In this document: positions 1-64,000 of the stretch, piece after piece
Numbering within the stretch: the stretch's first letter is position 1
Layout of the letters: each line of letters opens with the position of its first letter
Assembly: GCF_014844135.1 (NCBI RefSeq)
Contig: NZ_CP041403.1
Location: 1-64,000, forward strand
From: Arcobacter sp. FWKO B
GTDB lineage: Bacteria; Campylobacterota; Campylobacteria; Campylobacterales; Arcobacteraceae
Reading direction: 5' to 3'
Length of the DNA: 64,000 bases
Notes under the pieces: model-generated
What the model was told of the DNA's origin: nothing
What the model saw: the letters and a program-made list of their open reading frames with translations, nothing else
Databases searched by the model: none
Program-made: the position numbers and the translations under genes

Positions 1-2048
1 TATCCTTCTTTGTCTTGATATTGTGGAGTAGTTTGTGTTTTTATATAGCTTTGAGTTTTAGTTTGGGGAAGAGGATAGGGTATTTTATTTTCACCATTGT
101 GTAAGCTTCCTATTATAATAGGTCTATCTATGTCACCATTGATATAACTTACTATTACTTCAGAATTAACTCTAGGAAGAAACCTTGCTCCATAATTGTC
201 TCCACTATAGATATTACTTAGTGGAATATAACAGCTTGTTGGTCTATTATAATCAAAGTGCATTATAACTCTTATTTCACCAAGATGATTGACATCTATC
301 TCATTTGCACTATCTTTAGTATTATTATCCCCTTTGGATACTATAGCTGTTTGTACACTACTTATTCTTGGTTTAGTAATAGTTTTATATGGTCTATATA
401 TATGGTCTTTTACAATAGAGCTAAATTGTACAAAGTATTGTGTTTTATCTTTATCATCTTCTTTGTATTCATCTAATGCATTAGGAAAGAATCCTTGATA
501 CTCTACACTTAGTATTATCACTTCTTTTTCTTGAAGTAGTTTAGTATCATTAAGTACTACACTTATACCATCTCTCATAGATAACTCATAACTAACACCA
601 TCTACTTTGATGCTAGAACTATATCCTCTTTGTGCATCTATTTCATTGTATCTTTTTAAATCTTTAGCATTAGAGCCATCATATAGCTCTAATCTATCTC
701 TTAATATCTCATATTGTAAATCATGTCTTAGTTGTTTAGTATTGGAGTTGTCTTTATATGTATCAAACTCTAAGTTTTTACCATGAGTTGTTTGCATATC
801 TACAGAGGGTTTTAAATAGTCATAGAAGTCTTCACTATAGTTTGATAGGGCAAACTTCTTAGAAGCAAAGAAACTAGCTTCAATACCCTCACAAGATACT
901 GCATGTTCATTTAACTCACATAATACCAAACCATAAGGATTGTTTGAACTATAATCACTAAGAAGAACTAACCCTTCTTCTTCACAAAGCATCTTAATAA
1001 ACTCATAATCACTTTGAGCATATTGAGTAGTATAGTGTCTTATAGGATATTTTAGATTATCTACTTTTAAAACCAAATCAATACCAAGTAATGCTTTGTA
1101 TCTTCCAAGTATTATACTAATAATATCTTTTACACTCTTATCCATATATATCTCATATCGTTTATTTAAACTAAGATAATGTAATGGTGAAACAAGTACT
1201 ACCTCATAAACTCTTTTACTCCCTACAACACTATATTCTTTAATCTTAAATACTCTACCATATATCTCTTTTTTATTTAAACTATTTATCTCATCCCTTA
1301 CCCTAACACAACACTCCAAATCAACAATATCCTCAATAACCAAATCATAATCACTTACAAATAGTATAGTAAACTTATAATAACTATCTACACTACTGTA
1401 TCCTTCTAGTTTGTAGATACTGAAATCATTTAGAATAGTTAAATCTCTTAAATCTCTTGTTCCAGATTCGGAAAGTTCATCTAAGCCTATGAAGTTTATT
1501 CTTGCGTTTATGCGTTGGGTTGTTGAGCTTGTTTGATTTTGTCTTTTGACTTGATCCATTATAAAACTATTCCATTTTGGACCACCTGGGTATATACCTT
1601 GCTCTGTCATTGCTTTTTTTGCATCAGATGGTAATTTCTTAAAATTATTAGTTTCAATATCACTGATTTTTGAAGCACTTATACCATTATTATATGCTTT
1701 TTCACTTATTGTTCCTAAGTCTATGCCTACTGACTTCAATCCAGTATCTACTAAAATAGTTGCCATAAAAGCTTCCCATCCAACAAGACCTATCATGGCT
1801 ATTAGAATGCTTGTAATATTATCACCTGCAATATGTGAAATATTTTCTCCTGTTTGTTTATTCTTATCCCAACTGAGTGCTGAAAATAATATAAAAGCTT
1901 TTGTATCACTAGTAACCTTATATAATTCATATCCTTTTAATGTACCAAATGTATTTTCTAGTGTATTTTTCAAAGCCTCATCTGCTAAGCCCTTGGTATC
2001 AAATAATATTTGTGCATATTGTTCTTGTTCATCTTGTGTTAGGTACAT
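1..2048 (-). CDS. vgrG: VgrG-type VI secretion spike protein with N-terminal extension (partial, 3' end outside window)
   Basis: The reading frame is open from an ATG at 2048 to the left edge, about 682 codons, with no stop. The start has a strong ribosome binding site (AGGGG, 8 bases upstream) and lies one base after the preceding stop. From about residue 170 the protein reads as a VgrG: a gp27-like region, then near the edge a gp5-like OB-fold with the pattern GARFLPRVNSEVIV and DRPIIIGSLHNG. VgrG trimers tip the Hcp tube of type VI secretion. The first 163 residues are not part of the usual VgrG fold. They include a hydrophobic stretch at about residues 75-95. A conventional start (ATG at 1559, MDQVKRQNQ) exists internally but has no better ribosome binding site. 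The role of the extension is unknown. Confidence 0.85.
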   Translation of the reverse strand, partial: MYLTQDEQEQYAQILFDTKGLADEALKNTLENTFGTLKGYELYKVTSDTKAFILFSALSWDKNKQTGENISHIAGDNITSILIAMIGLVGWEAFMATILVDTGLKSVGIDLGTISEKAYNNGISASKISDIETNNFKKLPSDAKKAMTEQGIYPGGPKWNSFIMDQVKRQNQTSSTTQRINARINFIGLDELSESGTRDLRDLTILNDFSIYKLEGYSSVDSYYKFTILFVSDYDLVIEDIVDLECCVRVRDEINSLNKKEIYGRVFKIKEYSVVGSKRVYEVVLVSPLHYLSLNKRYEIYMDKSVKDIISIILGRYKALLGIDLVLKVDNLKYPIRHYTTQYAQSDYEFIKMLCEEEGLVLLSDYSSNNPYGLVLCELNEHAVSCEGIEASFFASKKFALSNYSEDFYDYLKPSVDMQTTHGKNLEFDTYKDNSNTKQLRHDLQYEILRDRLELYDGSNAKDLKRYNEIDAQRGYSSSIKVDGVSYELSMRDGISVVLNDTKLLQEKEVIILSVEYQGFFPNALDEYKEDDKDKTQYFVQFSSIVKDHIYRPYKTITKPRISSVQTAIVSKGDNNTKDSANEIDVNHLGEIRVIMHFDYNRPTSCYIPLSNIYSGDNYGARFLPRVNSEVIVSYINGDIDRPIIIGSLHNGENKIPYPLPQTKTQSYIKTQTTPQYQDKEG

Positions 2049-2049
2049 A

Positions 2050-2724
2050 TTATTTCCCCTGTATCTTTTTTTCAGGAATAAACCAAAGTCTTTCAAGTTG
2101 GTTTATATCAGTGTTTAAATATTCTTTACAATATGCCTCTAAATTCTTTTGCTCTTCTTCATCTTGTAATGGTATTTGTATCTTAATAAACTCATTCTCA
2201 TTCTTTCCTATAAGTATTAAATAGTCATAAAATTTAAATCTTCGTTTATATATAATAAATTGCAATATAGCTGTTAAAATACTTGGAATAATTATTATTG
2301 GTAATATAATATAAAGTATGAGCTTTGACACTTTGTTGTATCTTTTAATTTTATTTAAAAAAGAACTTCCCATAATGGTAAAATCTATTAGCCTATATAC
2401 TTCATTAATACTAGAAATATCAAGTTTTATAGTCTGATTTTCAGAAGAATTTATAATATTAGATTGATTAAAAATTAATTTCATTTTTTCATTTTTTTTA
2501 ATGTATCTTAACAACGAAAAAAAGCCGCTAATTACAAGTCCTATGGCAAATATCTTACCAACAAGAACCCATATTGGTATATTTCCATTATAACCGTATA
2601 CTAAAATAATATATAAAAAAAATCCAGATATTATATTGTAAATAGTTTCTTTGAAATATACCTCATTTTCTATAGAAAACAAAACTTTATTTTCTTCTTT
2701 TGGTACCAATTCGGTATCTTTCAT
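2050..2724 (-). CDS. Membrane protein, tandem paralogue B, linked to vgrG
   Basis: This 224-residue protein has a hydrophobic pair at about residues 30-70, a beta-rich middle and a second hydrophobic stretch at about 140-165. A soluble tail follows, ending in the conserved block IPLQDEEEQKNLEAY and RLWFIPEKK. It is a paralogue of the gene just upstream, and the tail is nearly identical even at DNA level. The ATG overlaps the upstream stop by four bases (ATGA), and its own stop is one base before the vgrG start, so translation is probably coupled. The layout resembles membrane-anchored PH-like/YcxB-like proteins, but I cannot assign a family. An immunity or loading partner of the vgrG product is possible from context only. 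Confidence 0.75.
   Translation of the reverse strand: MKDTELVPKEENKVLFSIENEVYFKETIYNIISGFFLYIILVYGYNGNIPIWVLVGKIFAIGLVISGFFSLLRYIKKNEKMKLIFNQSNIINSSENQTIKLDISSINEVYRLIDFTIMGSSFLNKIKRYNKVSKLILYIILPIIIIPSILTAILQFIIYKRRFKFYDYLILIGKNENEFIKIQIPLQDEEEQKNLEAYCKEYLNTDINQLERLWFIPEKKIQGK
2071..2188. repeat. Near-identical DNA block, copy 1 (3' end of paralogue B)
   Basis: About 118 bases match the block at 2745-2862 with only a few differences, while the rest of the two genes is much less similar. It encodes the shared C-terminal tail of the two membrane proteins. The local identity suggests gene conversion or recombination-driven modular exchange. Confidence 0.85.
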
Positions 2725-3362
2725 TTAATATCCTCATATTTTCTTTCAGGAATAAACCAAAGTCTTTTAAGTTGGTTTATATCAGTGTTTAAATATTCTT
2801 TACAATATGCCTCTAAATTCTTTTGCTCTTCTTCATCTTGTAATGGTATTTGTATTTTGATAACTTCTTTATCATTTTTACCTATCAATACTAAATAGTC
2901 ATAGAATTGGAATTTCTTTCTGTAGTAAATACTTTTTGCTAAGTGTATTATTGTGCTCAGTAGAAAAATAATAGGAAAAGCAATGATAAGCAATGCTTTC
3001 AATAAAAATATTATCCTTAATTTCAACAATCCTTCAAAAATAATAGGCGAAATTCTATATATTTCTTTAATTTCAATATTCTTTAGATTGAGTTTTTCTA
3101 AAGGAAAAATGATTTCATTTTTTGTCAATATTATTCTTATTTGTTCTTTGTTTTGTTTATATTTTATGAGTTTAAATAAACCAAAAAAGATTGAACTTAT
3201 AGCAAGTATATAATAAAAATTGTAGCTTGCTCTAGTTGAATCATAATCATAAGTAATTAGTAAATAGCCAACTATACCACCTATCAAATAACTAATAGCC
3301 TTAGCAATATAAGAACTATTTTCTATAGAAAACAAAACTTGGTTTTTTTCTTCTTGTATCAA
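2721..3362 (-). CDS. Membrane protein, tandem paralogue A, linked to vgrG
   Basis: The protein has 213 residues and the same plan as its downstream neighbour: two hydrophobic segments near residues 18-65, a beta-rich stretch, a long hydrophobic segment at about 118-140 and a soluble tail. The tail carries FYDYLVLIGKN, IPLQDEEEQ and RLWFIPERK. The start is TTG, supported by AAGGTG five bases upstream, and overlaps the previous stop as TTGA. The N-terminal halves of the two copies have diverged strongly while the C-terminal block is nearly unchanged. That pattern suggests a conserved docking tail or recent gene conversion. The function is not known. Confidence 0.75.
   Translation of the reverse strand: MIQEEKNQVLFSIENSSYIAKAISYLIGGIVGYLLITYDYDSTRASYNFYYILAISSIFFGLFKLIKYKQNKEQIRIILTKNEIIFPLEKLNLKNIEIKEIYRISPIIFEGLLKLRIIFLLKALLIIAFPIIFLLSTIIHLAKSIYYRKKFQFYDYLVLIGKNDKEVIKIQIPLQDEEEQKNLEAYCKEYLNTDINQLKRLWFIPERKYEDIK
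2745..2862. repeat. Near-identical DNA block, copy 2 (3' end of paralogue A)
   Basis: This is the partner of the block at 2071-2188, offset by 674 bases in the same orientation. It covers the segment encoding the LQDEEEQKNLEAYCKEYLN tail and part of the RLWFIPE motif. Confidence 0.85.
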
Positions 3363-3619
3363 TTTAACACCTTTTTTATTTTTTCTATTTTATATAATGG
3401 TAAAAATATCATCACAATTAATTCTATTAGACTATATAACATAAATGCATAAAACCACACTTCTATCCCTAAATTTAGTTTGAAGCTATCTATAAATATT
3501 ACTATTATTATGATAGGTATAATCCAGGCAAGAAATGAATAAAAAGAGCCTATAAAACTAATGAATTTACTAGTTTTATATTCTGACCCATAAATTACGA
3601 ATTTTTTATAAAGTAGCAT
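3359..3619 (-). CDS. Small two-segment membrane protein
   Basis: This 86-residue protein has two hydrophobic segments (about residues 22-45 and 53-75) and a basic end, KIEKIKKVLN. It starts one base after the stop of the upstream gene, and its TGA overlaps the TTG start of the next gene. It is therefore the second gene of a tightly packed five-gene unit ending in vgrG. No family is recognised. The regular overlaps argue that it is real and co-translated. Confidence 0.65.
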   Translation of the reverse strand: MLLYKKFVIYGSEYKTSKFISFIGSFYSFLAWIIPIIIIVIFIDSFKLNLGIEVWFYAFMLYSLIELIVMIFLPLYKIEKIKKVLN

Positions 3620-3620
3620 G

Positions 3621-4724
3621 TTAATTCTCTCTTTGCTTGTATATACAATTAATTCTTAAGTTTAGAGGATTTTCAGATATTTGCAAATCTTGACTAGATA
3701 GATTTTTGATATGTAAATATCTAATAACCCTTTCAAGTAAGTCTTTGTTATCACTAGAAACTTTATATTCAACTACAAAGTTTCTTAGTGTTTTTTTAGC
3801 ATTGTCTATTTTGATTAAATGGTTTTTATCCATATGGCAATCAAATATATCTTGATTTATTTTATAGAATAAGATATAAGATGAAACTTTTAACATATTT
3901 AAATAATAGTCCCTATAGTCACTATACCAGCCTCTTTTAGGATTCATAATAGCATCGTATTCTTTGGGATAATATATTTTATAGTACTCAACAAACTCAT
4001 CATTCCATCTGCCTATATTTTCAAATCTTTCATATAAATCAGTAGAATTTGAAACTTTTTCAAGATTTTCTGTGTTTAACGGAAATCCATTTTGATTGAG
4101 ATGATAGTCGTTGACATACACTTGAATAAAATTGAGAAAATTTTGTAGAAGTGTTGTGGTGAGTTCATTTTTGTATCCTAATGAATAATAGGTATTTATC
4201 TTTTTTTTGCTCTGATTAAATAATTCGATATTATAATAAAGATCATCAATAAATTTCTTAGAATATTTATGCCCATAGTTTTTTGCTAAAGACCCATATT
4301 TACCATTATTGGAGTAGTTATACATAAGTAATTCAAACTCATTAAACCATGAGACTCTTATTGGTTCATCGAGTTCTAATTTATTTAAACCTTGTTGATA
4401 AAAATACATCATAGGTTTACTTAGTGGATAGAGTAAAATATTGTTTGTTCGTAATTTAAAAGTTTTTATTGAAAAAGCATAATAGTTGCTAATAATTTTT
4501 GCGATAATATAATCTTTGTTTGCTTCTTGTAGATGTTGCGGAGCATTTAGTACATGATTTTTGTATTCCACTGTGTAAATAAAGGTATTTAAACCAATAA
4601 ATATAAATAGTATAATCCAAAATATTTTTTTGATTATACTTTTATTAATATTTGGTCGGTATCTATTTGTTAGATTGTATTTGTCACTATTGTTTTTTAT
4701 CATAGAATAATCAAATTTAATCAT
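3621..4724 (-). CDS. Membrane-anchored protein of unknown function, first gene of the vgrG unit
   Basis: The protein has 367 residues. A cytoplasmic N-terminus rich in Asn, Lys and Tyr is followed by one transmembrane segment (about residues 34-52), then a largely alpha-helical domain predicted outside the cytoplasm. I see no enzymatic motif. It is the promoter-proximal gene of the unit leading to vgrG, separated from the radA end by about 160 bases. Membership in a vgrG-linked cassette makes an effector, adaptor or immunity role possible, but nothing in the sequence decides this. Confidence 0.65.
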   Translation of the reverse strand: MIKFDYSMIKNNSDKYNLTNRYRPNINKSIIKKIFWIILFIFIGLNTFIYTVEYKNHVLNAPQHLQEANKDYIIAKIISNYYAFSIKTFKLRTNNILLYPLSKPMMYFYQQGLNKLELDEPIRVSWFNEFELLMYNYSNNGKYGSLAKNYGHKYSKKFIDDLYYNIELFNQSKKKINTYYSLGYKNELTTTLLQNFLNFIQVYVNDYHLNQNGFPLNTENLEKVSNSTDLYERFENIGRWNDEFVEYYKIYYPKEYDAIMNPKRGWYSDYRDYYLNMLKVSSYILFYKINQDIFDCHMDKNHLIKIDNAKKTLRNFVVEYKVSSDNKDLLERVIRYLHIKNLSSQDLQISENPLNLRINCIYKQREN

Positions 4725-4810
4725 GAGTAATTTAGCTTTTATTAATTATAATATTGATTATAAAATTATTTATAGTGATTCCAAAATATTGTTTTCGCAT
4801 AAAAAGTCCT

Positions 4811-4840
4811 AACGATAATATAAGGAATTATTTTATCGTT
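4811..4840. terminator. Inverted repeat downstream of radA
   Basis: The arms AACGATAA and TTATCGTT are perfect complements around a 14-base centre. The element lies in the gap between radA and the vgrG-linked unit. There is no clean T run, so it may be a weak terminator of the radA operon or a protein site. Confidence 0.4.
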
Positions 4841-4887
4841 AAGAATCTAAAAATAAGATTAAAGTTATTTAGCTTTTTGTATATTTT

Positions 4888-6237
4888 TTAAAAAAGTTCT
4901 ATCATTTTAGCAACTTCATCCACTGCAAAACATTTCATATCTATTTTAATACTTGGCTTTGTAGCTATTATTGCTTTGGTTATACCTTGAGCTGATGCCT
5001 CTTTGAGTCTGTTTTCCATAGAATATACATCTTTAATTTCACCAGTAAGGCTAACTTCACCAATAAAAACTGATTCTTTAGAAATAGGGCGGTTTCTAAA
5101 AGAGCTTATAATTGCAGCTATTACAGCTAAATCTGCAGAACTCTCTTTTATTTTCATTCCTCCGCTTATATTTACAAATACATCATATCTATTAAATGGT
5201 AAGTCTAGCTTTTTTTCAAGTAGAGCCAAAAGCATAGTAAGGCGGTTGGAGTCAAAGCCTGTGGCACTTCTTTTTGGGTTGGGGAATGTTGATTCACACA
5301 CTAATGCTTGTACTTCTAGTATGATGGCACGGCTTCCTTCCATAGCGACACTAAGAGCTGAACCTGCTTGAGGTTTTGTTTTGTCAAAAAACTTTGATGC
5401 AATCTCTTTAGCACTGATAAGACCAGCTTCAGTCATCTCAAAGATACCTATCTCACTTGTGCTTCCAAAACGGTTTTTAAAGCCTCTAAGCATTCTTATT
5501 TCTTTGCTAGTCTCACCTTCAAAATATAGTACAGTATCCACCATATGTTCAAGTACTCTAGGACCTGCTATTGAGCCATCTTTTGTGATATGTCCAATTA
5601 TAAACATAGCAATACTTGACTCTTTTGCTTTTCTCATAAGTTCAAAAGTGATTTCTCTTACTTGTGAAACACTACCAGGTGCTGATGTAATAGAGTTTGA
5701 ATAAATAGTTTGTATAGAGTCTATTATTGCTACTTCGTAATTTTGCCTTAAAAGTTCGTCCATAATCTCTTCAAGCTTTATTTCACTTAGTAAATATAAA
5801 TTATCACTATTGGCTTCAAGACGATTGGCTCTCATTTTTATTTGACCAGCTGATTCTTCACCACTTACATAAAGGACTTTTTTTCCATTATTTGCAAGGT
5901 TTCCAGCTACTTTTAGAAGTAATGTTGACTTTCCAACACCTGGGCTACCTCCAACAAGTGTCAAGCTCCCTGGAACTATACCTCCACCAAGAACTAAATC
6001 AAATTCATTATCATTGCTACTAAATCTTGTGATATTATCTTGTTCTATTTGTGTTATAGGTAGAGCTTTTGATGTTGTAGATATAAGCTTTGAAGTTTGT
6101 TTTATTGTTTCAAGTTGTGCCGCACTTAGCTCCAAAAAACTATCCCATCCACCACAATTTGGACATTTGCCTAGCCACTTTTGGGATTGAAATCCACAGT
6201 GCTGACATTCAAATGTGTTTCCTTTAATTTTAGCCAT
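4888..6237 (-). CDS. radA: DNA repair protein RadA
   Basis: RadA is a RecA-like ATPase and branch-migration helicase used in recombinational repair. All parts are visible in 449 residues, the normal length. There is an N-terminal C4 zinc finger (CQHCG and CPNCGGW), a Walker A GGSPGVGKST near residue 90, the RadA-specific KNRFG motif near 255 and a C-terminal Lon-like domain. The gene is last in the rluD-to-radA run, eight bases after the envC-like gene. Confidence 0.97.
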   Translation of the reverse strand: MAKIKGNTFECQHCGFQSQKWLGKCPNCGGWDSFLELSAAQLETIKQTSKLISTTSKALPITQIEQDNITRFSSNDNEFDLVLGGGIVPGSLTLVGGSPGVGKSTLLLKVAGNLANNGKKVLYVSGEESAGQIKMRANRLEANSDNLYLLSEIKLEEIMDELLRQNYEVAIIDSIQTIYSNSITSAPGSVSQVREITFELMRKAKESSIAMFIIGHITKDGSIAGPRVLEHMVDTVLYFEGETSKEIRMLRGFKNRFGSTSEIGIFEMTEAGLISAKEIASKFFDKTKPQAGSALSVAMEGSRAIILEVQALVCESTFPNPKRSATGFDSNRLTMLLALLEKKLDLPFNRYDVFVNISGGMKIKESSADLAVIAAIISSFRNRPISKESVFIGEVSLTGEIKDVYSMENRLKEASAQGITKAIIATKPSIKIDMKCFAVDEVAKMIELF

Positions 6238-6245
6238 GATAGTCC

Positions 6246-7547
6246 TTATTTTCCAAATAGTTCAACAGGATTAACAAAAGCACTATTTATAATTGCTTGA
6301 AATACTAAAGAATCTCTGACTCTACCTATCGCATAACCTTGTTTGACTGGTTTATTTTGTTCTATTGTAGGAGAAATTTGCTCTAAATTTGAATATACAG
6401 TATGAAGTCCGTTTGCATGTTCTATAATCACTGTGTTATCTGTTGAGTTGGGTGATTTCTTAATATATACTACTTTACCAAGTAATACACTATAAACTTT
6501 TGTATCTACAGTATTTGGTACCATTGAAATTGAGTCATTAAATAGTTCTATTTTATATATTGGATCATGATATTTACCAAAATTTTTAACTATTTTATAA
6601 CTGCTTAGTGGAGAAATTGTTTTAACACCTCTATATTTTGTGGTTTGTACCCCTTTTACTGAAGAACCAAGTTGCCTTACTTGAATATCAACATTTTCGA
6701 GATTTGCTGATGATGGAGGAGGGGTTGTTGGTGAAGTTGATGCTCTTTGTTGTTGAGATTGTGCAACTCTTCTTTGTCTTTCTTCTTCAGCTTTTTTTGC
6801 TGCAGCTATTCTTTCTTGCTCTTTTTTAGATTCTTCTCTTTTTAAAATATTAAGATTTTGTAATAATGAAGTAAGCTCATTTTGTTTATCTATGATATTT
6901 TTTAATTGTGCTTGATATTCTTTATGTTTTGCTTCTAATGAAGCCATATTTCTTTCTTGTTTTTGTACTAATACACTTAAGTCTTTTTTCTTTTTTTCAT
7001 TTTGTTCTATAAATGATTGTAGTTTATTGATTTGTTGTTGGTTGTCTGCTTCATTTTGTGTTATTTGAAGGTATCGTACATCAAGTTTTTTTATCTCTTC
7101 TAGTGAGTTTTCAAGAAGTAAAGAGTATATCTCTTTGTCAATTAACTCATCAAGTGTTTTTTCTGATGAGTATTGGATTCCAAGAGATATTGCAAATTCG
7201 TTTATAATAGTTGATACTATGGCTTCTTCTTGATTTTTTTTGTCTTGAAGGAGTGTTTGTGCACTTTTTTTAAGTAGTTTTATCTCTTCTTTTGCAATTT
7301 CAAGTTTTTTTTGATCATTTGCTATTAGTTCTTCTAGTTTTGTAACATCTCTAGTTACCCTATCTAGCTCAACCCTTTGTGTGACTATTTCTTTTGCAAG
7401 AAGTTGGATTTTAATATTTGTTTCACTTTCAATACTTTGTTGTTTTTGTAAAACACTTTGACTTTGAACAATTTTTTGGTCAAGTTCTTTTACAGAAGCA
7501 TGAGATAGTATTAAAAAAGATAAACTTACAAATAGATATCTAATCAT
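6246..7547 (-). CDS. EnvC-like murein hydrolase activator (degenerate LytM/M23)
   Basis: The 433-residue protein has a signal peptide (about residues 1-17), a long coiled coil to about residue 265, a Ser/Thr/Pro-rich linker and a C-terminal M23-type domain. The zinc ligands of active M23 peptidases are not complete; only HANGLHTVY is recognisable. It is therefore probably a regulator of amidases rather than an enzyme. It directly follows ftsX and ftsE, the partners through which EnvC-type proteins are coupled to the division ring in other bacteria. Periplasmic location is inferred. Confidence 0.88.
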   Translation of the reverse strand: MIRYLFVSLSFLILSHASVKELDQKIVQSQSVLQKQQSIESETNIKIQLLAKEIVTQRVELDRVTRDVTKLEELIANDQKKLEIAKEEIKLLKKSAQTLLQDKKNQEEAIVSTIINEFAISLGIQYSSEKTLDELIDKEIYSLLLENSLEEIKKLDVRYLQITQNEADNQQQINKLQSFIEQNEKKKKDLSVLVQKQERNMASLEAKHKEYQAQLKNIIDKQNELTSLLQNLNILKREESKKEQERIAAAKKAEEERQRRVAQSQQQRASTSPTTPPPSSANLENVDIQVRQLGSSVKGVQTTKYRGVKTISPLSSYKIVKNFGKYHDPIYKIELFNDSISMVPNTVDTKVYSVLLGKVVYIKKSPNSTDNTVIIEHANGLHTVYSNLEQISPTIEQNKPVKQGYAIGRVRDSLVFQAIINSAFVNPVELFGK

Positions 7548-7554
7548 TTTATCT

Positions 7555-8373
7555 CTAATTAGGTTTAATTTTTAGTTTGGTTAATACACCAAAAATAGAG
7601 ATAAATGAAATAAATAGTGATACAAATAATAACTTAATTGATTCATAAACTATATTCAAATTGATAGTAGTTATGTCTTTTATCTCATCAGAAAATATTA
7701 ATGAGCTATTTTCACTAAAAAGTACTATAAAAATAACTACAATTATAGTTGAAAATATTGAACTAAAAAATGTAAGTAAAATAATAGGTTTTGCACTATA
7801 AAGCATAGAAGCACCATGAAGTTTCATAATTGCTATTCTTTCTTTGTGTTCATAAAACCATATTTTTACTTGTTTTGAGATAATAAAAATTGCAAACAAC
7901 AATATAATGATATATAAAATAAATACAATTTTTTGACTAAGAGTCAAAAGGGAGTATATTTGATTGTGATTTTTAGAAAAAGTTTCTATTTGGTAAATAG
8001 ATGGTTTTCCTTTTAACTCTTCAATGATTTGTTCTAATTGATAAGTAGAAGGGAATTCTTGTAAATATACTTGATAAAAATATGGCAATCTTTGATCTAA
8101 GAAATTTAATGAATTTTGTGTTAATCTATTTTTGAAACTTGCCAAAATTTTAGCTCTGTCCATTGGTACAATTTTCTCAACGCTTATTCCTCCTAGCTGA
8201 TTGATGTTATCATTAGCCAAAGGAGTTTTTGTAATAATTACTATAGAATAGTCACTTCTTATTTTTTCTTTGTATGTATCAACAGCTTGACTTACAATAG
8301 TAAAGATAGTAAGTGCAAATAGCATAGTAATAAGAGGTATACAAAAAGAGATAAAATTTTTAAGAAACTTCAT
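7555..8373 (-). CDS. ftsX: Cell division protein FtsX
   Basis: This 272-residue permease-like protein has four membrane segments (about 10-30, 150-170, 198-222 and 248-265) and an extracytoplasmic loop between the first two, the standard FtsX plan. It pairs with FtsE to transmit ATP-driven changes to the periplasmic EnvC-like activator encoded next. The start overlaps the ftsE end by 14 bases, which suggests translational coupling. Confidence 0.93.
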   Translation of the reverse strand: MKFLKNFISFCIPLITMLFALTIFTIVSQAVDTYKEKIRSDYSIVIITKTPLANDNINQLGGISVEKIVPMDRAKILASFKNRLTQNSLNFLDQRLPYFYQVYLQEFPSTYQLEQIIEELKGKPSIYQIETFSKNHNQIYSLLTLSQKIVFILYIIILLFAIFIISKQVKIWFYEHKERIAIMKLHGASMLYSAKPIILLTFFSSIFSTIIVVIFIVLFSENSSLIFSDEIKDITTINLNIVYESIKLLFVSLFISFISIFGVLTKLKIKPN

Positions 8374-9022
8374 ATATTACCCCATCTTCTATAGAAAGTT
8401 GCCTAAACTTTAATCCAAAATTTTTTGGAACCCTATGGGTTACAACAACAACAGTAATACCTAGTTGTTCATTTGCCCCTTTTAGAAGATTCCAGACAAC
8501 TTCAGCAGAATAATCATCTAAGTTTCCAGTAGGTTCATCTGCTAGTATAATTTTTGGATTATGTGCAATTGCTCTTGCAACAGCAATTCTTTGTTGTTCT
8601 CCCCCACTAAGTTCTGCTGGATAATATCCAACTCGGTGAGAGAGTTTGACATGATTTAGTAGTTTTAATGCTTGTTCATAAGATACCTCTTTTGAGTATC
8701 CATTGATAAGAAGAGGGAGCATTATATTTTGTTCAATAGTCCACTCTTTTATAAGTTTGTAGTCTTGAAAAACTATTCCTATATCTCTTCTTATTTTTTT
8801 TAGATTTGAGCTTGAAATGTCTTTAAGATTTATTCCATTTATTTCCAAGTCTCCATGTCTAAGTAAAATATCTCCATAAAAAGATTTTAGTAGTGTAGAT
8901 TTACCCATACCGCTTGTTCCACCTATAAAAACAAACTCTTTATCTTTTATATGGAAATTACCTTTTTTGATAATAAATCTATCTTTATCGTATGACAAAT
9001 AAATATCTTTAGCTCTAATCAT
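8360..9022 (-). CDS. ftsE: Cell division ATP-binding protein FtsE
   Basis: This is an ABC ATPase of 220 residues with Walker A GGTSGMGKST, signature LSGGEQQR, Walker B IILADEPTGNLD and the H-loop VVTHR. Position beside ftsX and an envC-like gene identifies it as FtsE rather than a LolD or MacB relative. It overlaps trmB by eight bases. Confidence 0.94.
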   Translation of the reverse strand: MIRAKDIYLSYDKDRFIIKKGNFHIKDKEFVFIGGTSGMGKSTLLKSFYGDILLRHGDLEINGINLKDISSSNLKKIRRDIGIVFQDYKLIKEWTIEQNIMLPLLINGYSKEVSYEQALKLLNHVKLSHRVGYYPAELSGGEQQRIAVARAIAHNPKIILADEPTGNLDDYSAEVVWNLLKGANEQLGITVVVVTHRVPKNFGLKFRQLSIEDGVIYEVS

Positions 9023-10193
9023 TACTTAGTATCGCCTTGATTTTTTCATGTGCTTTTATGTTTGCTTTTGTGATTAAAGGTTTACCTTGGAAATATGAAG
9101 GTTGTAAATCATTTATATAAATATATTTGCTTACAGGTCTGTTAAAACTTCCAAATGTCACTTCAATTAATGCTGAATTATCGTTAATAGAATAAAAATT
9201 TTCAAAATGAACAAAATAGTCTTCTTCAACCAAAGACTTTTTTGGGAGTGTATCTTTGATTTTTTCTATATTTATCTTATCAAACTCAAATGATGATTCA
9301 ATATTTTGTACAGGAGATATTGTATTATTATGTAGTATTAAATCATAGATGTTTTTTCCCATTTTCTTCCATCTATCTTCATATTTACTACTAATATCTA
9401 AATCTTTATTGATATCTATATCAATATGACATTGTGTTAAGTTTGTTAAAATTGAAAGCGCAAAGTCAAAATACTCTCTACTATCTGTTCTTAGTTCTAG
9501 TGTTCCATCCATATTTAAAACCCTAAGTGCCTCATCAACAAATTCTTTACTATATACTCTTCTATGTGGCTTTTTTTCCCAAGGTACTGGAAAATGGACA
9601 AAAATCTTACCTACACTATTTGATTTTAGAAACTCCAAAAATAATCGTGCATCATAATTAAGTATCAATACATTAGAAATTTCTTGAAGTTCTATTTGTT
9701 TTAAAACTTGTTCAATAGAAGGTGTGTGAATTTCTAAACCTATAAGTAAAATGTCAGGATTTTTTTTAGCTTGATGTAGTAGGTGTCTTCCGCTTCCAAA
9801 ACCTATTTCAACCCATATTTCTTTTTGTGTATTAAAGTCATTTAAAAAATAATCTATTTCCTTTAGATATTTATTGCTTTGTTTTGTATTGTCTTTTAGG
9901 TTACTAATATTTGAAAATATTGTTTTAACACCATATGCATCTAAAAAAGCATTTAGAGCCTTTTTTATTGGATATGCTTTTGATGGACGAGTTGCTTTAT
10001 CGGCTTTTAATATCTCTAAAGGATTTATTTGTGATGATTCTTTTGCTTTTTTAGTGAGCAAAAATTCTTGACCATCTACCTTTACAGATATTTTAGATTC
10101 GTGTTTTGAATTAGCTATAAAAGAAAATTCTACGCCATCTGAAACTTTTGGAAAGTCCAAATGGCTTATTTGTTCAAAAACTATATGAGGCAT
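9015..10193 (-). CDS. trmB: tRNA (guanine-N7-)-methyltransferase
   Basis: TrmB makes m7G46 in tRNA using S-adenosylmethionine. The SAM-binding motif EIGFGSGRHLL lies near residue 130, and the substrate motif HFPVPWEKKPHRR, followed by ELRTDSREYF, is clear. At 392 residues it is much longer than the 210-240 of the common bacterial enzyme. It has an extra N-terminal region of about 110 residues and an extended C-terminus, a form typical of Campylobacterota. It is co-transcribed between the flpA-like gene and ftsE. Confidence 0.93.
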   Translation of the reverse strand: MPHIVFEQISHLDFPKVSDGVEFSFIANSKHESKISVKVDGQEFLLTKKAKESSQINPLEILKADKATRPSKAYPIKKALNAFLDAYGVKTIFSNISNLKDNTKQSNKYLKEIDYFLNDFNTQKEIWVEIGFGSGRHLLHQAKKNPDILLIGLEIHTPSIEQVLKQIELQEISNVLILNYDARLFLEFLKSNSVGKIFVHFPVPWEKKPHRRVYSKEFVDEALRVLNMDGTLELRTDSREYFDFALSILTNLTQCHIDIDINKDLDISSKYEDRWKKMGKNIYDLILHNNTISPVQNIESSFEFDKINIEKIKDTLPKKSLVEEDYFVHFENFYSINDNSALIEVTFGSFNRPVSKYIYINDLQPSYFQGKPLITKANIKAHEKIKAILSND

Positions 10194-10196
10194 ATA

Positions 10197-11480
10197 TTAT
10201 TTCACCTCTGGTAATTTTGGAAGAGTTAAAGATGTTTCTCTAGTTTGCTCTGAAACTAATCCATATTGGTCTACAGATTGAATAGCATATTTGTATTCTA
10301 CACCTCTTATAATATCTCTATCTTCAAATCTAAGACCTTGTATTCCTTCTATTTTTTCAACTTTTTTAGAAAAAAATCCAGTTGAAGTTGTTTTATATAC
10401 AATATACGAACTTGCTCTATTGTCCCCTGCAACCCAGTTGATAATAGCTCTTTCACCTTGGATTTGTGCAAGTGTTAGTACAGGTTTTTCAGGCTTAGCT
10501 AAAGTTGAACCCATTGTTGGAGTGATATTCATAGCAGATTCTAAATTATCTTTATCTAATGAACTGATTTTATAAAATCTTACCTCTCCATCTCCATTTA
10601 CGATATGAGAATAGGTTAGGTTATTTGCATTTAAAGTTACTAGTTCAGAATATGAACCATCAACTTTGTTTGATACATAAACTTTATAAGCTACAACATC
10701 TTCTGAACTTGAAGCTTCCCATTGAAGATCAATTCTTCTTGGTAAATCTTTTGAAGCATATAAGTTTCTTATATCATTTGGAAGTGGTTTTGTATTAGCT
10801 CTTACTATCTCGCTTGGTTTTGATACAATTCCATCAAAAGTTACAGCTTTAATTCTATAAAGATAGATTTCATTACTTCCAAGTTTATCATCAATATGTT
10901 CAACATTTAGTCTTCCATTAATTTTTGCGATATCTCTCCATTTTGAAGTAGTTGGATCTGTTCTTTCTATAATATACTCTTTTACTCTTTCACTTTGATG
11001 TGGTCTCCAAAGTATTTTTATTTGTTTTGGCATATTACTTATTGCTGTAATATAACTAACAGATTCAAATAATGGTAATGTTTGAGTCATTATACTTTTA
11101 CTAGGATGAGATTCTTTACCATCAGCCTTGTATGCTGATATAGCATACATATATTTAGTGCCTGGGTCAAGCTTTGTATCAACATAGTGTGTAACAAATC
11201 TATTTTTAATAGTTGCTACTTTTTTAAGTTTATCGCCATCAACTTGTAGGTTTGATCTATATAGGTAGTATCCATCAACAGAAGGGTCTTCATGTCTTCC
11301 CCACTCAAATGCAATAGATGTCATATCTGGAATAAACTTAATAAGTCCAGCATCCATTTGTTGTAAGCCTTGATCAAATACTGGAGTTGATTGCTTTGTT
11401 GGAAGTCTATCTTGTAGAGAACAACCGCTTATTGTCAAAATCAAAATAGCCGATGATGTTATCTTTAGAAATTTTGTCAT
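10197..11480 (-). CDS. flpA: Fibronectin type III lipoprotein, FlpA-like
   Basis: A lipoprotein signal (lipobox ISGC at Cys20) is followed by four fibronectin III-like modules. Each has a Trp-containing strand such as IAFEWGR, IKILWRP, IDLQWEA and INWVAGD. The 427-residue size and the position between rluD and trmB match Campylobacter FlpA, an adhesin-like surface protein. In a free-living species a host-binding role should not be assumed. The coding region starts 74 bases inside the end of rluD. Naming is by context and architecture. Confidence 0.85.
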   Translation of the reverse strand: MTKFLKITSSAILILTISGCSLQDRLPTKQSTPVFDQGLQQMDAGLIKFIPDMTSIAFEWGRHEDPSVDGYYLYRSNLQVDGDKLKKVATIKNRFVTHYVDTKLDPGTKYMYAISAYKADGKESHPSKSIMTQTLPLFESVSYITAISNMPKQIKILWRPHQSERVKEYIIERTDPTTSKWRDIAKINGRLNVEHIDDKLGSNEIYLYRIKAVTFDGIVSKPSEIVRANTKPLPNDIRNLYASKDLPRRIDLQWEASSSEDVVAYKVYVSNKVDGSYSELVTLNANNLTYSHIVNGDGEVRFYKISSLDKDNLESAMNITPTMGSTLAKPEKPVLTLAQIQGERAIINWVAGDNRASSYIVYKTTSTGFFSKKVEKIEGIQGLRFEDRDIIRGVEYKYAIQSVDQYGLVSEQTRETSLTLPKLPEVK

Positions 11481-12405
11481 ATATATCCTTTGTGCTAAAG
11501 TATGTATCCATTAATGTTTGCATATCGCTAGGCACCTTTGCCATAAAACTCATATGCTTGTTTGTTACGGGATGGTATAAATATAAAATATAAGCATGTA
11601 AACATACTCTTGAAAAAATATCTAAATTGCCCTTAAAACCATATAAAACATCACCTAAAATATGTCTATTTAGATAATTTAAGTGTACTCTTATTTGATG
11701 TGTTCGTCCAGTAAAAAGTTTCGCACATATTAACTCATATTTGTTATTTGTTGAGTTTTCAATTTTATAAAATGCTGATTTCGCATATCTTCCATTTTCT
11801 ACTATAGCCATTTTTAGTCTGTCTTTTGGATTTCTAGCTATTGGTTGCTCTATAATTATATTTTCTTTTAAAGGTAAATCAATCATGGCAAGATAGTATC
11901 TTCCCATACTTTTATCTTGAAGTTGATTTGATAAGTGTATATGTGCATTGTTGTTTTTAGCGATTACCATAACACCACTTGTACCTTTGTCTAAACGATG
12001 AACAATACCGTGTCTTAAATCACCACTTATTGTTGATAGTGAATAGTTTTTAGATTTTAACCAGTCTACAAGTGTAGGTTCATTTACACTAGGTGCATCA
12101 TGAACGGTAAGGTTAGATGGCTTATTAATTACTAATATGTCGTCATCTTCATAAATAACTTCAATATCTAATGAAATATCATTGATTGAGATTTTTTCTT
12201 TTGTATTCTCTTGTGCTTCTTGGATTTCATATGATACTATATCATTGATTTTAAGCTTATAGCCACTTTTGAGGATTTGTTTGTTGTTTACAGACACAAA
12301 TCCTTTTTTAATAAGATTCTCAAGTTGATTTCTTGAGTATTCTAAGTTTTGTGACAAAAAAATATCTAGTCTAATATTATCTGTTTGTACTTGTTTTTTA
12401 TCCAT
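11407..12405 (-). CDS. rluD: 23S rRNA pseudouridine synthase, RluD family
   Basis: An N-terminal S4 RNA-binding domain (SRNQLENLIKKGFVSVN) precedes the catalytic RluA/RluD domain with HRLDKGTSG, which carries the catalytic Asp. The frame is open upstream to 12456. I chose the ATG at 12405 (MDKKQVQ) because GGAAG lies 11 bases upstream and because earlier starts would run into the divergent rodA gene. The downstream flpA-like gene begins inside its last 74 bases. Confidence 0.88.
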   Translation of the reverse strand: MDKKQVQTDNIRLDIFLSQNLEYSRNQLENLIKKGFVSVNNKQILKSGYKLKINDIVSYEIQEAQENTKEKISINDISLDIEVIYEDDDILVINKPSNLTVHDAPSVNEPTLVDWLKSKNYSLSTISGDLRHGIVHRLDKGTSGVMVIAKNNNAHIHLSNQLQDKSMGRYYLAMIDLPLKENIIIEQPIARNPKDRLKMAIVENGRYAKSAFYKIENSTNNKYELICAKLFTGRTHQIRVHLNYLNRHILGDVLYGFKGNLDIFSRVCLHAYILYLYHPVTNKHMSFMAKVPSDMQTLMDTYFSTKDIYDKISKDNIIGYFDFDNKRLFSTR

Positions 12406-12423
12406 TTTTTGATAATCTTCCAT

Positions 12424-13533
12424 ATGCAATTTTTTGATAAAAGAATAATATCTCATTTTGACTTTGTAACTGTTATGTTAGTCATCCCTATAATACTGTT
12501 ATCGTATCATTTAATCAATGAGATTAATGATATATTGGGCTCTAAGCAATTAATCTATTTTATGATAGCAATCGCTGGTTTTTTAATAGTATTTTATTTA
12601 CCTATAAGACGATGGATAAAAATTATACCTATTTTGTATTGGCTGGGGATTATACTTCTTTTATTGGTGGAGTTTATTGGTGTAACAAAACTTGGTGCAA
12701 AACGATGGATTGAAATACCAATCATTGGACTTACTATCCAGCCTTCAGAGCTTATTAAGCCTATTTATTTATTAATGCTTGGCTATCTTGTGATGCAAAA
12801 GCCACCACAAAGAGATGGATATGAGATAAAAGATTTTGCTATTTTCTCATTTTATATTTTATTACCTACACTTTTAATTGCAAAAGAGCCTGATCTTGGT
12901 ACCGCAGCTGTTTTAGCATTGGTTGGATTTGGTGTCTTGTTTGTTGTTGGAGTAAGGATAAAAATTTGGATAGGAATAAGTATAGTTATAGCAATATTGT
13001 CTCCTTTGGCATATACCTATTTGATAAAAGATTACCAAAAAAAGAGAATTGCCGATTTTATAAGTGAAGAACCAAGCTACCATGTAAGGCAATCTATTAT
13101 TGCTATAGGTTCAGGTGGACTTTTTGGAAAAAGTGTAGATGATGCGACACAAGCTCAGCTAAAGTTTCTTCCTATTGCAACAAGTGATTTTATATTTGCA
13201 TATTTGATCGAAAGATATGGATTTATTGGTGGCTTGGGTTTGATTTTGATATATTTTTTATTGATTGTGCACTTGTTTTATTATAATTACTATTTTAGTG
13301 AGGATTATTTATTAAAGGTTTTTTCCACTGGGCTTGCATTGCTTATTTTTTTAAATATGAGTGTAAATATATTGATGGTAATAGGTTTCGCACCTGTTGT
13401 TGGACTTCCTTTGCCACTTTTTAGTTATGGTGGAAGTTCATTTATAAATTATGTTATACTTATAGCTATATTTGAAAATCTTGTTGCCTTTAGGTATAAA
13501 GATTCATACAATTTTGAAAGAAGACTGTATTAA
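12424..13533 (+). CDS. rodA: Rod shape-determining SEDS glycosyltransferase RodA
   Basis: RodA polymerises glycan strands for cell elongation. The protein has about ten membrane segments and the SEDS signatures GLTIQPSELIK, EPDLGTA and a C-terminal PLPLFSYGGSS. I take the ATG at 12424 (MQFFDKRI) instead of a TTG at 12385, which would add a non-homologous leader. It is divergent from rluD with only 18 bases between the starts, so the promoters must overlap the opposite coding regions. Confidence 0.94.
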   Translation: MQFFDKRIISHFDFVTVMLVIPIILLSYHLINEINDILGSKQLIYFMIAIAGFLIVFYLPIRRWIKIIPILYWLGIILLLLVEFIGVTKLGAKRWIEIPIIGLTIQPSELIKPIYLLMLGYLVMQKPPQRDGYEIKDFAIFSFYILLPTLLIAKEPDLGTAAVLALVGFGVLFVVGVRIKIWIGISIVIAILSPLAYTYLIKDYQKKRIADFISEEPSYHVRQSIIAIGSGGLFGKSVDDATQAQLKFLPIATSDFIFAYLIERYGFIGGLGLILIYFLLIVHLFYYNYYFSEDYLLKVFSTGLALLIFLNMSVNILMVIGFAPVVGLPLPLFSYGGSSFINYVILIAIFENLVAFRYKDSYNFERRLY

Positions 13534-13549
13534 TAATTGAGGGGTTTTG

Positions 13550-14035
13550 ATGATTAGATTAGTTTTTAGTGTATTTTTATTAGTAATGTTTATTGGTGGG
13601 TGTTCTGCAAAAAAACCTTCATATATAACTGAAAATAAGATTTATTCAGTAGCATTACAAAATACACAAAAGAATGATGTTTTATATAAAAGTGAGGTAA
13701 AGGCTATATTAAGTGCAACTTATCTTAATAATGTTGAAGATAAATATAATGATGAAAATCATAACTTTTTAGTAGGTGTATTTATAGTTGATAAGAAAGC
13801 AAATGAAACTTTATTTGCAAATAGTGAATATAGCTTGTATATGGAGTGTGATGAAGTCACAAGTTATAAAAAGTTAGATCATAATGAGTTGCTTGCTTCA
13901 TATATACCACTAAAAAACCATTGGGCGGAATACTATATAATAAGTATAAAAAAAGAGAAACAAAAAACTATTATGATAACACTAGAGAGTAAAAAATATA
14001 AAGACGCTAGTGTAGAGCTTCCAGTAAACTACTAA
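13550..14035 (+). CDS. Small lipoprotein of unknown function
   Basis: The 161-residue protein starts with a lipoprotein signal: a hydrophobic segment, then lipobox IGGC near residue 19. The start is ATG at 13550 with GAGGGG six bases upstream; a TTG one codon earlier is less likely. The mature part is hydrophilic with beta-strand patterning and no known motif. It follows rodA by 16 bases and is probably co-transcribed. Its 3' end overlaps the convergent slt gene by 29 bases. Confidence 0.75.
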   Translation: MIRLVFSVFLLVMFIGGCSAKKPSYITENKIYSVALQNTQKNDVLYKSEVKAILSATYLNNVEDKYNDENHNFLVGVFIVDKKANETLFANSEYSLYMECDEVTSYKKLDHNELLASYIPLKNHWAEYYIISIKKEKQKTIMITLESKKYKDASVELPVNY

Positions 14036-15614
14036 TAGTAAGTTTTTTAGTTTTGTCTAAGTAATTATTATAAATTATATAATTAGCCAAAACTTTTTTG
14101 CCATACTGTTTTGTTTCATCATATGAAATTAATTCCATAGCCATAAAAGGTTGGTATGGCAAATTCTCTTTAAAAAGAGGTAGTATACTTCGATTTGTAT
14201 ATCCTATTCCACCATTGTAAGCATAACTTATAAACAGTGGATGATTTAATCTAGGTTCTAAATAATCAAGATGTTTATTCGCATATTTTAAGTTGGTCTG
14301 TGCATCAAACATATCTTCTAAATATATATCTTCACCCAACTCTTTTGATAGAGAGTTAACCAAAAATGGCATTATCTGCATAGCTCCTAACGCAAAGGAT
14401 GTAGATATTGAAGTAGGTATAAAGTTACTTTCTTGTCTTGCTATGGCATAGATTAGTGTTCTTCTTTGTAAAGATTGGTTAGCTAGATACTGCTCATATG
14501 GAGTTATAAAAAAACTTTTTTGATGTTTGTGATATCTATGTTTTAAAAATACTAAATGAGGAAGTTCATGTTGAGATAATGTATTTTGAAAGTATTCTAA
14601 CATTTCTTCATCAATATTTCTAGTACTGTCCATTATTTTAATCCAATCAAATTGTGTTAAAATTGAATTTTCTGATTTATTATTTATGCTTACATCAAAA
14701 GATATATTTTTAGGGGTAATATTTAACTTTTCCATTGCGTAAAGTGAATAAATATTTATATCCCAACTTTCTGATAGGTTTTGTAAAATTGTTTCATCAT
14801 TAGTGATAAGATATTTCCAAAATAAAACCATATCTTTATCTATTTTGAAATAAGCTTTTTTAGAAGCATTATTTAGGTATTCAATAGCTAGTTCTTTCAT
14901 ATCACCATTATTTAACGCATTTAGTGCTAAATAAAATGAACTCTCGAAATTTAAAGTAGTATCGTCTATTTCAAGTAAGGATGATTGAAGATTTTTAAGT
15001 CTAGTATCTGTAACTATCAATTTAATAGTTTGATTAAATTGAGGTTTATCTTTTATCTTATCAAGTATAGCAGATGTAAGTCTATAGTTTAGTTTTAAGT
15101 AGCGAAAATCTGAACTTACTTTATTAAATATTTCAAAAAAAACATCACTTGATGCACTACTTAACCTTGCAAAAGGCATTGGGGAGTTTATAATTTCTAA
15201 TGCGGTAGCTTTTGTTGGATAAGATTCTTTTAGTTTTTGTGAAACTATTGATAATTTGTCAACATCTAAGCTTAAAGCTTTAGAAATCGAAAGTCCATTT
15301 TCTATACAATCAACATCTTGATTAACTAAATCTTTTGCAGATGCTTGCATACATTGTGCTACTGCATATGTTTCATCATGTTCAAACTTTTTGGCAAATC
15401 TAAAAAATAAGTTATTATTTACTCTATTTGAACCACTAAGTGCAATAAGAGCTTCATCAGGAGATATGTCTTGATCAAGATATTGCCATATATAAAAATC
15501 TTTTGCTGTGCTTCTAGGTAAGCTTTCAAGCCATGGTAAACTTATCTCTTTGGTTATAACATCAGCATAAGTAAAGCTAGAAATAAAAGCTAGACAAAAG
15601 ATTTTTTTTAACAT
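14007..15614 (-). CDS. slt: Soluble lytic murein transglycosylase (SLT family)
   Basis: A signal peptide (about residues 1-17) is followed by a long helical superhelix region and a C-terminal SLT lysozyme-like domain. This domain has the catalytic Glu in RQESNF, then ALGAMQIMP and ISYAYNGG. It cleaves peptidoglycan to 1,6-anhydro products in the periplasm. At 535 residues it is somewhat shorter than Slt70. The adjacent yggT and gltX genes reproduce an order known in Helicobacter and Campylobacter. Confidence 0.93.
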   Translation of the reverse strand: MLKKIFCLAFISSFTYADVITKEISLPWLESLPRSTAKDFYIWQYLDQDISPDEALIALSGSNRVNNNLFFRFAKKFEHDETYAVAQCMQASAKDLVNQDVDCIENGLSISKALSLDVDKLSIVSQKLKESYPTKATALEIINSPMPFARLSSASSDVFFEIFNKVSSDFRYLKLNYRLTSAILDKIKDKPQFNQTIKLIVTDTRLKNLQSSLLEIDDTTLNFESSFYLALNALNNGDMKELAIEYLNNASKKAYFKIDKDMVLFWKYLITNDETILQNLSESWDINIYSLYAMEKLNITPKNISFDVSINNKSENSILTQFDWIKIMDSTRNIDEEMLEYFQNTLSQHELPHLVFLKHRYHKHQKSFFITPYEQYLANQSLQRRTLIYAIARQESNFIPTSISTSFALGAMQIMPFLVNSLSKELGEDIYLEDMFDAQTNLKYANKHLDYLEPRLNHPLFISYAYNGGIGYTNRSILPLFKENLPYQPFMAMELISYDETKQYGKKVLANYIIYNNYLDKTKKLTISSLLEALH

Positions 15615-15629
15615 AATTTAACCTTTTTG

Positions 15630-15914
15630 TTAAAACATCATTCCAGCAAATAATCTTCCAAGAAAAGTTTCAAGAAAAATAAGTCCAAAAATAAGAATTA
15701 ATGGTGCAATATCTAATCCACCAAATACAGTTGGTATATATTTTCTAATAAGCCTATAAGCAGGCTCTGTTAGTCTATATAACATTTGAACTATTGGGTT
15801 ATTTGGATCAGGATTTACCCAACTTAGTATGGCAGAGATTATTACTATCCATTTATATAATGAAATAATACTTATTAATACAAGTGCTACTGAACCTAAA
15901 AGTGCATCTATCAT
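15630..15914 (-). CDS. YggT family integral membrane protein
   Basis: This 94-residue protein has two membrane helices flanking the YggT motif: INPDPNNP-like (WVNPDPNNPIVQMLYRLTEP) followed by RKYIP and a GLDIAPLI segment. Its biochemical role is unsettled; links to cell division, osmotic tolerance and cofactor assembly have been proposed for the family. It sits 15 bases after slt and 27 bases before gltX in the same direction. Confidence 0.9.
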   Translation of the reverse strand: MIDALLGSVALVLISIISLYKWIVIISAILSWVNPDPNNPIVQMLYRLTEPAYRLIRKYIPTVFGGLDIAPLILIFGLIFLETFLGRLFAGMMF

Positions 15915-15941
15915 TTTTTCTCCTTTTTTGTGTAGGTCTTA

Positions 15942-17243
15942 TTATTTAATAATTTCACCTAAATAATTTTTAATATATGGGTATATATCACTCAAATTTG
16001 GACCATGCCATGCACCAGTTAGACAAAATCTTAGTGGCATAAAAAGTGATTTTCCTTTTAATCCACATTGTGTTGAAATATAGTTTTTAAAATCATCATA
16101 ACTATCAAAAAATGGTGCATTTTGAGCACACTTTTTGATATGTTCAACTTCACTCACATAATCTTCACTTGTATGTTTTGTTCCAAATATAGCATCTAGT
16201 TTTGTTTTTATCTCTTTGATTGTGCTTGCTTCTTCAAGATATATTTTAGCTAATTTTCCAATATCTTCATCAGCAAATCCTAAAATTTTTGATAATCTCA
16301 TTTCATCAATAATTTTTAAGTGTTCTTTATTGATAAATCTAAGTTTATCTATATCAAATTTGGGTGCATTAGTTGAGATGTTTTTGATATCAAACCATTC
16401 TATAGCTTCTTCTATTGTAAATATCTCTTTAGGAGTTTTAGAACCAAGCAATACTAAATAATTTGCTATTGCTATTGGTAAAAACCCTTCTTCTATAAGC
16501 CATTTAACACTTGATGCATTATCTCTTTTACTCATTTTTTTGCCTGTTTGGGCATTTAGAATAATAGGAAGATGAAGATATTTTATCTCTTTTGTATATC
16601 CTAAAGATTCTCTAATATGTTTTTGTTTTGGTGTATTAGAAAGGTGATCTTCTCCTCTAATAACCAATGAAATATCATAAAGCATATCGTCTACTGCACA
16701 AGCAAAGTTGTAAGTTGGTGTTTTGTCTTTTCTCATAATAATAAAAGAATCTACATCAAAAGGATTATAATCAAATTCACCTCTAAGCTCATCTGTACAT
16801 TTTATGTTATGTTCTGGCTTTTTAATTCTTATTGTAAAGCCACTTTCGTTATTTATAACTTCATCATCTGTAAGTTTTTCACAAAAACTATCATATCTGT
16901 AAGGTTTTCCACTATCTTTTGCATTTTCTCTTTGCATTTCTAGTCTTTCATCACTACAAAAACATGCGAAAGCTTTTTTTTGCATTAGAAGTTGCATAGC
17001 CATTTTTTGATGATATTTTAGATTATCACTTTGATAATGTGCTATTTTATACTCTATATTAAATAATGAAAGCATTTCAAGTATTTCTTTGTCTTTACCT
17101 TCAATATTTCTCTCTTTGTCCGTATCTTCTATTCTGATAATTAAATCTTCTTTTAGTTGCTTTGATAAAATATGATTAAATAGGGCAACTCTTAAATTAC
17201 CAATATGCATATCTCCAGTTGGACTTGGTGCAAATCTTAACAT
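15942..17243 (-). CDS. gltX: Glutamyl-tRNA synthetase, second-type (probably tRNA-Gln specific GluRS2)
   Basis: This class I synthetase has the first signature [13 protein letters not shown] and a second signature KMSKRD. The usual HIGH reads HIGN here. The Cys-rich insert is also present (CFCSDERL and CEKL). At 433 residues it is shorter than the common GluRS. The neighbours yggT and slt match the context of Helicobacter pylori GluRS2, which loads Glu on tRNA-Gln for later amidation by GatCAB. The same specificity is inferred here, not shown. Confidence 0.9.
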
Positions 17244-18544
17244 TAATTTCCTTTATTCGTAACTATCGCAAATGATAAATCATTTATCTCACTATGTGAT
17301 TTTATAAAATCATTTAACTCTTTTAGTGTTAGTTTATTAATTAATTTTAACTCTTTTTCATTATAATCAAGGGGTAATCCTCTATAATATAATGTAAAAG
17401 CACGACCTAATCTTTGGCTTAAAGTTTCTGTTCTAAGTGGCTCACTACCCATTAAAAACATTTTTGCATGTGTTAGCTCATCTTCTGTAGCTCCATTTTT
17501 TACAAAGTCAGAAACTAATGTTTTTACTAATTCTTGTGCTTCTTTTGCATTGTCTAATTTTGTTTGTAAATAGCCAGTAAAGTATGAATGGGATTTGTTT
17601 ATTGTTATATAGCCGTAAGCTGAATATGCCAAACCTCTTTTTACTCTTATTTCTTCTAAAAATCTACTACCAAAACCACTAGCACCTAGTATAAATGATG
17701 CAACTTTTGCTTTATAGGCATTTGAATCTTTCGAGTCAATATAAAATGGGGAACCAAAATATATATATGCTTGTTCAGTATCTTTTTCTATTTCTTTATA
17801 TTCTTTTGTATTCTTTGCATTAATATTTTTTAAAGATGTAGCATATCCTATAGGCAATGTAGACAAAATAGGTTTAAGTTTTGAGTGTACTTCATCTAGT
17901 TCAATATCACCACCTGCAACTACTATCAAATTTGATAATGTTAGAGTTTTATCTAAAAAGTTTTGTATATCCTTGAGCGTAATAGATTCTACACTTTCAA
18001 TAGTTCCAGAACTTGTATTTTCAAGAGGTGTATCTTTAAAAATGATTTTTTTAAGTTCTTTCTTTGCAACGAAATCAAAATCACTCTCTTTTCTTTGTAA
18101 TGAGCTTATTGTAATATTTTTAAGTTTATCAAGGCTATTTTGTGTTATGTTTGGATCAGCTAAAAGCATTTTTAAGTATTCAAAAGCAAAATCTTCTTCA
18201 CTTTTTAAGCAACTTATTTCTATAACAAAAGTTTCAAATCCATTACTTGTATGGATTGTAATTGCCTTGCTTTCAAGTAAATTTGCAAAACCTGTTGATC
18301 CTAGTTTTTTTGTTCCTTCATTTAAAATTGCTGCACTTAAACTAGCAAGTCCACTTTTATTGCCATCAGCTATAGAACCACTGTTTTGAAAAACTAATTG
18401 AAAATTTACTATCGGTAAAGTTCCTTTTTCATAAATAGTAGTAATTTTATGTTTGTTTACTTCAAATTCATTAATAGTAGCACTCATTAAGCTCCCTTGG
18501 AAAAATAATATTAATATTGAAAAAAAAAGTTTTCTAATTCTCAT
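17243..18544 (-). CDS. M16 family peptidase homologue lacking the zinc motif
   Basis: The 433-residue protein has a signal sequence and two M16 repeats. At the position where active M16 enzymes have HxxEH it reads [14 protein letters not shown], so the zinc-binding and catalytic residues are absent. The second half keeps the [16 protein letters not shown] segment containing the Arg and Tyr used by the non-metal subunit of M16B heterodimers. It is therefore probably a periplasmic partner subunit or chaperone. It overlaps mqnC by four bases. Confidence 0.88.
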
Positions 18545-19599
18545 GACTCATAAAACCTTTGTAAAATATTGTATCCTGTATCTCTTTTTGCTGGATATTC
18601 ACCAATATCACTTATTAGCCTTATCATTTGTTCTTGATTCATTCTATTTGTCGCACCTGCTGCGCTTACAACATTTTCTTCCATCATAGTACTACCCAAA
18701 TCATTTGCTCCAAATAACAGAGCCATTTGACCTATGTGACTTCCTTGTGTTACCCAAGATGACTGGATATTTTGGAAGTTGTCTAGATATAATCTTGCCA
18801 CACTCAAAAGTCTTAAGTACCTATTTGATGATTGACTAGTAATGGTTGGAATTTCAACTTTTAGTTGTGTATTTGCACTTTGAAAAGACCAAAGAATAAA
18901 AGCTCTAAAACCACCAGTTTCATCTTGAAGGTTTCTTATCTTTTCCCAATGTTCAATAATTTCTTCATCTGTTTCAACGGTACCAAACATCATCGTTGCA
19001 GTTGATTTCATACCAATTTGATGAGCACTTTTATGCACTTCTATCCATCTATCGGCATCAAGTTTGTTAGGTGATATGATATCTCTAACTCTATCACTTA
19101 ATATCTCCGCACCAGCCCCAGGAATAGAACTAAGCCCTTTTTTTTGTAATCTTAAAAGAACTTCAGTGTAACTAAGCTTAGAAATTTTTGCTATATAATC
19201 TACTTCAATTGCACTAAAGCCATGAATTGTAATTTCAGGATATTTTGTACTTATATGTTCAAGTAAATCTTCATACCATTCAATTTTTAGTTTTGGATGA
19301 ACTCCACCTTGAAACAGTATTTGTGTACCACCAATTTCTATTAGTTCATCTATTTTTTTATCTATTTCATCATATGTAAGTATATATGCATCACCATCTC
19401 TACCATGTCTGTAAAAAGCACAAAATTTACAATCTACCCAGCAAACATTTGTATAGTTGATGTTTCTATCTACTATAAAAGTAGTTACTTTTTTTGGGTG
19501 AAGCTCAAGTTTTTTTGCATATGCCATTTTACCAAGCTCTAAAAGTGAACCATTTTGTATTAAATCTAATGCTTCTTTGTTTGTTAATCTCTTATTCAT
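18541..19599 (-). CDS. mqnC: Cyclic dehypoxanthinyl futalosine synthase
   Basis: MqnC is a radical SAM enzyme of the futalosine route to menaquinone. The iron-sulfur motif CWVDCKFC with FYRHGRDGDAY is typical, as are QGGVHP and GAGAEILSDRVR. The length (352) is normal. The gene lies between bamA and the M16-like gene, as in Helicobacter. It indicates respiration with menaquinone made by the alternative pathway. Confidence 0.95.
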   Translation of the reverse strand: MNKRLTNKEALDLIQNGSLLELGKMAYAKKLELHPKKVTTFIVDRNINYTNVCWVDCKFCAFYRHGRDGDAYILTYDEIDKKIDELIEIGGTQILFQGGVHPKLKIEWYEDLLEHISTKYPEITIHGFSAIEVDYIAKISKLSYTEVLLRLQKKGLSSIPGAGAEILSDRVRDIISPNKLDADRWIEVHKSAHQIGMKSTATMMFGTVETDEEIIEHWEKIRNLQDETGGFRAFILWSFQSANTQLKVEIPTITSQSSNRYLRLLSVARLYLDNFQNIQSSWVTQGSHIGQMALLFGANDLGSTMMEENVVSAAGATNRMNQEQMIRLISDIGEYPAKRDTGYNILQRFYES

Positions 19600-19639
19600 A
19601 AATACTTTAATCCTTCAACCTTAACCTTAAGACTTTATT

Positions 19640-21853
19640 TTAAAATCTTGAACCTAAAGAAAACTCAAATGATGATGTTTTATCTCCTGGTTTATCCCCA
19701 ATAGGCTGTGCAAATATAAATTGAAGAGGACCAACTGGTGAGTTCCATTCTAAAAATGCACCCGTTCCAGCTCTTTTTATATCAGTAAGTGTTCCACGAC
19801 CTATCATACCATAGTCATAAAATACACCCCATCTCATTTTTGCTTTTGGAAATAATGGGAAAGTCATTTCTAGGTTATTTGAAAACATCATATCATATGG
19901 TTTATCATATAGTCCTGGTCCAAATGCATATGATTCATAACCCCTTACACTTTCAAGTCCACCAAGGTAAAATGTTTCTCCCCTAGGTAAGAAACCTAAA
20001 TCATTCAGATAGTTTAATCTAGCTTTATATCTAAAAATTGCATCATAATCAAACTTATCATCAAATCCATAGAAATATTTGAATGTATTTTGGTTTTTGA
20101 TAAATTCTGCATCACCAGCAAGTCCAGCAACTTCAACTGATGAATAAAGTTCCATACCTTTTCTTGGTAAGAAATAATCATCTGTTGAATTATAGTTTAA
20201 ATATGGGATAACTGATACAGTTTTATAATCTAAATCTAAAGAAGGAGTGTTTTTATACTTTTCTTTTGTTGTTTCATATTTTAGGTTTGAACCAACTCTT
20301 AAATTTCTTGTTAGTTTTTTACCTGCACCGAATACTATACCATTAATTTGTCTTTTAGAATCTTCTTCGTTGTTTATAATTTCTCTTTCTCTTCTATATA
20401 CACTCGCAAGTCCACTATATTGGCTATCAAAAATAGCTGGATTATATAAAGACAATTCTAAGTCAAATCTTCTTCTTGACCATTCTGTACTAAAACCAAG
20501 ATCTTTTCCACTACCAAATATATTACTGTCATTTACAGCTGCATTAAGCATAAACCCATCATAACTACCATATCCACCACCAAGAATAAGTTGCCCTGTT
20601 GGTGCTTCGGTTACTTTTACAAGTAAATCCATTTTATCTTCAGAAACTCTTATCTGTTCAATGTTTACATCTTCAAAATGTCCAGTTCTTTTTAGTGCAT
20701 TTATAGAGTCTTTATAGTCTGTATAGTTAAATAAATCTTTTGGAGCTAAGAAAACATCTCTTCTAATAACCCTATCAAGTGTTCTAGTGTTTCCAGATAT
20801 ATATACATCATTGATATATACTTTTTGATGAGGAACTACGCTAAATACAACATCAACAGTTTTTTCTTCAGTATTTTTTCTTAAGTCATAATCAACATCC
20901 GCATATGCATATCCAAGGTCAGCTACAGAAGTTTTTATAAATTCAACATCTGATCTTAATCTTTCAATATTAAATGTTTTATCTTCTTGAAGTTTTAGAT
21001 CTTTATAAAGAGTTTGAGGATCTAAAATAGAAGCATCAAGATATATAGTAATAGAATTTACACTATATTGGATACCTTCATCAATAAAAAAGTCAAGTTT
21101 TCCATGATTTGAGTTAAAGTCTACTTTTAAAAATGGAGATTTAACTTCTGCATCAAGATAACCTTTTTGAAAGTAAAGATCTCTTATTCTATGGTGTTCA
21201 TAATCAAGGTGATCAATTCTTAGTTTACCATCATTTCTTCCAAAAAACCAAGAAAAACTCTCTTTTTGTTTGTTTGCTGTTACATCTTCAAAAGCACTTC
21301 TTTTTATATTTTGTGCTCCTTGGTAATTTACCTCATGTAGTATGATGCTATCACCTTTGTTTACTTGAAATTCAAGAGCTAAACTGTATTCATTGATTGG
21401 CTTAATATCAATTTCAACAACAGAACCAAGATATCCTTCTCTTTCAAGTTCTTCAAGTAAAGCTTTTTTAGCTTTTTCTACCCTTTGCTTCGAATAAATA
21501 CTTCCTTTTTTTATACCCATCATTGTATATAATACTTTTTTATCATCATCTCTAGTTTTGTATCCAGTGATATCAATTTTAGCAATTGATGGCTTTTCTT
21601 TAAAACTAAGAGTAACTACACCATTGTCTTCATAAACCAAAATATCATCAAAATATCCAAATTGAAAGAATTTTTTTAATGTGTTATCAATTTTTGTAAT
21701 ATCGATGTTGTCTCCGACTTTGAAATCAATTGTTTCAAAAGCAATTTTTTCAGAAACTCTGGCTAAGTTTTCAAATTTTATCTCTTTTATTTGTGTAGCA
21801 CTCACAGAAGATGCTAGTATAAATGGTAGTAATATTTTTGAAGTCTTATTCAC
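19640..21853 (-). CDS. bamA: Outer membrane protein assembly factor BamA
   Basis: A signal peptide is followed by five POTRA domains (to about residue 400) and a C-terminal Omp85 barrel. The barrel has the conserved FYLGGLESVRGYE segment containing VRGY and ends in phenylalanine (EFSLGSRF), as outer membrane insertion signals require. At 737 residues it is of normal size. It is the central pore of the BAM complex. Divergent from tyrA. Confidence 0.96.
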   Translation of the reverse strand: MNKTSKILLPFILASSVSATQIKEIKFENLARVSEKIAFETIDFKVGDNIDITKIDNTLKKFFQFGYFDDILVYEDNGVVTLSFKEKPSIAKIDITGYKTRDDDKKVLYTMMGIKKGSIYSKQRVEKAKKALLEELEREGYLGSVVEIDIKPINEYSLALEFQVNKGDSIILHEVNYQGAQNIKRSAFEDVTANKQKESFSWFFGRNDGKLRIDHLDYEHHRIRDLYFQKGYLDAEVKSPFLKVDFNSNHGKLDFFIDEGIQYSVNSITIYLDASILDPQTLYKDLKLQEDKTFNIERLRSDVEFIKTSVADLGYAYADVDYDLRKNTEEKTVDVVFSVVPHQKVYINDVYISGNTRTLDRVIRRDVFLAPKDLFNYTDYKDSINALKRTGHFEDVNIEQIRVSEDKMDLLVKVTEAPTGQLILGGGYGSYDGFMLNAAVNDSNIFGSGKDLGFSTEWSRRRFDLELSLYNPAIFDSQYSGLASVYRREREIINNEEDSKRQINGIVFGAGKKLTRNLRVGSNLKYETTKEKYKNTPSLDLDYKTVSVIPYLNYNSTDDYFLPRKGMELYSSVEVAGLAGDAEFIKNQNTFKYFYGFDDKFDYDAIFRYKARLNYLNDLGFLPRGETFYLGGLESVRGYESYAFGPGLYDKPYDMMFSNNLEMTFPLFPKAKMRWGVFYDYGMIGRGTLTDIKRAGTGAFLEWNSPVGPLQFIFAQPIGDKPGDKTSSFEFSLGSRF

Positions 21854-21906
21854 GGTTAGCCTTTTACTAAATTTTAAACAAGAGTCTACCTAAAGTTAGT
21901 TTAAAG

Positions 21907-21912
21907 TATAAT
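21907..21912 (+). promoter_or_regulatory. Candidate -10 box for tyrA
   Basis: A TATAAT lies 39 bases before the tyrA ATG in the 97-base gap from bamA. Promoters in this phylum often rely on the -10 box with a poorly conserved -35 region. Confidence 0.4.
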
Positions 21913-21950
21913 TACAAATAAGATAAATGTAATAATCTAAAAGGTAAAAA

Positions 21951-22781
21951 ATGACTATAGGAATTGTTGGTATAGGGCTAATGGGTGGTTCATTTGCCAA
22001 AGCATTAAAAAAATATAAATTAGCTAGTAAAATATTAGGTTATGATCACAACAAAGAACACCAAAAAACTGCACTTGAACTTAATTTAGTAGATGAAATT
22101 TGCGATTTGAATACTTTAAAACAATGTGATATGATAGTGCTTTGCATCCCTGTTGATGGGATAATAGCATTTTCAAAAGAGTTAGTTGAGATATCAAAAA
22201 ATACGACAATAGTCGATTTTGGAAGTACAAAAGAGTTAATATTAAAAAATATACCGACACAAATAAGGGAAAACTTTGTAGCAGCTCATCCAATGACTGG
22301 GACAGAAAAATTTGGACCAAGTGCAGCAATAGATGGGCTTTATGAAGATAAAATTGTAGTTTTATGTGATGTATGTGATAATAGCTCATACCATCTTGAA
22401 AAAGTCACAAATATTTTCAAATCAATTGGTATGAGAATCATTCAAATGGATGCCAAAGAGCATGACATACACGCTTGTTACATGAGTCATCTTCCTCACG
22501 CTGTATCATATGCTCTAGCAAAAACAGTAATGTCTCATGAAAATCCAAATGCAATTATTACTTTAGCAGCTGGTGGATTTAGAGATATGAGTCGGATTGC
22601 AAAAAGTTCACCAAATATGTGGTGTGATATTTTTAGACAAAATAGAACCAATTTGCTAGATGCACTCAATATTTATGAATCAAAACTTGCCATGCTTAAA
22701 GAGATGCTTCAAAATGAAGACTATGATGGCATACATAAGTATATGGCAAAGGCCAATACTTTGCATGACATATTAAAATAG
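21951..22781 (+). CDS. tyrA: Prephenate dehydrogenase
   Basis: An N-terminal Rossmann fold (GIVGIGLMGGSFA) binds NAD. The motifs VDFGSTK, AAHPMTGTEKFG and ACYMSHLPH of the TyrA catalytic domain follow. The enzyme oxidatively decarboxylates prephenate in tyrosine synthesis. It is a stand-alone enzyme of 276 residues, with no chorismate mutase fusion. The ribosome binding site AAAAGG lies six bases before the ATG. Confidence 0.94.
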   Translation: MTIGIVGIGLMGGSFAKALKKYKLASKILGYDHNKEHQKTALELNLVDEICDLNTLKQCDMIVLCIPVDGIIAFSKELVEISKNTTIVDFGSTKELILKNIPTQIRENFVAAHPMTGTEKFGPSAAIDGLYEDKIVVLCDVCDNSSYHLEKVTNIFKSIGMRIIQMDAKEHDIHACYMSHLPHAVSYALAKTVMSHENPNAIITLAAGGFRDMSRIAKSSPNMWCDIFRQNRTNLLDALNIYESKLAMLKEMLQNEDYDGIHKYMAKANTLHDILK

Positions 22782-22802
22782 GTAAAATCTAATATCCACT
22801 AT

Positions 22803-23411
22803 TCACGACTCACTTTTTTGTGCGATAGCACAAAAAATAGGGTAGTGTTCTTTTGCTATGTAAACATTTTCGTAAAATATTATTTCAAATCCATTTTCTT
22901 CTAAAGTAGAGGTTAGTTTGTCTTTGTCAAATCCAAAATGCTCCACTCCCTCTAGATTTTCACCGTGAAAAGTGCCATCTTCTTTGTCTAGGTCACTTAT
23001 TGCTAGATAACCACCATCTTTTAGTGCGATATTAGCTTTTGATATGAAATCGGTTGTATCTTTTATATGGTGTAATGTCATAGATGTGACGATGAGATTA
23101 AAACTATTTTGTGGCAAGTGGTTGTCGTTAATATTGTGTTTTTCACATTTTACACTATCAAGATTGTAATCTTTTATTTTTTGGTTGTAAACTTCAAGCA
23201 TACCATCACTAAAATCCATCCCTGTGATGCTTCTTACATCATCCACAAAGCCAAAAGAGACAAGCCCAGTGCCACATCCATAGTCAAGTAAATCAAAGTT
23301 TTTAATATTTGGTATTTTTTCTTTTATTGTTTTTATAAAAGTTTGTGCAATATCAACTCTTGTACTTTTTTTATCCCAAGTGTGAGCTAGTAAATCAAAT
23401 TTATTTGCCAT
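22803..23411 (-). CDS. Class I SAM-dependent methyltransferase
   Basis: This 202-residue protein shows the class I motifs LDYGCGTGLVSF, GMDFSDGML, the substrate-side VTSMTLHHI and the post-motif DGGYLAISDLD. The substrate cannot be read from the sequence; a small molecule is more likely than RNA because no RNA-binding domain is present. It is convergent with tyrA and divergent from the pgeF-type gene. Confidence 0.88.
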   Translation of the reverse strand: MANKFDLLAHTWDKKSTRVDIAQTFIKTIKEKIPNIKNFDLLDYGCGTGLVSFGFVDDVRSITGMDFSDGMLEVYNQKIKDYNLDSVKCEKHNINDNHLPQNSFNLIVTSMTLHHIKDTTDFISKANIALKDGGYLAISDLDKEDGTFHGENLEGVEHFGFDKDKLTSTLEENGFEIIFYENVYIAKEHYPIFCAIAQKSES

Positions 23412-23470
23412 AATTTCTATATCCTAATATATTTTTTGGTATTATAACTAAAAATTTATTAGGCATTTTT

Positions 23471-24163
23471 ATGTATATAAACTTAGGGCAAAATATTAAG
23501 GCTTTTTATACTACCATAGATGATGGTAATATGGCTTATTATACCACTGATGATAAGCAAAGTGTTGATAACAATAGAACAAAAATAGCATTAAAATATG
23601 ATATTAGTTTGGATAGATTAAAATATATGAATCAAGTTCATGGTAATCATATCCAAGTGGTTGATACCTTATCTCCAAGTATGATATTGGAGTGTGATGG
23701 GATTATAACCAATGAAACAAATCTCCCTTTGATGGTGCAAGTTGCTGATTGTATAGGGATTATGTTTTATGATGGCGTAATTGGTGTGATAGGGATTGCC
23801 CATGCTGGACGAAATGGGACTTTTTTGGATATATCTTCACAAATGGTAGCTAAAATGGTAGATACTTTTGGCTCAAACCCAAAAGATATTAAGGTAAATC
23901 TTAGTCCAAGCATACAAAAGTGTTGCTATGAAGTAGATGCAAAAATGGCAGAGTTTGTGAAGTCAAATTTTGGTAGTGAATTTGTAAATGGAAGATTGAT
24001 AGACCTTCAAGGGATTAATAAAATGCAACTTATAAAACGAGGTATAAAAGAAGAAAATATCACCATATCAAAGATTTGCACAAAATGTTCAAATGAGCCG
24101 TATTTTTCATATAGGAATGATTCTGGTTGTGGGAGATTTGCAGGGGTTATAGTTAATAGTTAA
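23471..24163 (+). CDS. pgeF: PgeF/YfiH family purine nucleoside phosphorylase or peptidoglycan editing factor
   Basis: The 230-residue protein has the family's metal-site motifs: MNQVHGNHI, QVADCIGIMFYD, GIAHAGRNGT and SPSIQKCCYEV, with a C-terminal CTKCSNEPYFSYRND. The family was long called polyphenol oxidase or laccase-like. It is now linked to purine nucleoside phosphorolysis and to preventing mis-incorporation in peptidoglycan precursors. Confidence 0.9.
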   Translation: MYINLGQNIKAFYTTIDDGNMAYYTTDDKQSVDNNRTKIALKYDISLDRLKYMNQVHGNHIQVVDTLSPSMILECDGIITNETNLPLMVQVADCIGIMFYDGVIGVIGIAHAGRNGTFLDISSQMVAKMVDTFGSNPKDIKVNLSPSIQKCCYEVDAKMAEFVKSNFGSEFVNGRLIDLQGINKMQLIKRGIKEENITISKICTKCSNEPYFSYRNDSGCGRFAGVIVNS

Positions 24164-24259
24164 TGCTTAGTAGGTGTTAGGTTTTATTATTTACAACTTA
24201 TAACCTATAATTCACAAAAAAGACAAGCCCAGATGAATCTGGGGTTCCAAGGAGGGGAA

Positions 24260-25555
24260 ATGACAAATAAAATAGTAGCTAGTGAGGATTTGAAATATAT
24301 TTGGCATCCTTGTACTCAGATGAAAGATCATGAAAATATACCGCTTATTCCTATCAAAAAAGCAAACGGAATATATATTGAAGATTTTGAAGGTAATGTT
24401 TATCTTGATGGTATAAGTAGCTGGTGGGTAAATAATCTAGGTCATTGTAATCCTTGTATTACAAAAAAAATCAAAAAACAACTTGATACACTAGAGCATG
24501 TTATATTTGCTGGATTTACTCACAAAAGTGCAGTACAATTATCCAAAAAACTTGTAGAGATTACTCCTCAAGGGCTAAATAAGGTTTTTTATGCAGATAA
24601 TGGCTCAAGTGGTATTGAAGTGGCTTTAAAACTGAGCTATCACTATTTCAAAAATATTGATGAAAATAGACCATATTTTGTATCACTCAAAAATTCTTAT
24701 CACGGGGAAACCCTAGGGGCTTTGGCTATAAGCGATACAGGACTTTATAAAGATGTATATAGTGATATTTTGATAACTTCCTTGCATGTACAAAACCCAC
24801 AAGATCAAAGTGAAGATGAAGCATTAAAAGCTGTAAATGATTTGGAAGTTTTATTGGAAGCTAGACATAAAGAAATATGTGCTTTTATAGTAGAGCCACT
24901 AGTACAATGTGCTGGTGGGATGAATATGTATCATCCATTGTATTTACAAAAAGCAAAAGAGCTTTGTGAGAAATATGGGATATTTTTTATAGCTGATGAA
25001 ATAGCTGTTGGTTTTGGTAGAACTGGCAAGCTTTTTGCGTGTGAAAGTGCTAATATAAGTCCAGATATTATGCTTCTAAGCAAAGGTTTGACAGGAGGCT
25101 ATTTGCCTCTTTGTGCTGTGATGATTAGTGATAAGATTTATGACGCTTTTTATTGTGATTATAGTAGCGGTAAGAATTTCTTACATTCACATAGCTATAC
25201 AGGAAATCCACTATGCTGCACCGCAGCACTTGCAACTATCAAATACCTTGAAAAATTTGATATTATTGCGAAAAACCAAAGAAAAATAAAACAAATTTCA
25301 AAAGAATTAAAAAGATTTGAAAAGCTCTCCAATGTAAAAGAGATAAGACAAACTGGCATGATTGCAGCTATTGAGCTGCAAGGCTATGAGCCAAACGATA
25401 GAATAGGGCTTAAAATCAATCAATATTGCCTAAAAAAAGGGCTTTTTATAAGACCACTGGGAAATGTAGTTTATTTTATGCCACCGTTTATTATCAAAAA
25501 AGATGAGATTAGATGGGCGTTGGATGTTGTTTATGAGGCGATTAATAGTGATTAG
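24260..25555 (+). CDS. bioA: Adenosylmethionine-8-amino-7-oxononanoate aminotransferase (BioA)
   Basis: BioA is a PLP enzyme of biotin synthesis using SAM as amino donor. IWHPCTQMKDHE at the N-terminus, DGISSWWVNNLGH and LLSKGLTGGYLPL (lysine for PLP) are characteristic. I take the ATG at 24260 because GGAGGGG lies just upstream; an ATG at 24233 gives an unrelated leader. No other bio gene is adjacent. Confidence 0.94.
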   Translation: MTNKIVASEDLKYIWHPCTQMKDHENIPLIPIKKANGIYIEDFEGNVYLDGISSWWVNNLGHCNPCITKKIKKQLDTLEHVIFAGFTHKSAVQLSKKLVEITPQGLNKVFYADNGSSGIEVALKLSYHYFKNIDENRPYFVSLKNSYHGETLGALAISDTGLYKDVYSDILITSLHVQNPQDQSEDEALKAVNDLEVLLEARHKEICAFIVEPLVQCAGGMNMYHPLYLQKAKELCEKYGIFFIADEIAVGFGRTGKLFACESANISPDIMLLSKGLTGGYLPLCAVMISDKIYDAFYCDYSSGKNFLHSHSYTGNPLCCTAALATIKYLEKFDIIAKNQRKIKQISKELKRFEKLSNVKEIRQTGMIAAIELQGYEPNDRIGLKINQYCLKKGLFIRPLGNVVYFMPPFIIKKDEIRWALDVVYEAINSD

Positions 25556-25597
25556 TGATTAGGATGGTCATCTTACCAATCACAAATTACTAATCAC
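25548..25597 (+). terminator. Hairpin after bioA built from repeated GTGATTAG words
   Basis: GTGATTAGTGATT at 25548-25560 pairs with AATTACTAATCAC at 25585-25597, 12 of 13 positions. It begins inside the bioA stop region. It lacks a T run, so it may be a transcript-stabilising hairpin rather than a classic terminator. Confidence 0.4.
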
Positions 25598-25669
25598 CAA
25601 CCTCTATCACTTAAGAGTAATTTGTGTATAATAATACCCATATTTTCAATTTTTAACTAAGGAATTATT

Positions 25670-26506
25670 TTGAGTGATCAATATGTACTACTTATAGATA
25701 CAAAAGACCAAAAGGGACTTGTATATCATATATCTGAAGTTATTTTTAAACACAATCTTAATATTGAACAAAACTCTGAGTTTGTTGATGAAGAAGTTGG
25801 TAAGTTTTTTATGAGAACTGTAATTAGTGGTATTTTGGATAAAGAAAAATTTTTAAATGATATTAAAGCAGTATTGCCAATATCTGCTACTATTAAATTT
25901 ACAAAACAACAAAAGAAAAATATTGTAATCCTTGCTACTAAAGAATCCCATGTTTTAGGTGATTTACTTATCAAAAACTATGAAGAAGAGTTAAATGCAA
26001 ATGTACAAGCTGTTATTTCAAACCATGATTTACTAAAAGGGCTTGTTGAGAAGTTTGATGTTCCTTATCATACTTGTGATGCTACAAATCTTGATAGACA
26101 AGCTCATGAAGAAGAGTTGGCTAAAATTATAGATATGTATAATCCTGATATTATAGTTTTAGCTAAATATATGCGTATTTTGACACCTTGGATAGTGAGT
26201 CGCTATGAAGGAAAACTTCTTAATATTCATCACTCATTTTTACCAGCTTTTATTGGAGCAAATCCATATAAACAAGCTCATGAAAGGGGAGTTAAAATCA
26301 TAGGTGCAACAGCACATTATGTTACAAATGACCTTGATGAAGGTCCTATTATTGCTCAAGATGTAGTAAGGGTAGATCACTCTTTTTCTTGGCAAGATAT
26401 GAGAAAAGCTGGAAGAAATGTAGAAAAAGTTGTTCTCTCAACTGCTCTTGATTTGCTTCTTGAGGATAGAGTATTTGTATATAATAATAAAACGGTGATT
26501 TTGTAA
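25670..26506 (+). CDS. purU: Formyltetrahydrofolate deformylase
   Basis: PurU releases formate from 10-formyl-THF to balance one-carbon pools. An N-terminal ACT-type regulatory domain (about residues 1-85) precedes the formyl transferase-like domain. Its catalytic motif is HHSFLPAFIGANPY, followed by GATAHYVTNDLDEGPII. The length of 278 residues is standard. The start is TTG with AAGGA six bases upstream. trmL follows after two bases. Confidence 0.94.
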   Translation: MSDQYVLLIDTKDQKGLVYHISEVIFKHNLNIEQNSEFVDEEVGKFFMRTVISGILDKEKFLNDIKAVLPISATIKFTKQQKKNIVILATKESHVLGDLLIKNYEEELNANVQAVISNHDLLKGLVEKFDVPYHTCDATNLDRQAHEEELAKIIDMYNPDIIVLAKYMRILTPWIVSRYEGKLLNIHHSFLPAFIGANPYKQAHERGVKIIGATAHYVTNDLDEGPIIAQDVVRVDHSFSWQDMRKAGRNVEKVVLSTALDLLLEDRVFVYNNKTVIL

Positions 26507-26508
26507 TC

Positions 26509-26967
26509 ATGAAACATTTTAATATTGTATTACATGAGCCAAGAATCCCACAAAATACGGGAACTATAGGCAGACTTTGCTACGCTGCAAGTGCAAGCTT
26601 ACATCTTATCAAGCCTTATGGCTTTGAGATTACAGAAAAAGCCTTAAGAAGGGCAGGACTTGATTATTGGAGTGAGCTTAAAGTTTATGAATATGAAAAT
26701 ATTGAAGAGTTTTGGAAGATTCATCCACTAAATGATAGACATTTTTTTGCAACTACAAAAACAACAAACTCTTATTTTGATTTAAGCTACCAAGAAGATG
26801 ATTACTTTTATTTTGGTAGAGAAGATGCTGGTCTTCCAAAAGAGATAATTGAACTAAATGAAAAAAACAACATAAGAATACCGATGGTTGCAGAGGCAAG
26901 ATCACTTAATATTGCAAATTCTGTCTCTATTGTTTTATATGAAGCTATAAGGCAGTGTGGAGTTTAA
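26509..26967 (+). CDS. trmL: tRNA (cytidine/uridine-2'-O)-methyltransferase TrmL
   Basis: This small SPOUT methyltransferase (152 residues) has the typical start LHEPRIPQNTGTIGRLC and the knot motifs FGREDAGLP and IPMVAEARSLNIANSVSI. TrmL methylates the ribose of position 34 in tRNA-Leu. It is probably co-transcribed with purU. Confidence 0.93.
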   Translation: MKHFNIVLHEPRIPQNTGTIGRLCYAASASLHLIKPYGFEITEKALRRAGLDYWSELKVYEYENIEEFWKIHPLNDRHFFATTKTTNSYFDLSYQEDDYFYFGREDAGLPKEIIELNEKNNIRIPMVAEARSLNIANSVSIVLYEAIRQCGV

Positions 26968-26981
26968 TCCACACTTTATTT
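26954..26981 (+). terminator. Rho-independent terminator after trmL
   Basis: The stem AGTGTGGA/TCCACACT with a six-base loop is followed by TTATTT. It overlaps the trmL stop and lies at the end of the convergent OmpA-family gene. Confidence 0.7.
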
Positions 26982-27984
26982 ACTTAATATCAGTATTAGC
27001 CTCAACTCTTCTGTTTTCATATCTACCTTCAGCTGTATTATTATCAGCTATTGGTTTTGTCTCACCATAACCAACTGCATTAAGTCTTTTTGCTTCAATA
27101 CCTTCTGATATTAATGCTTCTCTTACAGCTTCTGCTCTTCTTTGTGAAAGCTTTTGATTATAAGCATCATTTCCTATAGAATCAGTATGCCCTTCAATAG
27201 TAGCATTTAATAAAGGATTCTCTTTCATTATTTTTGCAAACTCTAAAACTTTTTCTTTGTATTCTGGTTTTATATTTGATTTATCAAAATCAAAATTTAC
27301 TTGGAAGTTAAAGTTTAATGCACATCCATCTTTATCAACTTTTAGACCTTTTGGAGTATTTGGACATTTATCTAATGCATCTATTACTCCATCGCCATCA
27401 GTATCTTTTGGCTCTTCTTTTACTAGAGGTTTAGGCTCTTCTTTTGGTTCTTCTTTAACAACAACTGGTGCTGGTTTAGTTCCACCAAATTTAAAGCTCA
27501 ATCCTATGCCTATCGTTTTGTCTTTGTCTTCTGTTTCTACTTTGTATGTATATCTACCTTCAGTAAAAATATCTACAACTTCAGTTAATTTATATCTTAA
27601 ACCAACCCCAGCATTCCAAATTGTTTGAGAATTAAAGCTATTTAAACTTCTGCTAACTTTTTCATAACCACCACCTGCAAATACATAAGGTGTCAAAGTA
27701 TCTTGTTTAAAATCATAAACAGCATTTACTATGTATCTATGAATGTTTGTTGTAAGTGTTGAATTTTTATAATCAACATCATCAGCAAATTCATATCCAA
27801 CTTGCAAAGATAATGCATCTACCAATTCCCTTGATACTCTAATACCACCAGTTGCATAATCATCAACTTTACTTGAACTTTTTGTAAAACTTTTTGTTAC
27901 AACAGGCTCTATTTTGTATTCTGTAGCAACAAGAGTTGAAGTTAATGCAAAACATGCACAAGCACTTACTAATATTTTTTTCAT
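26980..27984 (-). CDS. OmpA-family outer membrane protein (CadF-like architecture)
   Basis: The signal peptide (to about residue 20) is followed by an eight-strand OmpA-type barrel to about residue 170. A Pro/Glu/Lys-rich hinge, a calcium-binding thrombospondin type 3 repeat (DTDGDGVIDALDKCP) and a C-terminal OmpA domain come next. The OmpA domain has NFDFDKSNIKPEY and the peptidoglycan-binding GHTDSIGNDAYNQKLSQRR. The plan matches Campylobacter CadF, but the same plan is common among porins. It anchors the outer membrane to peptidoglycan. Confidence 0.9.
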   Translation of the reverse strand: MKKILVSACACFALTSTLVATEYKIEPVVTKSFTKSSSKVDDYATGGIRVSRELVDALSLQVGYEFADDVDYKNSTLTTNIHRYIVNAVYDFKQDTLTPYVFAGGGYEKVSRSLNSFNSQTIWNAGVGLRYKLTEVVDIFTEGRYTYKVETEDKDKTIGIGLSFKFGGTKPAPVVVKEEPKEEPKPLVKEEPKDTDGDGVIDALDKCPNTPKGLKVDKDGCALNFNFQVNFDFDKSNIKPEYKEKVLEFAKIMKENPLLNATIEGHTDSIGNDAYNQKLSQRRAEAVREALISEGIEAKRLNAVGYGETKPIADNNTAEGRYENRRVEANTDIK

Positions 27985-28096
27985 TCATCATCCTTATTGA
28001 TATATTTTTGCAATTATATCATAATTTTGTAGACACTCATAATAAATAGAATTTTAAGTTTTTTTTTTAATATTCTTTTATGTTGAAGTTGTCAAA

Positions 28097-28117
28097 GTTG
28101 ATTGACATAGACTCAAG
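28097..28117 (+). promoter_or_regulatory. HAIR-type operator for HspR
   Basis: GTTGATT-N7-ACTCAAG matches the HspR-associated inverted repeat CTTGAGT-N7-ACTCAAG in 12 of 14 positions, with the right half perfect. It overlaps the -35 box of the cbpA-hspR promoter, so binding should block RNA polymerase and make the operon autoregulated. Confidence 0.8.
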
Positions 28118-28130
28118 TTTATGCTATAAT
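28102..28130 (+). promoter_or_regulatory. Consensus housekeeping-sigma promoter of cbpA-hspR
   Basis: TTGACA at 28102-28107 and TATAAT at 28125-28130 are separated by 17 bases, with TG at 28122-28123 giving an extended -10. A full consensus like this is rare in this phylum and fits a strong promoter held down by a repressor. Confidence 0.85.
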
Positions 28131-28168
28131 AAGACTAATATATTATAATTTTTATTTAGGAGACATAA

Positions 28169-29068
28169 ATGTCAAAAAGTTTATATGAAACACTAGAAAT
28201 AAATGAAAATGCAACAGCTGATGAGATTAAAAAAGCTTATAGAAAATTAGCTAGAAAGTATCATCCTGATGTAAATAAGGATACTGGAGCTGAAGATAAG
28301 TTCAAAGAAATTAATGCAGCTTATGAAGTTCTTAGTGATCCACAAAAAAAAGCTCAATATGATCAATATGGAGACAATATGTTTGGAGGGCAAAATTTTC
28401 ATGATTTTGCAAGAGGACAAAGTGGAGCTGGTATTGATCTAGATGAGATATTAAGATCAGTTTTTGGTGGCGGTGGTGGCTTTGGCTCAAGAGGTTTTGG
28501 TGCTGGGGGTTTTAGAGAAGCTAATTTTAATGGATTTGGTGGATTTGGTGGTGCTGAACATATGGATCTTGATTTGGAAACACAAATTACAATACCATTT
28601 AATGTGGCAGTACTTGGTGGAAAACATCATATAAGTCTAAGGGATGGAACATCATTTGATGTAAAAATACCTGAGGGGATAAAAGATGGACAGAAAATTA
28701 GAGCAAAAGAAAAGGGAAGAAAAGTAGGCTCTCGAGTAGGAGATTTGATTATAAAAATTAATATTGCCCCTAGTGATGAATATACTCGCGATGGAAGTGA
28801 TTTGATTAAAAATTTTGATGTTAGTTTAAAAGATGCGATGTTTGGTGGAAAAGTTGAAATTACAACATTACATAAAACTATATCATTAAAAGTTCCTCAA
28901 AATACTAAACAAGGACAAAAATTTCGTGTAAAAGAGCTCGGAATTCTTGATAAACAACGAGGACAAAAAGGTGATTTATATCTAAAAGCAAATATCGTAT
29001 TACCAAAAATAGAGAATATTGACAAAGATTTATTAGAGCTTATGGAAGCAAAACTACCTAAGGAGTAA
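28169..29068 (+). CDS. cbpA: DnaJ-family co-chaperone CbpA
   Basis: The N-terminal J domain contains KYHPDVNKD, the HPD motif that stimulates DnaK. A Gly/Phe-rich linker (about residues 85-130) and two DnaJ C-terminal substrate domains follow. There is no zinc-finger region, so it is CbpA-type rather than DnaJ. It is the first gene of a two-gene operon with hspR, under the operator and promoter described just upstream. GGAG lies nine bases before the ATG. Confidence 0.94.
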
Positions 29069-29071
29069 ACA

Positions 29072-29449
29072 ATGCAAAATAGTTACTATGAGCCAGTTTA
29101 TTTGATTAGTGCAGTTGCTGAGATTTTAAGTATTCATCCCCAAACTTTAAGGCAGTATGAAAGGGAGGGCTTAATAAAGCCTTCTAGAACAAATGGCAGA
29201 ATAAGGTTATATTCTCAGCATGATATTGAAAATATTAAAATAGTTTTAAAACTTACAAGAGAACTGGGTGTTAATTTATCTGGTGTTGAGATTATTTTAG
29301 AGTTGAAAGAGCAAATATCTTCTTTGGAAGAAGAGTTAAAATTTTATAAAAATAAACTAAAAGAAGCAAATAAATTTGGAGTAGTACCATCAAATAAGGC
29401 TTTGGTTGTTAAAAAAAGTTTATATGATATAGTAATTTTTGAAGAGTAA
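29072..29449 (+). CDS. hspR: Heat shock repressor HspR (MerR family)
   Basis: This 125-residue regulator has the MerR winged helix (VAEILSIHPQTLRQYEREGLI, quoted in part) and a short C-terminal coiled coil (about 70-100). It lacks an effector domain. HspR binds HAIR sites and represses chaperone genes. The cbpA-hspR pairing and the HAIR site at 28097-28117 make the assignment firm. It follows cbpA by three bases. Confidence 0.95.
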   Translation: MQNSYYEPVYLISAVAEILSIHPQTLRQYEREGLIKPSRTNGRIRLYSQHDIENIKIVLKLTRELGVNLSGVEIILELKEQISSLEEELKFYKNKLKEANKFGVVPSNKALVVKKSLYDIVIFEE

Positions 29450-29455
29450 TATTTT

Positions 29456-29478
29456 AAGAAGCCTAATCTAGGCTTCTT
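29456..29478. terminator. Convergent hairpin between hspR and der
   Basis: AAGAAGCC/GGCTTCTT with a seven-base loop sits between two convergent genes. Short T or A runs flank it on the minus-strand side, so it may serve both directions weakly. Confidence 0.55.
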
Positions 29479-29480
29479 AT

Positions 29481-30911
29481 CTATTCGTCGTCATTTTCGT
29501 TTTCATTCCCACTTCTACTTCTAGCTACTAGGTGTATAGGTACACCTTCAAAATTTAGATTTTCTCTTAGTGTATTTATCAAATATCTTTTGTAGCTAAA
29601 ATGCAATAAGCTAGGGCGATTCATAATAAGTGCAATAGTAGGTGGCTGAGTTTTATATTGTGTTGAATAATAAATTCTTAGCAATCTTCCATTAGGACTA
29701 GGTAATGAGTGTCTTATAATAGCTTCATTGATTATAGTATTTAGTTTTGAAGTAGGTATTCTTTGTGAAAAGTTTTCATGTACTTGTATGATTTTATCTT
29801 TTAATTTATCTATACTTCTTTTTGTTTTTGCTGATACTGCTATGATTGGGGCATAGTGTAAGAATTTGAATCTTCTTCTTACTTCGGCAACTATTTTTTC
29901 ATAAGTATCCATATTTTCATCCCATTTATTTAGAACTATAATTACACCAAGAGCAAATTTATCCACAAGACCAGCTATTTTTTCATCCAAATCAGCTAGT
30001 GGGGCACTAGCATCAAGTATTAAAAGTGCAGTATTTGCATTTTCAAGCATCTCATTTGTTCTCATAAGGGCAAACTTCTCAATACCTTCTATTCTTCCTC
30101 TTCTTCTAAGACCAGCAGTATCTACAAAAGTAACTTTTTTGTCTTTGTATGTTACTGTTTCATCTACTGGGTCTATGGTTGTCCCCGCTACATTACTTAC
30201 TACCGATCTTTCATATCCTACTAGAGCATTTAAAATAGAGCTTTTACCTACATTTGGTCTACCAATTATTGCTACTCTTACCTCTTCATCGATAACTTGT
30301 TCTTTTTTAGATGGATTTTCCTCTTCTTCTAATAAATCCTCTAGAGCAATATCATCATCTTCTTCATACTCAAAATCATCTTCATCTCGATATTCTTGTG
30401 AGTCTTCTGGTTCTGGTAGTTGAGCCTCTAACCATTCAAGAAGTTTTCTAGTTCCACGATTATGTGATACAGAAATAGGAAATACTCTATCACTAGGAAC
30501 TCCAAATTCAAAAAATTCCCAAACTCTTTCCATTTCTTTATCATTGTCAATTTTATTGATTACAAGTGCTAGTGTAATACCTAGTTTTTGTAATTCATAA
30601 AATAATTCTTTATCTTTATCATCAGGGAGTTTTTTCCCATCCACCATAAATAATATAATATCTGCCATCTTAGCAGTTTCTACTGACATTTTTTTTACAT
30701 TTGAAAATATTGCATCATTTGTTTCATCTATTCCACCAGTATCAAGCAAAAGTGCAGGTCTATCGAATATGCTGATTTCTTGTTTTCTTATATCTCTTGT
30801 TGTTCCACTTACATCACTAACAATAGCTACTCTTTTTTTGAGTATTCTGTTAAATAACGAGCTTTTACCGACATTTGGTTGCCCAATGAGAGCAATTTTT
30901 TTTAGTTCCAT
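29481..30911 (-). CDS. der: Ribosome biogenesis GTPase Der (EngA)
   Basis: Two GTPase domains in tandem each show G1 (GQPNVGKSS and GRPNVGKSS), G3 (DTGG and DTAGLRR) and G4 (NKID and NKWD). A C-terminal KH-like domain follows. Der is needed for 50S subunit maturation. The linker between the G domains (about residues 168-205) is strikingly acidic, with long runs of Asp and Glu. At 476 residues the protein is slightly long because of this linker. Confidence 0.95.
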   Translation of the reverse strand: MELKKIALIGQPNVGKSSLFNRILKKRVAIVSDVSGTTRDIRKQEISIFDRPALLLDTGGIDETNDAIFSNVKKMSVETAKMADIILFMVDGKKLPDDKDKELFYELQKLGITLALVINKIDNDKEMERVWEFFEFGVPSDRVFPISVSHNRGTRKLLEWLEAQLPEPEDSQEYRDEDDFEYEEDDDIALEDLLEEEENPSKKEQVIDEEVRVAIIGRPNVGKSSILNALVGYERSVVSNVAGTTIDPVDETVTYKDKKVTFVDTAGLRRRGRIEGIEKFALMRTNEMLENANTALLILDASAPLADLDEKIAGLVDKFALGVIIVLNKWDENMDTYEKIVAEVRRRFKFLHYAPIIAVSAKTKRSIDKLKDKIIQVHENFSQRIPTSKLNTIINEAIIRHSLPSPNGRLLRIYYSTQYKTQPPTIALIMNRPSLLHFSYKRYLINTLRENLNFEGVPIHLVARSRSGNENENDDE

Positions 30912-31014
30912 TCTTACCTCTAATCATTATATGACATATTATACCTAAAAAAAGCTAAGAAGTTGATATTTATACTTTTTAGGTATAATTGCGAAAAAAT
31001 TAAGGATATATATT

Positions 31015-31908
31015 TTGGACGCAGATGTAAAAAAAGGTATTTATTACATGTTGTTTGCATCATTTTTATTTGCTTTTATGGGCGCTTTTGCAAAAGAGTT
31101 AAGCAATTCGATGAGTTCAGTGGAAGTTGTATTTTTTAGAAATCTTTTTGGTGTGATAGCCATAGGGTATATTTTGTATAAATCACCTATCAAACACATA
31201 GGTGGTAAACCTTTTTTACTATTTTTTAGAGGTTTTATTGGATTTTGTGCGTTATTGATGTTTTTTTATAATATTGCTAATATCTCACTAGCTGAAGCTA
31301 TGACATTTTCTAAAACTTCTCCTATATTTACAGCTATTTTAGCCTACTTTATACTAAAAGAAAAACTAAATTTTTATGCTTGGTGTGGTGTATTTATAGG
31401 TTTTGTTGGAATTATGTTTATTACTAGTTTTAACCCCTTGACACTAAGCAAAACAGATTGGTTAGGGATTTTAAGTGGTCTAGGTGCTGCTATGGCTTAT
31501 ACTAGTATAAGAGAGCTAAAAAACTATTATGATACTAAAGCTATTGTATTTTCATTTATGGCTGTTGGTACAGTTGGTCCACTTATTTTGATGTTGATAG
31601 GTAATTTTTATCATAGTAGTTTTTGGGATTTTGCAATAGCACCTTTTGTTATGCCCAGTGGAATGGATTGGGTTTATATTGGACTTTTGGGACTTTTTTC
31701 TACATATGCTCAAGTTTATATGACTAAAGCATATTCATCCACAAAGGCTGGAATAATTGGTACTATTAGTTACACCAATATAATTTTTTCTATCATTTTA
31801 GGTATGTTTTTAGGGGATAGTTTCCCATCGTTTATGGTAAGTTTTGGTATAGTATTGATTATTTTAAGTGGGGTTTTAGTAGCTACTAATAGTTCGATTA
31901 AGTCGTGA
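31015..31908 (+). CDS. EamA/DMT superfamily transporter
   Basis: This 297-residue protein has ten membrane segments arranged as two five-segment EamA repeats. Features include LSNSMSSVEVVFFRNLFG in the first repeat and AYSSTKAGIIGTISYTNIIF in the second. Substrates of such transporters are diverse (metabolites, amino acids) and cannot be predicted here. The start is TTG at 31015 with AAGGA about nine bases upstream. The downstream flavoprotein gene may be co-transcribed. Confidence 0.88.
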   Translation: MDADVKKGIYYMLFASFLFAFMGAFAKELSNSMSSVEVVFFRNLFGVIAIGYILYKSPIKHIGGKPFLLFFRGFIGFCALLMFFYNIANISLAEAMTFSKTSPIFTAILAYFILKEKLNFYAWCGVFIGFVGIMFITSFNPLTLSKTDWLGILSGLGAAMAYTSIRELKNYYDTKAIVFSFMAVGTVGPLILMLIGNFYHSSFWDFAIAPFVMPSGMDWVYIGLLGLFSTYAQVYMTKAYSSTKAGIIGTISYTNIIFSIILGMFLGDSFPSFMVSFGIVLIILSGVLVATNSSIKS

Positions 31909-31935
31909 ATTGTGAGTTGTAAATTGTGAGTTGTT
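31908..31935. repeat. Two-copy tandem repeat AATTGTGAGTTGT
   Basis: Two near-perfect 13-14 base units lie directly after the DMT transporter stop. Similar word families occur after bioA (25548-25597) and around 22790-22815. Confidence 0.6.
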
Positions 31936-31947
31936 AAGGAGTTTTAT

Positions 31948-33636
31948 TTGATTTGGTTTTTAGTTATAGTTTTAATACTTTTTTTATGGTTTGTGTATGA
32001 TAAATATATACAAAGAAGTCACCAGCTTTTAAAGAATTATCCAGTTATTGGAAGGCTTAGGTATGTTTTTGAAGAACTTAGAGAACCACTTAGACAATAT
32101 TTTGGTGATGAGAAATTTTATGAATCAAAAGACAAGCTTGATTGGGTATATAAAGCAGCAAAAGATTTGCCTAATTATGCCTCTTTTGCACCAGCCCAAC
32201 CAATACCAAAACCAAAATTTATGCTCAAACACGCTAATTTGGTCTACAATGACGATGAAGTAAGTGATGACTTTAGTATCATATTTGGAGAAAATAGAAA
32301 AATCCCATATGTATCCAAATCCATCATAGCAAGGTCAGCTATGAGTGATGGAGCTATTTCACCAGAAGGAACAAGAGCTTTTGTTAAAGGGGCTTTTTTT
32401 GGTGGTTTTGCTATCAATAGTGGTGAGGGTTCGATAACATCAAACTTTTTTATAACTCATGTAGATTATAATGATTGTTATATGGAGATAGTTGAAGGGA
32501 ATAAATTTCAGCAAAATGTTTTTTTGATATTAAAAAAACTTGTCAATGGTAACTTTGCAGCGGATGTTTATAGAAAAATGGTTTTCAAAGGCTCAATAGT
32601 CGGTGAAACTTATGTGTATGATGCAAAAACAAAGAGATTTCATAGACCAAATTGGAATGCACCACTAGAAAATTTCCCAAAAGAAGTGCCATCTGATATG
32701 CCAGATATTATATGGCAAATAAGCTCATCACTTAATGGCTGTAGAGACAAAGATGGTAAGTTTGACCCAATAAGATACCAAAAAGTTATGAGTTTTTGTC
32801 GTATGACTGAGATAAAAATATCTCAAGGGGCAAAACAAACTGGTGGAAAACTAACTGCCAATAAAGTAAGTGAAGCAATAGCATATTATAGAGGGATAGA
32901 ACCTCATAAAGATTTCTTTGCACCAAATCGTTTTCCATATGCAAATAGCACAGAAGAGTTGCTTGATTTTGTAGGGGAGCTTCAAAATTTGAGTGGTAAG
33001 CCTGTAGGTATAAAGATTGTAATATCTGATTATGAAAATATAGAGCCTATTGCAAAAGAGATTAAAAGACGAATAGATAGTGGTGATAATAGATACCCTG
33101 ATTTTATCTCTATTGATGGTGGAAGTGGAGGAAGTGCAACTGCACCGATAGAGATGATGGAAAGAATAGGGCTAAATATAAAAGATAGTGTTTATTTGGT
33201 AGATAAAGTATTAAGAAAGTATAATATCAGAGATAAAGTCAAAATAAGTGCTAGTGGAAAGATACTAACTCCTGATGATGTGATTTTGACCCTTGCAATA
33301 GGTGCTGATTATATTCAAATAGGAAGAGGTTTTATGATGAGTGCAGGGTGTATTAGGGCTAGATATTGTAGTGGTACGACTGGGCGTAATTGTCCTGTGG
33401 GACTAGCTACTCAAGATAAGTCTTTAAGAAGTAAGTATCTTGTGTATAAACACGCTGATCATATAAAAAACTATCATAAAAATATACTAAAAAGTATGAA
33501 GACATTGCTTGCAGTTATGGGTCTGAAGCATTATAAAGAACTTAGCAAAAAAAATCTTATGTTTTTGGATTCTAATAGTAGGGTGCATGATGATATTGAT
33601 AAAGTATTTGAGAGAAAGTTGGATTTGGAGAATTAG
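31948..33636 (+). CDS. FMN-binding glutamate synthase family protein, membrane-anchored
   Basis: The 562-residue protein begins with one membrane segment (about residues 2-16). A GltB-type FMN and iron-sulfur domain follows, with ISQGAKQTGGKL, the FMN-barrel motif SIDGGSGGSATAP, GADYIQIGRGFMMS and a Cys-rich CIRARYCSGTTGRNCPVG cluster. It lacks the glutaminase domain of true glutamate synthase, so the reaction is unknown. The start is TTG at 31948 with AAGGAG six bases upstream. Confidence 0.88.
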   Translation: MIWFLVIVLILFLWFVYDKYIQRSHQLLKNYPVIGRLRYVFEELREPLRQYFGDEKFYESKDKLDWVYKAAKDLPNYASFAPAQPIPKPKFMLKHANLVYNDDEVSDDFSIIFGENRKIPYVSKSIIARSAMSDGAISPEGTRAFVKGAFFGGFAINSGEGSITSNFFITHVDYNDCYMEIVEGNKFQQNVFLILKKLVNGNFAADVYRKMVFKGSIVGETYVYDAKTKRFHRPNWNAPLENFPKEVPSDMPDIIWQISSSLNGCRDKDGKFDPIRYQKVMSFCRMTEIKISQGAKQTGGKLTANKVSEAIAYYRGIEPHKDFFAPNRFPYANSTEELLDFVGELQNLSGKPVGIKIVISDYENIEPIAKEIKRRIDSGDNRYPDFISIDGGSGGSATAPIEMMERIGLNIKDSVYLVDKVLRKYNIRDKVKISASGKILTPDDVILTLAIGADYIQIGRGFMMSAGCIRARYCSGTTGRNCPVGLATQDKSLRSKYLVYKHADHIKNYHKNILKSMKTLLAVMGLKHYKELSKKNLMFLDSNSRVHDDIDKVFERKLDLEN

Positions 33637-33659
33637 TTGGTAGATGGTAGATCGGAACG

Positions 33660-33686
33660 CCGACTTTCTCAAAAAAAGTCGGTTTT
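33660..33686 (+). terminator. Rho-independent terminator
   Basis: CCGACTTT/AAAGTCGG with a seven-base loop is followed by TTTT. It lies between the GltB-like gene and kdsA and is the most GC-rich intergenic stem in the area. Confidence 0.7.
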
Positions 33687-33706
33687 GAATTTTTAGTGAG
33701 GGAAAA

Positions 33707-34513
33707 ATGGAAAAATTAATAATTATAGCTGGTCCTTGTGTGATAGAGAGTAAGGAAAATATTTTTAAGATAGCAGAGGGTTTAAAAAAGTTAAGCCAAG
33801 ATGAAAGGGTTGATTTTTATTTCAAGGCAAGTTTTGATAAGGCTAATCGAACTAGCATTGATAGCTTTCGTGGTCCTGGGCTTGAAGAGGGGATGAAAAT
33901 ACTTGCTGAAGTAAAAAAAGAGTTTGGGTATAAAATTGTGACTGATGTTCATGAGTCTTGTCAGGTAGAACCTGTGGCAAAAGTGGCTGATGTGGTGCAA
34001 ATTCCTGCGTTTTTGTGTAGACAAACTGATTTACTTGTAGCTGCTGGTAAAACAAATGCAAAAGTAAATATAAAAAAAGGACAATTTTTAGCAGCTGCTA
34101 GTATGAAACACCCCGTGGCAAAAGTACTTCAAACAAGAGGTGAAAAAACTGTAAGCTATGAAAATAGCAAAAAAAATGGTGTATGGCTTTGTGAAAGAGG
34201 AAATACTTTTGGATACGGTGCTTTGGTTGTGGATATGAAAAACTTAATCGCTATGAGAGAATATGCACCAGTATTATTTGATGCTACACATTCAGCTCAA
34301 GTACCAAGTACAGGTGAAACAACGGGGGGAAATAGTGCTATAGTACCATCATTAGCTAGGGCAGCTGCAGCTGTAGGAGTAGATGGGTTTTTCTTCGAGA
34401 CACATTTTAATCCAGCTTGTGCACTAAGTGATGGACCAAATATGCTCACACTTGAAGATTTATATAAAACTATAGAAGAAATTTTTGCTATTAAAACAGC
34501 ATTAAACAATTGA
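33707..34513 (+). CDS. kdsA: 3-deoxy-8-phosphooctulonate synthase
   Basis: KdsA condenses arabinose 5-phosphate and phosphoenolpyruvate to Kdo-8-P for lipid A core synthesis. The motifs [30 protein letters not shown] and [10 protein letters not shown] are standard. The Cys in AGPCVIES is the metal ligand of the metal-dependent class. Length 268 is typical. It heads a kdsA-ribH-nusB-pyrF run. Confidence 0.96.
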
Positions 34514-34561
34514 TAATTTATAATAAGATATAATACAAACATAAAATTTTGGAGAAAAACT

Positions 34562-35035
34562 ATGAATATAATTGAAGGAAAGTTAAGACTTGAAGGCAAT
34601 GAGAAAGTTGCTATAATAAACGGAAGATTTAACCATATTATTACAGATAGATTGGTTGAGGGTGCAAAAGATGCATTTATAAGACATGGTGGAGATGAGA
34701 AAAATCTTGATTTGATACTAGTTCCAGGTGCATTCGAAATACCAATGGCACTTAAAAAAGCTTTACAATCAGGTAAATATGACGCAGTATGCTGTGTTGG
34801 TGCTGTTATTAGAGGAAGTACTCCGCATTTTGATTATGTTGCAGCTGAAGCAACAAAAGGGATAGCTGGTGTTGCTTTAGAATTTGGTAAGCCTGTATCA
34901 AATGGTGTACTTACAACTGATACGATAGAACAAGCAATAGAAAGAGCTGGAAGCAAAGCTGGAAACAAAGGTGCTGAAGCTATGACAGTAATCATAGAGA
35001 TGTTGAGTTTATATAGTTCTATGGGTGTGAAATAA
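34562..35035 (+). CDS. ribH: 6,7-dimethyl-8-ribityllumazine synthase
   Basis: RibH joins the two riboflavin precursors. The motifs [44 protein letters not shown] and [16 protein letters not shown] are clear over 157 residues. GGAG lies eight bases before the ATG, and its stop overlaps the nusB start (TAATG). Confidence 0.96.
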
Positions 35036-35436
35036 TGGCAACTAGAACACAAGCAAGAGAGTCAATAGTTGGGCTTTTGTACGCTTATGATTTGGGAAAT
35101 GTAAATATTTCAAAATTTAGTGATGAGATACTTGAAGACAAAAAAATCAGAAATAAACAAAAAGATTTTGCAAACGCACTTTTTAAAGGTGTAATTGAAA
35201 ATCTTGATGCAATAGACAAAGAGATTGAAGAACACCTTACAAAAAACAATATTGATGCTCTTGGAAGTGTTGAGAAAGCAATTTTAAGACTTGCTGTTTA
35301 TGAGATACTTTTTAGTGGTTTGGATAAGCCTGTAATTATAAATGAAGCAGTTGAAATAGCTAAAAAACTAGCAAGTGATAATGCACCTAGACTTATCAAT
35401 GGTGTACTTGACAGCATTATGAACAAGGCAAAATAA
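35035..35436 (+). CDS. nusB: Transcription antitermination protein NusB
   Basis: This all-helical protein of 133 residues has the N-terminal TRTQARESIVGLLYAYD and the C-terminal PVIINEAVEIAKKLASDNA, the RNA and NusE binding regions. It acts in rRNA antitermination. It is coupled by overlap to ribH and lies two bases before pyrF. Confidence 0.94.
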   Translation: MATRTQARESIVGLLYAYDLGNVNISKFSDEILEDKKIRNKQKDFANALFKGVIENLDAIDKEIEEHLTKNNIDALGSVEKAILRLAVYEILFSGLDKPVIINEAVEIAKKLASDNAPRLINGVLDSIMNKAK

Positions 35437-35438
35437 GT

Positions 35439-36122
35439 ATGAAACTATGTGTTGCACTTGATCTTGACAAAAGAGAAGAAAACTTAAAAATCATAAAAAA
35501 TATAAAAGATTTTGATGTTTGGCTAAAAGTTGGATTAAGATCATATATTAGAGATGGACAAGATTTTTTAAAAGAGATCAAACAAATTAATCCAAATTTT
35601 AAGATATTTTTAGATCTTAAACTTTACGATATACCAAATACAACTGCTGATGCGGCTTTTGAGGTAGCTCAACTTGGTGTAGATATGTTTAACATTCATG
35701 CAAGTGCTGGTAAAGAGGCAATGCATGCTGTGATGAAAAGATTACAAGATATGGATAATCGTCCAAAAGTTTTGGCGGTTACTGCTCTTACAAGCTTTGA
35801 TGAAGTAGGGTTTAGAGATGTATATAATCAAGACTTAACTCAAACTGCTATCAAATTTGCAAAAGATACATATGCGTGTGGACTTGATGGTGTTGTGAGT
35901 TCTGTTTATGAAAGTAAAGCTATTAAAAATGCTACAAGTAATGAATTTATAACTTTAACTCCTGGAATTAGACCTTTTAGTGAAGATAGCGGTGATCAAA
36001 AAAGAGTAGCCGATATAAATATGGCAAAAGAAAACCTAGTAGATTTTATCGTAGTGGGGCGACCTATATATAAAAGTGATGACCCTAAAGGTGTAGTGGA
36101 AAGAATTTTAGAAAATATCTAA
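35439..36122 (+). CDS. pyrF: Orotidine 5'-phosphate decarboxylase
   Basis: PyrF makes UMP in pyrimidine synthesis. The catalytic array is seen in FLDLKLYDIPNT, with later motifs TPGIRPF and FIVVGRPIY. The length (227) is normal. It is the last gene of the kdsA run. The following 98 bases lead to a tRNA gene. Confidence 0.95.
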   Translation: MKLCVALDLDKREENLKIIKNIKDFDVWLKVGLRSYIRDGQDFLKEIKQINPNFKIFLDLKLYDIPNTTADAAFEVAQLGVDMFNIHASAGKEAMHAVMKRLQDMDNRPKVLAVTALTSFDEVGFRDVYNQDLTQTAIKFAKDTYACGLDGVVSSVYESKAIKNATSNEFITLTPGIRPFSEDSGDQKRVADINMAKENLVDFIVVGRPIYKSDDPKGVVERILENI

Positions 36123-36163
36123 AATTCGCACTATTTTTAAGTAACTATTTAGTTTACAAAAGA

Positions 36164-36169
36164 TATAAT
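36164..36169 (+). promoter_or_regulatory. Candidate -10 box for tRNA-Ser
   Basis: TATAAT lies 52 bases before the tRNA gene, with TTTACA closer upstream but badly spaced. Assignment is tentative. Confidence 0.35.
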
Positions 36170-36220
36170 ACCAATCTCAAAACGAGTGAAGTGAAAGTTT
36201 CCTTGAAATGAGATAAAGAT

Positions 36221-36311
36221 GGACAGATGGGTGAGTTGGCTGAAACCACCTCCCTGCTAAGGAGACGTACTGGCAACGGTACCGAGAGTTCGAATCTCTC
36301 TCTGTCCGCCA
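36221..36311 (+). tRNA. tRNA-Ser (anticodon GCU)
   Basis: The acceptor stem GGACAGA/TCTGTCC, D arm, anticodon stem with loop CTGCTAA (anticodon GCT), a long class II variable arm (GTAC paired with GTAC) and T arm AGAGTTCGAATCTCT all fold. Discriminator G and an encoded CCA end it. The long variable arm confirms serine. No other tRNA is adjacent. Confidence 0.97.
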
Positions 36312-36420
36312 CCTATATATCCAAATACATCCATACAACTCCAACAATCCCCTTAAAATCGAACTTCTTACATTTTTACAAGTCCGAATGAGTCCACATA
36401 AATCTATGTACATCCAAGCT

Positions 36421-36444
36421 TTTTTATGGTAGTTTTTATGGTAA
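36421..36444 (+). repeat. Direct repeat TTTTTATGGTA x2 downstream of the tRNA
   Basis: Two copies of TTTTTATGGTA, one base apart, lie about 110 bases past tRNA-Ser. They are followed by a T-rich tract. Such repeats beside a tRNA 3' end resemble integrase arm sites, but no integrase gene is present in the window. Confidence 0.45.
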
Positions 36445-36531
36445 CATTTTTTTTGTTTCAGTTATAACTAAATATAATATAGGCATAATAGCTATTGATA
36501 ACTATGTAACAAATAAAAGGTAGAAGCCTTA

Positions 36532-37539
36532 ATGGAAACTCTAAAAGATATTGAAGATTTTATTGATGTTACAAAAAAAAGAATAGCTTTATTTGAGTCA
36601 AAGCTTAAAGAGCATGAAAGTGGCGTTTCTAGAATGTCTGCAATGGCTAAAGCTTCAAGTGAAACTAAACTTGATGAGATGTTAAACTTACTTCAATCTT
36701 ATGAAGCCAAAAGAGATGAGTTAGTTAAAATTGACTCTGAAGTACTGAAAAAAATTGAAGATGAAGCAAGGCTTCAAGAACTTAAAATATATGCTTTAAA
36801 TCAAAAAAAGCGTATTCTATCAAATATTGAAATATCAGATGAAATAAAAAAAGAGATTCTTAAAACACTTGATGAATTGCCTTCTAATATTATATTTAGG
36901 GATGAGGAATTGATAGATTTAGCTGAAAAATCATTGCAGTTAAATTTACGAGAAGTTGATGAACATTTAAAAACTATAAAAAAGATTAAGATAGATTTTG
37001 ATGGGTTATTTAAAAATATAGATACAAGTGATATAAAAGAAATTGATTTTTTAAATAATCAGATTTTGGTTTTGACTTTGCAGTTTCACACATTTGTAGA
37101 GAATCTAAATGAAGCTTATAAAGATGAAAATAAAAAATTTGCTGGATTACCAAAATATGAGGATTGGTGGATTGATGAGATGTGGTTTAGCCATTTGGCT
37201 TATTTTTCTCTTTTGAAATGGAAAAAAATCATTAAAAAGTTTTGCCTTACAAAGCTTCAAAAAAAATCTTGGAATATAATATTTGCAAACTGGGTTTCAA
37301 TCAAAGATGTTGTAAATGGATTTGGTGAAAAAGGGTATGAATATCAGTTTGCATTTGATAGTTTAATCTTAAAATATGCACAGCTTAATGAGGAATTAGT
37401 TGATAAAAATCTTGAAAATATAGAAAAATTTATGACTCAAGAGACAAAAAAAGAAGATTTTAGTATAAAATATGCCAAACACAATAGAACCACATCTTAT
37501 TTGCTTTATAAACGAGAAAGATTAAAGGGGTTAAGTTGA
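36532..37539 (+). CDS. Protein of unknown function, tandem paralogue 1
   Basis: The protein has 335 residues, no signal and no membrane segment. The N-terminal half is helical and coiled-coil prone and contains the motif EHESGVSR near residues 27-34, then KAS.ET.L. The C-terminal half has the aromatic motif EDWWIDEMW at about 210-218 and KWKKIIKKFC. The downstream gene shares both motifs at similar positions and overlaps its stop (TTGA). GG purine-rich sequence precedes the ATG. I do not recognise the family. It follows tRNA-Ser and may be part of an inserted segment. Confidence 0.75.
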   Translation: METLKDIEDFIDVTKKRIALFESKLKEHESGVSRMSAMAKASSETKLDEMLNLLQSYEAKRDELVKIDSEVLKKIEDEARLQELKIYALNQKKRILSNIEISDEIKKEILKTLDELPSNIIFRDEELIDLAEKSLQLNLREVDEHLKTIKKIKIDFDGLFKNIDTSDIKEIDFLNNQILVLTLQFHTFVENLNEAYKDENKKFAGLPKYEDWWIDEMWFSHLAYFSLLKWKKIIKKFCLTKLQKKSWNIIFANWVSIKDVVNGFGEKGYEYQFAFDSLILKYAQLNEELVDKNLENIEKFMTQETKKEDFSIKYAKHNRTTSYLLYKRERLKGLS

Positions 37540-38618
37540 AGACTTTAATTGCATTAAATAATCTAATCTCGGAATCTGAAGCTATGGTAAAGATGTTTAA
37601 GCGTCAATTACAAGATCATGAATCAGGGGTTAATAGACTCTCTAGAGTCATAAAAGCTTCAACTGAAACTAATTTGATTGAAAATAGTGAAAAACTAGAA
37701 TATTACTACTCTATGTTAAATGATCTAAAAGAAAAAATAACCATAGATAATGAATATCTTGAAGAACTACAAAATGCTATTAAAAGACAACAATCTTTTA
37801 ATTTAAAAAAATTAAGATTAAAAAAATTTGATGAAATACAAATTCCAAGTGATAAAAAACTAGAAGCAATGAAGATATTTGACGAGTTTGTTTTAGATGA
37901 GATGATAATACAAGATGATGCTTTTGAGATTTTTATAAAAACCAATTTAGTTGAAGAAGAAAAATTAGAAGATACTCGCATTAAATTTCTTGAAATTTAT
38001 AACGATTTTAAATCTAGGTTAAAAAATATTAAAGAAGAAGACATATCTAATATGGGTTTTTTGGACTACAAAATAGTTTTTGTTGTCTTTAATTTACATA
38101 TATTGGTTGAAGATATTAAAGAGATGATGACTCCTACGCCAGATATTGAAGAAGTTATTGGTGAAAATAAAGATGAAACAATTGCTGGTGAACAAAAAGA
38201 GATACAACAGCCACAAACTACTTTTAAAGGATTTCCAAAGTTTGAAGATTGGTGGATAGATGAACTTTGGAAAAATCCTGAGGCATACTTAGCTTTATAT
38301 AAATGGAAAACAATAATTAGTAAAATATGTATTACATATGAGCATAAAAATATATGGAAAGAGATATTTCAAAATTGGGTTTTTATCAAAATGTTACTTA
38401 ATACAAAAAAAGAAAGAGCATTTGCTTATTCATTTGCATTTGATAGTGTTATGAAAAAGTATGGTGAAATTGAAGAGGAATTAGACGATTCAAATATTGA
38501 GGCTTTAGAAAATATTATTCATAGAATTATTTTAAAAGAAGATATGGTTAGTGTAAAAAAAGACCATCATCTTGTTACATCATATGTTGAGTTTAAAAGA
38601 AAAAAGCTTTTGGGTTAG
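37536..38618 (+). CDS. Protein of unknown function, tandem paralogue 2
   Basis: This 360-residue paralogue of the preceding gene shares DHESGVNRLS at about residues 28-36, KAS.ETNL and FEDWWIDELW at about 237-244. It has an extra acidic/Gln-rich insert near residues 198-228. The start is TTG with AAGGGG six bases upstream, overlapping the previous stop by four bases, so the two are probably made in fixed proportion. A heteromeric cytoplasmic complex is a reasonable guess. No enzymatic residues are apparent. Confidence 0.75.
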   Translation: MKTLIALNNLISESEAMVKMFKRQLQDHESGVNRLSRVIKASTETNLIENSEKLEYYYSMLNDLKEKITIDNEYLEELQNAIKRQQSFNLKKLRLKKFDEIQIPSDKKLEAMKIFDEFVLDEMIIQDDAFEIFIKTNLVEEEKLEDTRIKFLEIYNDFKSRLKNIKEEDISNMGFLDYKIVFVVFNLHILVEDIKEMMTPTPDIEEVIGENKDETIAGEQKEIQQPQTTFKGFPKFEDWWIDELWKNPEAYLALYKWKTIISKICITYEHKNIWKEIFQNWVFIKMLLNTKKERAFAYSFAFDSVMKKYGEIEEELDDSNIEALENIIHRIILKEDMVSVKKDHHLVTSYVEFKRKKLLG

Positions 38619-38793
38619 TGCTCGTGTATTAATAACAAATTATCAGGAAAATAAATGCTCTTTTACTTTGTGCATCATATTGAAAAAGTAACTGCTATAA
38701 AGCTTTATATATGGCTAAAACATTAGGACGAAATCGTACAGTTCAAGAGGTAGTTTAGAATTATTTAAAAATAATCTTATTGACTTATTAACT

Positions 38794-38813
38794 CATATTT
38801 TTGACATAATTTT
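38794..38813 (+). promoter_or_regulatory. Shared upstream motif, copy 1
   Basis: CATATTTTTGACATAATTTT differs at one position from 41426-41445. It lies 47 bases before the small ORF at 38861, as a TTGACA-type element might. No good -10 box follows at 17 bases. Confidence 0.45.
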
Positions 38814-38860
38814 ATTTTACAATTCCTATCCGTAGATGAAAAAGATCAAAAGGAGAGGTT

Positions 38861-38953
38861 ATGGAAGATGTAATATTTTTGTCAATTTGTGGAGTTATTG
38901 TTGCTTTATCTGTTTATATAAACAAGAAAGACTTGGAAGTAGGGATGGACTAA
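38861..38953 (+). CDS. Possible 30-residue membrane peptide
   Basis: An ATG follows AAAAGGAGAGGTT, an excellent ribosome binding site. The peptide has one hydrophobic segment (residues 5-20) and a charged tail, KKDLEVGMD, and a hairpin lies downstream. It could be a small regulatory membrane peptide or a type I toxin-like peptide, or the start of a decayed gene. There is no homology evidence. Confidence 0.4.
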   Translation: MEDVIFLSICGVIVALSVYINKKDLEVGMD

Positions 38954-39012
38954 CAAGTGAAAATGGTAGGGCTTTTACAGATATATCTTCATATACTAAG
39001 TTTTGCTGAAAA

Positions 39013-39051
39013 CTCCATAGTATATGTAAGAATATATCTACTTGTATGGAG
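39013..39051 (+). terminator. Hairpin with following T run
   Basis: CTCCATA at 39013-39019 pairs with TATGGAG at 39045-39051, with further AT pairing inside and ATTTTT after it. It probably ends the transcript covering the small ORF. Confidence 0.5.
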
Positions 39052-39107
39052 ATTTTTGACTGGATTGATTTAGGTAGAAACTTGTTTTATATTGTAGTTT
39101 ATCTATT

Positions 39108-39512
39108 TTATTCTGCAAGATTATGTTTTTGTATTACTTCTTCCAAAGCTTTATAGAGGTCTGTTGAGTTGATTGGTTTTACTATAAGTGAACTTTGTAG
39201 TTCTCTTATAACATCGATATACTCTGACTCATTATGCCCACTTACGAAAATTACTTTTATATCATCTAAAAACTCTTTTATATTTTGTACCATCGTTATA
39301 CCATTCATTTTTGGCATACTTATATCTGTAATAACAAAATCAATATTACAATCTTTACACATCTTAATAGCATCAAGTCCATTGTCTGCAAAATAAGCAC
39401 TTTTGAACAATATTGGTAAAGTTTCTTTCATTGTGTTTAGTACAAACTCTTCATCATCGACGAACAACACATCAAAGTTTTTGATAACTTTTTTAATTTC
39501 AGTTTTTGTCAT
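39108..39512 (-). CDS. Single-domain response regulator
   Basis: The 134 residues form one receiver domain. They carry the acidic pair VDDEE, phospho-acceptor Asp in FVITDISMPKMNG, the Ser switch in IFVSGHNE and the conserved Lys in IVKPIN. There is no output domain. It is divergent from the HD-GYP gene and probably works by protein contact, with either that phosphodiesterase or the kinases downstream. Confidence 0.9.
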   Translation of the reverse strand: MTKTEIKKVIKNFDVLFVDDEEFVLNTMKETLPILFKSAYFADNGLDAIKMCKDCNIDFVITDISMPKMNGITMVQNIKEFLDDIKVIFVSGHNESEYIDVIRELQSSLIVKPINSTDLYKALEEVIQKHNLAE

Positions 39513-39635
39513 TTTATACCTCCAGTTTATTTTATGTAGTATAAAAGAAAAAAGTGTTGTTTTTGTGATAATAAATATTATAGTCTAATTTTTTTTAAAA
39601 AATTATTTACACACACTTTAGACATTTTTTTGCTT

Positions 39636-39641
39636 TATAAT
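39636..39641 (+). promoter_or_regulatory. Candidate -10 box for the HD-GYP gene
   Basis: TATAAT lies 36 bases before the HD-GYP ATG at 39677, with TGCTT just upstream. GGAGA at 39666 is the ribosome binding site. Confidence 0.4.
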
Positions 39642-39676
39642 GCATTTTCTTAATAATTCGTATTTGGAGAAAACAT

Positions 39677-40627
39677 ATGCCTTATATTAGAACTAAACTA
39701 CATAGAATATCATTAAAAGTCTTACCAGTTGGTACTTCTTATGATTATGCTATTTTCTATAATATAGGCAATAGGGTATTTAGAAAGCTTTTGGACAAAA
39801 GTGAGATATACTCTAAAGAGATTCAGCAAAAAGTTATTAATGAAAATATAATTGAGTTTTATGTTTTGCATGAGGATTTTGATAAATATGAAACTGATAT
39901 GAGATATTGTTTAAAAGAGATGTTAGATGATAATAATATATCAATTGATACAAAAGCTGAAGTTTTACATGATATGGCTGGTGGTATTATTCATGATATA
40001 TTAGATGGTGAATTAAATATTCATAAGATTAAACAAGTTGATGAAGTTGTAAATTCTACTGTAAATATTTTAATGAATGATCCTACTGCTATCAAAGCAA
40101 TGCTAAAAGTTACTTCTTATGATTATTATACATTTACCCATTGTGTGAATGTATCAACATATGCTATGGGTTTTGGTACATATTTGAAGTTGAGTCTGGA
40201 TGATTTGAAGCTTCTTGGAATGAGTGGTATGCTACATGATGTTGGAAAAAGAAAGGTACCATCTGAGATAATAAATAAAAATGGAAAGCTAACATATGAA
40301 GAGTTTGAGCTTGTTAAAAAACATCCTGTTTATGGTGTGGAAATACTCAAAAATCTTGGTGAAAGTAATAAGTTATTATTAAAAATAATATATCAACATC
40401 ACGAAAAGCTGAATGGCTCAGGATATCCTTTGGGTATAGAGGGTAATGATATACATATGTTTTCTAGAATTATGGCGATTTCTGATATTTTTGATGCACT
40501 AACCACACGACGCTCGTATAAAGAGGCTTTAAAAACATTTGAAGCATTTAATATAATGTATAATCATATGAAAGACGAGTTAGATAGAAAACTCGTCAGA
40601 GAATTTATGATATTTATGAGAAAATAA
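39677..40627 (+). CDS. HD-GYP domain c-di-GMP phosphodiesterase
   Basis: The 316-residue protein has an N-terminal uncharacterised region (about 1-130) and an HD-GYP domain. The metal motif MLHDVGKRKVP, YQHHEKLNGSGYPLGI, containing the GYP signature, and SDIFDALTTRRSYK are intact. It should degrade c-di-GMP in the cytoplasm. The N-terminal region may sense or bind a regulator. Its place between two response regulator genes suggests control by phosphorelay. Confidence 0.9.
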   Translation: MPYIRTKLHRISLKVLPVGTSYDYAIFYNIGNRVFRKLLDKSEIYSKEIQQKVINENIIEFYVLHEDFDKYETDMRYCLKEMLDDNNISIDTKAEVLHDMAGGIIHDILDGELNIHKIKQVDEVVNSTVNILMNDPTAIKAMLKVTSYDYYTFTHCVNVSTYAMGFGTYLKLSLDDLKLLGMSGMLHDVGKRKVPSEIINKNGKLTYEEFELVKKHPVYGVEILKNLGESNKLLLKIIYQHHEKLNGSGYPLGIEGNDIHMFSRIMAISDIFDALTTRRSYKEALKTFEAFNIMYNHMKDELDRKLVREFMIFMRK

Positions 40628-40628
40628 A

Positions 40629-41345
40629 CTACATTTTTGCTATGAGCTTATATCCAAGTCCAGAAATATTTTCCAAATACTCAGATGGTAGTTTTTTCCT
40701 AAGATTTTTCACTAGTGTTCTGAGGGCTGATGGTGACATTACCTCATCATATTTTTCCCAAACTTGATGTTCAATTTGTGAATATGTAACAAGCTTGTTT
40801 TTATTTTCAGATAACAAATCCATCAGAGATTTTTCTTTTTTCTTTAGTTTGATATTTTCATCTTTATTTGTTATGACCCCGCTTATACTGTCGTATGATA
40901 AATCACTATCAATTTGCACTAGTATATTAGAAGTTAAATATAAATAGTCAATTACCTTATATAAGGCTTCTTTTAATTTTGAAAAACTAACTGGTTTTTG
41001 TATATATGCTTGTATATTTAGATTTACACAATTTATCAAGTGATCATTAGTGCTGTGTGCCGTCATCATAATAACTGGAATCATAAGGTCTTTTTTTCTT
41101 ACTTCTTTGATAAAGTTAATACCATTCATTGTTGGCATTTCTATATCTGATAAAATTAGTTTAATCTTATGAGTATTAAATATATCTAAAGCTTCTTTAC
41201 CATTATTTGCAGTCATGACATTATCACAAAAACTTTTTAGTGTTTGAGTAACTTCTTTTTGACTATTTATGTCATCTTCAACATATAAAATTGTCAATTC
41301 TTTGAGTAATCCATTTAATTGCTTACTGTTTAACATATTAAACAC
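40629..41345 (-). CDS. OmpR/PhoB-type response regulator
   Basis: A receiver domain (VEDDIN, ILSDIEMPTMNG, MMTAHS, IQKPVS) is joined to a C-terminal winged-helix DNA-binding domain (about 145-238) with SPSALRTLVKNLRKKL. At 238 residues it is of family length. It is divergent from the chemosensory operon, so it may control that operon. The partner kinase is not adjacent in the same direction. Confidence 0.9.
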   Translation of the reverse strand: MFNMLNSKQLNGLLKELTILYVEDDINSQKEVTQTLKSFCDNVMTANNGKEALDIFNTHKIKLILSDIEMPTMNGINFIKEVRKKDLMIPVIMMTAHSTNDHLINCVNLNIQAYIQKPVSFSKLKEALYKVIDYLYLTSNILVQIDSDLSYDSISGVITNKDENIKLKKKEKSLMDLLSENKNKLVTYSQIEHQVWEKYDEVMSPSALRTLVKNLRKKLPSEYLENISGLGYKLIAKM

Positions 41346-41425
41346 TCCATAAAATTATTATATTATGATTGTAACAGATAAAATATATATTTCCTATAAA
41401 TACTTAACTTATTTTATAAATAAAA

Positions 41426-41445
41426 CATATTTTTGACACAATTTT
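41426..41445 (+). promoter_or_regulatory. Shared upstream motif, copy 2, before the chemosensory operon
   Basis: CATATTTTTGACACAATTTT matches 38794-38813 in 19 of 20 positions. It lies 48 bases before the first gene of the operon, nearly the same distance as copy 1 from its ORF. Confidence 0.5.
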
Positions 41446-41492
41446 GCAATATAGTTTTAAATGTCACCTCAAAAAACTAAAAGGAATCTCAA

Positions 41493-42530
41493 GTGAGTTT
41501 GATAAGAGAACTAAAACACTTTGGCAATTCATTGTCTTTATTGGTAGTAGAAGATGAGATTGCTCTTAATGCGGAATTGGTTAGTGTATTATCAACATTT
41601 TTTAAAAGTGTTGATTTTGCTTTTGATGGTAAAGAAGGGCTTGAGAAGTTTGCAAAAAATAGACCTGATATTGTTCTTACTGATATAAGTATGCCTAAAA
41701 TGGATGGTATAAAGATGTCGCAAGAGATCAAAAATCTATACAGAGGGCAACATATAGTGGTATTGTCAGCACATGGTGATACTAAGTATATGATTGAACT
41801 TATTGATATAGGAATAGATCAATTTATTTTGAAGCCTTTTGATAAAAATACTTTGATGTATAAATTATTAAAAGTAGCGGAAAATATCATTTATAAAAAA
41901 GAATTTGATAAATTCTACAAAGACAAACAACTTCAAAGAATCGCAACCATAGAAAGTATTGTAGATACACAGCCATTACACGAATCAATTGTGCCTTTAG
42001 ATGATATTAAACCAGTTGAGAAAGTGACATATAATTTAAGCCATAATAGAGAAGATGCCGATGAGTTTATGGAGTCTTTAAAAAATGATGAGTTAATGTG
42101 GATGGCATTTAAAGATGATATTACTGAATTGATGGAGCTAAGTGCTGAATTTGGTGAAGATGTGGATAATTTGGCATTAAATGGAAGACTCAGTGAAGGG
42201 TTACGAACTAGCTTAGTGCATATCGTAAGAAGATATGCAAAAATATTCTCTCAGCTTGAACAAATGGCAAAGATGTCAGATACATTGGAACTTTTGGCAG
42301 AGTTTTTGGAAGATTTGGATGTAAACATATTAGATGATGAACAAAATAGAAAACTTAAATTGTTGGAATATATCAATAATGATATAACAAGGTTTTTACA
42401 AACTGTTTTTGTTTATAAAGATAGTGTTGATATCTATTATCTTGAAGATTCTCTTGAAAGTTCAATTTTACAACTAAAAAGTGAAATGTTTGGCTTAGAA
42501 GTTGAAGAAGATGAGGCAGAGTTTTTTTAG
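41493..42530 (+). CDS. Response regulator with novel C-terminal domain, first gene of chemosensory operon
   Basis: The N-terminal receiver domain (VVEDE, IVLTDISMPKMDG, VLSAHGD, ILKPFD) covers residues 1-125. The remaining 220 residues are acidic and helical, with EFMESLKNDELMWMAF and a long coiled coil. I recognise no output family there. The start is GTG at 41493 with AAAGGA eight bases upstream. Being first in the cheA operon, it probably takes phosphate from that CheA. Confidence 0.85.
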   Translation: MSLIRELKHFGNSLSLLVVEDEIALNAELVSVLSTFFKSVDFAFDGKEGLEKFAKNRPDIVLTDISMPKMDGIKMSQEIKNLYRGQHIVVLSAHGDTKYMIELIDIGIDQFILKPFDKNTLMYKLLKVAENIIYKKEFDKFYKDKQLQRIATIESIVDTQPLHESIVPLDDIKPVEKVTYNLSHNREDADEFMESLKNDELMWMAFKDDITELMELSAEFGEDVDNLALNGRLSEGLRTSLVHIVRRYAKIFSQLEQMAKMSDTLELLAEFLEDLDVNILDDEQNRKLKLLEYINNDITRFLQTVFVYKDSVDIYYLEDSLESSILQLKSEMFGLEVEEDEAEFF

Positions 42531-42633
42531 ATTATAGTCTTTAAAATCAGTCTGGATCTTGTTTGGGGTAGGTGTTGGTGTTAATAAATTAGTGTCAATA
42601 AATAATGACAAAAGAAAGAAGTAGGTGAACAGT

Positions 42634-44952
42634 ATGAATCCTATATTACAACAATTTTTAATAGAGGCAAGAGAAAATCTCCTGTTTTTAGATAAAAATC
42701 TTGAGCTTTTAGAAAGCAATGATGGTGATATTGTAAATGCTCTATTTAGAGCTGCACATACACTAAAGGGGAGTTCTGGACTGGCTGGATTTGACTGTGT
42801 TAAAGAAATTACACATATTGCTGAAGATTTGCTTGATGCATATAGAAGTGATAAGATAATTTATTCAGATCAGCTTTTAAGAACTTTATATGATATGTTT
42901 GACGAGGTTGCAGAGCTTGTTGATATTGCTGAAGAAAGTGGCGAGATTACTTTTATTGAGCAAGAAAGAGTTGAAGAGTTTAAGTCATCAAGGGCTGCAA
43001 TTTTAGATTTGAGAGATGATATTCAAGATAAACAATTTTGTGAATTTAATATCATAGATGATGTGATACCGCCATTTGGGAATTTATTTTTAAATGATTT
43101 TCAAAGGTTAGATTTTAATAAGCTTAGTTTTGATACTAAGGCTATAACAAAAGAAGAGTTTGAAACAGGTGGTTTTTATATCATAGACCTTGATTTACCA
43201 AAAGAGACTTTAGAACTAGGTAATGACCCTTTTTATTCACTATATCTTTTGGGTGAAGAAAATGTCATTAGCATCTATATTGAGGTTGATGAGAGTTGTG
43301 AGAATATTGCAAAAAATCCAATAGTATGGAGTAGTAGAATTATTGCAATAGTATATTCAAATCAAAATGATTTTGAAAATGCTTTTTACAACTTTATGGA
43401 AGATGTGAGTATATATCCATTGGCTATAAAATCGTTTTTTAAAACAGAGCTTGATTTAAAAAGTAGTGATTGTCTAAAGCCTTTAATAGCTGATATTAAA
43501 TTGTTTTTAGAGAATTTGGATATTGATGGTTTGATAGATTTATTACAAGGTGTTAGTAAAGATTTACAAAAAGATTCTTTGGAATATTTTTTAATAAATC
43601 GTTTGTGCTATATTCTTGAGGTTAATGACTTAAATACTGAGCTATTAAATGAGATGGTTGGGTATGTAGTGGATGTGTTAAATATAGATGAATTATATAC
43701 TGAGGTGTGTGATCATAATACAACTGAAGATGTAATTATAGCTTCTCAGAAAGAGAAAAAAGCATCAAAACCTATGGCTAAAATGGTTAAAATTGATCTT
43801 GATGATGTTGATAAAATGATGGATATAGTTGGTGAAATGCTAGTTATTAAAAACTCATTACCTTATATTGCACAAGCTTTGAATTTTGAAAACATTGAAG
43901 CAAATAGAAGGGAGTTGATGGCAAGATATGATGAAATAAATCGTGTAACAATTCAATTACAAGAAAAAGTTATGGAGATGAGACTCCTTTCTTTGTCTTT
44001 TATATTTGATAGGTACCCTAAACTAATAAGAGATATATCTAAATCATTGGGCAAAAAAATAAAGTATGTTGAATCAGGTGGTGATACAAAGCTTGATAAA
44101 ACTATTATAGAAAAACTAGCAGATCCTTTGATTCATATTATTAGAAATTCTCTTGATCATGGAATAGAATCACCTGATATAAGAGAACAAAAAGGAAAAA
44201 GTCCAGAAGGAACAATCTCAATAAAAGCAGAATCTTTAGGCGATAAAGTATATGTAAGTATTGAGGATGATGGCAAAGGGATTGATGTACAAAAAGTTGT
44301 ACAAAAAGCCCTTGAGAAAAAAATGGTTGATGTTGAAGCACTAGAGCAAATGAGTGAAGAAGAAAAGCTTATGTTGGTGTTTCATCCTGGTGTTTCTACA
44401 ATGGAACAAATTAGTGAGCTATCTGGTCGTGGTGTTGGCATGGATGTTGTTCGTCAAAGTATCAATGAAGTAGGTGGCAAGATTTCACTAAGTAGTACAG
44501 TAAATGTAGGTACAAAGTTGGTATTAGAGTTACCTATGAGTGTAGCTTTAAGTAATGTGTTTCATATTAAGCTTGGTAATGCAAACTACGCACTATCAAT
44601 GGATAGTATTGTTGAAACTGTTCAAGTACCAAAAAATGAGGTTGAATATATAAATCAACAACCAATGCTAAAACTAAGGGGGGTATTGATCCCATTGGTA
44701 TTTTATTATAAATTGCTATCAAGTGATATAGATAGCAAAGATTCGTATTCATTGGTGATAATACAAACTCAAGGGCAAAAGTTTGGTTTTGTTGTAGATG
44801 AGTTTGTCAATCAACTTGATATAGTGCAAAAACCATTAGCACCAAATTTTAAAAATCACCCTTTTATATCAGGAACATCACTTCTTGGAAATGGTGAGGT
44901 TTTATTTGTCATAAATCCATCTAGACTTTATACTGTAAAGGAGAAAAAATAA
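42634..44952 (+). CDS. cheA: Chemotaxis histidine kinase CheA
   Basis: The domains are in order. The Hpt domain has the phospho-His in [12 protein letters not shown] (near residue 48). A long middle region (about 140-385) lacks an obvious canonical P2. The dimerisation helices follow, then the ATPase with [23 protein letters not shown] and [13 protein letters not shown], and a C-terminal CheW-like domain. I use ATG 42634, preceded by AGGTGA; a GTG three codons earlier is possible. It is 772 residues long. There is no receiver domain, so it is not the CheAY fusion used by flagellar chemotaxis in this phylum, which suggests a second pathway. Confidence 0.93.
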
Positions 44953-46856
44953 TGTCTTTCATCAGAGAAAATAATAGTGCTACAAGCGGTATGCACACTA
45001 CTAGGGTTCATAAAAAAGGTGATGTAATCAACAAAAGAAAAAATCGTACATTAGCAAAACAACAACAAATTTCAGAGACTATTAGTGGAATATCAAATGA
45101 GATTTTGGCAAAAGCTCAAGAAAGTGTAAGTGCAATAGAGGAGCTAAAAAGCTCAATGGAACAAATTGCAGCAGCATCAGAACAAAATGCAGGTGCAGCT
45201 GAGCAGAGTTTGAGTGTAGTAAGTGCACTTAATACTTCTATACAAAAAACAATGAAATCTTTGCGTGAGTCTGTAGCAATTGCTACAAGTACAAAGGTAG
45301 CTGTTGAAGATGGTGGTGAAAAAGTTATTGAGACGGCAAAAAGAATGCAACTTGCTTCTGAGACAGTAACAACAGTACAAGAAAAAAGTGCAGATATGAA
45401 AAAAGCTAGTGATAATATTGGTCAAGCGGTGGGGCTTATTGCTAAAATTGCTGATCAAACAAACTTATTAGCACTAAATGCTGCAATAGAAGCTGCAAAA
45501 GCAAAAGAACAAGGAAAAGGTTTTGCTGTAGTTGCAGCAGAAACTAGAGAACTAGCAGCAGTATCTACAACTTATGCAGATGTGATAAGAGAGGTTGTAA
45601 GTAAGATTCAAGAGTATATTGAAGAGGTTGAAAAAAATATTACAAAAGTAGCTGCTCTTATTATTGATTCATCCAATCTTGGTAAAACAATAACATTTAA
45701 TATCCAAGGTTCTATGCAAAGTATTCAAAATGCAATAGATATTACATTAAAAGGTGCTACAAAGTTTGAGCTTCTTGCTCAAAAAGCTCAAGAGTTCAAT
45801 AAAGGCTCAGAATCAATAGCATCAGCAGCAGAAGAGAGTGCTAGTGCAGTAGCTCAGATTACTAATTCTATACAGATGCAAGTAAATGCACTTCATGAAG
45901 CAGAAGAAGCAGCTAGTAGTTTAAGTGAGCTTGCCGAGGATTTAAAAAACTCAACGGATGCTGCAAAAGATGCAGAAGAGATTTCAACAGCAGCTGAACA
46001 GCTGATAAGCGTTGTGGAAGAGATACAAAAGTCAATGCAACAATCAGTTGTTGCACTAGAGCAAATAAGCCATGCAGCTCAAATTACAGTAGATGAAGCT
46101 ACAAACAATAAAAAGCTAGCTGAAGCAGCAGTTGAGTTACAAGAAGAGTTGCTTATTAATACACAAGAGGTTATTGAAAACCTTAAAAAAACATCGACAC
46201 ATCTAAAAGATGTGGAAAGTGATCTTGAACATGCTTATACTTTCACGCAAAAAAGTGTGCATGAAGGTAAAACAACAAGTACACAAATGAGATATGTTGA
46301 TAAAGAAGCTAATAAAATAAATAAAACTCTTGTAAAAATAATAAATACAAATACACAAACAACTATGCTTGCAGTTAGTGGAAGTGTAGAAGCTGCTAGA
46401 GCAGGTGAAAGTGGCAAAGGTTTTGCTGTAGTAAGTGGAGATATCAGAAGTCTTGCTCAAGATGCAGGTAATAATATGGATAAAGTGCAAGATGTAATGG
46501 ATAGCCTTGATGAAGAAATAGGGAATATAGGTATCATCTGGAGTCGAACTATGGCAAGTCAAGAAAATGAACTTATAGCTGTTAGTATGCTAAAAGAAGA
46601 AGCACAAAAAGCTATTCATAATGTAGAAAATATTGTTGGTGCATTTAATGAGCTTAAAATTGCAAATGAAACTAATAGGGCTTCTATACAAGAGGCACTA
46701 ACAGCTAGCACTCAAATACAAGTTGCTGCTCAACAATCTTTAAGAAATACAGAAGAATCAAAACATGCAGCAAATTTGATAAACGAAACAGTTGCCGAAA
46801 TGGGTGAATACATAGAAGATTTGGCAGTTTCTGCTGATGAATTACAACAAGGATGA
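44952..46856 (+). CDS. Soluble chemoreceptor with two signalling-tip modules
   Basis: The 634-residue protein has no membrane segment and no ligand-binding domain. It is almost entirely coiled coil. A first MCP tip lies near residues 162-215 ([17 protein letters not shown], then [14 protein letters not shown]). A second, altered tip lies near 461-515 ([19 protein letters not shown], then [15 protein letters not shown]). It thus looks like two receptor cytoplasmic hairpins in one chain. Its ATG overlaps the cheA stop (TAATG). It is the only receptor in the operon and presumably takes its input through partner proteins. Confidence 0.92.
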
Positions 46857-46860
46857 GGTC

Positions 46861-47631
46861 ATGGAATATTTACTAATAACTGTAAAAGACAAATACTTTG
46901 CAATTGATGTTGAAAATATTATAGAAATACTAAGACCAAAGGATATCACTCAAATTCCTGAGGTTGAGCCTTATATCTTGGGTGTAATGAATATAAGAGG
47001 ACATATTGGTACAGTAGTTAGTCTTAGAAAAATGCTCCATTACAAAGAAATGGGTGAAGAGTTACAAGAGTTTATTGCTACTATTAAAAAAGCTCATATT
47101 GACTGGGTAAAAGAGCTTGAAGACTCTGTGAGTCATGATAAAGATTTCACAAAAACTCTTGATCCGCATAAATGTGCTCTTGGACAATGGCTTGATAAGA
47201 TTATGACATGCTTGAAATGTGATGATATATTTATGGATAAGATTAAAAGAGAGATAAATCCGCATCATAAATGTCTACATGAAAAAGGTGCTGTTGTGCT
47301 TGATACTGCTTTAAAAGACAAAGATAAAGCAATGAGTATAATAAGAACTGAAATACACAACCATTTTGATGTGGTTGTAAGCAATATTGAGGCTTTAAAT
47401 AATGATGTTGATTTATGGACAAACTCTATTCAAAGAATAGTTGCTTTTGTGACAGCAAAGGGTGATACAATAAATATTTTAGTTGATGATGTTGTAGATA
47501 TTATCTCAGTAAAAGAGGAACAAAAACAAAAACTCTCTCAACTAGATGAGGGGCATATTGTACAGTTTGACAGTGCTATTGAACTAAAGGATGGAAAAAT
47601 AGCAACTATTATTAATAATATAAATATTTAA
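46861..47631 (+). CDS. cheW: CheW coupling protein with inserted zinc-binding CZB domain
   Basis: The first CheW half occupies residues 1-65 (YLLITVKDKYFAIDVE, ILGVMNIRG). The chain then enters a CZB domain: His79 (AHIDW), the hallmark CALGQW at 105-110 and HHKCLHEKG (His136, His140). The CheW fold resumes from about 185 (FVTAKGDTINILVDDVVDI). CZB binds zinc through three His and one Cys and senses zinc or oxidants such as hypochlorite in other proteins. I use ATG 46861, with AAGGA seven bases upstream, instead of 46837. Confidence 0.9.
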   Translation: MEYLLITVKDKYFAIDVENIIEILRPKDITQIPEVEPYILGVMNIRGHIGTVVSLRKMLHYKEMGEELQEFIATIKKAHIDWVKELEDSVSHDKDFTKTLDPHKCALGQWLDKIMTCLKCDDIFMDKIKREINPHHKCLHEKGAVVLDTALKDKDKAMSIIRTEIHNHFDVVVSNIEALNNDVDLWTNSIQRIVAFVTAKGDTINILVDDVVDIISVKEEQKQKLSQLDEGHIVQFDSAIELKDGKIATIINNINI

Positions 47632-47641
47632 AGGATATATT

Positions 47642-48091
47642 ATGATAGCAATACCAGTAAAAATTCAAAAAGATGATATTGTAGTTGCTCATTCTTTTGG
47701 AAGAGCTATATATTTTGCAATTGCAAATAAGGGACAAATTGAGATTGTGAAAAACAATTATCATTGTGGAAGGTCTGTTGCCGTTTGGCTCAAAAGTCTT
47801 GGTGTTACTGATATTATTGTATCTCAACTAAAAAAAAACCCTTTTGAAGCTTTACAAAATATTGGTATAAAAGTGTATTACATAGGTAAAAAAAAGGTAG
47901 GGTTTCGTAATGCTATTTTAAAATTTGCTGATGGTGAAGTGCCTATCTTAAATCAGTTTAGCTATGAGTTGTATATGAAAAAAAGCCCTTTAAATGACGA
48001 ACAAAGTGTAGTGCAAACATACAAAGAGAGAATACATAGTCTAATAGAGCAAAGAGTTGTTAGTAATGTTGTTAAAACTTATCAATTATAA
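47642..48091 (+). CDS. NifX/NifB-type dinitrogenase cofactor-binding domain protein
   Basis: The 149-residue protein matches the dinitrogenase iron-molybdenum cofactor family: VVAHSFGRAIYFAI, CGRSVAVWLKSLGV, a KNPFEALQNIGIKVYY segment, then a short extra C-terminal tail. Members carry Fe-S or FeMo-cofactor precursors. Here it lies inside a chemosensory operon, between cheW-CZB and cheB, 10 bases from each. A redox or Fe-S sensing input to the soluble receptor is conceivable. CheD, often at this position, is not what the sequence shows. Confidence 0.85.
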   Translation: MIAIPVKIQKDDIVVAHSFGRAIYFAIANKGQIEIVKNNYHCGRSVAVWLKSLGVTDIIVSQLKKNPFEALQNIGIKVYYIGKKKVGFRNAILKFADGEVPILNQFSYELYMKKSPLNDEQSVVQTYKERIHSLIEQRVVSNVVKTYQL

Positions 48092-48100
48092 GGCTTAAAA

Positions 48101-49159
48101 ATGAGTCAAAAAGTTTTGGTAGTAGATGATTCTGCTTTAATTAGAAAAGAACTTGGAAAATTGCTTGAGGGTGTTGGGTTTGAGCTTGATTACGCTAAAA
48201 ATGGACAAGAAGCTATAGATAAGGCATTGGAGTTTGACTATGATGTGATAACTATGGATATCAATATGCCTGTTTTAGATGGTTTAAGTGCAGTAAAAGA
48301 GATTATGAAAAAAAAGCCAACGCCGATAGTCATGGTAAGTTCTTTAACACAAGGTGATGCAGATATAACATTTGAAGCACTTGATTATGGAGCTGTTGAT
48401 TTTGTAGGAAAGCCTGGAACTATTACTTTAAAAGTGAAAGAATCAGGCGATGAAATCATATGTAAAATTCAAGCAGCTGCAAAGATACCAAAGAATAGAC
48501 TTACTATAAGAAAAGTAGGCAATGGCGTTAAAGCAACACTTGCTAAAAAACCAAGAAAGATAGTTATACAATCGCACGGCATGGTTGAGAAAGTTGTTTT
48601 GATAGGTTCATCAACAGGTGGTCCTAGTTTGATAGAAAAAATTGCAACCTCATTGCCAGAAGATTATCCATATCCTATATGTGTAGTTCAGCATATGCCA
48701 GAGTCTTTTACTGCAAAGTTTGCAAATAGACTTGATAGTATAAGTCATATTGAGGTTGTTGAAGCAAAAAATAATGACATTTTATGTTCTGGGAAGATGA
48801 TTATTGGGAAGGGTGGATATCATATGCTTTTTTCAAAAAAAGCTTCTGGAGTTGTAAATATAAAACTTGGTGCTAATCTTGAGAAATCATTTTTTGTCCC
48901 ATCCGTTGATAAAATGTTTTTTTCTGCAGCTACTACATTTAGTGGTATAGATGTTTTAGCAATAGAGCTTACAGGGATAGGTGATGATGGAGCAAAAGGT
49001 TTGCTTGAGCTGAAAAAACATGGAGCATTGACTATAGCTGAATCAGAAGAAACAGCTACAATATATGGGATGCCTAGAGTTGCATATGAGATAGGCGCAA
49101 CTGTCAAAGTTCTCCCTTTTTCTAAAATATTGGAAGAAATTGTGTTATTTGGAAAGTGA
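48101..49159 (+). CDS. cheB: Chemotaxis methylesterase CheB
   Basis: A receiver domain (VDDSALIRKEL, DVITMDINMPVLDGL) is linked to the methylesterase domain. Its Ser-His-Asp residues lie in GSSTGGPS, CVVQHMP and GIGDDGAKGL. It removes methyl groups from receptors or deamidates Gln, providing adaptation. It pairs with cheR downstream. The length of 352 residues is normal. Confidence 0.95.
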   Translation: MSQKVLVVDDSALIRKELGKLLEGVGFELDYAKNGQEAIDKALEFDYDVITMDINMPVLDGLSAVKEIMKKKPTPIVMVSSLTQGDADITFEALDYGAVDFVGKPGTITLKVKESGDEIICKIQAAAKIPKNRLTIRKVGNGVKATLAKKPRKIVIQSHGMVEKVVLIGSSTGGPSLIEKIATSLPEDYPYPICVVQHMPESFTAKFANRLDSISHIEVVEAKNNDILCSGKMIIGKGGYHMLFSKKASGVVNIKLGANLEKSFFVPSVDKMFFSAATTFSGIDVLAIELTGIGDDGAKGLLELKKHGALTIAESEETATIYGMPRVAYEIGATVKVLPFSKILEEIVLFGK

Positions 49160-49204
49160 AATTTTGTAGTTATATACAAGATTAAAAAATATGAGGTATA
49201 AACA

Positions 49205-50029
49205 ATGATTGAGTTTAAAGATTTTCTTAGATTGAGAGATTTTTTATACCGTAAAACTGGTATCTATATGGATGATAAAAAATATGAACAATTTAGTAAA
49301 AAACTTATTTCATATTTAAAAGAGCATAGTTATGATAATTTTAGTGTATTTTTTCATGCATTAAGATTTGAAAGTGGTAGTAATATGCTTCAAGGTGTTA
49401 TAAATCTTGTGACCGTAAATGAGACTTATTTTTTTAGAGAAAAGCACCATTTTGATATATTGATAAATAATGTATTGCCATTTTTACATCAGCATAGAAG
49501 CAAAAATGATATTTTAAGAATACTATGTGCTCCTTCTTCAACTGGTGAAGAACCATATACCTTGGCTTTACATCTTTTGGATGAAGCAAAATTACTTGAA
49601 TCTAGAGATATTGAACTAATAGGAATAGATATAGATAGTAATGCAATAGATAAAGCAACATCTGGGGTTTTTACAAAAAGAAGTGTGCAATTTGTTCCAA
49701 ATCATTTATTAACAAGATACTTTAAATACAAAGAGAACAATTACCATATACATTCACATATTAAAAGTTCAATTTCTTTTAAAGTTGCAAATGTAATGGA
49801 TAGAAATCAGATGATGGGACTTGGGAATTTTGATGTGATTTTTTCAAGGAATATGTTGATTTATTTTGATGATGAAAGTAGAAAAAATGTTAGTCATACA
49901 TTTCATGATTTATTAAAACCTAAAGGTTTTGTATTTTTAGGGCATGCTGATAAAATGTGCCAAGTTGATTCACTTTTTGATACTGTAAAAATGTCTGATT
50001 CAATTATATATCAAAAGTCTAATAAGTGA
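49205..50029 (+). CDS. cheR: Chemotaxis methyltransferase CheR
   Basis: The N-terminal helical domain (YRKTGIYMDDKKYEQFSKKL) and the SAM domain are present. The SAM domain has VTVNETYFFREKHHFD, CAPSSTGEEPYTLA and DVIFSRNMLIYFD. It methylates glutamates of the receptor. It is 274 residues long and lacks the C-terminal pentapeptide-binding extensions seen elsewhere. Confidence 0.95.
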   Translation: MIEFKDFLRLRDFLYRKTGIYMDDKKYEQFSKKLISYLKEHSYDNFSVFFHALRFESGSNMLQGVINLVTVNETYFFREKHHFDILINNVLPFLHQHRSKNDILRILCAPSSTGEEPYTLALHLLDEAKLLESRDIELIGIDIDSNAIDKATSGVFTKRSVQFVPNHLLTRYFKYKENNYHIHSHIKSSISFKVANVMDRNQMMGLGNFDVIFSRNMLIYFDDESRKNVSHTFHDLLKPKGFVFLGHADKMCQVDSLFDTVKMSDSIIYQKSNK

Positions 50030-50057
50030 TTGTATATATTAATAAAAAGGAGATACT

Positions 50058-50444
50058 ATGGCAAAAATTGTAGTTATAGTTGATGATTCTCAAACAGTTC
50101 ATCTATCGCTGGAAATGGCTATGGAGGATTTGATAAATAGTGGTGAAATTGATAAAAAATCTTATATAAATCCACTTGATTTTGTGCAAGATGTTAAAAA
50201 TGGTTTGGTGTATGATTTGTGTATAACAGATATTAATATGCCTGAAATGAATGGTTTAGATTTAACAAAATTTCTTAAATCTTTCCCAGCAACACAAATC
50301 AAGCCTATTTTAGCACTGACAACAGAAAGCTCTGATGCAATCAAAGAGCAAGGAAAAGAAGCTGGACTTACTGGATGGATTACCAAGCCTTTTACAGCAG
50401 ATAAGGTTATTAGTGCTATAAAAAGAGTTTTAAGACTTAGATAA
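50058..50444 (+). CDS. cheY: CheY-type response regulator
   Basis: This single receiver domain (128 residues) has VDDSQTVHLSL, CITDINMPEMNGLDL, LTTESSD and WITKPF. It is a small output protein of the operon. Whether it acts on a flagellar motor or another target is not visible. It is led by AAAGGAGATACT before the ATG. Confidence 0.93.
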   Translation: MAKIVVIVDDSQTVHLSLEMAMEDLINSGEIDKKSYINPLDFVQDVKNGLVYDLCITDINMPEMNGLDLTKFLKSFPATQIKPILALTTESSDAIKEQGKEAGLTGWITKPFTADKVISAIKRVLRLR

Positions 50445-50458
50445 CTTAGGAGGAAAAA

Positions 50459-50683
50459 ATGATTTTAGATAATAATACATTATTTTTAGATACACCTATG
50501 GAGTATGAACATTACAAAGAGTTACTAAAAGCATCAAAAAAAGCTACGCAAATAGTTGTACAAACAAACGATTTGCATCCTAGCATAATGCAGTTACTTT
50601 TTTGTCTTTCAAGGGAAAAAGATATCATAAATGAAGATAAATTCAATAAAAGATTATTTGAAAATCTTCATTTTAGAGGCTAG
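50459..50683 (+). CDS. Small STAS-like protein, last gene of chemosensory operon
   Basis: The 74-residue protein has a beta-alpha pattern and a segment (about 28-52, IVVQTNDLHPSIMQLLFCLSR) reminiscent of STAS anti-anti-sigma domains. AGGAGG precedes the ATG by seven bases. It follows cheY by 14 bases. Small STAS proteins occur as outputs of some chemosensory systems, but the similarity here is weak. Confidence 0.6.
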   Translation: MILDNNTLFLDTPMEYEHYKELLKASKKATQIVVQTNDLHPSIMQLLFCLSREKDIINEDKFNKRLFENLHFRG

Positions 50684-50823
50684 TTATATTGAAAAGACTA
50701 TATTTTATTATATAAAGATGTATAAAACTAAGTTTTTTAAGCGTATATTTTAAGTTATTTGAATATAATTGGTTCATGACCTCGTTTTTCTTATTTGTTT
50801 TAATTCTAAAGTAGGGAGTTTAA

Positions 50824-52905
50824 GTGAGGAGTTATAATTTTTACTATACTGATGAAAGTACCTTTTAAAAAGATGTATCGGTTATTAATATAAATTCAAA
50901 AAATGTATTAATTCAGGTTTTTACATATATAACTAAAAAGAAGGAAATCGCTAAACTTCGTGATAGTATATTAAAACTTTTTCCATATGCTAAAATTATA
51001 GGTACAACAACAGATGGTGAGATAAATGGCTCTAAGGTTTCGACACATAAAACTGTTGTAAGTGTAACAATATTTGAAAAAACTACTGTAGAAGCAATAG
51101 CTTTAGAATATAAAAAAGAGCATTGTAAAGAGTGTAGAGCTTATTATGAGTGTATAAGTTTTGGTAAGAGTTTGGCAAATCAATTTACAAAAACAGATCC
51201 AAAAGTTGCAATATTTTTTGCTGATGGGCTCAACTTAAATGGTGAAAATTTTATAAAAGCTGTTGGTGAAACATTACCTAGTACTGTTATAATAGGTGGA
51301 CTTGCTGGTTCAAGTGGTAGCTTTAAAACTACTCTTGTATTTGATAATAAAAATATATTCAAACATGGTGCAGTTGGTATTGGTCTTTATGGTGAAAGTA
51401 TAATAGCAATTACTGATTATAAATGTAATTGGTCAACCATAGGTAAAGCGATGAAGATTACTAAATCAAATGGTAATAGAATCTATACAATAGATGGAAA
51501 TAGTGCATATGATATATATAGATACTACTTAGGCGATGATGTAGCTATGCATTTGCCCAAAATTGGTATGCAGTTTCCTTTGGTTAAAGAATATCCATCA
51601 TTGATTGCAAGATCAGTCATAGAAAAATATGATGATGGTTCACTTGAATTTACTGGTAATTTCAAAGAAGGTGAAGTCGTAAAGTTTGGTTTTATAAATA
51701 GTGATAGTGTATTTGCTGATGCATCTTATGTATCAGAAGAGATACTAAATACAGATGTAGAGTCTATTTTTATTTATTCATGTATGGCTAGAAGAAGGCT
51801 AATGCCTGATATGATTTATAAAGAGATTGAACCTCTTTCTACCCTAGCATCAACAGCTGGTTTTTTTACAAATGGTAGTTTTTTAACCCATAATAATGAG
51901 AGTTTGTTCAATCAAACCATGAGTGTTATTGCTTTAAGTGAAAATGTAAAAAAACCAATTATCAAATTTAAACATACCCCTCAAAATATAGTAAGTAAGA
52001 AAAAATTAGACTTTTTTTCTACCGTTAAAGCACTTGTGCATCTAGTTGATACTTCCCACAAAGAACTCGAGCTTAAAAATCAACAACTTCAAGAGTTAAA
52101 TGAAATATTAGAAAATTCTATTGATTTAAAAATAAGAGAGTTAAGGGAAAAAGATCATATCTTAATACAACAATCAAAATTAGCTTCTATGGGGGAGATG
52201 ATAGGTAATATTGCCCATCAGTGGAGGCAACCACTCAATGTCATAGGGGCTATTAATATGAAAATAGAAACATTACTTGATTTTGGTGAGGTTATTGATT
52301 CTCAAAAATACAAACCTATTAGTAGTGATATAGTTATGCAACTAGATTATATGTCAAAAACTATTGATGATTTTAGAGATTTTTTTATCAAAAGAAAAGA
52401 AAAAAGTGTATTTAGTATTTATGAAGCAATAATGGATGTGTATAATTTAGTTAAGATTCAGTATCAAAATAAAAATATTGAAATAGATATTCAAGGGAGT
52501 GATATTTTTATAAATGGTTATAAAAATGAGTTTAAGCAGGTAGTAATAAATATACTTAACAATGCAAAAGATGCTATTTTAGCTAGATACAATAATAGAA
52601 CACTTCAAGATGATGGCTATATTAAAATAATTCTTAGCGGAAATCTTGAAAATATACAACTTTTTATTATTGATAATGGAGGTGGTATTCCTGAGAGTGT
52701 ATTGCCTAAAATTTTTGAACCATACTATACAACTAAATCAAAAACCAAAGGGACAGGTATTGGCTTGTATATGAGCCATCATATTATTCATGGTCATTTT
52801 CACGGTGAACTACAAGTGGAAAATACAGTATTTACACATAATAATAACAAATATAAAGGTGCTATGTTCAAAATCATATTACCTTCTAAAATCAACTCAC
52901 AATAA
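50824..52905 (+). pseudogene. FIST-domain sensor histidine kinase interrupted by a nonsense codon
   Basis: The reading frame starts at GTG 50824 with AGGGAG six bases upstream (MRSYNFYYTDESTF) and meets TAA at 50866-50868. After that stop it continues open in the same frame to 52905. The region after the stop is a clear FIST sensory domain (VININ, GTTTDGEI, FADGLNLNGENF, GGLAGSSGSF). A coiled coil, a HisKA box (MIGNIAHQWRQPLN) and an ATPase domain (VVINILNNAKDA, DNGGGIPE, GTGIGLYMS) follow. No ATG or GTG restarts the frame before a TTG at 51172, which would cut the FIST domain. One substitution in codon 15 explains it; sequencing error or readthrough are alternatives. Confidence 0.82.
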
Positions 52906-53029
52906 TAACACATTTTTTTCTTACTATTCATCAATAAGCTTTCTTTGGTAAATATTTAATATTTATTATAAATATTTTATAAAGATTAAAGAAAGGTTTT
53001 ATTTTAAGCAATAAAATAGGTGGTATATT

Positions 53030-54742
53030 GTGACTTTAAACCTAAATGTAACCAATATTATCAAAGAGTGTAAAAATACAAATGTTTTATATGTTGAAGA
53101 TGATATTGAAACAGTTGCAAGCGTATCTGAAGTGTTGAAAACATTTTTTAATAAGGTTTATATCGCATACAATGGTAAAGATGGTTTAGATAATTTTTTA
53201 GCAAATAAAGATGATATTGATATAGTGATATCTGATATTGTTATGCCAGAAAAAAGTGGCTTAGAAATGGTTCAGGATATTAGAAAGATTGATAGTGGTG
53301 TAAGTATTATTATGCTTTCAGCAAATAGTGATTTAGATAGTTTATTAGATATTATAAGATATGGTGTTGATGGTTTTTTAATAAAACCATTAGAGTATAA
53401 TCAATTTATATCCACTATTTCACAAATCGTTGAAAAGATAGCATTAAAAAGACAAAATGAAGAGTATAAACAATATTTAGAAGAAAAAATAAAACAAAAA
53501 AGTGAAGAACTAAAAAAACAGTATTATATTGATAAATTAACAGGATTAAAAAATAGACTTGCTTTACTAGATGATATTAAAAAATATAATTCAAGCAAAC
53601 TTATATTGTTTGATATAAATAGGTTTTCAGCTGTAAATGATGTCTATGGACATGAAATAGGTGATAGCGTTTTAAGGTTGGTTGCAAATATACTAAACAA
53701 AATGGTTTATAATAGTTGTGATGTGTATAGGATATCTTCTGATCAGTTTGTAATCTTGCCAAAAAGTTGTGATGAACTCTCTTTTTGTATGAAATTAATA
53801 GAAGATTTGCTCAATGATTTATCTTTACAAGATATTACATTTGATATAGATGATATGATTATAGAAGTTGGTATATCAGCAACTTTTGCAATAGTAACTG
53901 ATGTTCCATCTAAAAAATTACTAGAGTGTGGTTATACCGCTTTAGCGTATGCAAAAACAACAAATCAGCCATATATACACTATAAAAAGAGTTTAGAACA
54001 AAAAATAAACCATAAGAAGAAACTTGAAGCCGTAAAGCTTATAAAAAAAGCACTAGAAGAAGACAGACTTATTCCATATTATCAACCAATATATAAAGCT
54101 GATGATAGTGTAAGTTATGAGTGTCTAGCAAGAGTTATAAAAGGTGATACTGAAATAGTATTACCAAGTAGTTTTATGGCTGAAATCAAAAGTACGCCAT
54201 ATTATACAAAAGTTACTAAAACTATGATACAAAAATCTTTTAGTTACTTTGAAAATAAGCCTTATAAATTTAGCATAAATTTATCATTTGAAGATATTTT
54301 AAATCAACAAATAGTTGACTATTTATTGGAGCAACTACAAGAAAGAAATCTTTCAAATAGGTTAATTATAGAGATTTTGGAAAGTGAATCGATAGATAAC
54401 TATGAAGTTGTAAAAAATTTTATAACACAAATTCGTAAATTTGATGTTGCTATAGCTATAGATGATTTTGGAAGTGGATATTCAAACTTTTCTTATATGT
54501 TAGAGTTAGAGCCTGATTATATAAAAATTGATGGTTCAATTATTCAAAATATTTCTCAAGATTCAAAAGCATATTCTATAGCAAAATCTATTGTTTATTT
54601 TGCTAATGAACTAGGAATTAAAACAATAGCTGAGTTTATCAAAGACAAAGATGTGTACGAAAAAAGCCTAGAACTTGATATTTATGGCAGACAGGGCTTT
54701 TTTCTAGGTAAGCCAGTATCAGATATTATAAGTAAAGGATGA
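53030..54742 (+). CDS. REC-GGDEF-EAL protein with degenerate GGDEF
   Basis: The receiver domain (VEDDIE, IVISDIVMPEKSG, IMLSANSD, LIKPLE) is followed by a coiled coil. A GGDEF-like domain comes next in which the active motif reads ISSDQF, so cyclase activity is unlikely. The EAL domain has ECLARV in place of EALLR, IDDFGSGYSN, DYIKIDGS and an AEFI segment, so phosphodiesterase activity is plausible. The start is GTG at 53030 with AGGTGG upstream. It is first of five consecutive signalling genes and is probably phosphorylated by a kinase from the set. Confidence 0.9.
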   Translation: MTLNLNVTNIIKECKNTNVLYVEDDIETVASVSEVLKTFFNKVYIAYNGKDGLDNFLANKDDIDIVISDIVMPEKSGLEMVQDIRKIDSGVSIIMLSANSDLDSLLDIIRYGVDGFLIKPLEYNQFISTISQIVEKIALKRQNEEYKQYLEEKIKQKSEELKKQYYIDKLTGLKNRLALLDDIKKYNSSKLILFDINRFSAVNDVYGHEIGDSVLRLVANILNKMVYNSCDVYRISSDQFVILPKSCDELSFCMKLIEDLLNDLSLQDITFDIDDMIIEVGISATFAIVTDVPSKKLLECGYTALAYAKTTNQPYIHYKKSLEQKINHKKKLEAVKLIKKALEEDRLIPYYQPIYKADDSVSYECLARVIKGDTEIVLPSSFMAEIKSTPYYTKVTKTMIQKSFSYFENKPYKFSINLSFEDILNQQIVDYLLEQLQERNLSNRLIIEILESESIDNYEVVKNFITQIRKFDVAIAIDDFGSGYSNFSYMLELEPDYIKIDGSIIQNISQDSKAYSIAKSIVYFANELGIKTIAEFIKDKDVYEKSLELDIYGRQGFFLGKPVSDIISKG

Positions 54743-54745
54743 ACA

Positions 54746-55912
54746 ATGAAAATTTTAGTTGTTGATGACGATAGAGAATATCTTGATATGATTGAAATGG
54801 CGTTAAAAAAAGCGTTTAATGAACTTTTAGTTGAAATAGTAGATAATGGTAAAGATGCGATATCTAAATGTAATGCAGAACCAATAGATTTGATTTTCCT
54901 TGATGTAAATATGCCAAAAATGAGTGGAATAAATGTAGCAAATATTTTAAAAAATGTTGAAAAAACATCAAGTATCCCAATAATTTTTGTTACATCAAAC
55001 TCATATGCTGACTTTGCTGATAAAGGGTTTGAAATGGGGAGTATTGATTATATTTCTAAGCCTATTGATATAAATTTACTTTTAAATAGGGTAGCTTTAT
55101 ATATAACAATAATAAAACAACAAAAATCACTTGAAGAAGCAAATGCAATCTTGAAAAAAAGAGTTGATAAAGCCATGTATGAAAATGAGTTACATGAGCA
55201 GATGTTAATACATCAAAGTAAAACTTCTGTTATGGGTGAGATGATAGGTGCGATAGCCCATCAATGGAGACAACCTTTAAATATCATAGCAACTTCTATG
55301 ATAAATCTAGAAACAAAAGCAGAACTTGGTATGCTTGACCTTAATGAAATAAAAAGGATTTATACTAAAATAAATACTACGCTACAGTTTTTATCAAAAA
55401 CAATTGATGATTTTAGAAACTTTTTTTTGACATCAAACTCAAAAGAAAAAATAAATCTAGTTCAAGCTGTAAATTATACAATTGATTTAGTATCAGCACA
55501 ATTTAAAGCACATAATATAGCAATAGAATTTGTATATAACAAGGATGAATCATACATGATTGATGGGTATTTTAACGAATTTAGACAAGTGGTCTTAAAT
55601 CTATTTGCAAATAGCAAAGATGCTATTGAAGCAAGGATGAAAGAAAATGAAGAACTTGATGGTTATATTAAAATAACATTAAGTAAGGTTAGTGATAGTA
55701 TAAGTCTAACATTTTGTGATAATGGTGGTGGAATATCCCCAGAGATACAAAGTAAAATATTTAATCCTTATTTTACAACAAAATTTGCAGGACAAGGGAC
55801 AGGAATAGGACTTTACTTATCAAAATCAATAATAGAAAAATTTCATAACGGAACAATAGAAGTTTATAATAAAAATGATGGTGCTTGTTTTGAAATAAAA
55901 TTTAAAATCTAA
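54746..55912 (+). CDS. REC-histidine kinase 1
   Basis: An N-terminal receiver (VVDDDREYLDM, LIFLDVNMPKMSG, VTSNSYA, ISKPID) is joined by a coiled coil to a HisKA box (MIGAIAHQWRQPLN). The ATPase domain follows (EFRQVVLNLFANSKDA, FCDNGGGI, GTGIGLYLS). There is no membrane segment, so it acts in the cytoplasm, perhaps as a phosphorelay hub. It starts three bases after the preceding stop. Confidence 0.92.
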   Translation: MKILVVDDDREYLDMIEMALKKAFNELLVEIVDNGKDAISKCNAEPIDLIFLDVNMPKMSGINVANILKNVEKTSSIPIIFVTSNSYADFADKGFEMGSIDYISKPIDINLLLNRVALYITIIKQQKSLEEANAILKKRVDKAMYENELHEQMLIHQSKTSVMGEMIGAIAHQWRQPLNIIATSMINLETKAELGMLDLNEIKRIYTKINTTLQFLSKTIDDFRNFFLTSNSKEKINLVQAVNYTIDLVSAQFKAHNIAIEFVYNKDESYMIDGYFNEFRQVVLNLFANSKDAIEARMKENEELDGYIKITLSKVSDSISLTFCDNGGGISPEIQSKIFNPYFTTKFAGQGTGIGLYLSKSIIEKFHNGTIEVYNKNDGACFEIKFKI

Positions 55913-55923
55913 GGTGGTAGCAA

Positions 55924-57102
55924 ATGTCTGATTATAATTTAAAAAATTTGTTAGAATCAGCTAATAATTTAAAAATACTTTATGTTGAAGATGATAAAGA
56001 TGTGATGGTGGAAACATTACAAACTTTAGAAAATATCTTCAATAATATTCTTCTTGCAAAAAATGGACAAGAAGGTTTGGAGGTATATCAACAAAATCCA
56101 GATATTGATTTTGTTTTAACAGATATTACTATGCCTGTTATGAATGGAATTGAAATGATAAGCCATATAAGACAATATAATAAAGAAATCCCCATACTTG
56201 TGATATCTGCATATAGTGATGTACCATATTTTTTGGATACTATAAGATTGGGAATAGATGGATATATATTAAAACCTATAGAATCAAGCCAATTTTTTGC
56301 CATCCTTGCTAAGGTAGTTGACAAAATCAATCTTCAAAAAGAGAATAATATTTATAAACATAAGCTTGAACAAAGAGTTCAAGAAGAGATTGAAAACAGA
56401 CAATATCAAGAAAAAATATTAATCCAGCAAAGCAAACTAGCAGCAATGGGAGAAATGATAGATGCAATAGCTCATCAATGGAAACAACCAATCAATATCA
56501 TTGCTATGAATATTGATATGCTTCATTATGATTATGAAGATAATCTTATTGATAAAGAATATCTTGAAAATTTTACCACAAAACTACAATCTCAAATAAA
56601 ACATATGGTGAATACACTTGATGAATTTAGAAGTTTTTTTAGACCTAATAAAACTCAAACCAAATTTATACTATCATCTGTTATCGATGGAACTTTACTT
56701 CTTATAAAAGATGATTTGATAAGGAATAAAATTCAAGTTATAAAAAATTATGAAAATGATTTTGAAATGGTTGGGTGTGAAAATGAATTTAAACATTTGA
56801 TACTCAATATCTTCAGTAATGCTAGAGATGCTTTTAATGAAAGAAATATTCAAAATAGAGTGTTAAATATTGATTTAACAAAAAGTGATGGTTTGAGTTT
56901 TTTGGAAATATCAGATAATGCTGGCGGAATACCAGATGATATTATAGGAACTATTTTTAAGCCTAATGTTACTACAAAAGAAGAGGGTAAAGGGACTGGT
57001 ATGGGACTTTATATCTCTACACAAATAGCCCATAAATATGGCGGAGAGTTATACGCTAATAATATACCAGATGGTGTGAAGTTTACATTTGCAATAAAAT
57101 AA
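55924..57102 (+). CDS. REC-histidine kinase 2
   Basis: It has the same plan as its neighbour: receiver (VEDDKDVM, VLTDITMPVMNG, VISAYSD, ILKPIE), coiled coil, HisKA (MIDAIAHQWKQPIN) and ATPase (HLILNIFSNARDA, SDNAGGIPD, GTGMGLYIS). The 392-residue soluble protein differs enough from its neighbours that the duplications are old. Confidence 0.92.
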   Translation: MSDYNLKNLLESANNLKILYVEDDKDVMVETLQTLENIFNNILLAKNGQEGLEVYQQNPDIDFVLTDITMPVMNGIEMISHIRQYNKEIPILVISAYSDVPYFLDTIRLGIDGYILKPIESSQFFAILAKVVDKINLQKENNIYKHKLEQRVQEEIENRQYQEKILIQQSKLAAMGEMIDAIAHQWKQPINIIAMNIDMLHYDYEDNLIDKEYLENFTTKLQSQIKHMVNTLDEFRSFFRPNKTQTKFILSSVIDGTLLLIKDDLIRNKIQVIKNYENDFEMVGCENEFKHLILNIFSNARDAFNERNIQNRVLNIDLTKSDGLSFLEISDNAGGIPDDIIGTIFKPNVTTKEEGKGTGMGLYISTQIAHKYGGELYANNIPDGVKFTFAIK

Positions 57103-57114
57103 AGAGGCTCTGAT

Positions 57115-58251
57115 ATGAAAACAATTGAAAAATCGTTGTATCAAACTGTTTTGTATCTTCAAAGTGATCCAAAAGGGAAGAAAATTGTATCAAAAATTCT
57201 TAAAGAGAAATTTGAAAACCTAATAGTTACAAAAAGTGAAGATGAAGCCATTGTTTATTTTCAAAAATATCAAAATAGTATTGAGTTAATTATTGCAGAT
57301 ATTTATATATCTTCTAAACATTGTTTACATTTCATAAAAACTATAAGGGATGTTAGCTGTGATATCCCAATTATTTTATTTGGAGAGCTAATTGAGTATA
57401 GCCAATTAATAAAAGCAATAGATTTGAATATCAATGGTTTTTGTGAAAAACCTATTAAAAAAGATGAACTAAGCAAAAAAATTGATAAAATTCTTAAATG
57501 TTTAGATTTAAAAAAAGAACAAAGACAACAAGATATTATAACTTTTGAACAGTCAAAATTAAATACTATGGTTGAAGTGATGAGTAATATTGCTCATCAT
57601 TGGAGACAGCCACTCAACTCTATAGGCTCTTTAATGGTAAAGCTAGAAGCAAAAACTGATGAAAAACAGTTAACTGATGAAGACATATATGATGTTATAG
57701 AAAAAACCAACTCAATAATTACATATCTATCAACCATAATTAATGATTTTAGAAATTGTTTTAAGGCAACCAATCACTCAACAGATGTGGAATTGCATGA
57801 GCTTTTTGGTGCTATGTTATCATTTTATATTGCAGATTTATCGTATTATGATATAGATATAAAAGTACACTATGAAGAGCAGTCATTAAAAAATATACGC
57901 TATTCAGAGATGCTAAAACAAGTTTTGATGGTAGTTATAAATAATTCAAAAGAAGCAATTATTACTAAAGTAAATAAAACAAGCAAAGGGTTGATTGATA
58001 TAAATGTATATGCACAAGATGGAATGCTCTATATAGATATATATGATAATGGAAATGGGATAGAAGATGAAATGTTTGAAAAAATTTTTGATCCTTATTT
58101 TACTACTAAATTTAAGTCCCAAGGAACAGGGCTTGGGTTGTATAGAGCAAAAATATTGGTAGAAAAGCATATGATGGGGTATATTGATATAAAAAATATA
58201 GCTGATGGGGTATGTTGTTCTATTGTTTTACCTTTAAATGAGATTAGATAG
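57115..58251 (+). CDS. REC-histidine kinase 3 with degenerate receiver
   Basis: The receiver-like domain keeps an Asp at the phosphorylation strand (IIADIYIS) and the Lys (CEKPIK). It has lost the acidic pair (SDP) and the Thr/Ser switch (ILFGEL), so phosphotransfer is doubtful. The HisKA box NIAHHWRQPLNS and ATPase (QVLMVVINNSKEA, IYDNGNGI, GTGLGLYRA) are intact. It is the third of a consecutive series and 12 bases from its upstream neighbour. Confidence 0.9.
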   Translation: MKTIEKSLYQTVLYLQSDPKGKKIVSKILKEKFENLIVTKSEDEAIVYFQKYQNSIELIIADIYISSKHCLHFIKTIRDVSCDIPIILFGELIEYSQLIKAIDLNINGFCEKPIKKDELSKKIDKILKCLDLKKEQRQQDIITFEQSKLNTMVEVMSNIAHHWRQPLNSIGSLMVKLEAKTDEKQLTDEDIYDVIEKTNSIITYLSTIINDFRNCFKATNHSTDVELHELFGAMLSFYIADLSYYDIDIKVHYEEQSLKNIRYSEMLKQVLMVVINNSKEAIITKVNKTSKGLIDINVYAQDGMLYIDIYDNGNGIEDEMFEKIFDPYFTTKFKSQGTGLGLYRAKILVEKHMMGYIDIKNIADGVCCSIVLPLNEIR

Positions 58252-58320
58252 ATTATATATTTTTAATTAACTATTTTTATGATACTATTACCTATATACA
58301 TGATTAGCAAAGGGGAAGTA

Positions 58321-59949
58321 TTGAAAAAAATCTTAGTTATTTTTGTTGTATTTCTTTTTTGTATTGATACCATTTTTGGTTCTACTAAATTATCTAACAC
58401 ATTATCCAGTCAAATTGAAATAGTTCAATATCCAAGTGTCAAAATTGGAATTTTGGCCAATAGAGGTAAACAAATAGACTATCTTGATTATGAAATAATG
58501 ATAAATCATTTAAATAAAGAAATTACCGAATATACATTTGAAATAATACCTTTGGCTTTTGAGGATTTGGTGCATGCAATAACTACTAAGTCAGTAGATT
58601 TTCTTATTACAAACCCCTCTATTTATGTGGAGTTTGAGCATAAGTATAATGTAAGTCGGATAGCTACTTTGGAAAATATTCTTTTAAAAAATTATACTTC
58701 ATCTCAGTTTGGAAGTGTTGTATTTACCACAAAAGATAACAAAATAATAAACAAGCCAAAAGATTTGATAAATAAAACTTTAGCAGTTGTTGATATACAG
58801 TCATTTGGTGGATATATTTGTGCAAGATACGAGTTTATGAAGTTTGGTGTTGATATCTCAAAAGAGAGTAAGCTTATATTTACCACTACACACGATGGTG
58901 TTGTAAATATGGTGCTGGATAAAAAAGTTGATGCAGGGATAGTAAGAACGGATATATTAGAAAGAATGTGTTTTGAAGGAAAAATAGACTTAGATGATAT
59001 AAAGATAATAAATAAAAAAGCATATGAAAATTTCCCATATCTTTGTAGTACTGAGTTGTATCCAGAGTGGGCATTTTCTAAGCTAGCACATACAAGTTTA
59101 GATTTATCAAAAAAAGTTTTACATACTTTATTAAGAGTTGATGGGGAAAATATAACTTCAAAATGGACTATACCACTTGATTATTCATCAATACATAAAG
59201 TACACAAAGAGCTAAATATTCCCCCATATGAAATAGTGCAAATTACGCCTGAAGATATTTTTCAGCAGTACAAGGTTACTTTGTTGGTTTTATTTATTAG
59301 TGGAGTTGTTATATTGATACTTCTGTTTATGTTGTATTTTATGAATAGAAGACTAAAAATAAAAAATGAAAGAATTGAAAAGTTCAATGATAAGTTAGAT
59401 TCCATAGTAAAAGAAAAAATTAGTGAACTAAATGAGACAAATAAAAGATTAAAAGAGCTTGTTAATAAAGATCAATTAACTCAAATTGCAAGTAGAAGAT
59501 TTTTTTATGAACAGGTTGAAAAGTATTTTTATATGGCAAGAAGAAACAATACGCCATTATGTATTTTAAATCTTGATATTGATTACTTCAAGGTTGTTAA
59601 TGATACATATGGGCATGGTGTTGGTGATCAGGTGCTTAAGATGTTTAGTTATACTATATCAAAAAGGCTAAGATTAAGTGATTTATTTGGTAGAGTTGGT
59701 GGGGAAGAATTTTATATATGTGCACAAAATACAGATATAGATGAAGCTATTATTTTAGCAAATAGAATAAAACAAGCAGTTGAAGAAGCTTATTATGAGC
59801 ATAAAGGTGAAAAGATACAAATAACCACCAGTATAGGGATATCAAAATTGTTAGATGATGATACTACAATAGAAGAGGTTATTAAACGATCTGATATAGC
59901 TCTTTATAGGGCAAAACATAATGGTAGAAATAGAGTTGAAGTTGTCTGA
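58321..59949 (+). CDS. PhnD-like sensor diguanylate cyclase
   Basis: A signal/anchor segment is followed by a periplasmic phosphonate/phosphate-binding-like domain (about residues 35-290: KIGILANRG, TNPSIYVEFE, DKKVDAGIVRTDIL). A membrane helix comes next (about 320-342), then a coiled coil and a GGDEF domain with the intact RVGGEEF motif and NDTYGHGVGD. It should make c-di-GMP in response to a periplasmic ligand. The start is TTG at 58321, with AAGGGG five bases upstream; the frame is open to 58279. Confidence 0.9.
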   Translation: MKKILVIFVVFLFCIDTIFGSTKLSNTLSSQIEIVQYPSVKIGILANRGKQIDYLDYEIMINHLNKEITEYTFEIIPLAFEDLVHAITTKSVDFLITNPSIYVEFEHKYNVSRIATLENILLKNYTSSQFGSVVFTTKDNKIINKPKDLINKTLAVVDIQSFGGYICARYEFMKFGVDISKESKLIFTTTHDGVVNMVLDKKVDAGIVRTDILERMCFEGKIDLDDIKIINKKAYENFPYLCSTELYPEWAFSKLAHTSLDLSKKVLHTLLRVDGENITSKWTIPLDYSSIHKVHKELNIPPYEIVQITPEDIFQQYKVTLLVLFISGVVILILLFMLYFMNRRLKIKNERIEKFNDKLDSIVKEKISELNETNKRLKELVNKDQLTQIASRRFFYEQVEKYFYMARRNNTPLCILNLDIDYFKVVNDTYGHGVGDQVLKMFSYTISKRLRLSDLFGRVGGEEFYICAQNTDIDEAIILANRIKQAVEEAYYEHKGEKIQITTSIGISKLLDDDTTIEEVIKRSDIALYRAKHNGRNRVEVV

Positions 59950-59961
59950 GGTTTACTCAAG

Positions 59962-59975
59962 GGAATAAAACTTGC
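59962..59975 (+). promoter_or_regulatory. Candidate sigma-54 promoter of nifV
   Basis: GG-N10-GC is present as GGAATAAAACTTGC followed by A, matching the -12 part (TTGCA) fully and the -24 part weakly. Predicted transcription would start near 59987, 29 bases before the nifV ATG. No clear NifA site (TGT-N10-ACA) was found upstream. Confidence 0.5.
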
Positions 59976-59980
59976 ATAAA

Positions 59981-60009
59981 AACCTATAAAACTTTTATAG
60001 TTATAGGTT
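59981..60009 (+). promoter_or_regulatory. Hairpin covering the nifV ribosome binding site
   Basis: AACCTATAA at 59981-59989 and TTATAGGTT at 60001-60009 are perfect 9-base complements. The right arm contains the AGG that serves as nifV ribosome binding site. Confidence 0.6.
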
Positions 60010-60015
60010 GATATT

Positions 60016-61122
60016 ATGGCTATTATAAATGACACAACTCTTCGTGATGGTGAACAAGCTCCTTATGTAGCATTTAATACAAAAGAAAAAATAAAAATTG
60101 CAAACTTATTATATTCAAATGGTGCACATGAGCTTGAAATCGGAATCCCAGCTATGGGAACAAAAGAACAAGATGATATAAAAGAAATTTTATCTCTTAA
60201 TCTTCCTATCCGTATGATGACTTGGAATAGGGCATTACCTCAGGATTTGGAAGCATCACTAAAATGTGGGGTAAAAGCTGTTGATTTATCGATACCTGTC
60301 TCAAAAAAACTAATTGAAATTAAATACAAAAACAACATAGATAAAATATATAAAAATCTTGAGCTTACAATATCTTTGGCAAAAAAAGAGGGGCTTTTTG
60401 TGTGTATCGGGGCAGAAGATAGCTCAAGAGCAGAAATTGGTTTTTTAAAAGAAATTATCTCTTTTATTAAGGAGCAAGGAGCAGATAGGTTTAGGTATTG
60501 TGATACTATAGGTTTACTTACTCCAATGAAAACATATCAAATCATTTCAGAATTAAAAAGTAGTTCAAGTATTGAAATAGAAATGCATACCCACAATGAC
60601 TTTGGTATGGCAACAGCAAATGCTATAGCTGGACTTGAAGCTGGGGCAAATAGTGTAAACACGACCGTGATAGGACTTGGTGAAAGAGCGGGAAATGCAT
60701 CTTTTGAGCAGGTTTTGATGAGTTTAAAATATCAATTTAATCAAAACATAATAATCCACCCATCAAAACTCAAGCAACTTGTCCATTTTGTAAGTTGTGC
60801 TGCAAATATACCAATAAGTAATACAATGCCAATTATAGGAAAAAATATTTTTGCACATGAAAGTGGAATACATGTTGATGGTATGATAAAAGATGATATT
60901 GCATATGAACCATTTACCCCACAAAGTGTAGGGCTTAAGAGGGATTTCCCCATAGGCAAACATAGCGGTAGTTCTACTCTTAGTTATCATCTACAAAAAT
61001 ATGGACTTGATGTTGATAAATCTAAACTTTATGATTTGATACAGAGTGTAAGAGATATTGTCACAAGTAGAAAAAAAGTATTAAACTCAAAAGAGCTAAA
61101 AGAGTTATATCTATGCATGTAA
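60016..61122 (+). CDS. nifV: Homocitrate synthase NifV
   Basis: NifV condenses acetyl-CoA and 2-oxoglutarate to homocitrate, the organic ligand of nitrogenase FeMo-cofactor. The motifs NDTTLRDGEQAP, MHTHNDFGMATANA, FAHESGIHVDG and GKHSGSSTL are those of the isopropylmalate/homocitrate synthase group. At 368 residues it has NifV length, without the LeuA regulatory domain. The following nif-associated genes support NifV over a lysine-pathway enzyme. Confidence 0.9.
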   Translation: MAIINDTTLRDGEQAPYVAFNTKEKIKIANLLYSNGAHELEIGIPAMGTKEQDDIKEILSLNLPIRMMTWNRALPQDLEASLKCGVKAVDLSIPVSKKLIEIKYKNNIDKIYKNLELTISLAKKEGLFVCIGAEDSSRAEIGFLKEIISFIKEQGADRFRYCDTIGLLTPMKTYQIISELKSSSSIEIEMHTHNDFGMATANAIAGLEAGANSVNTTVIGLGERAGNASFEQVLMSLKYQFNQNIIIHPSKLKQLVHFVSCAANIPISNTMPIIGKNIFAHESGIHVDGMIKDDIAYEPFTPQSVGLKRDFPIGKHSGSSTLSYHLQKYGLDVDKSKLYDLIQSVRDIVTSRKKVLNSKELKELYLCM

Positions 61123-61898
61123 GATGGCTTAAACCAGAAATATTTGAGATATATAAAGAGACTTTAGGAGTCGATAGTCATATAGTATTCAAAAGCATAC
61201 AACATAATGGAGACCTTTGTTTTTATACAATTGATGAAAATGATGCTTTTACTGGGCTTATTTGTGCCTATGAGTTTGAAAAAAGTATTAAAATCACTGC
61301 TTTTCTTGGCAAAGATACAAGCACAAAAGAAAAACTACTAAAATCACTTATACAAGCATCATATAATAAGCCTCTACAAGCTATTATAACAAAAACTGAT
61401 AGCGAACTTTTTAGAAGTTTTGGATTTGAAACATATACAGAAGTATTGGAATATATTTCAAACTCCAGAGCAGTTGCTTTTAATTTTACCACAAATCATG
61501 CAAAAGAAGTTAATAATCCAAATTTTTTTCAAATAGCTTATAGATTAAACAAAAAAAACCTAGGAGATGATATGTATGAATACTGCAAAAATGATATGAA
61601 TTCAACATCATCACTCAATCTTGCGACGGATTTAGGCTATTTACATTCAAGAGGATTACACAAAGATATATTGATTTCCCCTTTTGTTATAAATGATATG
61701 AGCTATTTAGATGCAGAAAAACTTTTAAGAGGTGTTTTGCACTATAGAGGACTAAAGAAATTAAAAGTTTTTATACCAAATATTTTAGAGATAAAGGAGC
61801 TGTATGAATCATATAAGTTTATAAAAAATAATAATTTATTTTTGGTATATCTAGGCGAAAAACCAAATATTAAGCTGGATAATATTTATGGGTTTTAG
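61113..61898 (+). CDS. GNAT-like protein in nif accessory group
   Basis: The 261-residue protein has no signal. Two stretches (about 30-120 and 175-258) have the alternating strand/helix pattern of GNAT acetyltransferases, but the acyl-CoA P-loop is not clear. Its ATG lies ten bases inside the end of nifV, so the two are coupled. The substrate is unknown, and a link to nitrogenase maturation is inferred only from position. Confidence 0.6.
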   Translation: MHVRWLKPEIFEIYKETLGVDSHIVFKSIQHNGDLCFYTIDENDAFTGLICAYEFEKSIKITAFLGKDTSTKEKLLKSLIQASYNKPLQAIITKTDSELFRSFGFETYTEVLEYISNSRAVAFNFTTNHAKEVNNPNFFQIAYRLNKKNLGDDMYEYCKNDMNSTSSLNLATDLGYLHSRGLHKDILISPFVINDMSYLDAEKLLRGVLHYRGLKKLKVFIPNILEIKELYESYKFIKNNNLFLVYLGEKPNIKLDNIYGF

Positions 61899-61937
61899 TG
61901 TTTGGTTAAGCACTCATTTAAATAAAAGGAGAATAAA

Positions 61938-62126
61938 ATGGATAATACAGAATTAAAAAAAGAGCACGCAAAGCTAAAAAGAATAGCTGTTGAGATAGCG
62001 GGACAAATACATGATATTGTTGAGGATACATTATGGAGTGAATATGAAAAACTCCCGATTTTGTCAGCTCAAGTGGTAGAAGCAGTAAAGCAAGCCAATG
62101 CCTTTAAAGAGGAAAATGGACTCTAA
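61938..62126 (+). CDS. CCE_0567-type nif-associated metalloprotein (Rop-like)
   Basis: This 62-residue helical hairpin has AKLKRIAVEIAGQIHDIVEDTLW and EKLPILSAQVVEAVK (given in part), matching a small family found beside nifX in nitrogen-fixing bacteria. The crystal structure of a member showed a metal-binding four-helix dimer. AAAGGAG lies seven bases upstream. Confidence 0.82.
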   Translation: MDNTELKKEHAKLKRIAVEIAGQIHDIVEDTLWSEYEKLPILSAQVVEAVKQANAFKEENGL

Positions 62127-62142
62127 TTTGTAAAGGTTATAA

Positions 62143-62379
62143 ATGGAAATAGAACATATTCAAACACTAGGGAGTACAATCCTTTGTGATTGTTCAGAAA
62201 CATCCATAAAAGATGCTATTGAAATACTTCAGCACACAGATCTTCCTTACCCAAAAGCAAAAAAACTAGTCACCAAGTGCTCTCGCACTTGTTGTGATAA
62301 ATCATTAAGGTTACTATTCAATATGGTTGAATTTGGTAAATTTGACTTAGTTGAAGTTGTATCACTAATCAAGAAGTAA
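62143..62379 (+). CDS. Small Cys-rich protein, BFD/[2Fe-2S]-like
   Basis: The 78-residue protein has CDC at residues 15-17 and, 31 residues later, KCSRTCC. This is close to the C-x-C-x31-C-x2-C pattern of bacterioferritin-associated ferredoxin-like domains, with one extra residue in the last motif. It is the last gene of the nifV group. A Fe-S binding role is likely but the family match is not exact. Confidence 0.65.
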   Translation: MEIEHIQTLGSTILCDCSETSIKDAIEILQHTDLPYPKAKKLVTKCSRTCCDKSLRLLFNMVEFGKFDLVEVVSLIKK

Positions 62380-62414
62380 TATTATAAAAAATCAATCCTT
62401 AATAAAATAATATT
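62378..62414 (+). terminator. Weak AT-only inverted repeat after the nif group
   Basis: AATATTAT and ATAATATT flank a 21-base loop and are followed by TT. It may act as a weak terminator; the stem contains no GC pair. Confidence 0.25.
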
Positions 62415-62560
62415 TTCCCATATAAGTAAATCTTATCAATATAACTTATAGTATTATAATAATCTTTAAAATTTTAATATGATTTTAAGCAATCTTAAAT
62501 TAGAATTCATTTTGATATATTATTTGTGAAATATAATACTAATATAAGGTTGGGTGATTT

Positions 62561-63088
62561 ATGGCATATTTTCTAGCATCGATTATCTCAATAGTAGCAG
62601 CATTTATGATATTGTTTACTAGATATGAAGCTGATGATAGCCAAATAAAAGCAGATTTAGAGCATATGAAAGTTATGTTTAGTATGGTTGATGGATTTGT
62701 TAATACTTATATTAATTCTGGTGAAAATATGCAAGATATCAATTTTGAAATTTTGGAAGATAGAGGGATATTATTAAGCAATGCTACAGTAGTGGGTGCT
62801 GGTAATAGTGCAGTTATGACATTGCCAAATAGTAATGTTACTTGGCAACTTATTCCAAATAAAAACGACGCAACCTCATATAAAATACTTGTTGATATTA
62901 CAAGGAGTAGTTCTTTGATGTCAAAATCTGTCTTCTCAGAAAGTTTTATTGGTAGAGAGTATTGTCAAAAAGCCTTATTTGGCTCCTTTGAAACAAATAC
63001 AAATTCCTACAATGGTACAGACGACTTTGTTAATAGTGGAGGTGGAACAAATAGTGATGGGCTTTTTGTTTGTGTAGTGTTTAAATAA
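62561..63088 (+). CDS. Pilin-like protein with N-terminal hydrophobic helix
   Basis: The 175-residue protein starts with a hydrophobic helix at residues 3-19 followed by a charged amphipathic helix. A beta-rich C-terminal part has two Cys near 133 and 171, a plan resembling type IV pilins with a C-terminal disulfide loop. A normal prepilin leader with Gly-Phe cleavage site is missing. It lies upstream of a second protein of the same plan. Confidence 0.6.
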   Translation: MAYFLASIISIVAAFMILFTRYEADDSQIKADLEHMKVMFSMVDGFVNTYINSGENMQDINFEILEDRGILLSNATVVGAGNSAVMTLPNSNVTWQLIPNKNDATSYKILVDITRSSSLMSKSVFSESFIGREYCQKALFGSFETNTNSYNGTDDFVNSGGGTNSDGLFVCVVFK

Positions 63089-63093
63089 CTGGT

Positions 63094-63115
63094 GCGACTA
63101 AAGTCGTTTTTATTT
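63094..63115 (+). terminator. Short hairpin with T run between the pilin-like genes
   Basis: GCGAC TAAA GTCGT forms a compact stem followed by TTTTATTT. It could attenuate transcription into the second gene. Confidence 0.5.
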
Positions 63116-63158
63116 AGGGTGGTGGTAGGTAAAACAAAAATTAAACAAGGAGATAGAT

Positions 63159-63794
63159 ATGCCTCAATTGATAGCTATGATTATAGTAATTGTAGGAGCA
63201 TTAATATATATGTTCCAAACATTTGGTGGTACTGGAGATAAGATAGAAGGTATTGCACAAAAAACGAGTGTAATTACTGAGATAAACAATATTAAAACTG
63301 GTGTTAAAATGGCAGCAAGAACTGGACATGTTGTTGTAAAGAGTGTAGAAAATCAAGATGGTATGCAAGAATTGGGAAAATTACAGTATTTTGCACAACA
63401 AATTAATGACCAACTGAAAGATTCAACTGATAAAAATGCTTATTATGCTATATCATTTGGTAATGGTACTACAGCAGAACCAAATAAAACTATGATAGTT
63501 AGACTTGTACACAATAGAAAAGATTTTATTCCTGGACTTTTTGTGGATTTATCACAAGGTTCATTAGCAACAAATGCTGGGTTTTTGGAAGCACAACTTG
63601 CAAATGATTTAGCAGCAATAGCTAGGGTTGATAGACATGCCACAACAGCTGCTGCTGCAGATGGACAATGGGGAACAACAACTGAAGTAGATAAACGAAT
63701 TCCAAAAGCTACTGATGCTGGAACAAATACAGATACGGACGGTAAGTTTATAATATATTTTACAGATTTTGGTTCAAATGAAGTTGTAAAATAA
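63159..63794 (+). CDS. Type IVb pilin-like protein
   Basis: The 211-residue protein begins MPQLIAMIIVIVGALIYMF, a hydrophobic helix almost at the first residue. It continues with an amphipathic helix (IAQKTSVITEINNIKTGV) like type IVb pilins, then a globular part with Ala/Thr-rich loops. It has no Cys. The ribosome binding site AAGGAG lies seven bases before the ATG, suggesting strong expression. The absence of a prepilin leader is odd. Confidence 0.6.
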   Translation: MPQLIAMIIVIVGALIYMFQTFGGTGDKIEGIAQKTSVITEINNIKTGVKMAARTGHVVVKSVENQDGMQELGKLQYFAQQINDQLKDSTDKNAYYAISFGNGTTAEPNKTMIVRLVHNRKDFIPGLFVDLSQGSLATNAGFLEAQLANDLAAIARVDRHATTAAAADGQWGTTTEVDKRIPKATDAGTNTDTDGKFIIYFTDFGSNEVVK

Positions 63795-63808
63795 CTTTTA
63801 TTTTTCAT

Positions 63809-63847
63809 AAAGACACTCACTAGGTGTGGGGTGTCTTTATATTTTTT
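63809..63847 (+). terminator. Rho-independent terminator after pilin-like gene
   Basis: AAAGACAC pairs with GTGTCTTT across a 14-base loop and is followed by ATATTTTTT. It is the strongest terminator at this end of the window. Confidence 0.8.
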
Positions 63848-63944
63848 ACACCTTTGTATAATAAAATAAAAAATTAAAGTAAATATCATTAGTCTTTATT
63901 TAAATGATATTTATTGTAGTTTTTATTAAAATATGGGAGTGTAG

Positions 63945-64000
63945 TTTGTTTGGAAATGTTTGGTTGAGTACTGCTTTTATTGTTAGTGCTATGTTTTTAG
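63945..64000 (+). CDS. Start of a membrane protein (partial, runs off right edge)
   Basis: A TTG at 63945 with GGGAG six to seven bases upstream opens a frame through the edge (MFGNVWLSTAFIVSAMF). The sequence is hydrophobic and could be another short-leader pilin-like or membrane protein. Too little is visible to identify it. Confidence 0.35.

Follow-up and report, generated by a model that had tools for sequence, protein, structure and literature searches.

In Vibrio cholerae, chemosensory systems of the F9 class build cytoplasmic arrays of two layers (PMC7534058, PMC9321776), with baseplates 35 nm apart (PMC7184735). The signature proteins of this class are DosM and a triple CheW (CheW3), and sensory domains are absent from 98% of DosM homologues (PMC9321776). 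V. cholerae DosM was assigned only to alternate trimers, which pointed to a second receptor (PMC7534058). How a signal enters such an array when its receptor lacks a sensory domain is the question that the Arcobacter locus described here addresses. Two other groups of coupling proteins offer points of comparison. In Treponema denticola, a sensor domain fused to CheW (CheWS) feeds signals to the kinase of the arrays, bypassing the receptors; there, however, the added domain is a CheR-like SAM-binding domain, and the array is membrane-bound with ordinary receptors (PMC10653840). CheW proteins with a CZB domain and its zinc ligands are a known subgroup, making up 1.4% of CZB proteins and most abundant in Clostridia; CZB domains are responsive to zinc and, where this was assayed, also to HOCl (PMC8262984). 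In the Arcobacter DosM system such a protein provides the only CheW, a setting that we did not find in the literature searched, where no report linked CheW-CZB to DosM.

The window that we analyzed is a 64,000-nucleotide stretch from Arcobacter sp. FWKO B (contig NZ_CP041403.1, positions 1 to 64,000), whose genome is assembled as one contig of 2.24 Mb. A preliminary description of this DNA, made from the sequence alone, proposed a nine-gene chemosensory operon, and we confirmed all nine open reading frames at positions 41493 to 50683, on the + strand and with agreeing Pfam domains (Table 1). Their common strand and short intergenic gaps (-20 to +94 bp) fit a single operon, in the order REC-X, CheA, DosM-type receptor, CheW-CZB, NifX-like, CheB, CheR, CheY and STAS_2-like, and the catalytic motifs that we looked for in the encoded proteins are intact. 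The same description held that everything needed for signaling and adaptation is present: CheA, CheB, CheR and a receiver-only CheY are indeed there, but no CheZ-, CheC-, CheX- or CheD-type gene was recognizable within the operon by Pfam. CheA has Hpt, dimerization, HATPase and CheW domains and, as anticipated, no fused receiver.

Table 1. Features of the chemosensory operon and its upstream neighbors (positions are those of the window)
Feature	Position	Strand	Basis
REC-X response regulator, 345 aa: receiver (residues 14-134) and C-terminal helical bundle	41493..42530	+	Pfam REC E 1.8e-24; structure model
CheA, 775 aa, Hpt-(unassigned 97-385)-dimer-HATPase-CheW, no receiver	42625..44952	+	Pfam; F9 clade
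DosM-type double-signaling-domain receptor, 634 aa, no TM or ligand-binding domain	44952..46856	+	Two MCPsignal stretches; homologues in F9 loci
First signaling tip, residues 172-203	45465..45560	+	Tip sequence
Second signaling tip, residues 472-503, exactly 300 residues beyond the first	46365..46460	+	Tip sequence; spacing measurement
CheW-CZB, sole CheW of the operon, NIRG motif kept	46837..47631	+	Pfam; model pLDDT 91.4, CheW fold Z 17
CZB domain between two CheW halves, residues 72-193; H87, C113, H144, H148	47050..47415	+	PF13682 E 8e-9; DgcZ CZB match
NifX-like (PF02579) protein, 149 aa, only in the Arcobacter locus; paralogue of cydAB-linked protein	47642..48091	+	PF02579 E 1.5e-8
CheB methylesterase with receiver	48101..49159	+	NF001965 above cut-off
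CheR methyltransferase	49205..50029	+	PF01739 E 7.5e-54
CheY, receiver only, without W58/K91/Y106/K119 FliM-binding residues	50058..50444	+	Pfam; alignment to E. coli CheY
Small STAS_2-like protein, 74 aa	50459..50683	+	Homologue of small tcs-49 protein
OmpR-type response regulator, divergent	40629..41345	-	Pfam; 41% identity to homologue flanking the tcs-49 locus
Stand-alone receiver	39108..39512	-	40% identity to homologue flanking the tcs-49 locus

The operon has in common with the V. cholerae F9 system (cluster I; PMC7534058, PMC9321776) a double-signaling receptor without sensor or transmembrane parts, a CheA of the same clade, CheB, CheR, CheY and a small STAS-like gene, so that the F9 gene set is represented apart from CheW3 and HEAT; both organisms also have a second chemosensory class alongside, which drives motility. 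In contrast to V. cholerae, the Arcobacter operon lacks the CheW3, HEAT-repeat, ParA and CheZ-like genes, HEAT-repeat and ParA genes being regular parts of F9 clusters, and it has a single CheW-CZB instead. It also begins with REC-X and has gained a NifX-like gene, and the F9 order DosM-CheW3-CheB-HEAT-CheR-CheY-CheA-STAS is altered. No CheW3 was found when all frames of the genome that bear CheW were surveyed, and since this signature protein is missing, we call the operon an F9-derived variant rather than a plain F9 member. The genome does contain two separate CheW genes of the 150-aa class, which could in principle join an array.

Its kinase points to the same ancestry. In a maximum likelihood tree of 23 CheA kinase cores, the Arcobacter CheA pairs with that of a metagenome-assembled genome (MAG), Epsilonproteobacteria bacterium tcs-49 (support 100/98); this pair joins the CheAs of Sulfurimonas F9 loci (100/99), and plasmid F9 CheAs group with them all (100/100), while the genome's own F7-type CheA lies far from this clade. 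This placement inside the F9 clade indicates that the operon CheA is F9-derived. A degraded CheA-like protein at 1936 kb was considered as a further part of the system and set aside, as its core is very divergent (branch 4.9) and could not be placed. From the gene content and the tree, we regard membership of the chemosensory system in an F9-derived class as nearly certain.

The tcs-49 locus (LLYS01000001.1) was the only other one found with the Arcobacter layout. It has REC-X, CheA, DosM, CheW-CZB, CheB, CheR, STAS-like and CheY genes and both upstream receivers, likewise without CheW3, but it has no NifX-like gene, a longer REC-X (471 aa) and a shorter CheA (687 aa). The F9 clusters of Sulfurimonas MAGs are more distant relatives, with a DosM 38-40% identical to that of Arcobacter, a CheA core 46-47% identical, a CheW-CZB 25-31% identical and a relative of REC-X; they differ in carrying PAS, HEAT, CheZ-like and ParA genes and a CheW3. 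Overall, CheW-CZB was detected in 1 of 104 genomes of the host's family and in 6 others among 397 of the phylum, once matches to CheW or CheV only were set aside, and we collected 27 named CheW-CZB loci and one remote match across Campylobacterota. No relatives were found in viral contigs, and plasmids gave one weak CheW match only. This rare and scattered occurrence suggests horizontal spread.

The preliminary description saw one receptor without any sensor or membrane part in a cytoplasmic system. The receptor is indeed a single soluble protein in which we found no transmembrane segment or further domain, consistent with the DosM class, but its two signaling tips had been missed: Pfam and the genome search gave two separate MCPsignal matches, centered on residues ~188 and ~488. 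Full-length homologues in the F9 loci of tcs-49 and Sulfurimonas MAGs are 38-42% identical to it, and plasmid homologues with 28-36% identity to a Sulfurimonas DosM occur in Sphaerotilus, Methylosinus, Methylobacterium, Eleftheria, Azospirillum and Agrobacterium. The tip-to-tip distance was exactly 300 residues in 26 of the 26 DosM-type proteins measured, drawn from Campylobacterota and from alpha- and betaproteobacteria, at identities to the Arcobacter receptor down to 31%. Likewise, 146-147 residues separate the second tip from the C-terminus in the 25 proteins scored by regular expression; the N-terminal tail varies in length among the proteins measured.

A rod of fixed length held between two baseplates would require just such an invariant spacing. 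By homology and from this spacing, we propose that DosM-type dimers would form such rods, both ends of which carry a tip that binds CheA and CheW, and would thereby link two CheA/CheW baseplates in a putative array. At ~0.148 nm per residue, the predicted rod measures ~44 nm tip to tip, which would be compatible with the baseplate distance in V. cholerae because the baseplate sits behind the tips. The distance between layers can be predicted directly from this constant spacing.

The coupling protein proved to be, as first described, a CheW with an internal CZB domain (PF13682). Its structure model (pLDDT 91.4, pTM 0.82) has a CheW fold that matches a solved CheW, interrupted by a four-helix domain that matches the DgcZ CZB structure 3t9o (Z 13.4, 116 residues, 2.4 A; VIA-align). 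The four predicted zinc ligands are all present by alignment. Across 30 CheW-CZB proteins, 26 keep all four and the other four have lost some, so that not all F9 systems can depend on zinc. Where Sulfurimonas-type loci are complete, they encode a CheW-CZB behind CheA in addition to CheW3. In all 27 readable CheW-CZB proteins of this type, the NLRG motif reads (S/N)(Y/F/H)E, with Glu in place of Arg, and the third domain of the accompanying CheW3 keeps an intact NIRG. In contrast, both CheW-CZB proteins that stand without CheW3 (Arcobacter and tcs-49) retain NIRG. The simplest reading of these motifs is that CheW-CZB may act as an accessory subunit in Sulfurimonas and as a full coupling protein in Arcobacter.

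On the output side, CheY has its phosphorylation site, but the positions named for FliM binding (W58, K91 and K119, and Y106; PMC9321776) are occupied by Ile, Ser, Ala and Trp, respectively. As these residues are missing, motor control is unlikely, and the system probably acts on something other than the flagella. REC-X, described beforehand as a receiver with a novel domain, does combine a receiver with a region lacking any known Pfam domain, modeled as five helices at residues 207-333 (mean pLDDT 71.7), but this X-domain family is not unique to the locus, recurring in 30 of 298 Campylobacterota genomes. REC-X ends in a conserved acidic and aromatic tail (DEAEFF). Its relatives from the tcs-49 locus and from Sulfurimonas F9 clusters end in DDIFDF or DDIDFF, and DDEIEFF is the ending of a small Sulfurimonas F9 protein that bears a CheZ-like DxxxQ motif; the likeness of these endings suggests that a docking tail is shared. 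Kinship of REC-X with CheZ is a lead only, since REC-X lacks the Gln and neither protein matches Pfam CheZ; when folds were searched with the full-length REC-X model, matches to the receiver filled the list and no CheZ-like fold was established. The last gene product had been called STAS-like. The 74-aa protein has no STAS match of its own in Pfam, and a longer (89 aa) Sulfurimonas counterpart matches STAS_2 weakly (E 0.005).

As the receptor lacks a sensory domain and no other receptor of the genome has a tip of its type, input must come from the baseplate or from soluble proteins, and the likeliest entry point would be the CZB domain that the sole CheW contains. If zinc were lost or Cys113 oxidized, the CZB helices would shift and, through the CheW halves on either side, alter the activity of CheA; CheA would then phosphorylate CheY, CheB and probably REC-X, and CheR and CheB would tune the DosM rods. 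Sensing of zinc or an oxidant through CheW-CZB is our best guess from the sequences. We give this overall explanation, an F9-derived cytoplasmic system reduced to one coupling protein with input likeliest through CZB, a probability of about 0.5, and the odds that CZB is a signal input are about even. A stricter form holds that the receptors gave up sensing, that the array has no receptor besides the two-tipped rod, which acts as a spacer of 300 residues and an adaptation element, and that all input passes through CZB; we put it forward tentatively and consider it rather doubtful.

Input could instead come from proteins of the neighborhood (REC-X, the divergent OmpR-type regulator, the stand-alone receiver, or a FIST kinase and REC-kinase downstream), with CZB a structural or regulatory remnant. 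The recurrence of both upstream receivers at the tcs-49 locus is in line with this, as are the loss of zinc ligands in some CheW-CZB proteins and the position of REC-X, which heads the operon in Arcobacter and tcs-49 and has a relative closing the Sulfurimonas F9 cluster. However, the Arcobacter CheW-CZB keeps its zinc ligands and NIRG, and the REC-X relatives also occur widely beyond F9 loci and so are not specific to F9; we judge this source of input unlikely. The preliminary description had named the NifX-like protein as a candidate sensor beside CZB; in the fuller form of this view, CheW-CZB and the NifX-like protein would jointly sense metal, redox or Fe-S state. Their genes lie 10 bp apart in one operon, and PF02579 proteins bind metal-sulfur cofactors. 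The PF02579 domain is real, but the protein has no match to TIGR02663, the NifX equivalog, and its gene is missing from tcs-49 and from the other F9 loci examined (n = 28). Its closest paralogue (39% over 157 columns) lies at 801 kb directly behind cydA and cydB, the cytochrome bd oxidase genes (PF01654 and PF02322), an arrangement seen again in a second genome of the family. Arcobacter encodes its true NifX, which scores above the TIGR02663 cut-off, and its NifB in a separate nif cluster, and neither was among the relatives found for the operon protein. A nitrogenase link was therefore rejected, the Fe-S or nitrogenase reading is weak, and a link to respiration or oxygen is as good a guess as one to Fe-S clusters. 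No report in the literature searched ties a PF02579 protein to a chemosensory operon, and joint sensing by the two proteins appears very improbable.

It is also conceivable that receptors of the main, F7-type system feed the operon CheA in mixed arrays, with DosM a mere scaffold. The genome encodes 19 other receptors, some without an evident transmembrane helix, and if the every-other-trimer arrangement of DosM from which a second receptor was inferred in V. cholerae (PMC7534058) is valid in Arcobacter, one F7-type receptor must join. Yet all 19 carry one uniform tip, ILSLNAAVEAATAGEAGKGF(A/S)VVAxEVRNLA. Compared with it, at least 9 of about 31 positions are different in each of the two DosM tips, among them the Arg/Lys-to-Thr position of the trimer contact. 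The F7-type system, moreover, has its own operon at 220 kb (cheY-cheA-cheR-(unassigned)-cheB; the order cheYARDB is reported for Arcobacter, PMC9321776), and in tcs-49 and one Sulfurimonas genome no second DosM-like tip was found among the receptors readable by tip pattern. Judged by these tips, cross-feeding by other receptors, which would have undercut the first description, is unlikely; DosM is probably the only receptor of the system, and mixed arrays around a DosM scaffold seem improbable.

With input through CZB as our preferred reading, the Arcobacter locus represents a stripped version of F9, with one receptor, one sensor-bearing coupling protein and one kinase. Surveys of F9 systems that demand CheW3 overlook operons of this kind, and three proteins suffice to test receptor-independent input by reconstitution.

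Outside the DosM-type receptor of the operon, the tip of all 19 other receptors encoded by this genome is nearly invariant (EAATAGEAGKGF), with Thr at the usual trimer-contact Arg position. CZB domains are present in three other receptors of this genome.

Among the DNA stretches compared, we observed proteins that could remove phosphate in or next to F9 clusters, the DosM-type chemosensory loci. Short receptor-like proteins at the plasmid clusters have a CheZ-like DxxxQ helix and the tails ARIELF/PRIELF at their C-termini; each of these proteins possibly combines a signalling tip with a phosphatase. The Sulfurimonas clusters encode a small protein that lacks a Pfam match and is a possible CheY phosphatase. 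At another stretch, L069, the very divergent CheA-like protein contains neither an Hpt nor a CheW domain, and its gene is adjoined by a small PAS-like ORF.

A series of signalling genes lies downstream of the operon, among them a gene for a FIST-domain histidine kinase. An in-frame TAA interrupts the N-terminal frame of this kinase (VRSYNFYYTDESTF), and the ORF as called, starting at TTG 51172, therefore lacks the beginning of the FIST domain.

Coordinates of the features described (L, stretches compared; G000:C1, own-genome contig)
Feature	Location	Strand	Details
CheA-like protein, 270 aa	L069:17872-18684	-	dimerisation and ATPase domains only
874-aa protein	L069:14119-16743	+	C-terminal CheW domain; weak Cache match mid-protein
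Short receptor-like proteins	L230:18219-19163, L165:9801-10832		inside or adjoining plasmid F9 clusters
Small Sulfurimonas protein	L065:11878-12279 and homologues		LQYQDI(I/S)xQQ (DxxxQ); tail DDEIEFF
Receptors with CZB domains	G000:C1:1925212, 1681240, 1747145
FIST-domain histidine kinase gene	window 50823-52905	+
Signalling genes	window 51172-59949	+	FIST kinase; REC-GGDEF-EAL; three REC-kinases; PhnD-like/GGDEF protein
cydAB and PF02579 gene	L166:4327-7572

Within the Arcobacteraceae, at least two genomes (stretches L166 and L169) have a gene for a PF02579 (NifX-like) protein immediately after cydAB; one of these proteins has a His/Cys-rich tail. In this family, the cydAB-adjoining PF02579 protein is possibly an accessory of cytochrome bd.

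Follow-up and report, generated by a model that had tools for sequence, protein, structure and literature searches.

An open reading frame at 46861..47631 (+ strand; 256 residues) in the genome of Arcobacter sp. FWKO B encodes a CheW protein with a CZB domain inserted within its fold (CheW-CZB). CheW is normally a small protein whose role is only to link chemotaxis receptors to the kinase. On balance, we think that CheW-CZB is probably a sensory coupling protein that relays zinc or redox state to the CheA kinase in a cytoplasmic array; zinc binding, redox response, and coupling to CheA are what we infer from sequence comparison, structure modeling, and gene neighborhood. The CheW-CZB class is already known; what appears to be new here is the setting beside a DosM receptor of the F9 chemotaxis class, the replacement of a triple CheW, and a series of clusters with and without CZB. 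All coordinates refer to the window, the whole 64,000-nucleotide stretch of DNA that was analyzed (NZ_CP041403.1, positions 1 to 64,000).

Gene, domains, and predicted fold of CheW-CZB

The frame is real and open. Purine-rich AAGGATGAGG lies directly 5′ of the ATG, which starts 4 nt past the stop codon of the DosM-like receptor gene, so the two genes are probably translated together; an alternative, longer in-frame ATG (46837) falls within the receptor gene. Pfam matched the product to CheW in two stretches (best 2-66; E 9.3e-21) and to CZB at residues 79-145 (E 7.6e-9), both above the curated cut-offs. The AlphaFold2 model, run with 12 homologues (pLDDT 91.5, pTM 0.80), has five strands at 2-54 (first CheW barrel), helices at 64-91, 106-114, 122-150, 154-181, and 183-190 (CZB and an exit helix), and strands at 192-254 (second barrel), and so restores a single CheW fold around the insertion, with the two-barrel fold predicted complete. 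Solved CheW structures matched the model across 1-256 in VIA-align (about 130 residues aligned; Z 16.2-17.7, five entries), and the best-ranked helical-bundle match to the insert was the crystal structure of the DgcZ CZB domain (3t9o; model residues 64-185, Z 13.6, 2.3 Å). Taken together, the profile and structure matches are far beyond chance. Because such Z scores come more readily to helical bundles, Pfam and the ligands also underpin the CZB assignment.

The original prediction that CheW is interrupted by CZB and then resumes was borne out by Pfam, AlphaFold, and VIA-align, with CheW halves at about residues 1-60 (46861..47040, +) and 190-256 (47428..47628, +; the region where plain orthologous CheWs align) flanking a four-helix CZB insertion at about 64-185 (47050..47415, +). 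The four ligands it named, His79, Cys105, His136, and His140, are all present exactly at those positions and form a predicted 3His/1Cys zinc set. In the model, the insert falls between strands 5 and 6, in the loop that connects the barrels, and a short link leads into and out of it; such an arrangement would suit the passing of a conformational change.

The residue following the zinc cysteine is alanine (Cys105-Ala106), a position described in PMC8262984 as poorly conserved or alanine in the CheW-CZB subgroup. An extra CxxC lies at 47209-47220 (codons 117-120: Cys117, Cys120); this motif occurred in 3 of 46 CZB domains examined, all three in CheW-CZB proteins (window, G439, and G442). The NxRG motif of the first CheW half is intact (NIRG, residues 44-47), aligning with NLRG of canonical CheW and with the Arg62 region of E. 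coli CheW, used as a control; the genome's own CheWs (NLRG) agree.

A frameshift or fusion artifact was rejected, given the uninterrupted frame, the confident model, and 11 further homologues that carry the insertion at the same point. A TlpD-type CZB protein or misread receptor was rejected because the product has no MCP domain, and a tandem fusion (CheW then CZB) because the second CheW half is present C-terminal to CZB.

An F9-type cluster whose receptor lacks a recognized sensor

The cluster runs on the + strand in the order response regulator with a C-terminal extension (41493..42530; Pfam Response_reg), CheA (42625..44952; Hpt, dimerization, ATPase, and CheW-like domains by Pfam), DosM-like double-tip receptor (44952..46856; one-base overlap with cheA), CheW-CZB, NifX/NifB-like FeMo-co domain protein (47642..48091; PF02579, E 1.5e-8), CheB (48101..49159), CheR (49205..50029), and CheY-like response regulator (50058..50444). 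CheB, CheR, and CheY are about 48-54%, 43-48%, and 42-51% identical, respectively, to their counterparts in relatives' F9 clusters. The NifX/NifB-like gene, 10 nt past cheW-CZB in the same operon, is absent from the otherwise similar cluster of a second Campylobacterota genome (G439). Downstream lies a FIST-domain histidine kinase gene (51172-52905), followed by several response regulator and kinase genes to about 58250. The cluster holds a single receptor gene and a single CheW protein gene, cheW-CZB; two ordinary CheWs are encoded elsewhere in the genome.

The receptor matched Pfam MCPsignal in four stretches, carries one tip motif near 164-193 and another near 464-493, and has no hydrophobic, transmembrane-type segment (maximum 19-residue hydropathy, 0.98); its model forms four long helices (a double hairpin) with turns at 185-188 and 484-487, and a search of Pfam gave no sensor domain match in it. 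This is the design of DosM, the soluble double-tipped receptor of the F9 class (PMC7534058; PMC9321776), and full-length relatives of the window receptor belong to F9 clusters. According to PMC9321776, a sensor domain is missing from almost every DosM receptor, and F9 arrays need another sensory protein. As the sole receptor has no recognizable sensor, the CheW-CZB linker may itself sense; other receptors of the genome might also feed the array.

No CheW3 (three CheW domains in one protein) was found in the window genome; because the published F9 definition requires CheW3, we call the cluster F9-type rather than F9. Its DosM-like receptor, CheA, CheB, CheR, and CheY are as in the F9 class, and it is clearly related to the fuller F9 clusters of Campylobacterota, from which it differs in lacking CheW3, the HEAT protein, the ParA ATPase, and an 88-aa protein. 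CheA, DosM, CheW-CZB, CheB, CheR, and CheY stand in one run in the window, and this run is repeated in G439, where CheW3 is likewise absent. CheW-CZB holds the CheW3 position between DosM and CheB (in the window, with the NifX-like gene before cheB) and has replaced the usual triple CheW in both clusters.

Three of the fuller Campylobacterota clusters (L106, L107, and L108) have DosM, CheW3, CheB, HEAT, CheR, CheA, and ParA; a 2022 survey records no more than partial F9 sets for the phylum (PMC9321776), so such clusters appear to be additions. A lone PAS protein of about 141 residues is encoded 5′ of dosM in most fuller clusters (e.g., L111:3522-3947) and is a candidate input. A plasmid-borne F9 cluster was also seen in Sphaerotilus (DosM, 555-aa CheW, CheB, HEAT, CheR, and CheA), with no annotated CheW-CZB.

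Occurrence and conservation of CheW-CZB

Scanning genome contigs with a single sequence gave no CheW-CZB relatives; a two-sequence alignment scan found them in two Campylobacterales (one being the related genome with a full-length, 24% identical homologue) and in three Clostridia, every one of them carrying the same insertion. CheW-CZB occurred in 7/397 Campylobacterota genomes (the window genome counted), and six of 146 genomes of one Clostridial order matched at E < 1e-20, so the class is rare and patchily distributed. Uniqueness of the window protein was rejected, as Clostridia have the same insertion and the class is published: a 2021 study (PMC8262984) put it at 1.4% of CZB proteins, with its highest abundance in Clostridia, and PMC10653840 lists it as a known class.

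Every Campylobacterota genome found to have CheW-CZB also has an F9-type DosM: all seven were among the 10/397 with a strong DosM match (E < 1e-250; hypergeometric chance 4e-13, the genomes being related and the counts not independent). Two genomes from beyond the 397-genome sample (G078 and G442) each have both genes. Searches of the Clostridial CheW-CZB genomes gave no DosM, and the Clostridial CheW-CZB genes examined had no che neighbors.

The HCHH ligands were kept in 10/12 aligned homologues, Clostridia included, and the window and G439 CZB domains, yet only 24% identical, share all four ligands and the CxxC. Decayed sets were seen in the CheW-CZB orthologues of G384 (HCQY, two histidines lost; L067:3510-4289) and G406 (YCFY, three lost; L071:7736-8509), both with the cysteine kept; zinc or redox function is thus not universal in the class. 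Among Campylobacterota CheW-CZB proteins, only those of the window and G439, the two whose clusters lack CheW3, have an intact NxRG; its arginine is missing from CheW-CZB (and plain CheW) of clusters with CheW3. The absence of CheW3 together with intact NIRG makes CheW-CZB the likely coupler in the window and G439; elsewhere in Campylobacterota it may be accessory.

Plain CheWs of 142-144 residues occupy the CheW-CZB position in the F9 clusters of G373, G385, and G246, which supports orthology to ordinary CheW and indicates that CZB is dispensable for keeping the system. The G373 plain CheW is 70-78% (N-half) and 54-56% (C-half) identical to same-genus CheW-CZB. G373 and G385 adjoin CZB-bearing G394 in the DosM tree (99/98) and group with it in a 2,125-column CheA/DosM/CheB/CheR tree (100%), implying that CZB was lost in G373 and G385. 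Clusters with and without CZB are thus a natural presence/absence comparison.

Proposed mechanism and alternatives

As an ordinary CheW does, CheW-CZB would dock between CheA and the tip of DosM, with its CZB domain binding Zn2+ through His79, Cys105, His136, and His140. If zinc were lost, either because the free zinc pool is depleted or because Cys105 is oxidized (possibly aided by nearby Cys117-x-x-Cys120), the CZB helices would rearrange; as short links connect the bundle to strands 5 and 6, the rearrangement is proposed to shift the two CheW barrels and so change CheA activity, which would be read through CheY, CheB, and the response regulators. By analogy with TlpD, believed to keep the kinase on when zinc is bound and off when it is not (preprint PMC12871147), zinc-bound CheW-CZB would be the kinase-on state. 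The McpA CZB receptor reads zinc availability, itself set by redox conditions (preprint PMC13370339), and zinc inhibits the CZB protein DgcZ. Gating of CheA by CheW-CZB on zinc or oxidants, as originally predicted, fits this work and is plausible by analogy.

TlpD and McpA resemble the predicted system in having a CZB domain that feeds CheA in the cytoplasm, but theirs is on a receptor with an MCP signaling domain, whereas here the coupling protein carries CZB and no sensor is recognized in the receptor. A sensor fused to CheW can feed an array, as the CheWS precedent of Treponema indicates (CheW plus a CheR-like SAM sensor); the CheWS sensor is C-terminal, whereas the CZB domain is embedded within the CheW fold and flanked by short links. 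The published CheW-CZB subgroup (PMC10653840; PMC8262984) has the same domain pair, 3His/1Cys, and alanine after the zinc cysteine, and its Clostridial members found here show the same insertion; the window protein differs in being the only CheW of an F9/DosM-type che operon, in Campylobacterota, and in its extra CxxC. No paper joining DosM with CheW-CZB was found in the literature searched; PMC9321776 mentions CZB once.

The CZB domain could instead be a dimerization or packing module that tunes array geometry, with zinc as a structural ion, which we regard as rather unlikely. Homodimer formation by CZB domains (PMC8262984) is consistent with such a role, as are the two-layered F9 arrays (PMC7534058), in which geometry may matter, the standing of CheW-CZB in place of triple CheW in the window and G439, and the retention of CZB in G384 and G406 after loss of histidine ligands. 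The ligand conservation in most homologues, held between window and G439 despite the divergence of their CZB domains, argues against it, as does the clean loss of CZB in G373 and G385 with the rest of the cluster intact. An accessory modulator that caps or competes in the array, while triple CheW or another CheW couples, seems improbable: the lost NxRG arginine suggests a non-canonical role in clusters with CheW3, and the two ordinary CheWs encoded elsewhere in the window genome could serve, but the window and G439 clusters lack CheW3 and keep NIRG.

It is also unlikely, if slightly less so than the accessory role, that the array takes its input from another protein (the lone PAS protein, another soluble receptor, or the downstream FIST-domain kinase), with CZB only setting gain or linking to metal metabolism. 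The lone PAS protein stands beside DosM in most other F9 clusters examined, the FIST-domain kinase is near, and V. cholerae F9 arrays hold a second receptor (PMC7534058); no gene of the lone-PAS type was seen in the window cluster, however, and input from another protein is compatible with CZB sensing, not exclusive of it.

The signal source of the double-layer cytoplasmic F9 arrays is an open question, given the near-universal lack of a sensor domain in DosM (PMC9321776). A sensory CheW-CZB would place the input in the coupling protein, not the receptor, and we tentatively suggest, as a possibility short of the probable, that a zinc- or redox-responsive CheW drives CheA under a sensorless DosM scaffold and answers that question in one lineage. 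The window locus is a compact system (one kinase, one sensorless receptor, and one CheW with a recognized sensor) in which reconstitution in vitro is possible, and orthologous clusters with CZB, without CZB, and with decayed ligands are ready-made controls. If the reading is true, CheW would be shown to be an input site and not only a linker.
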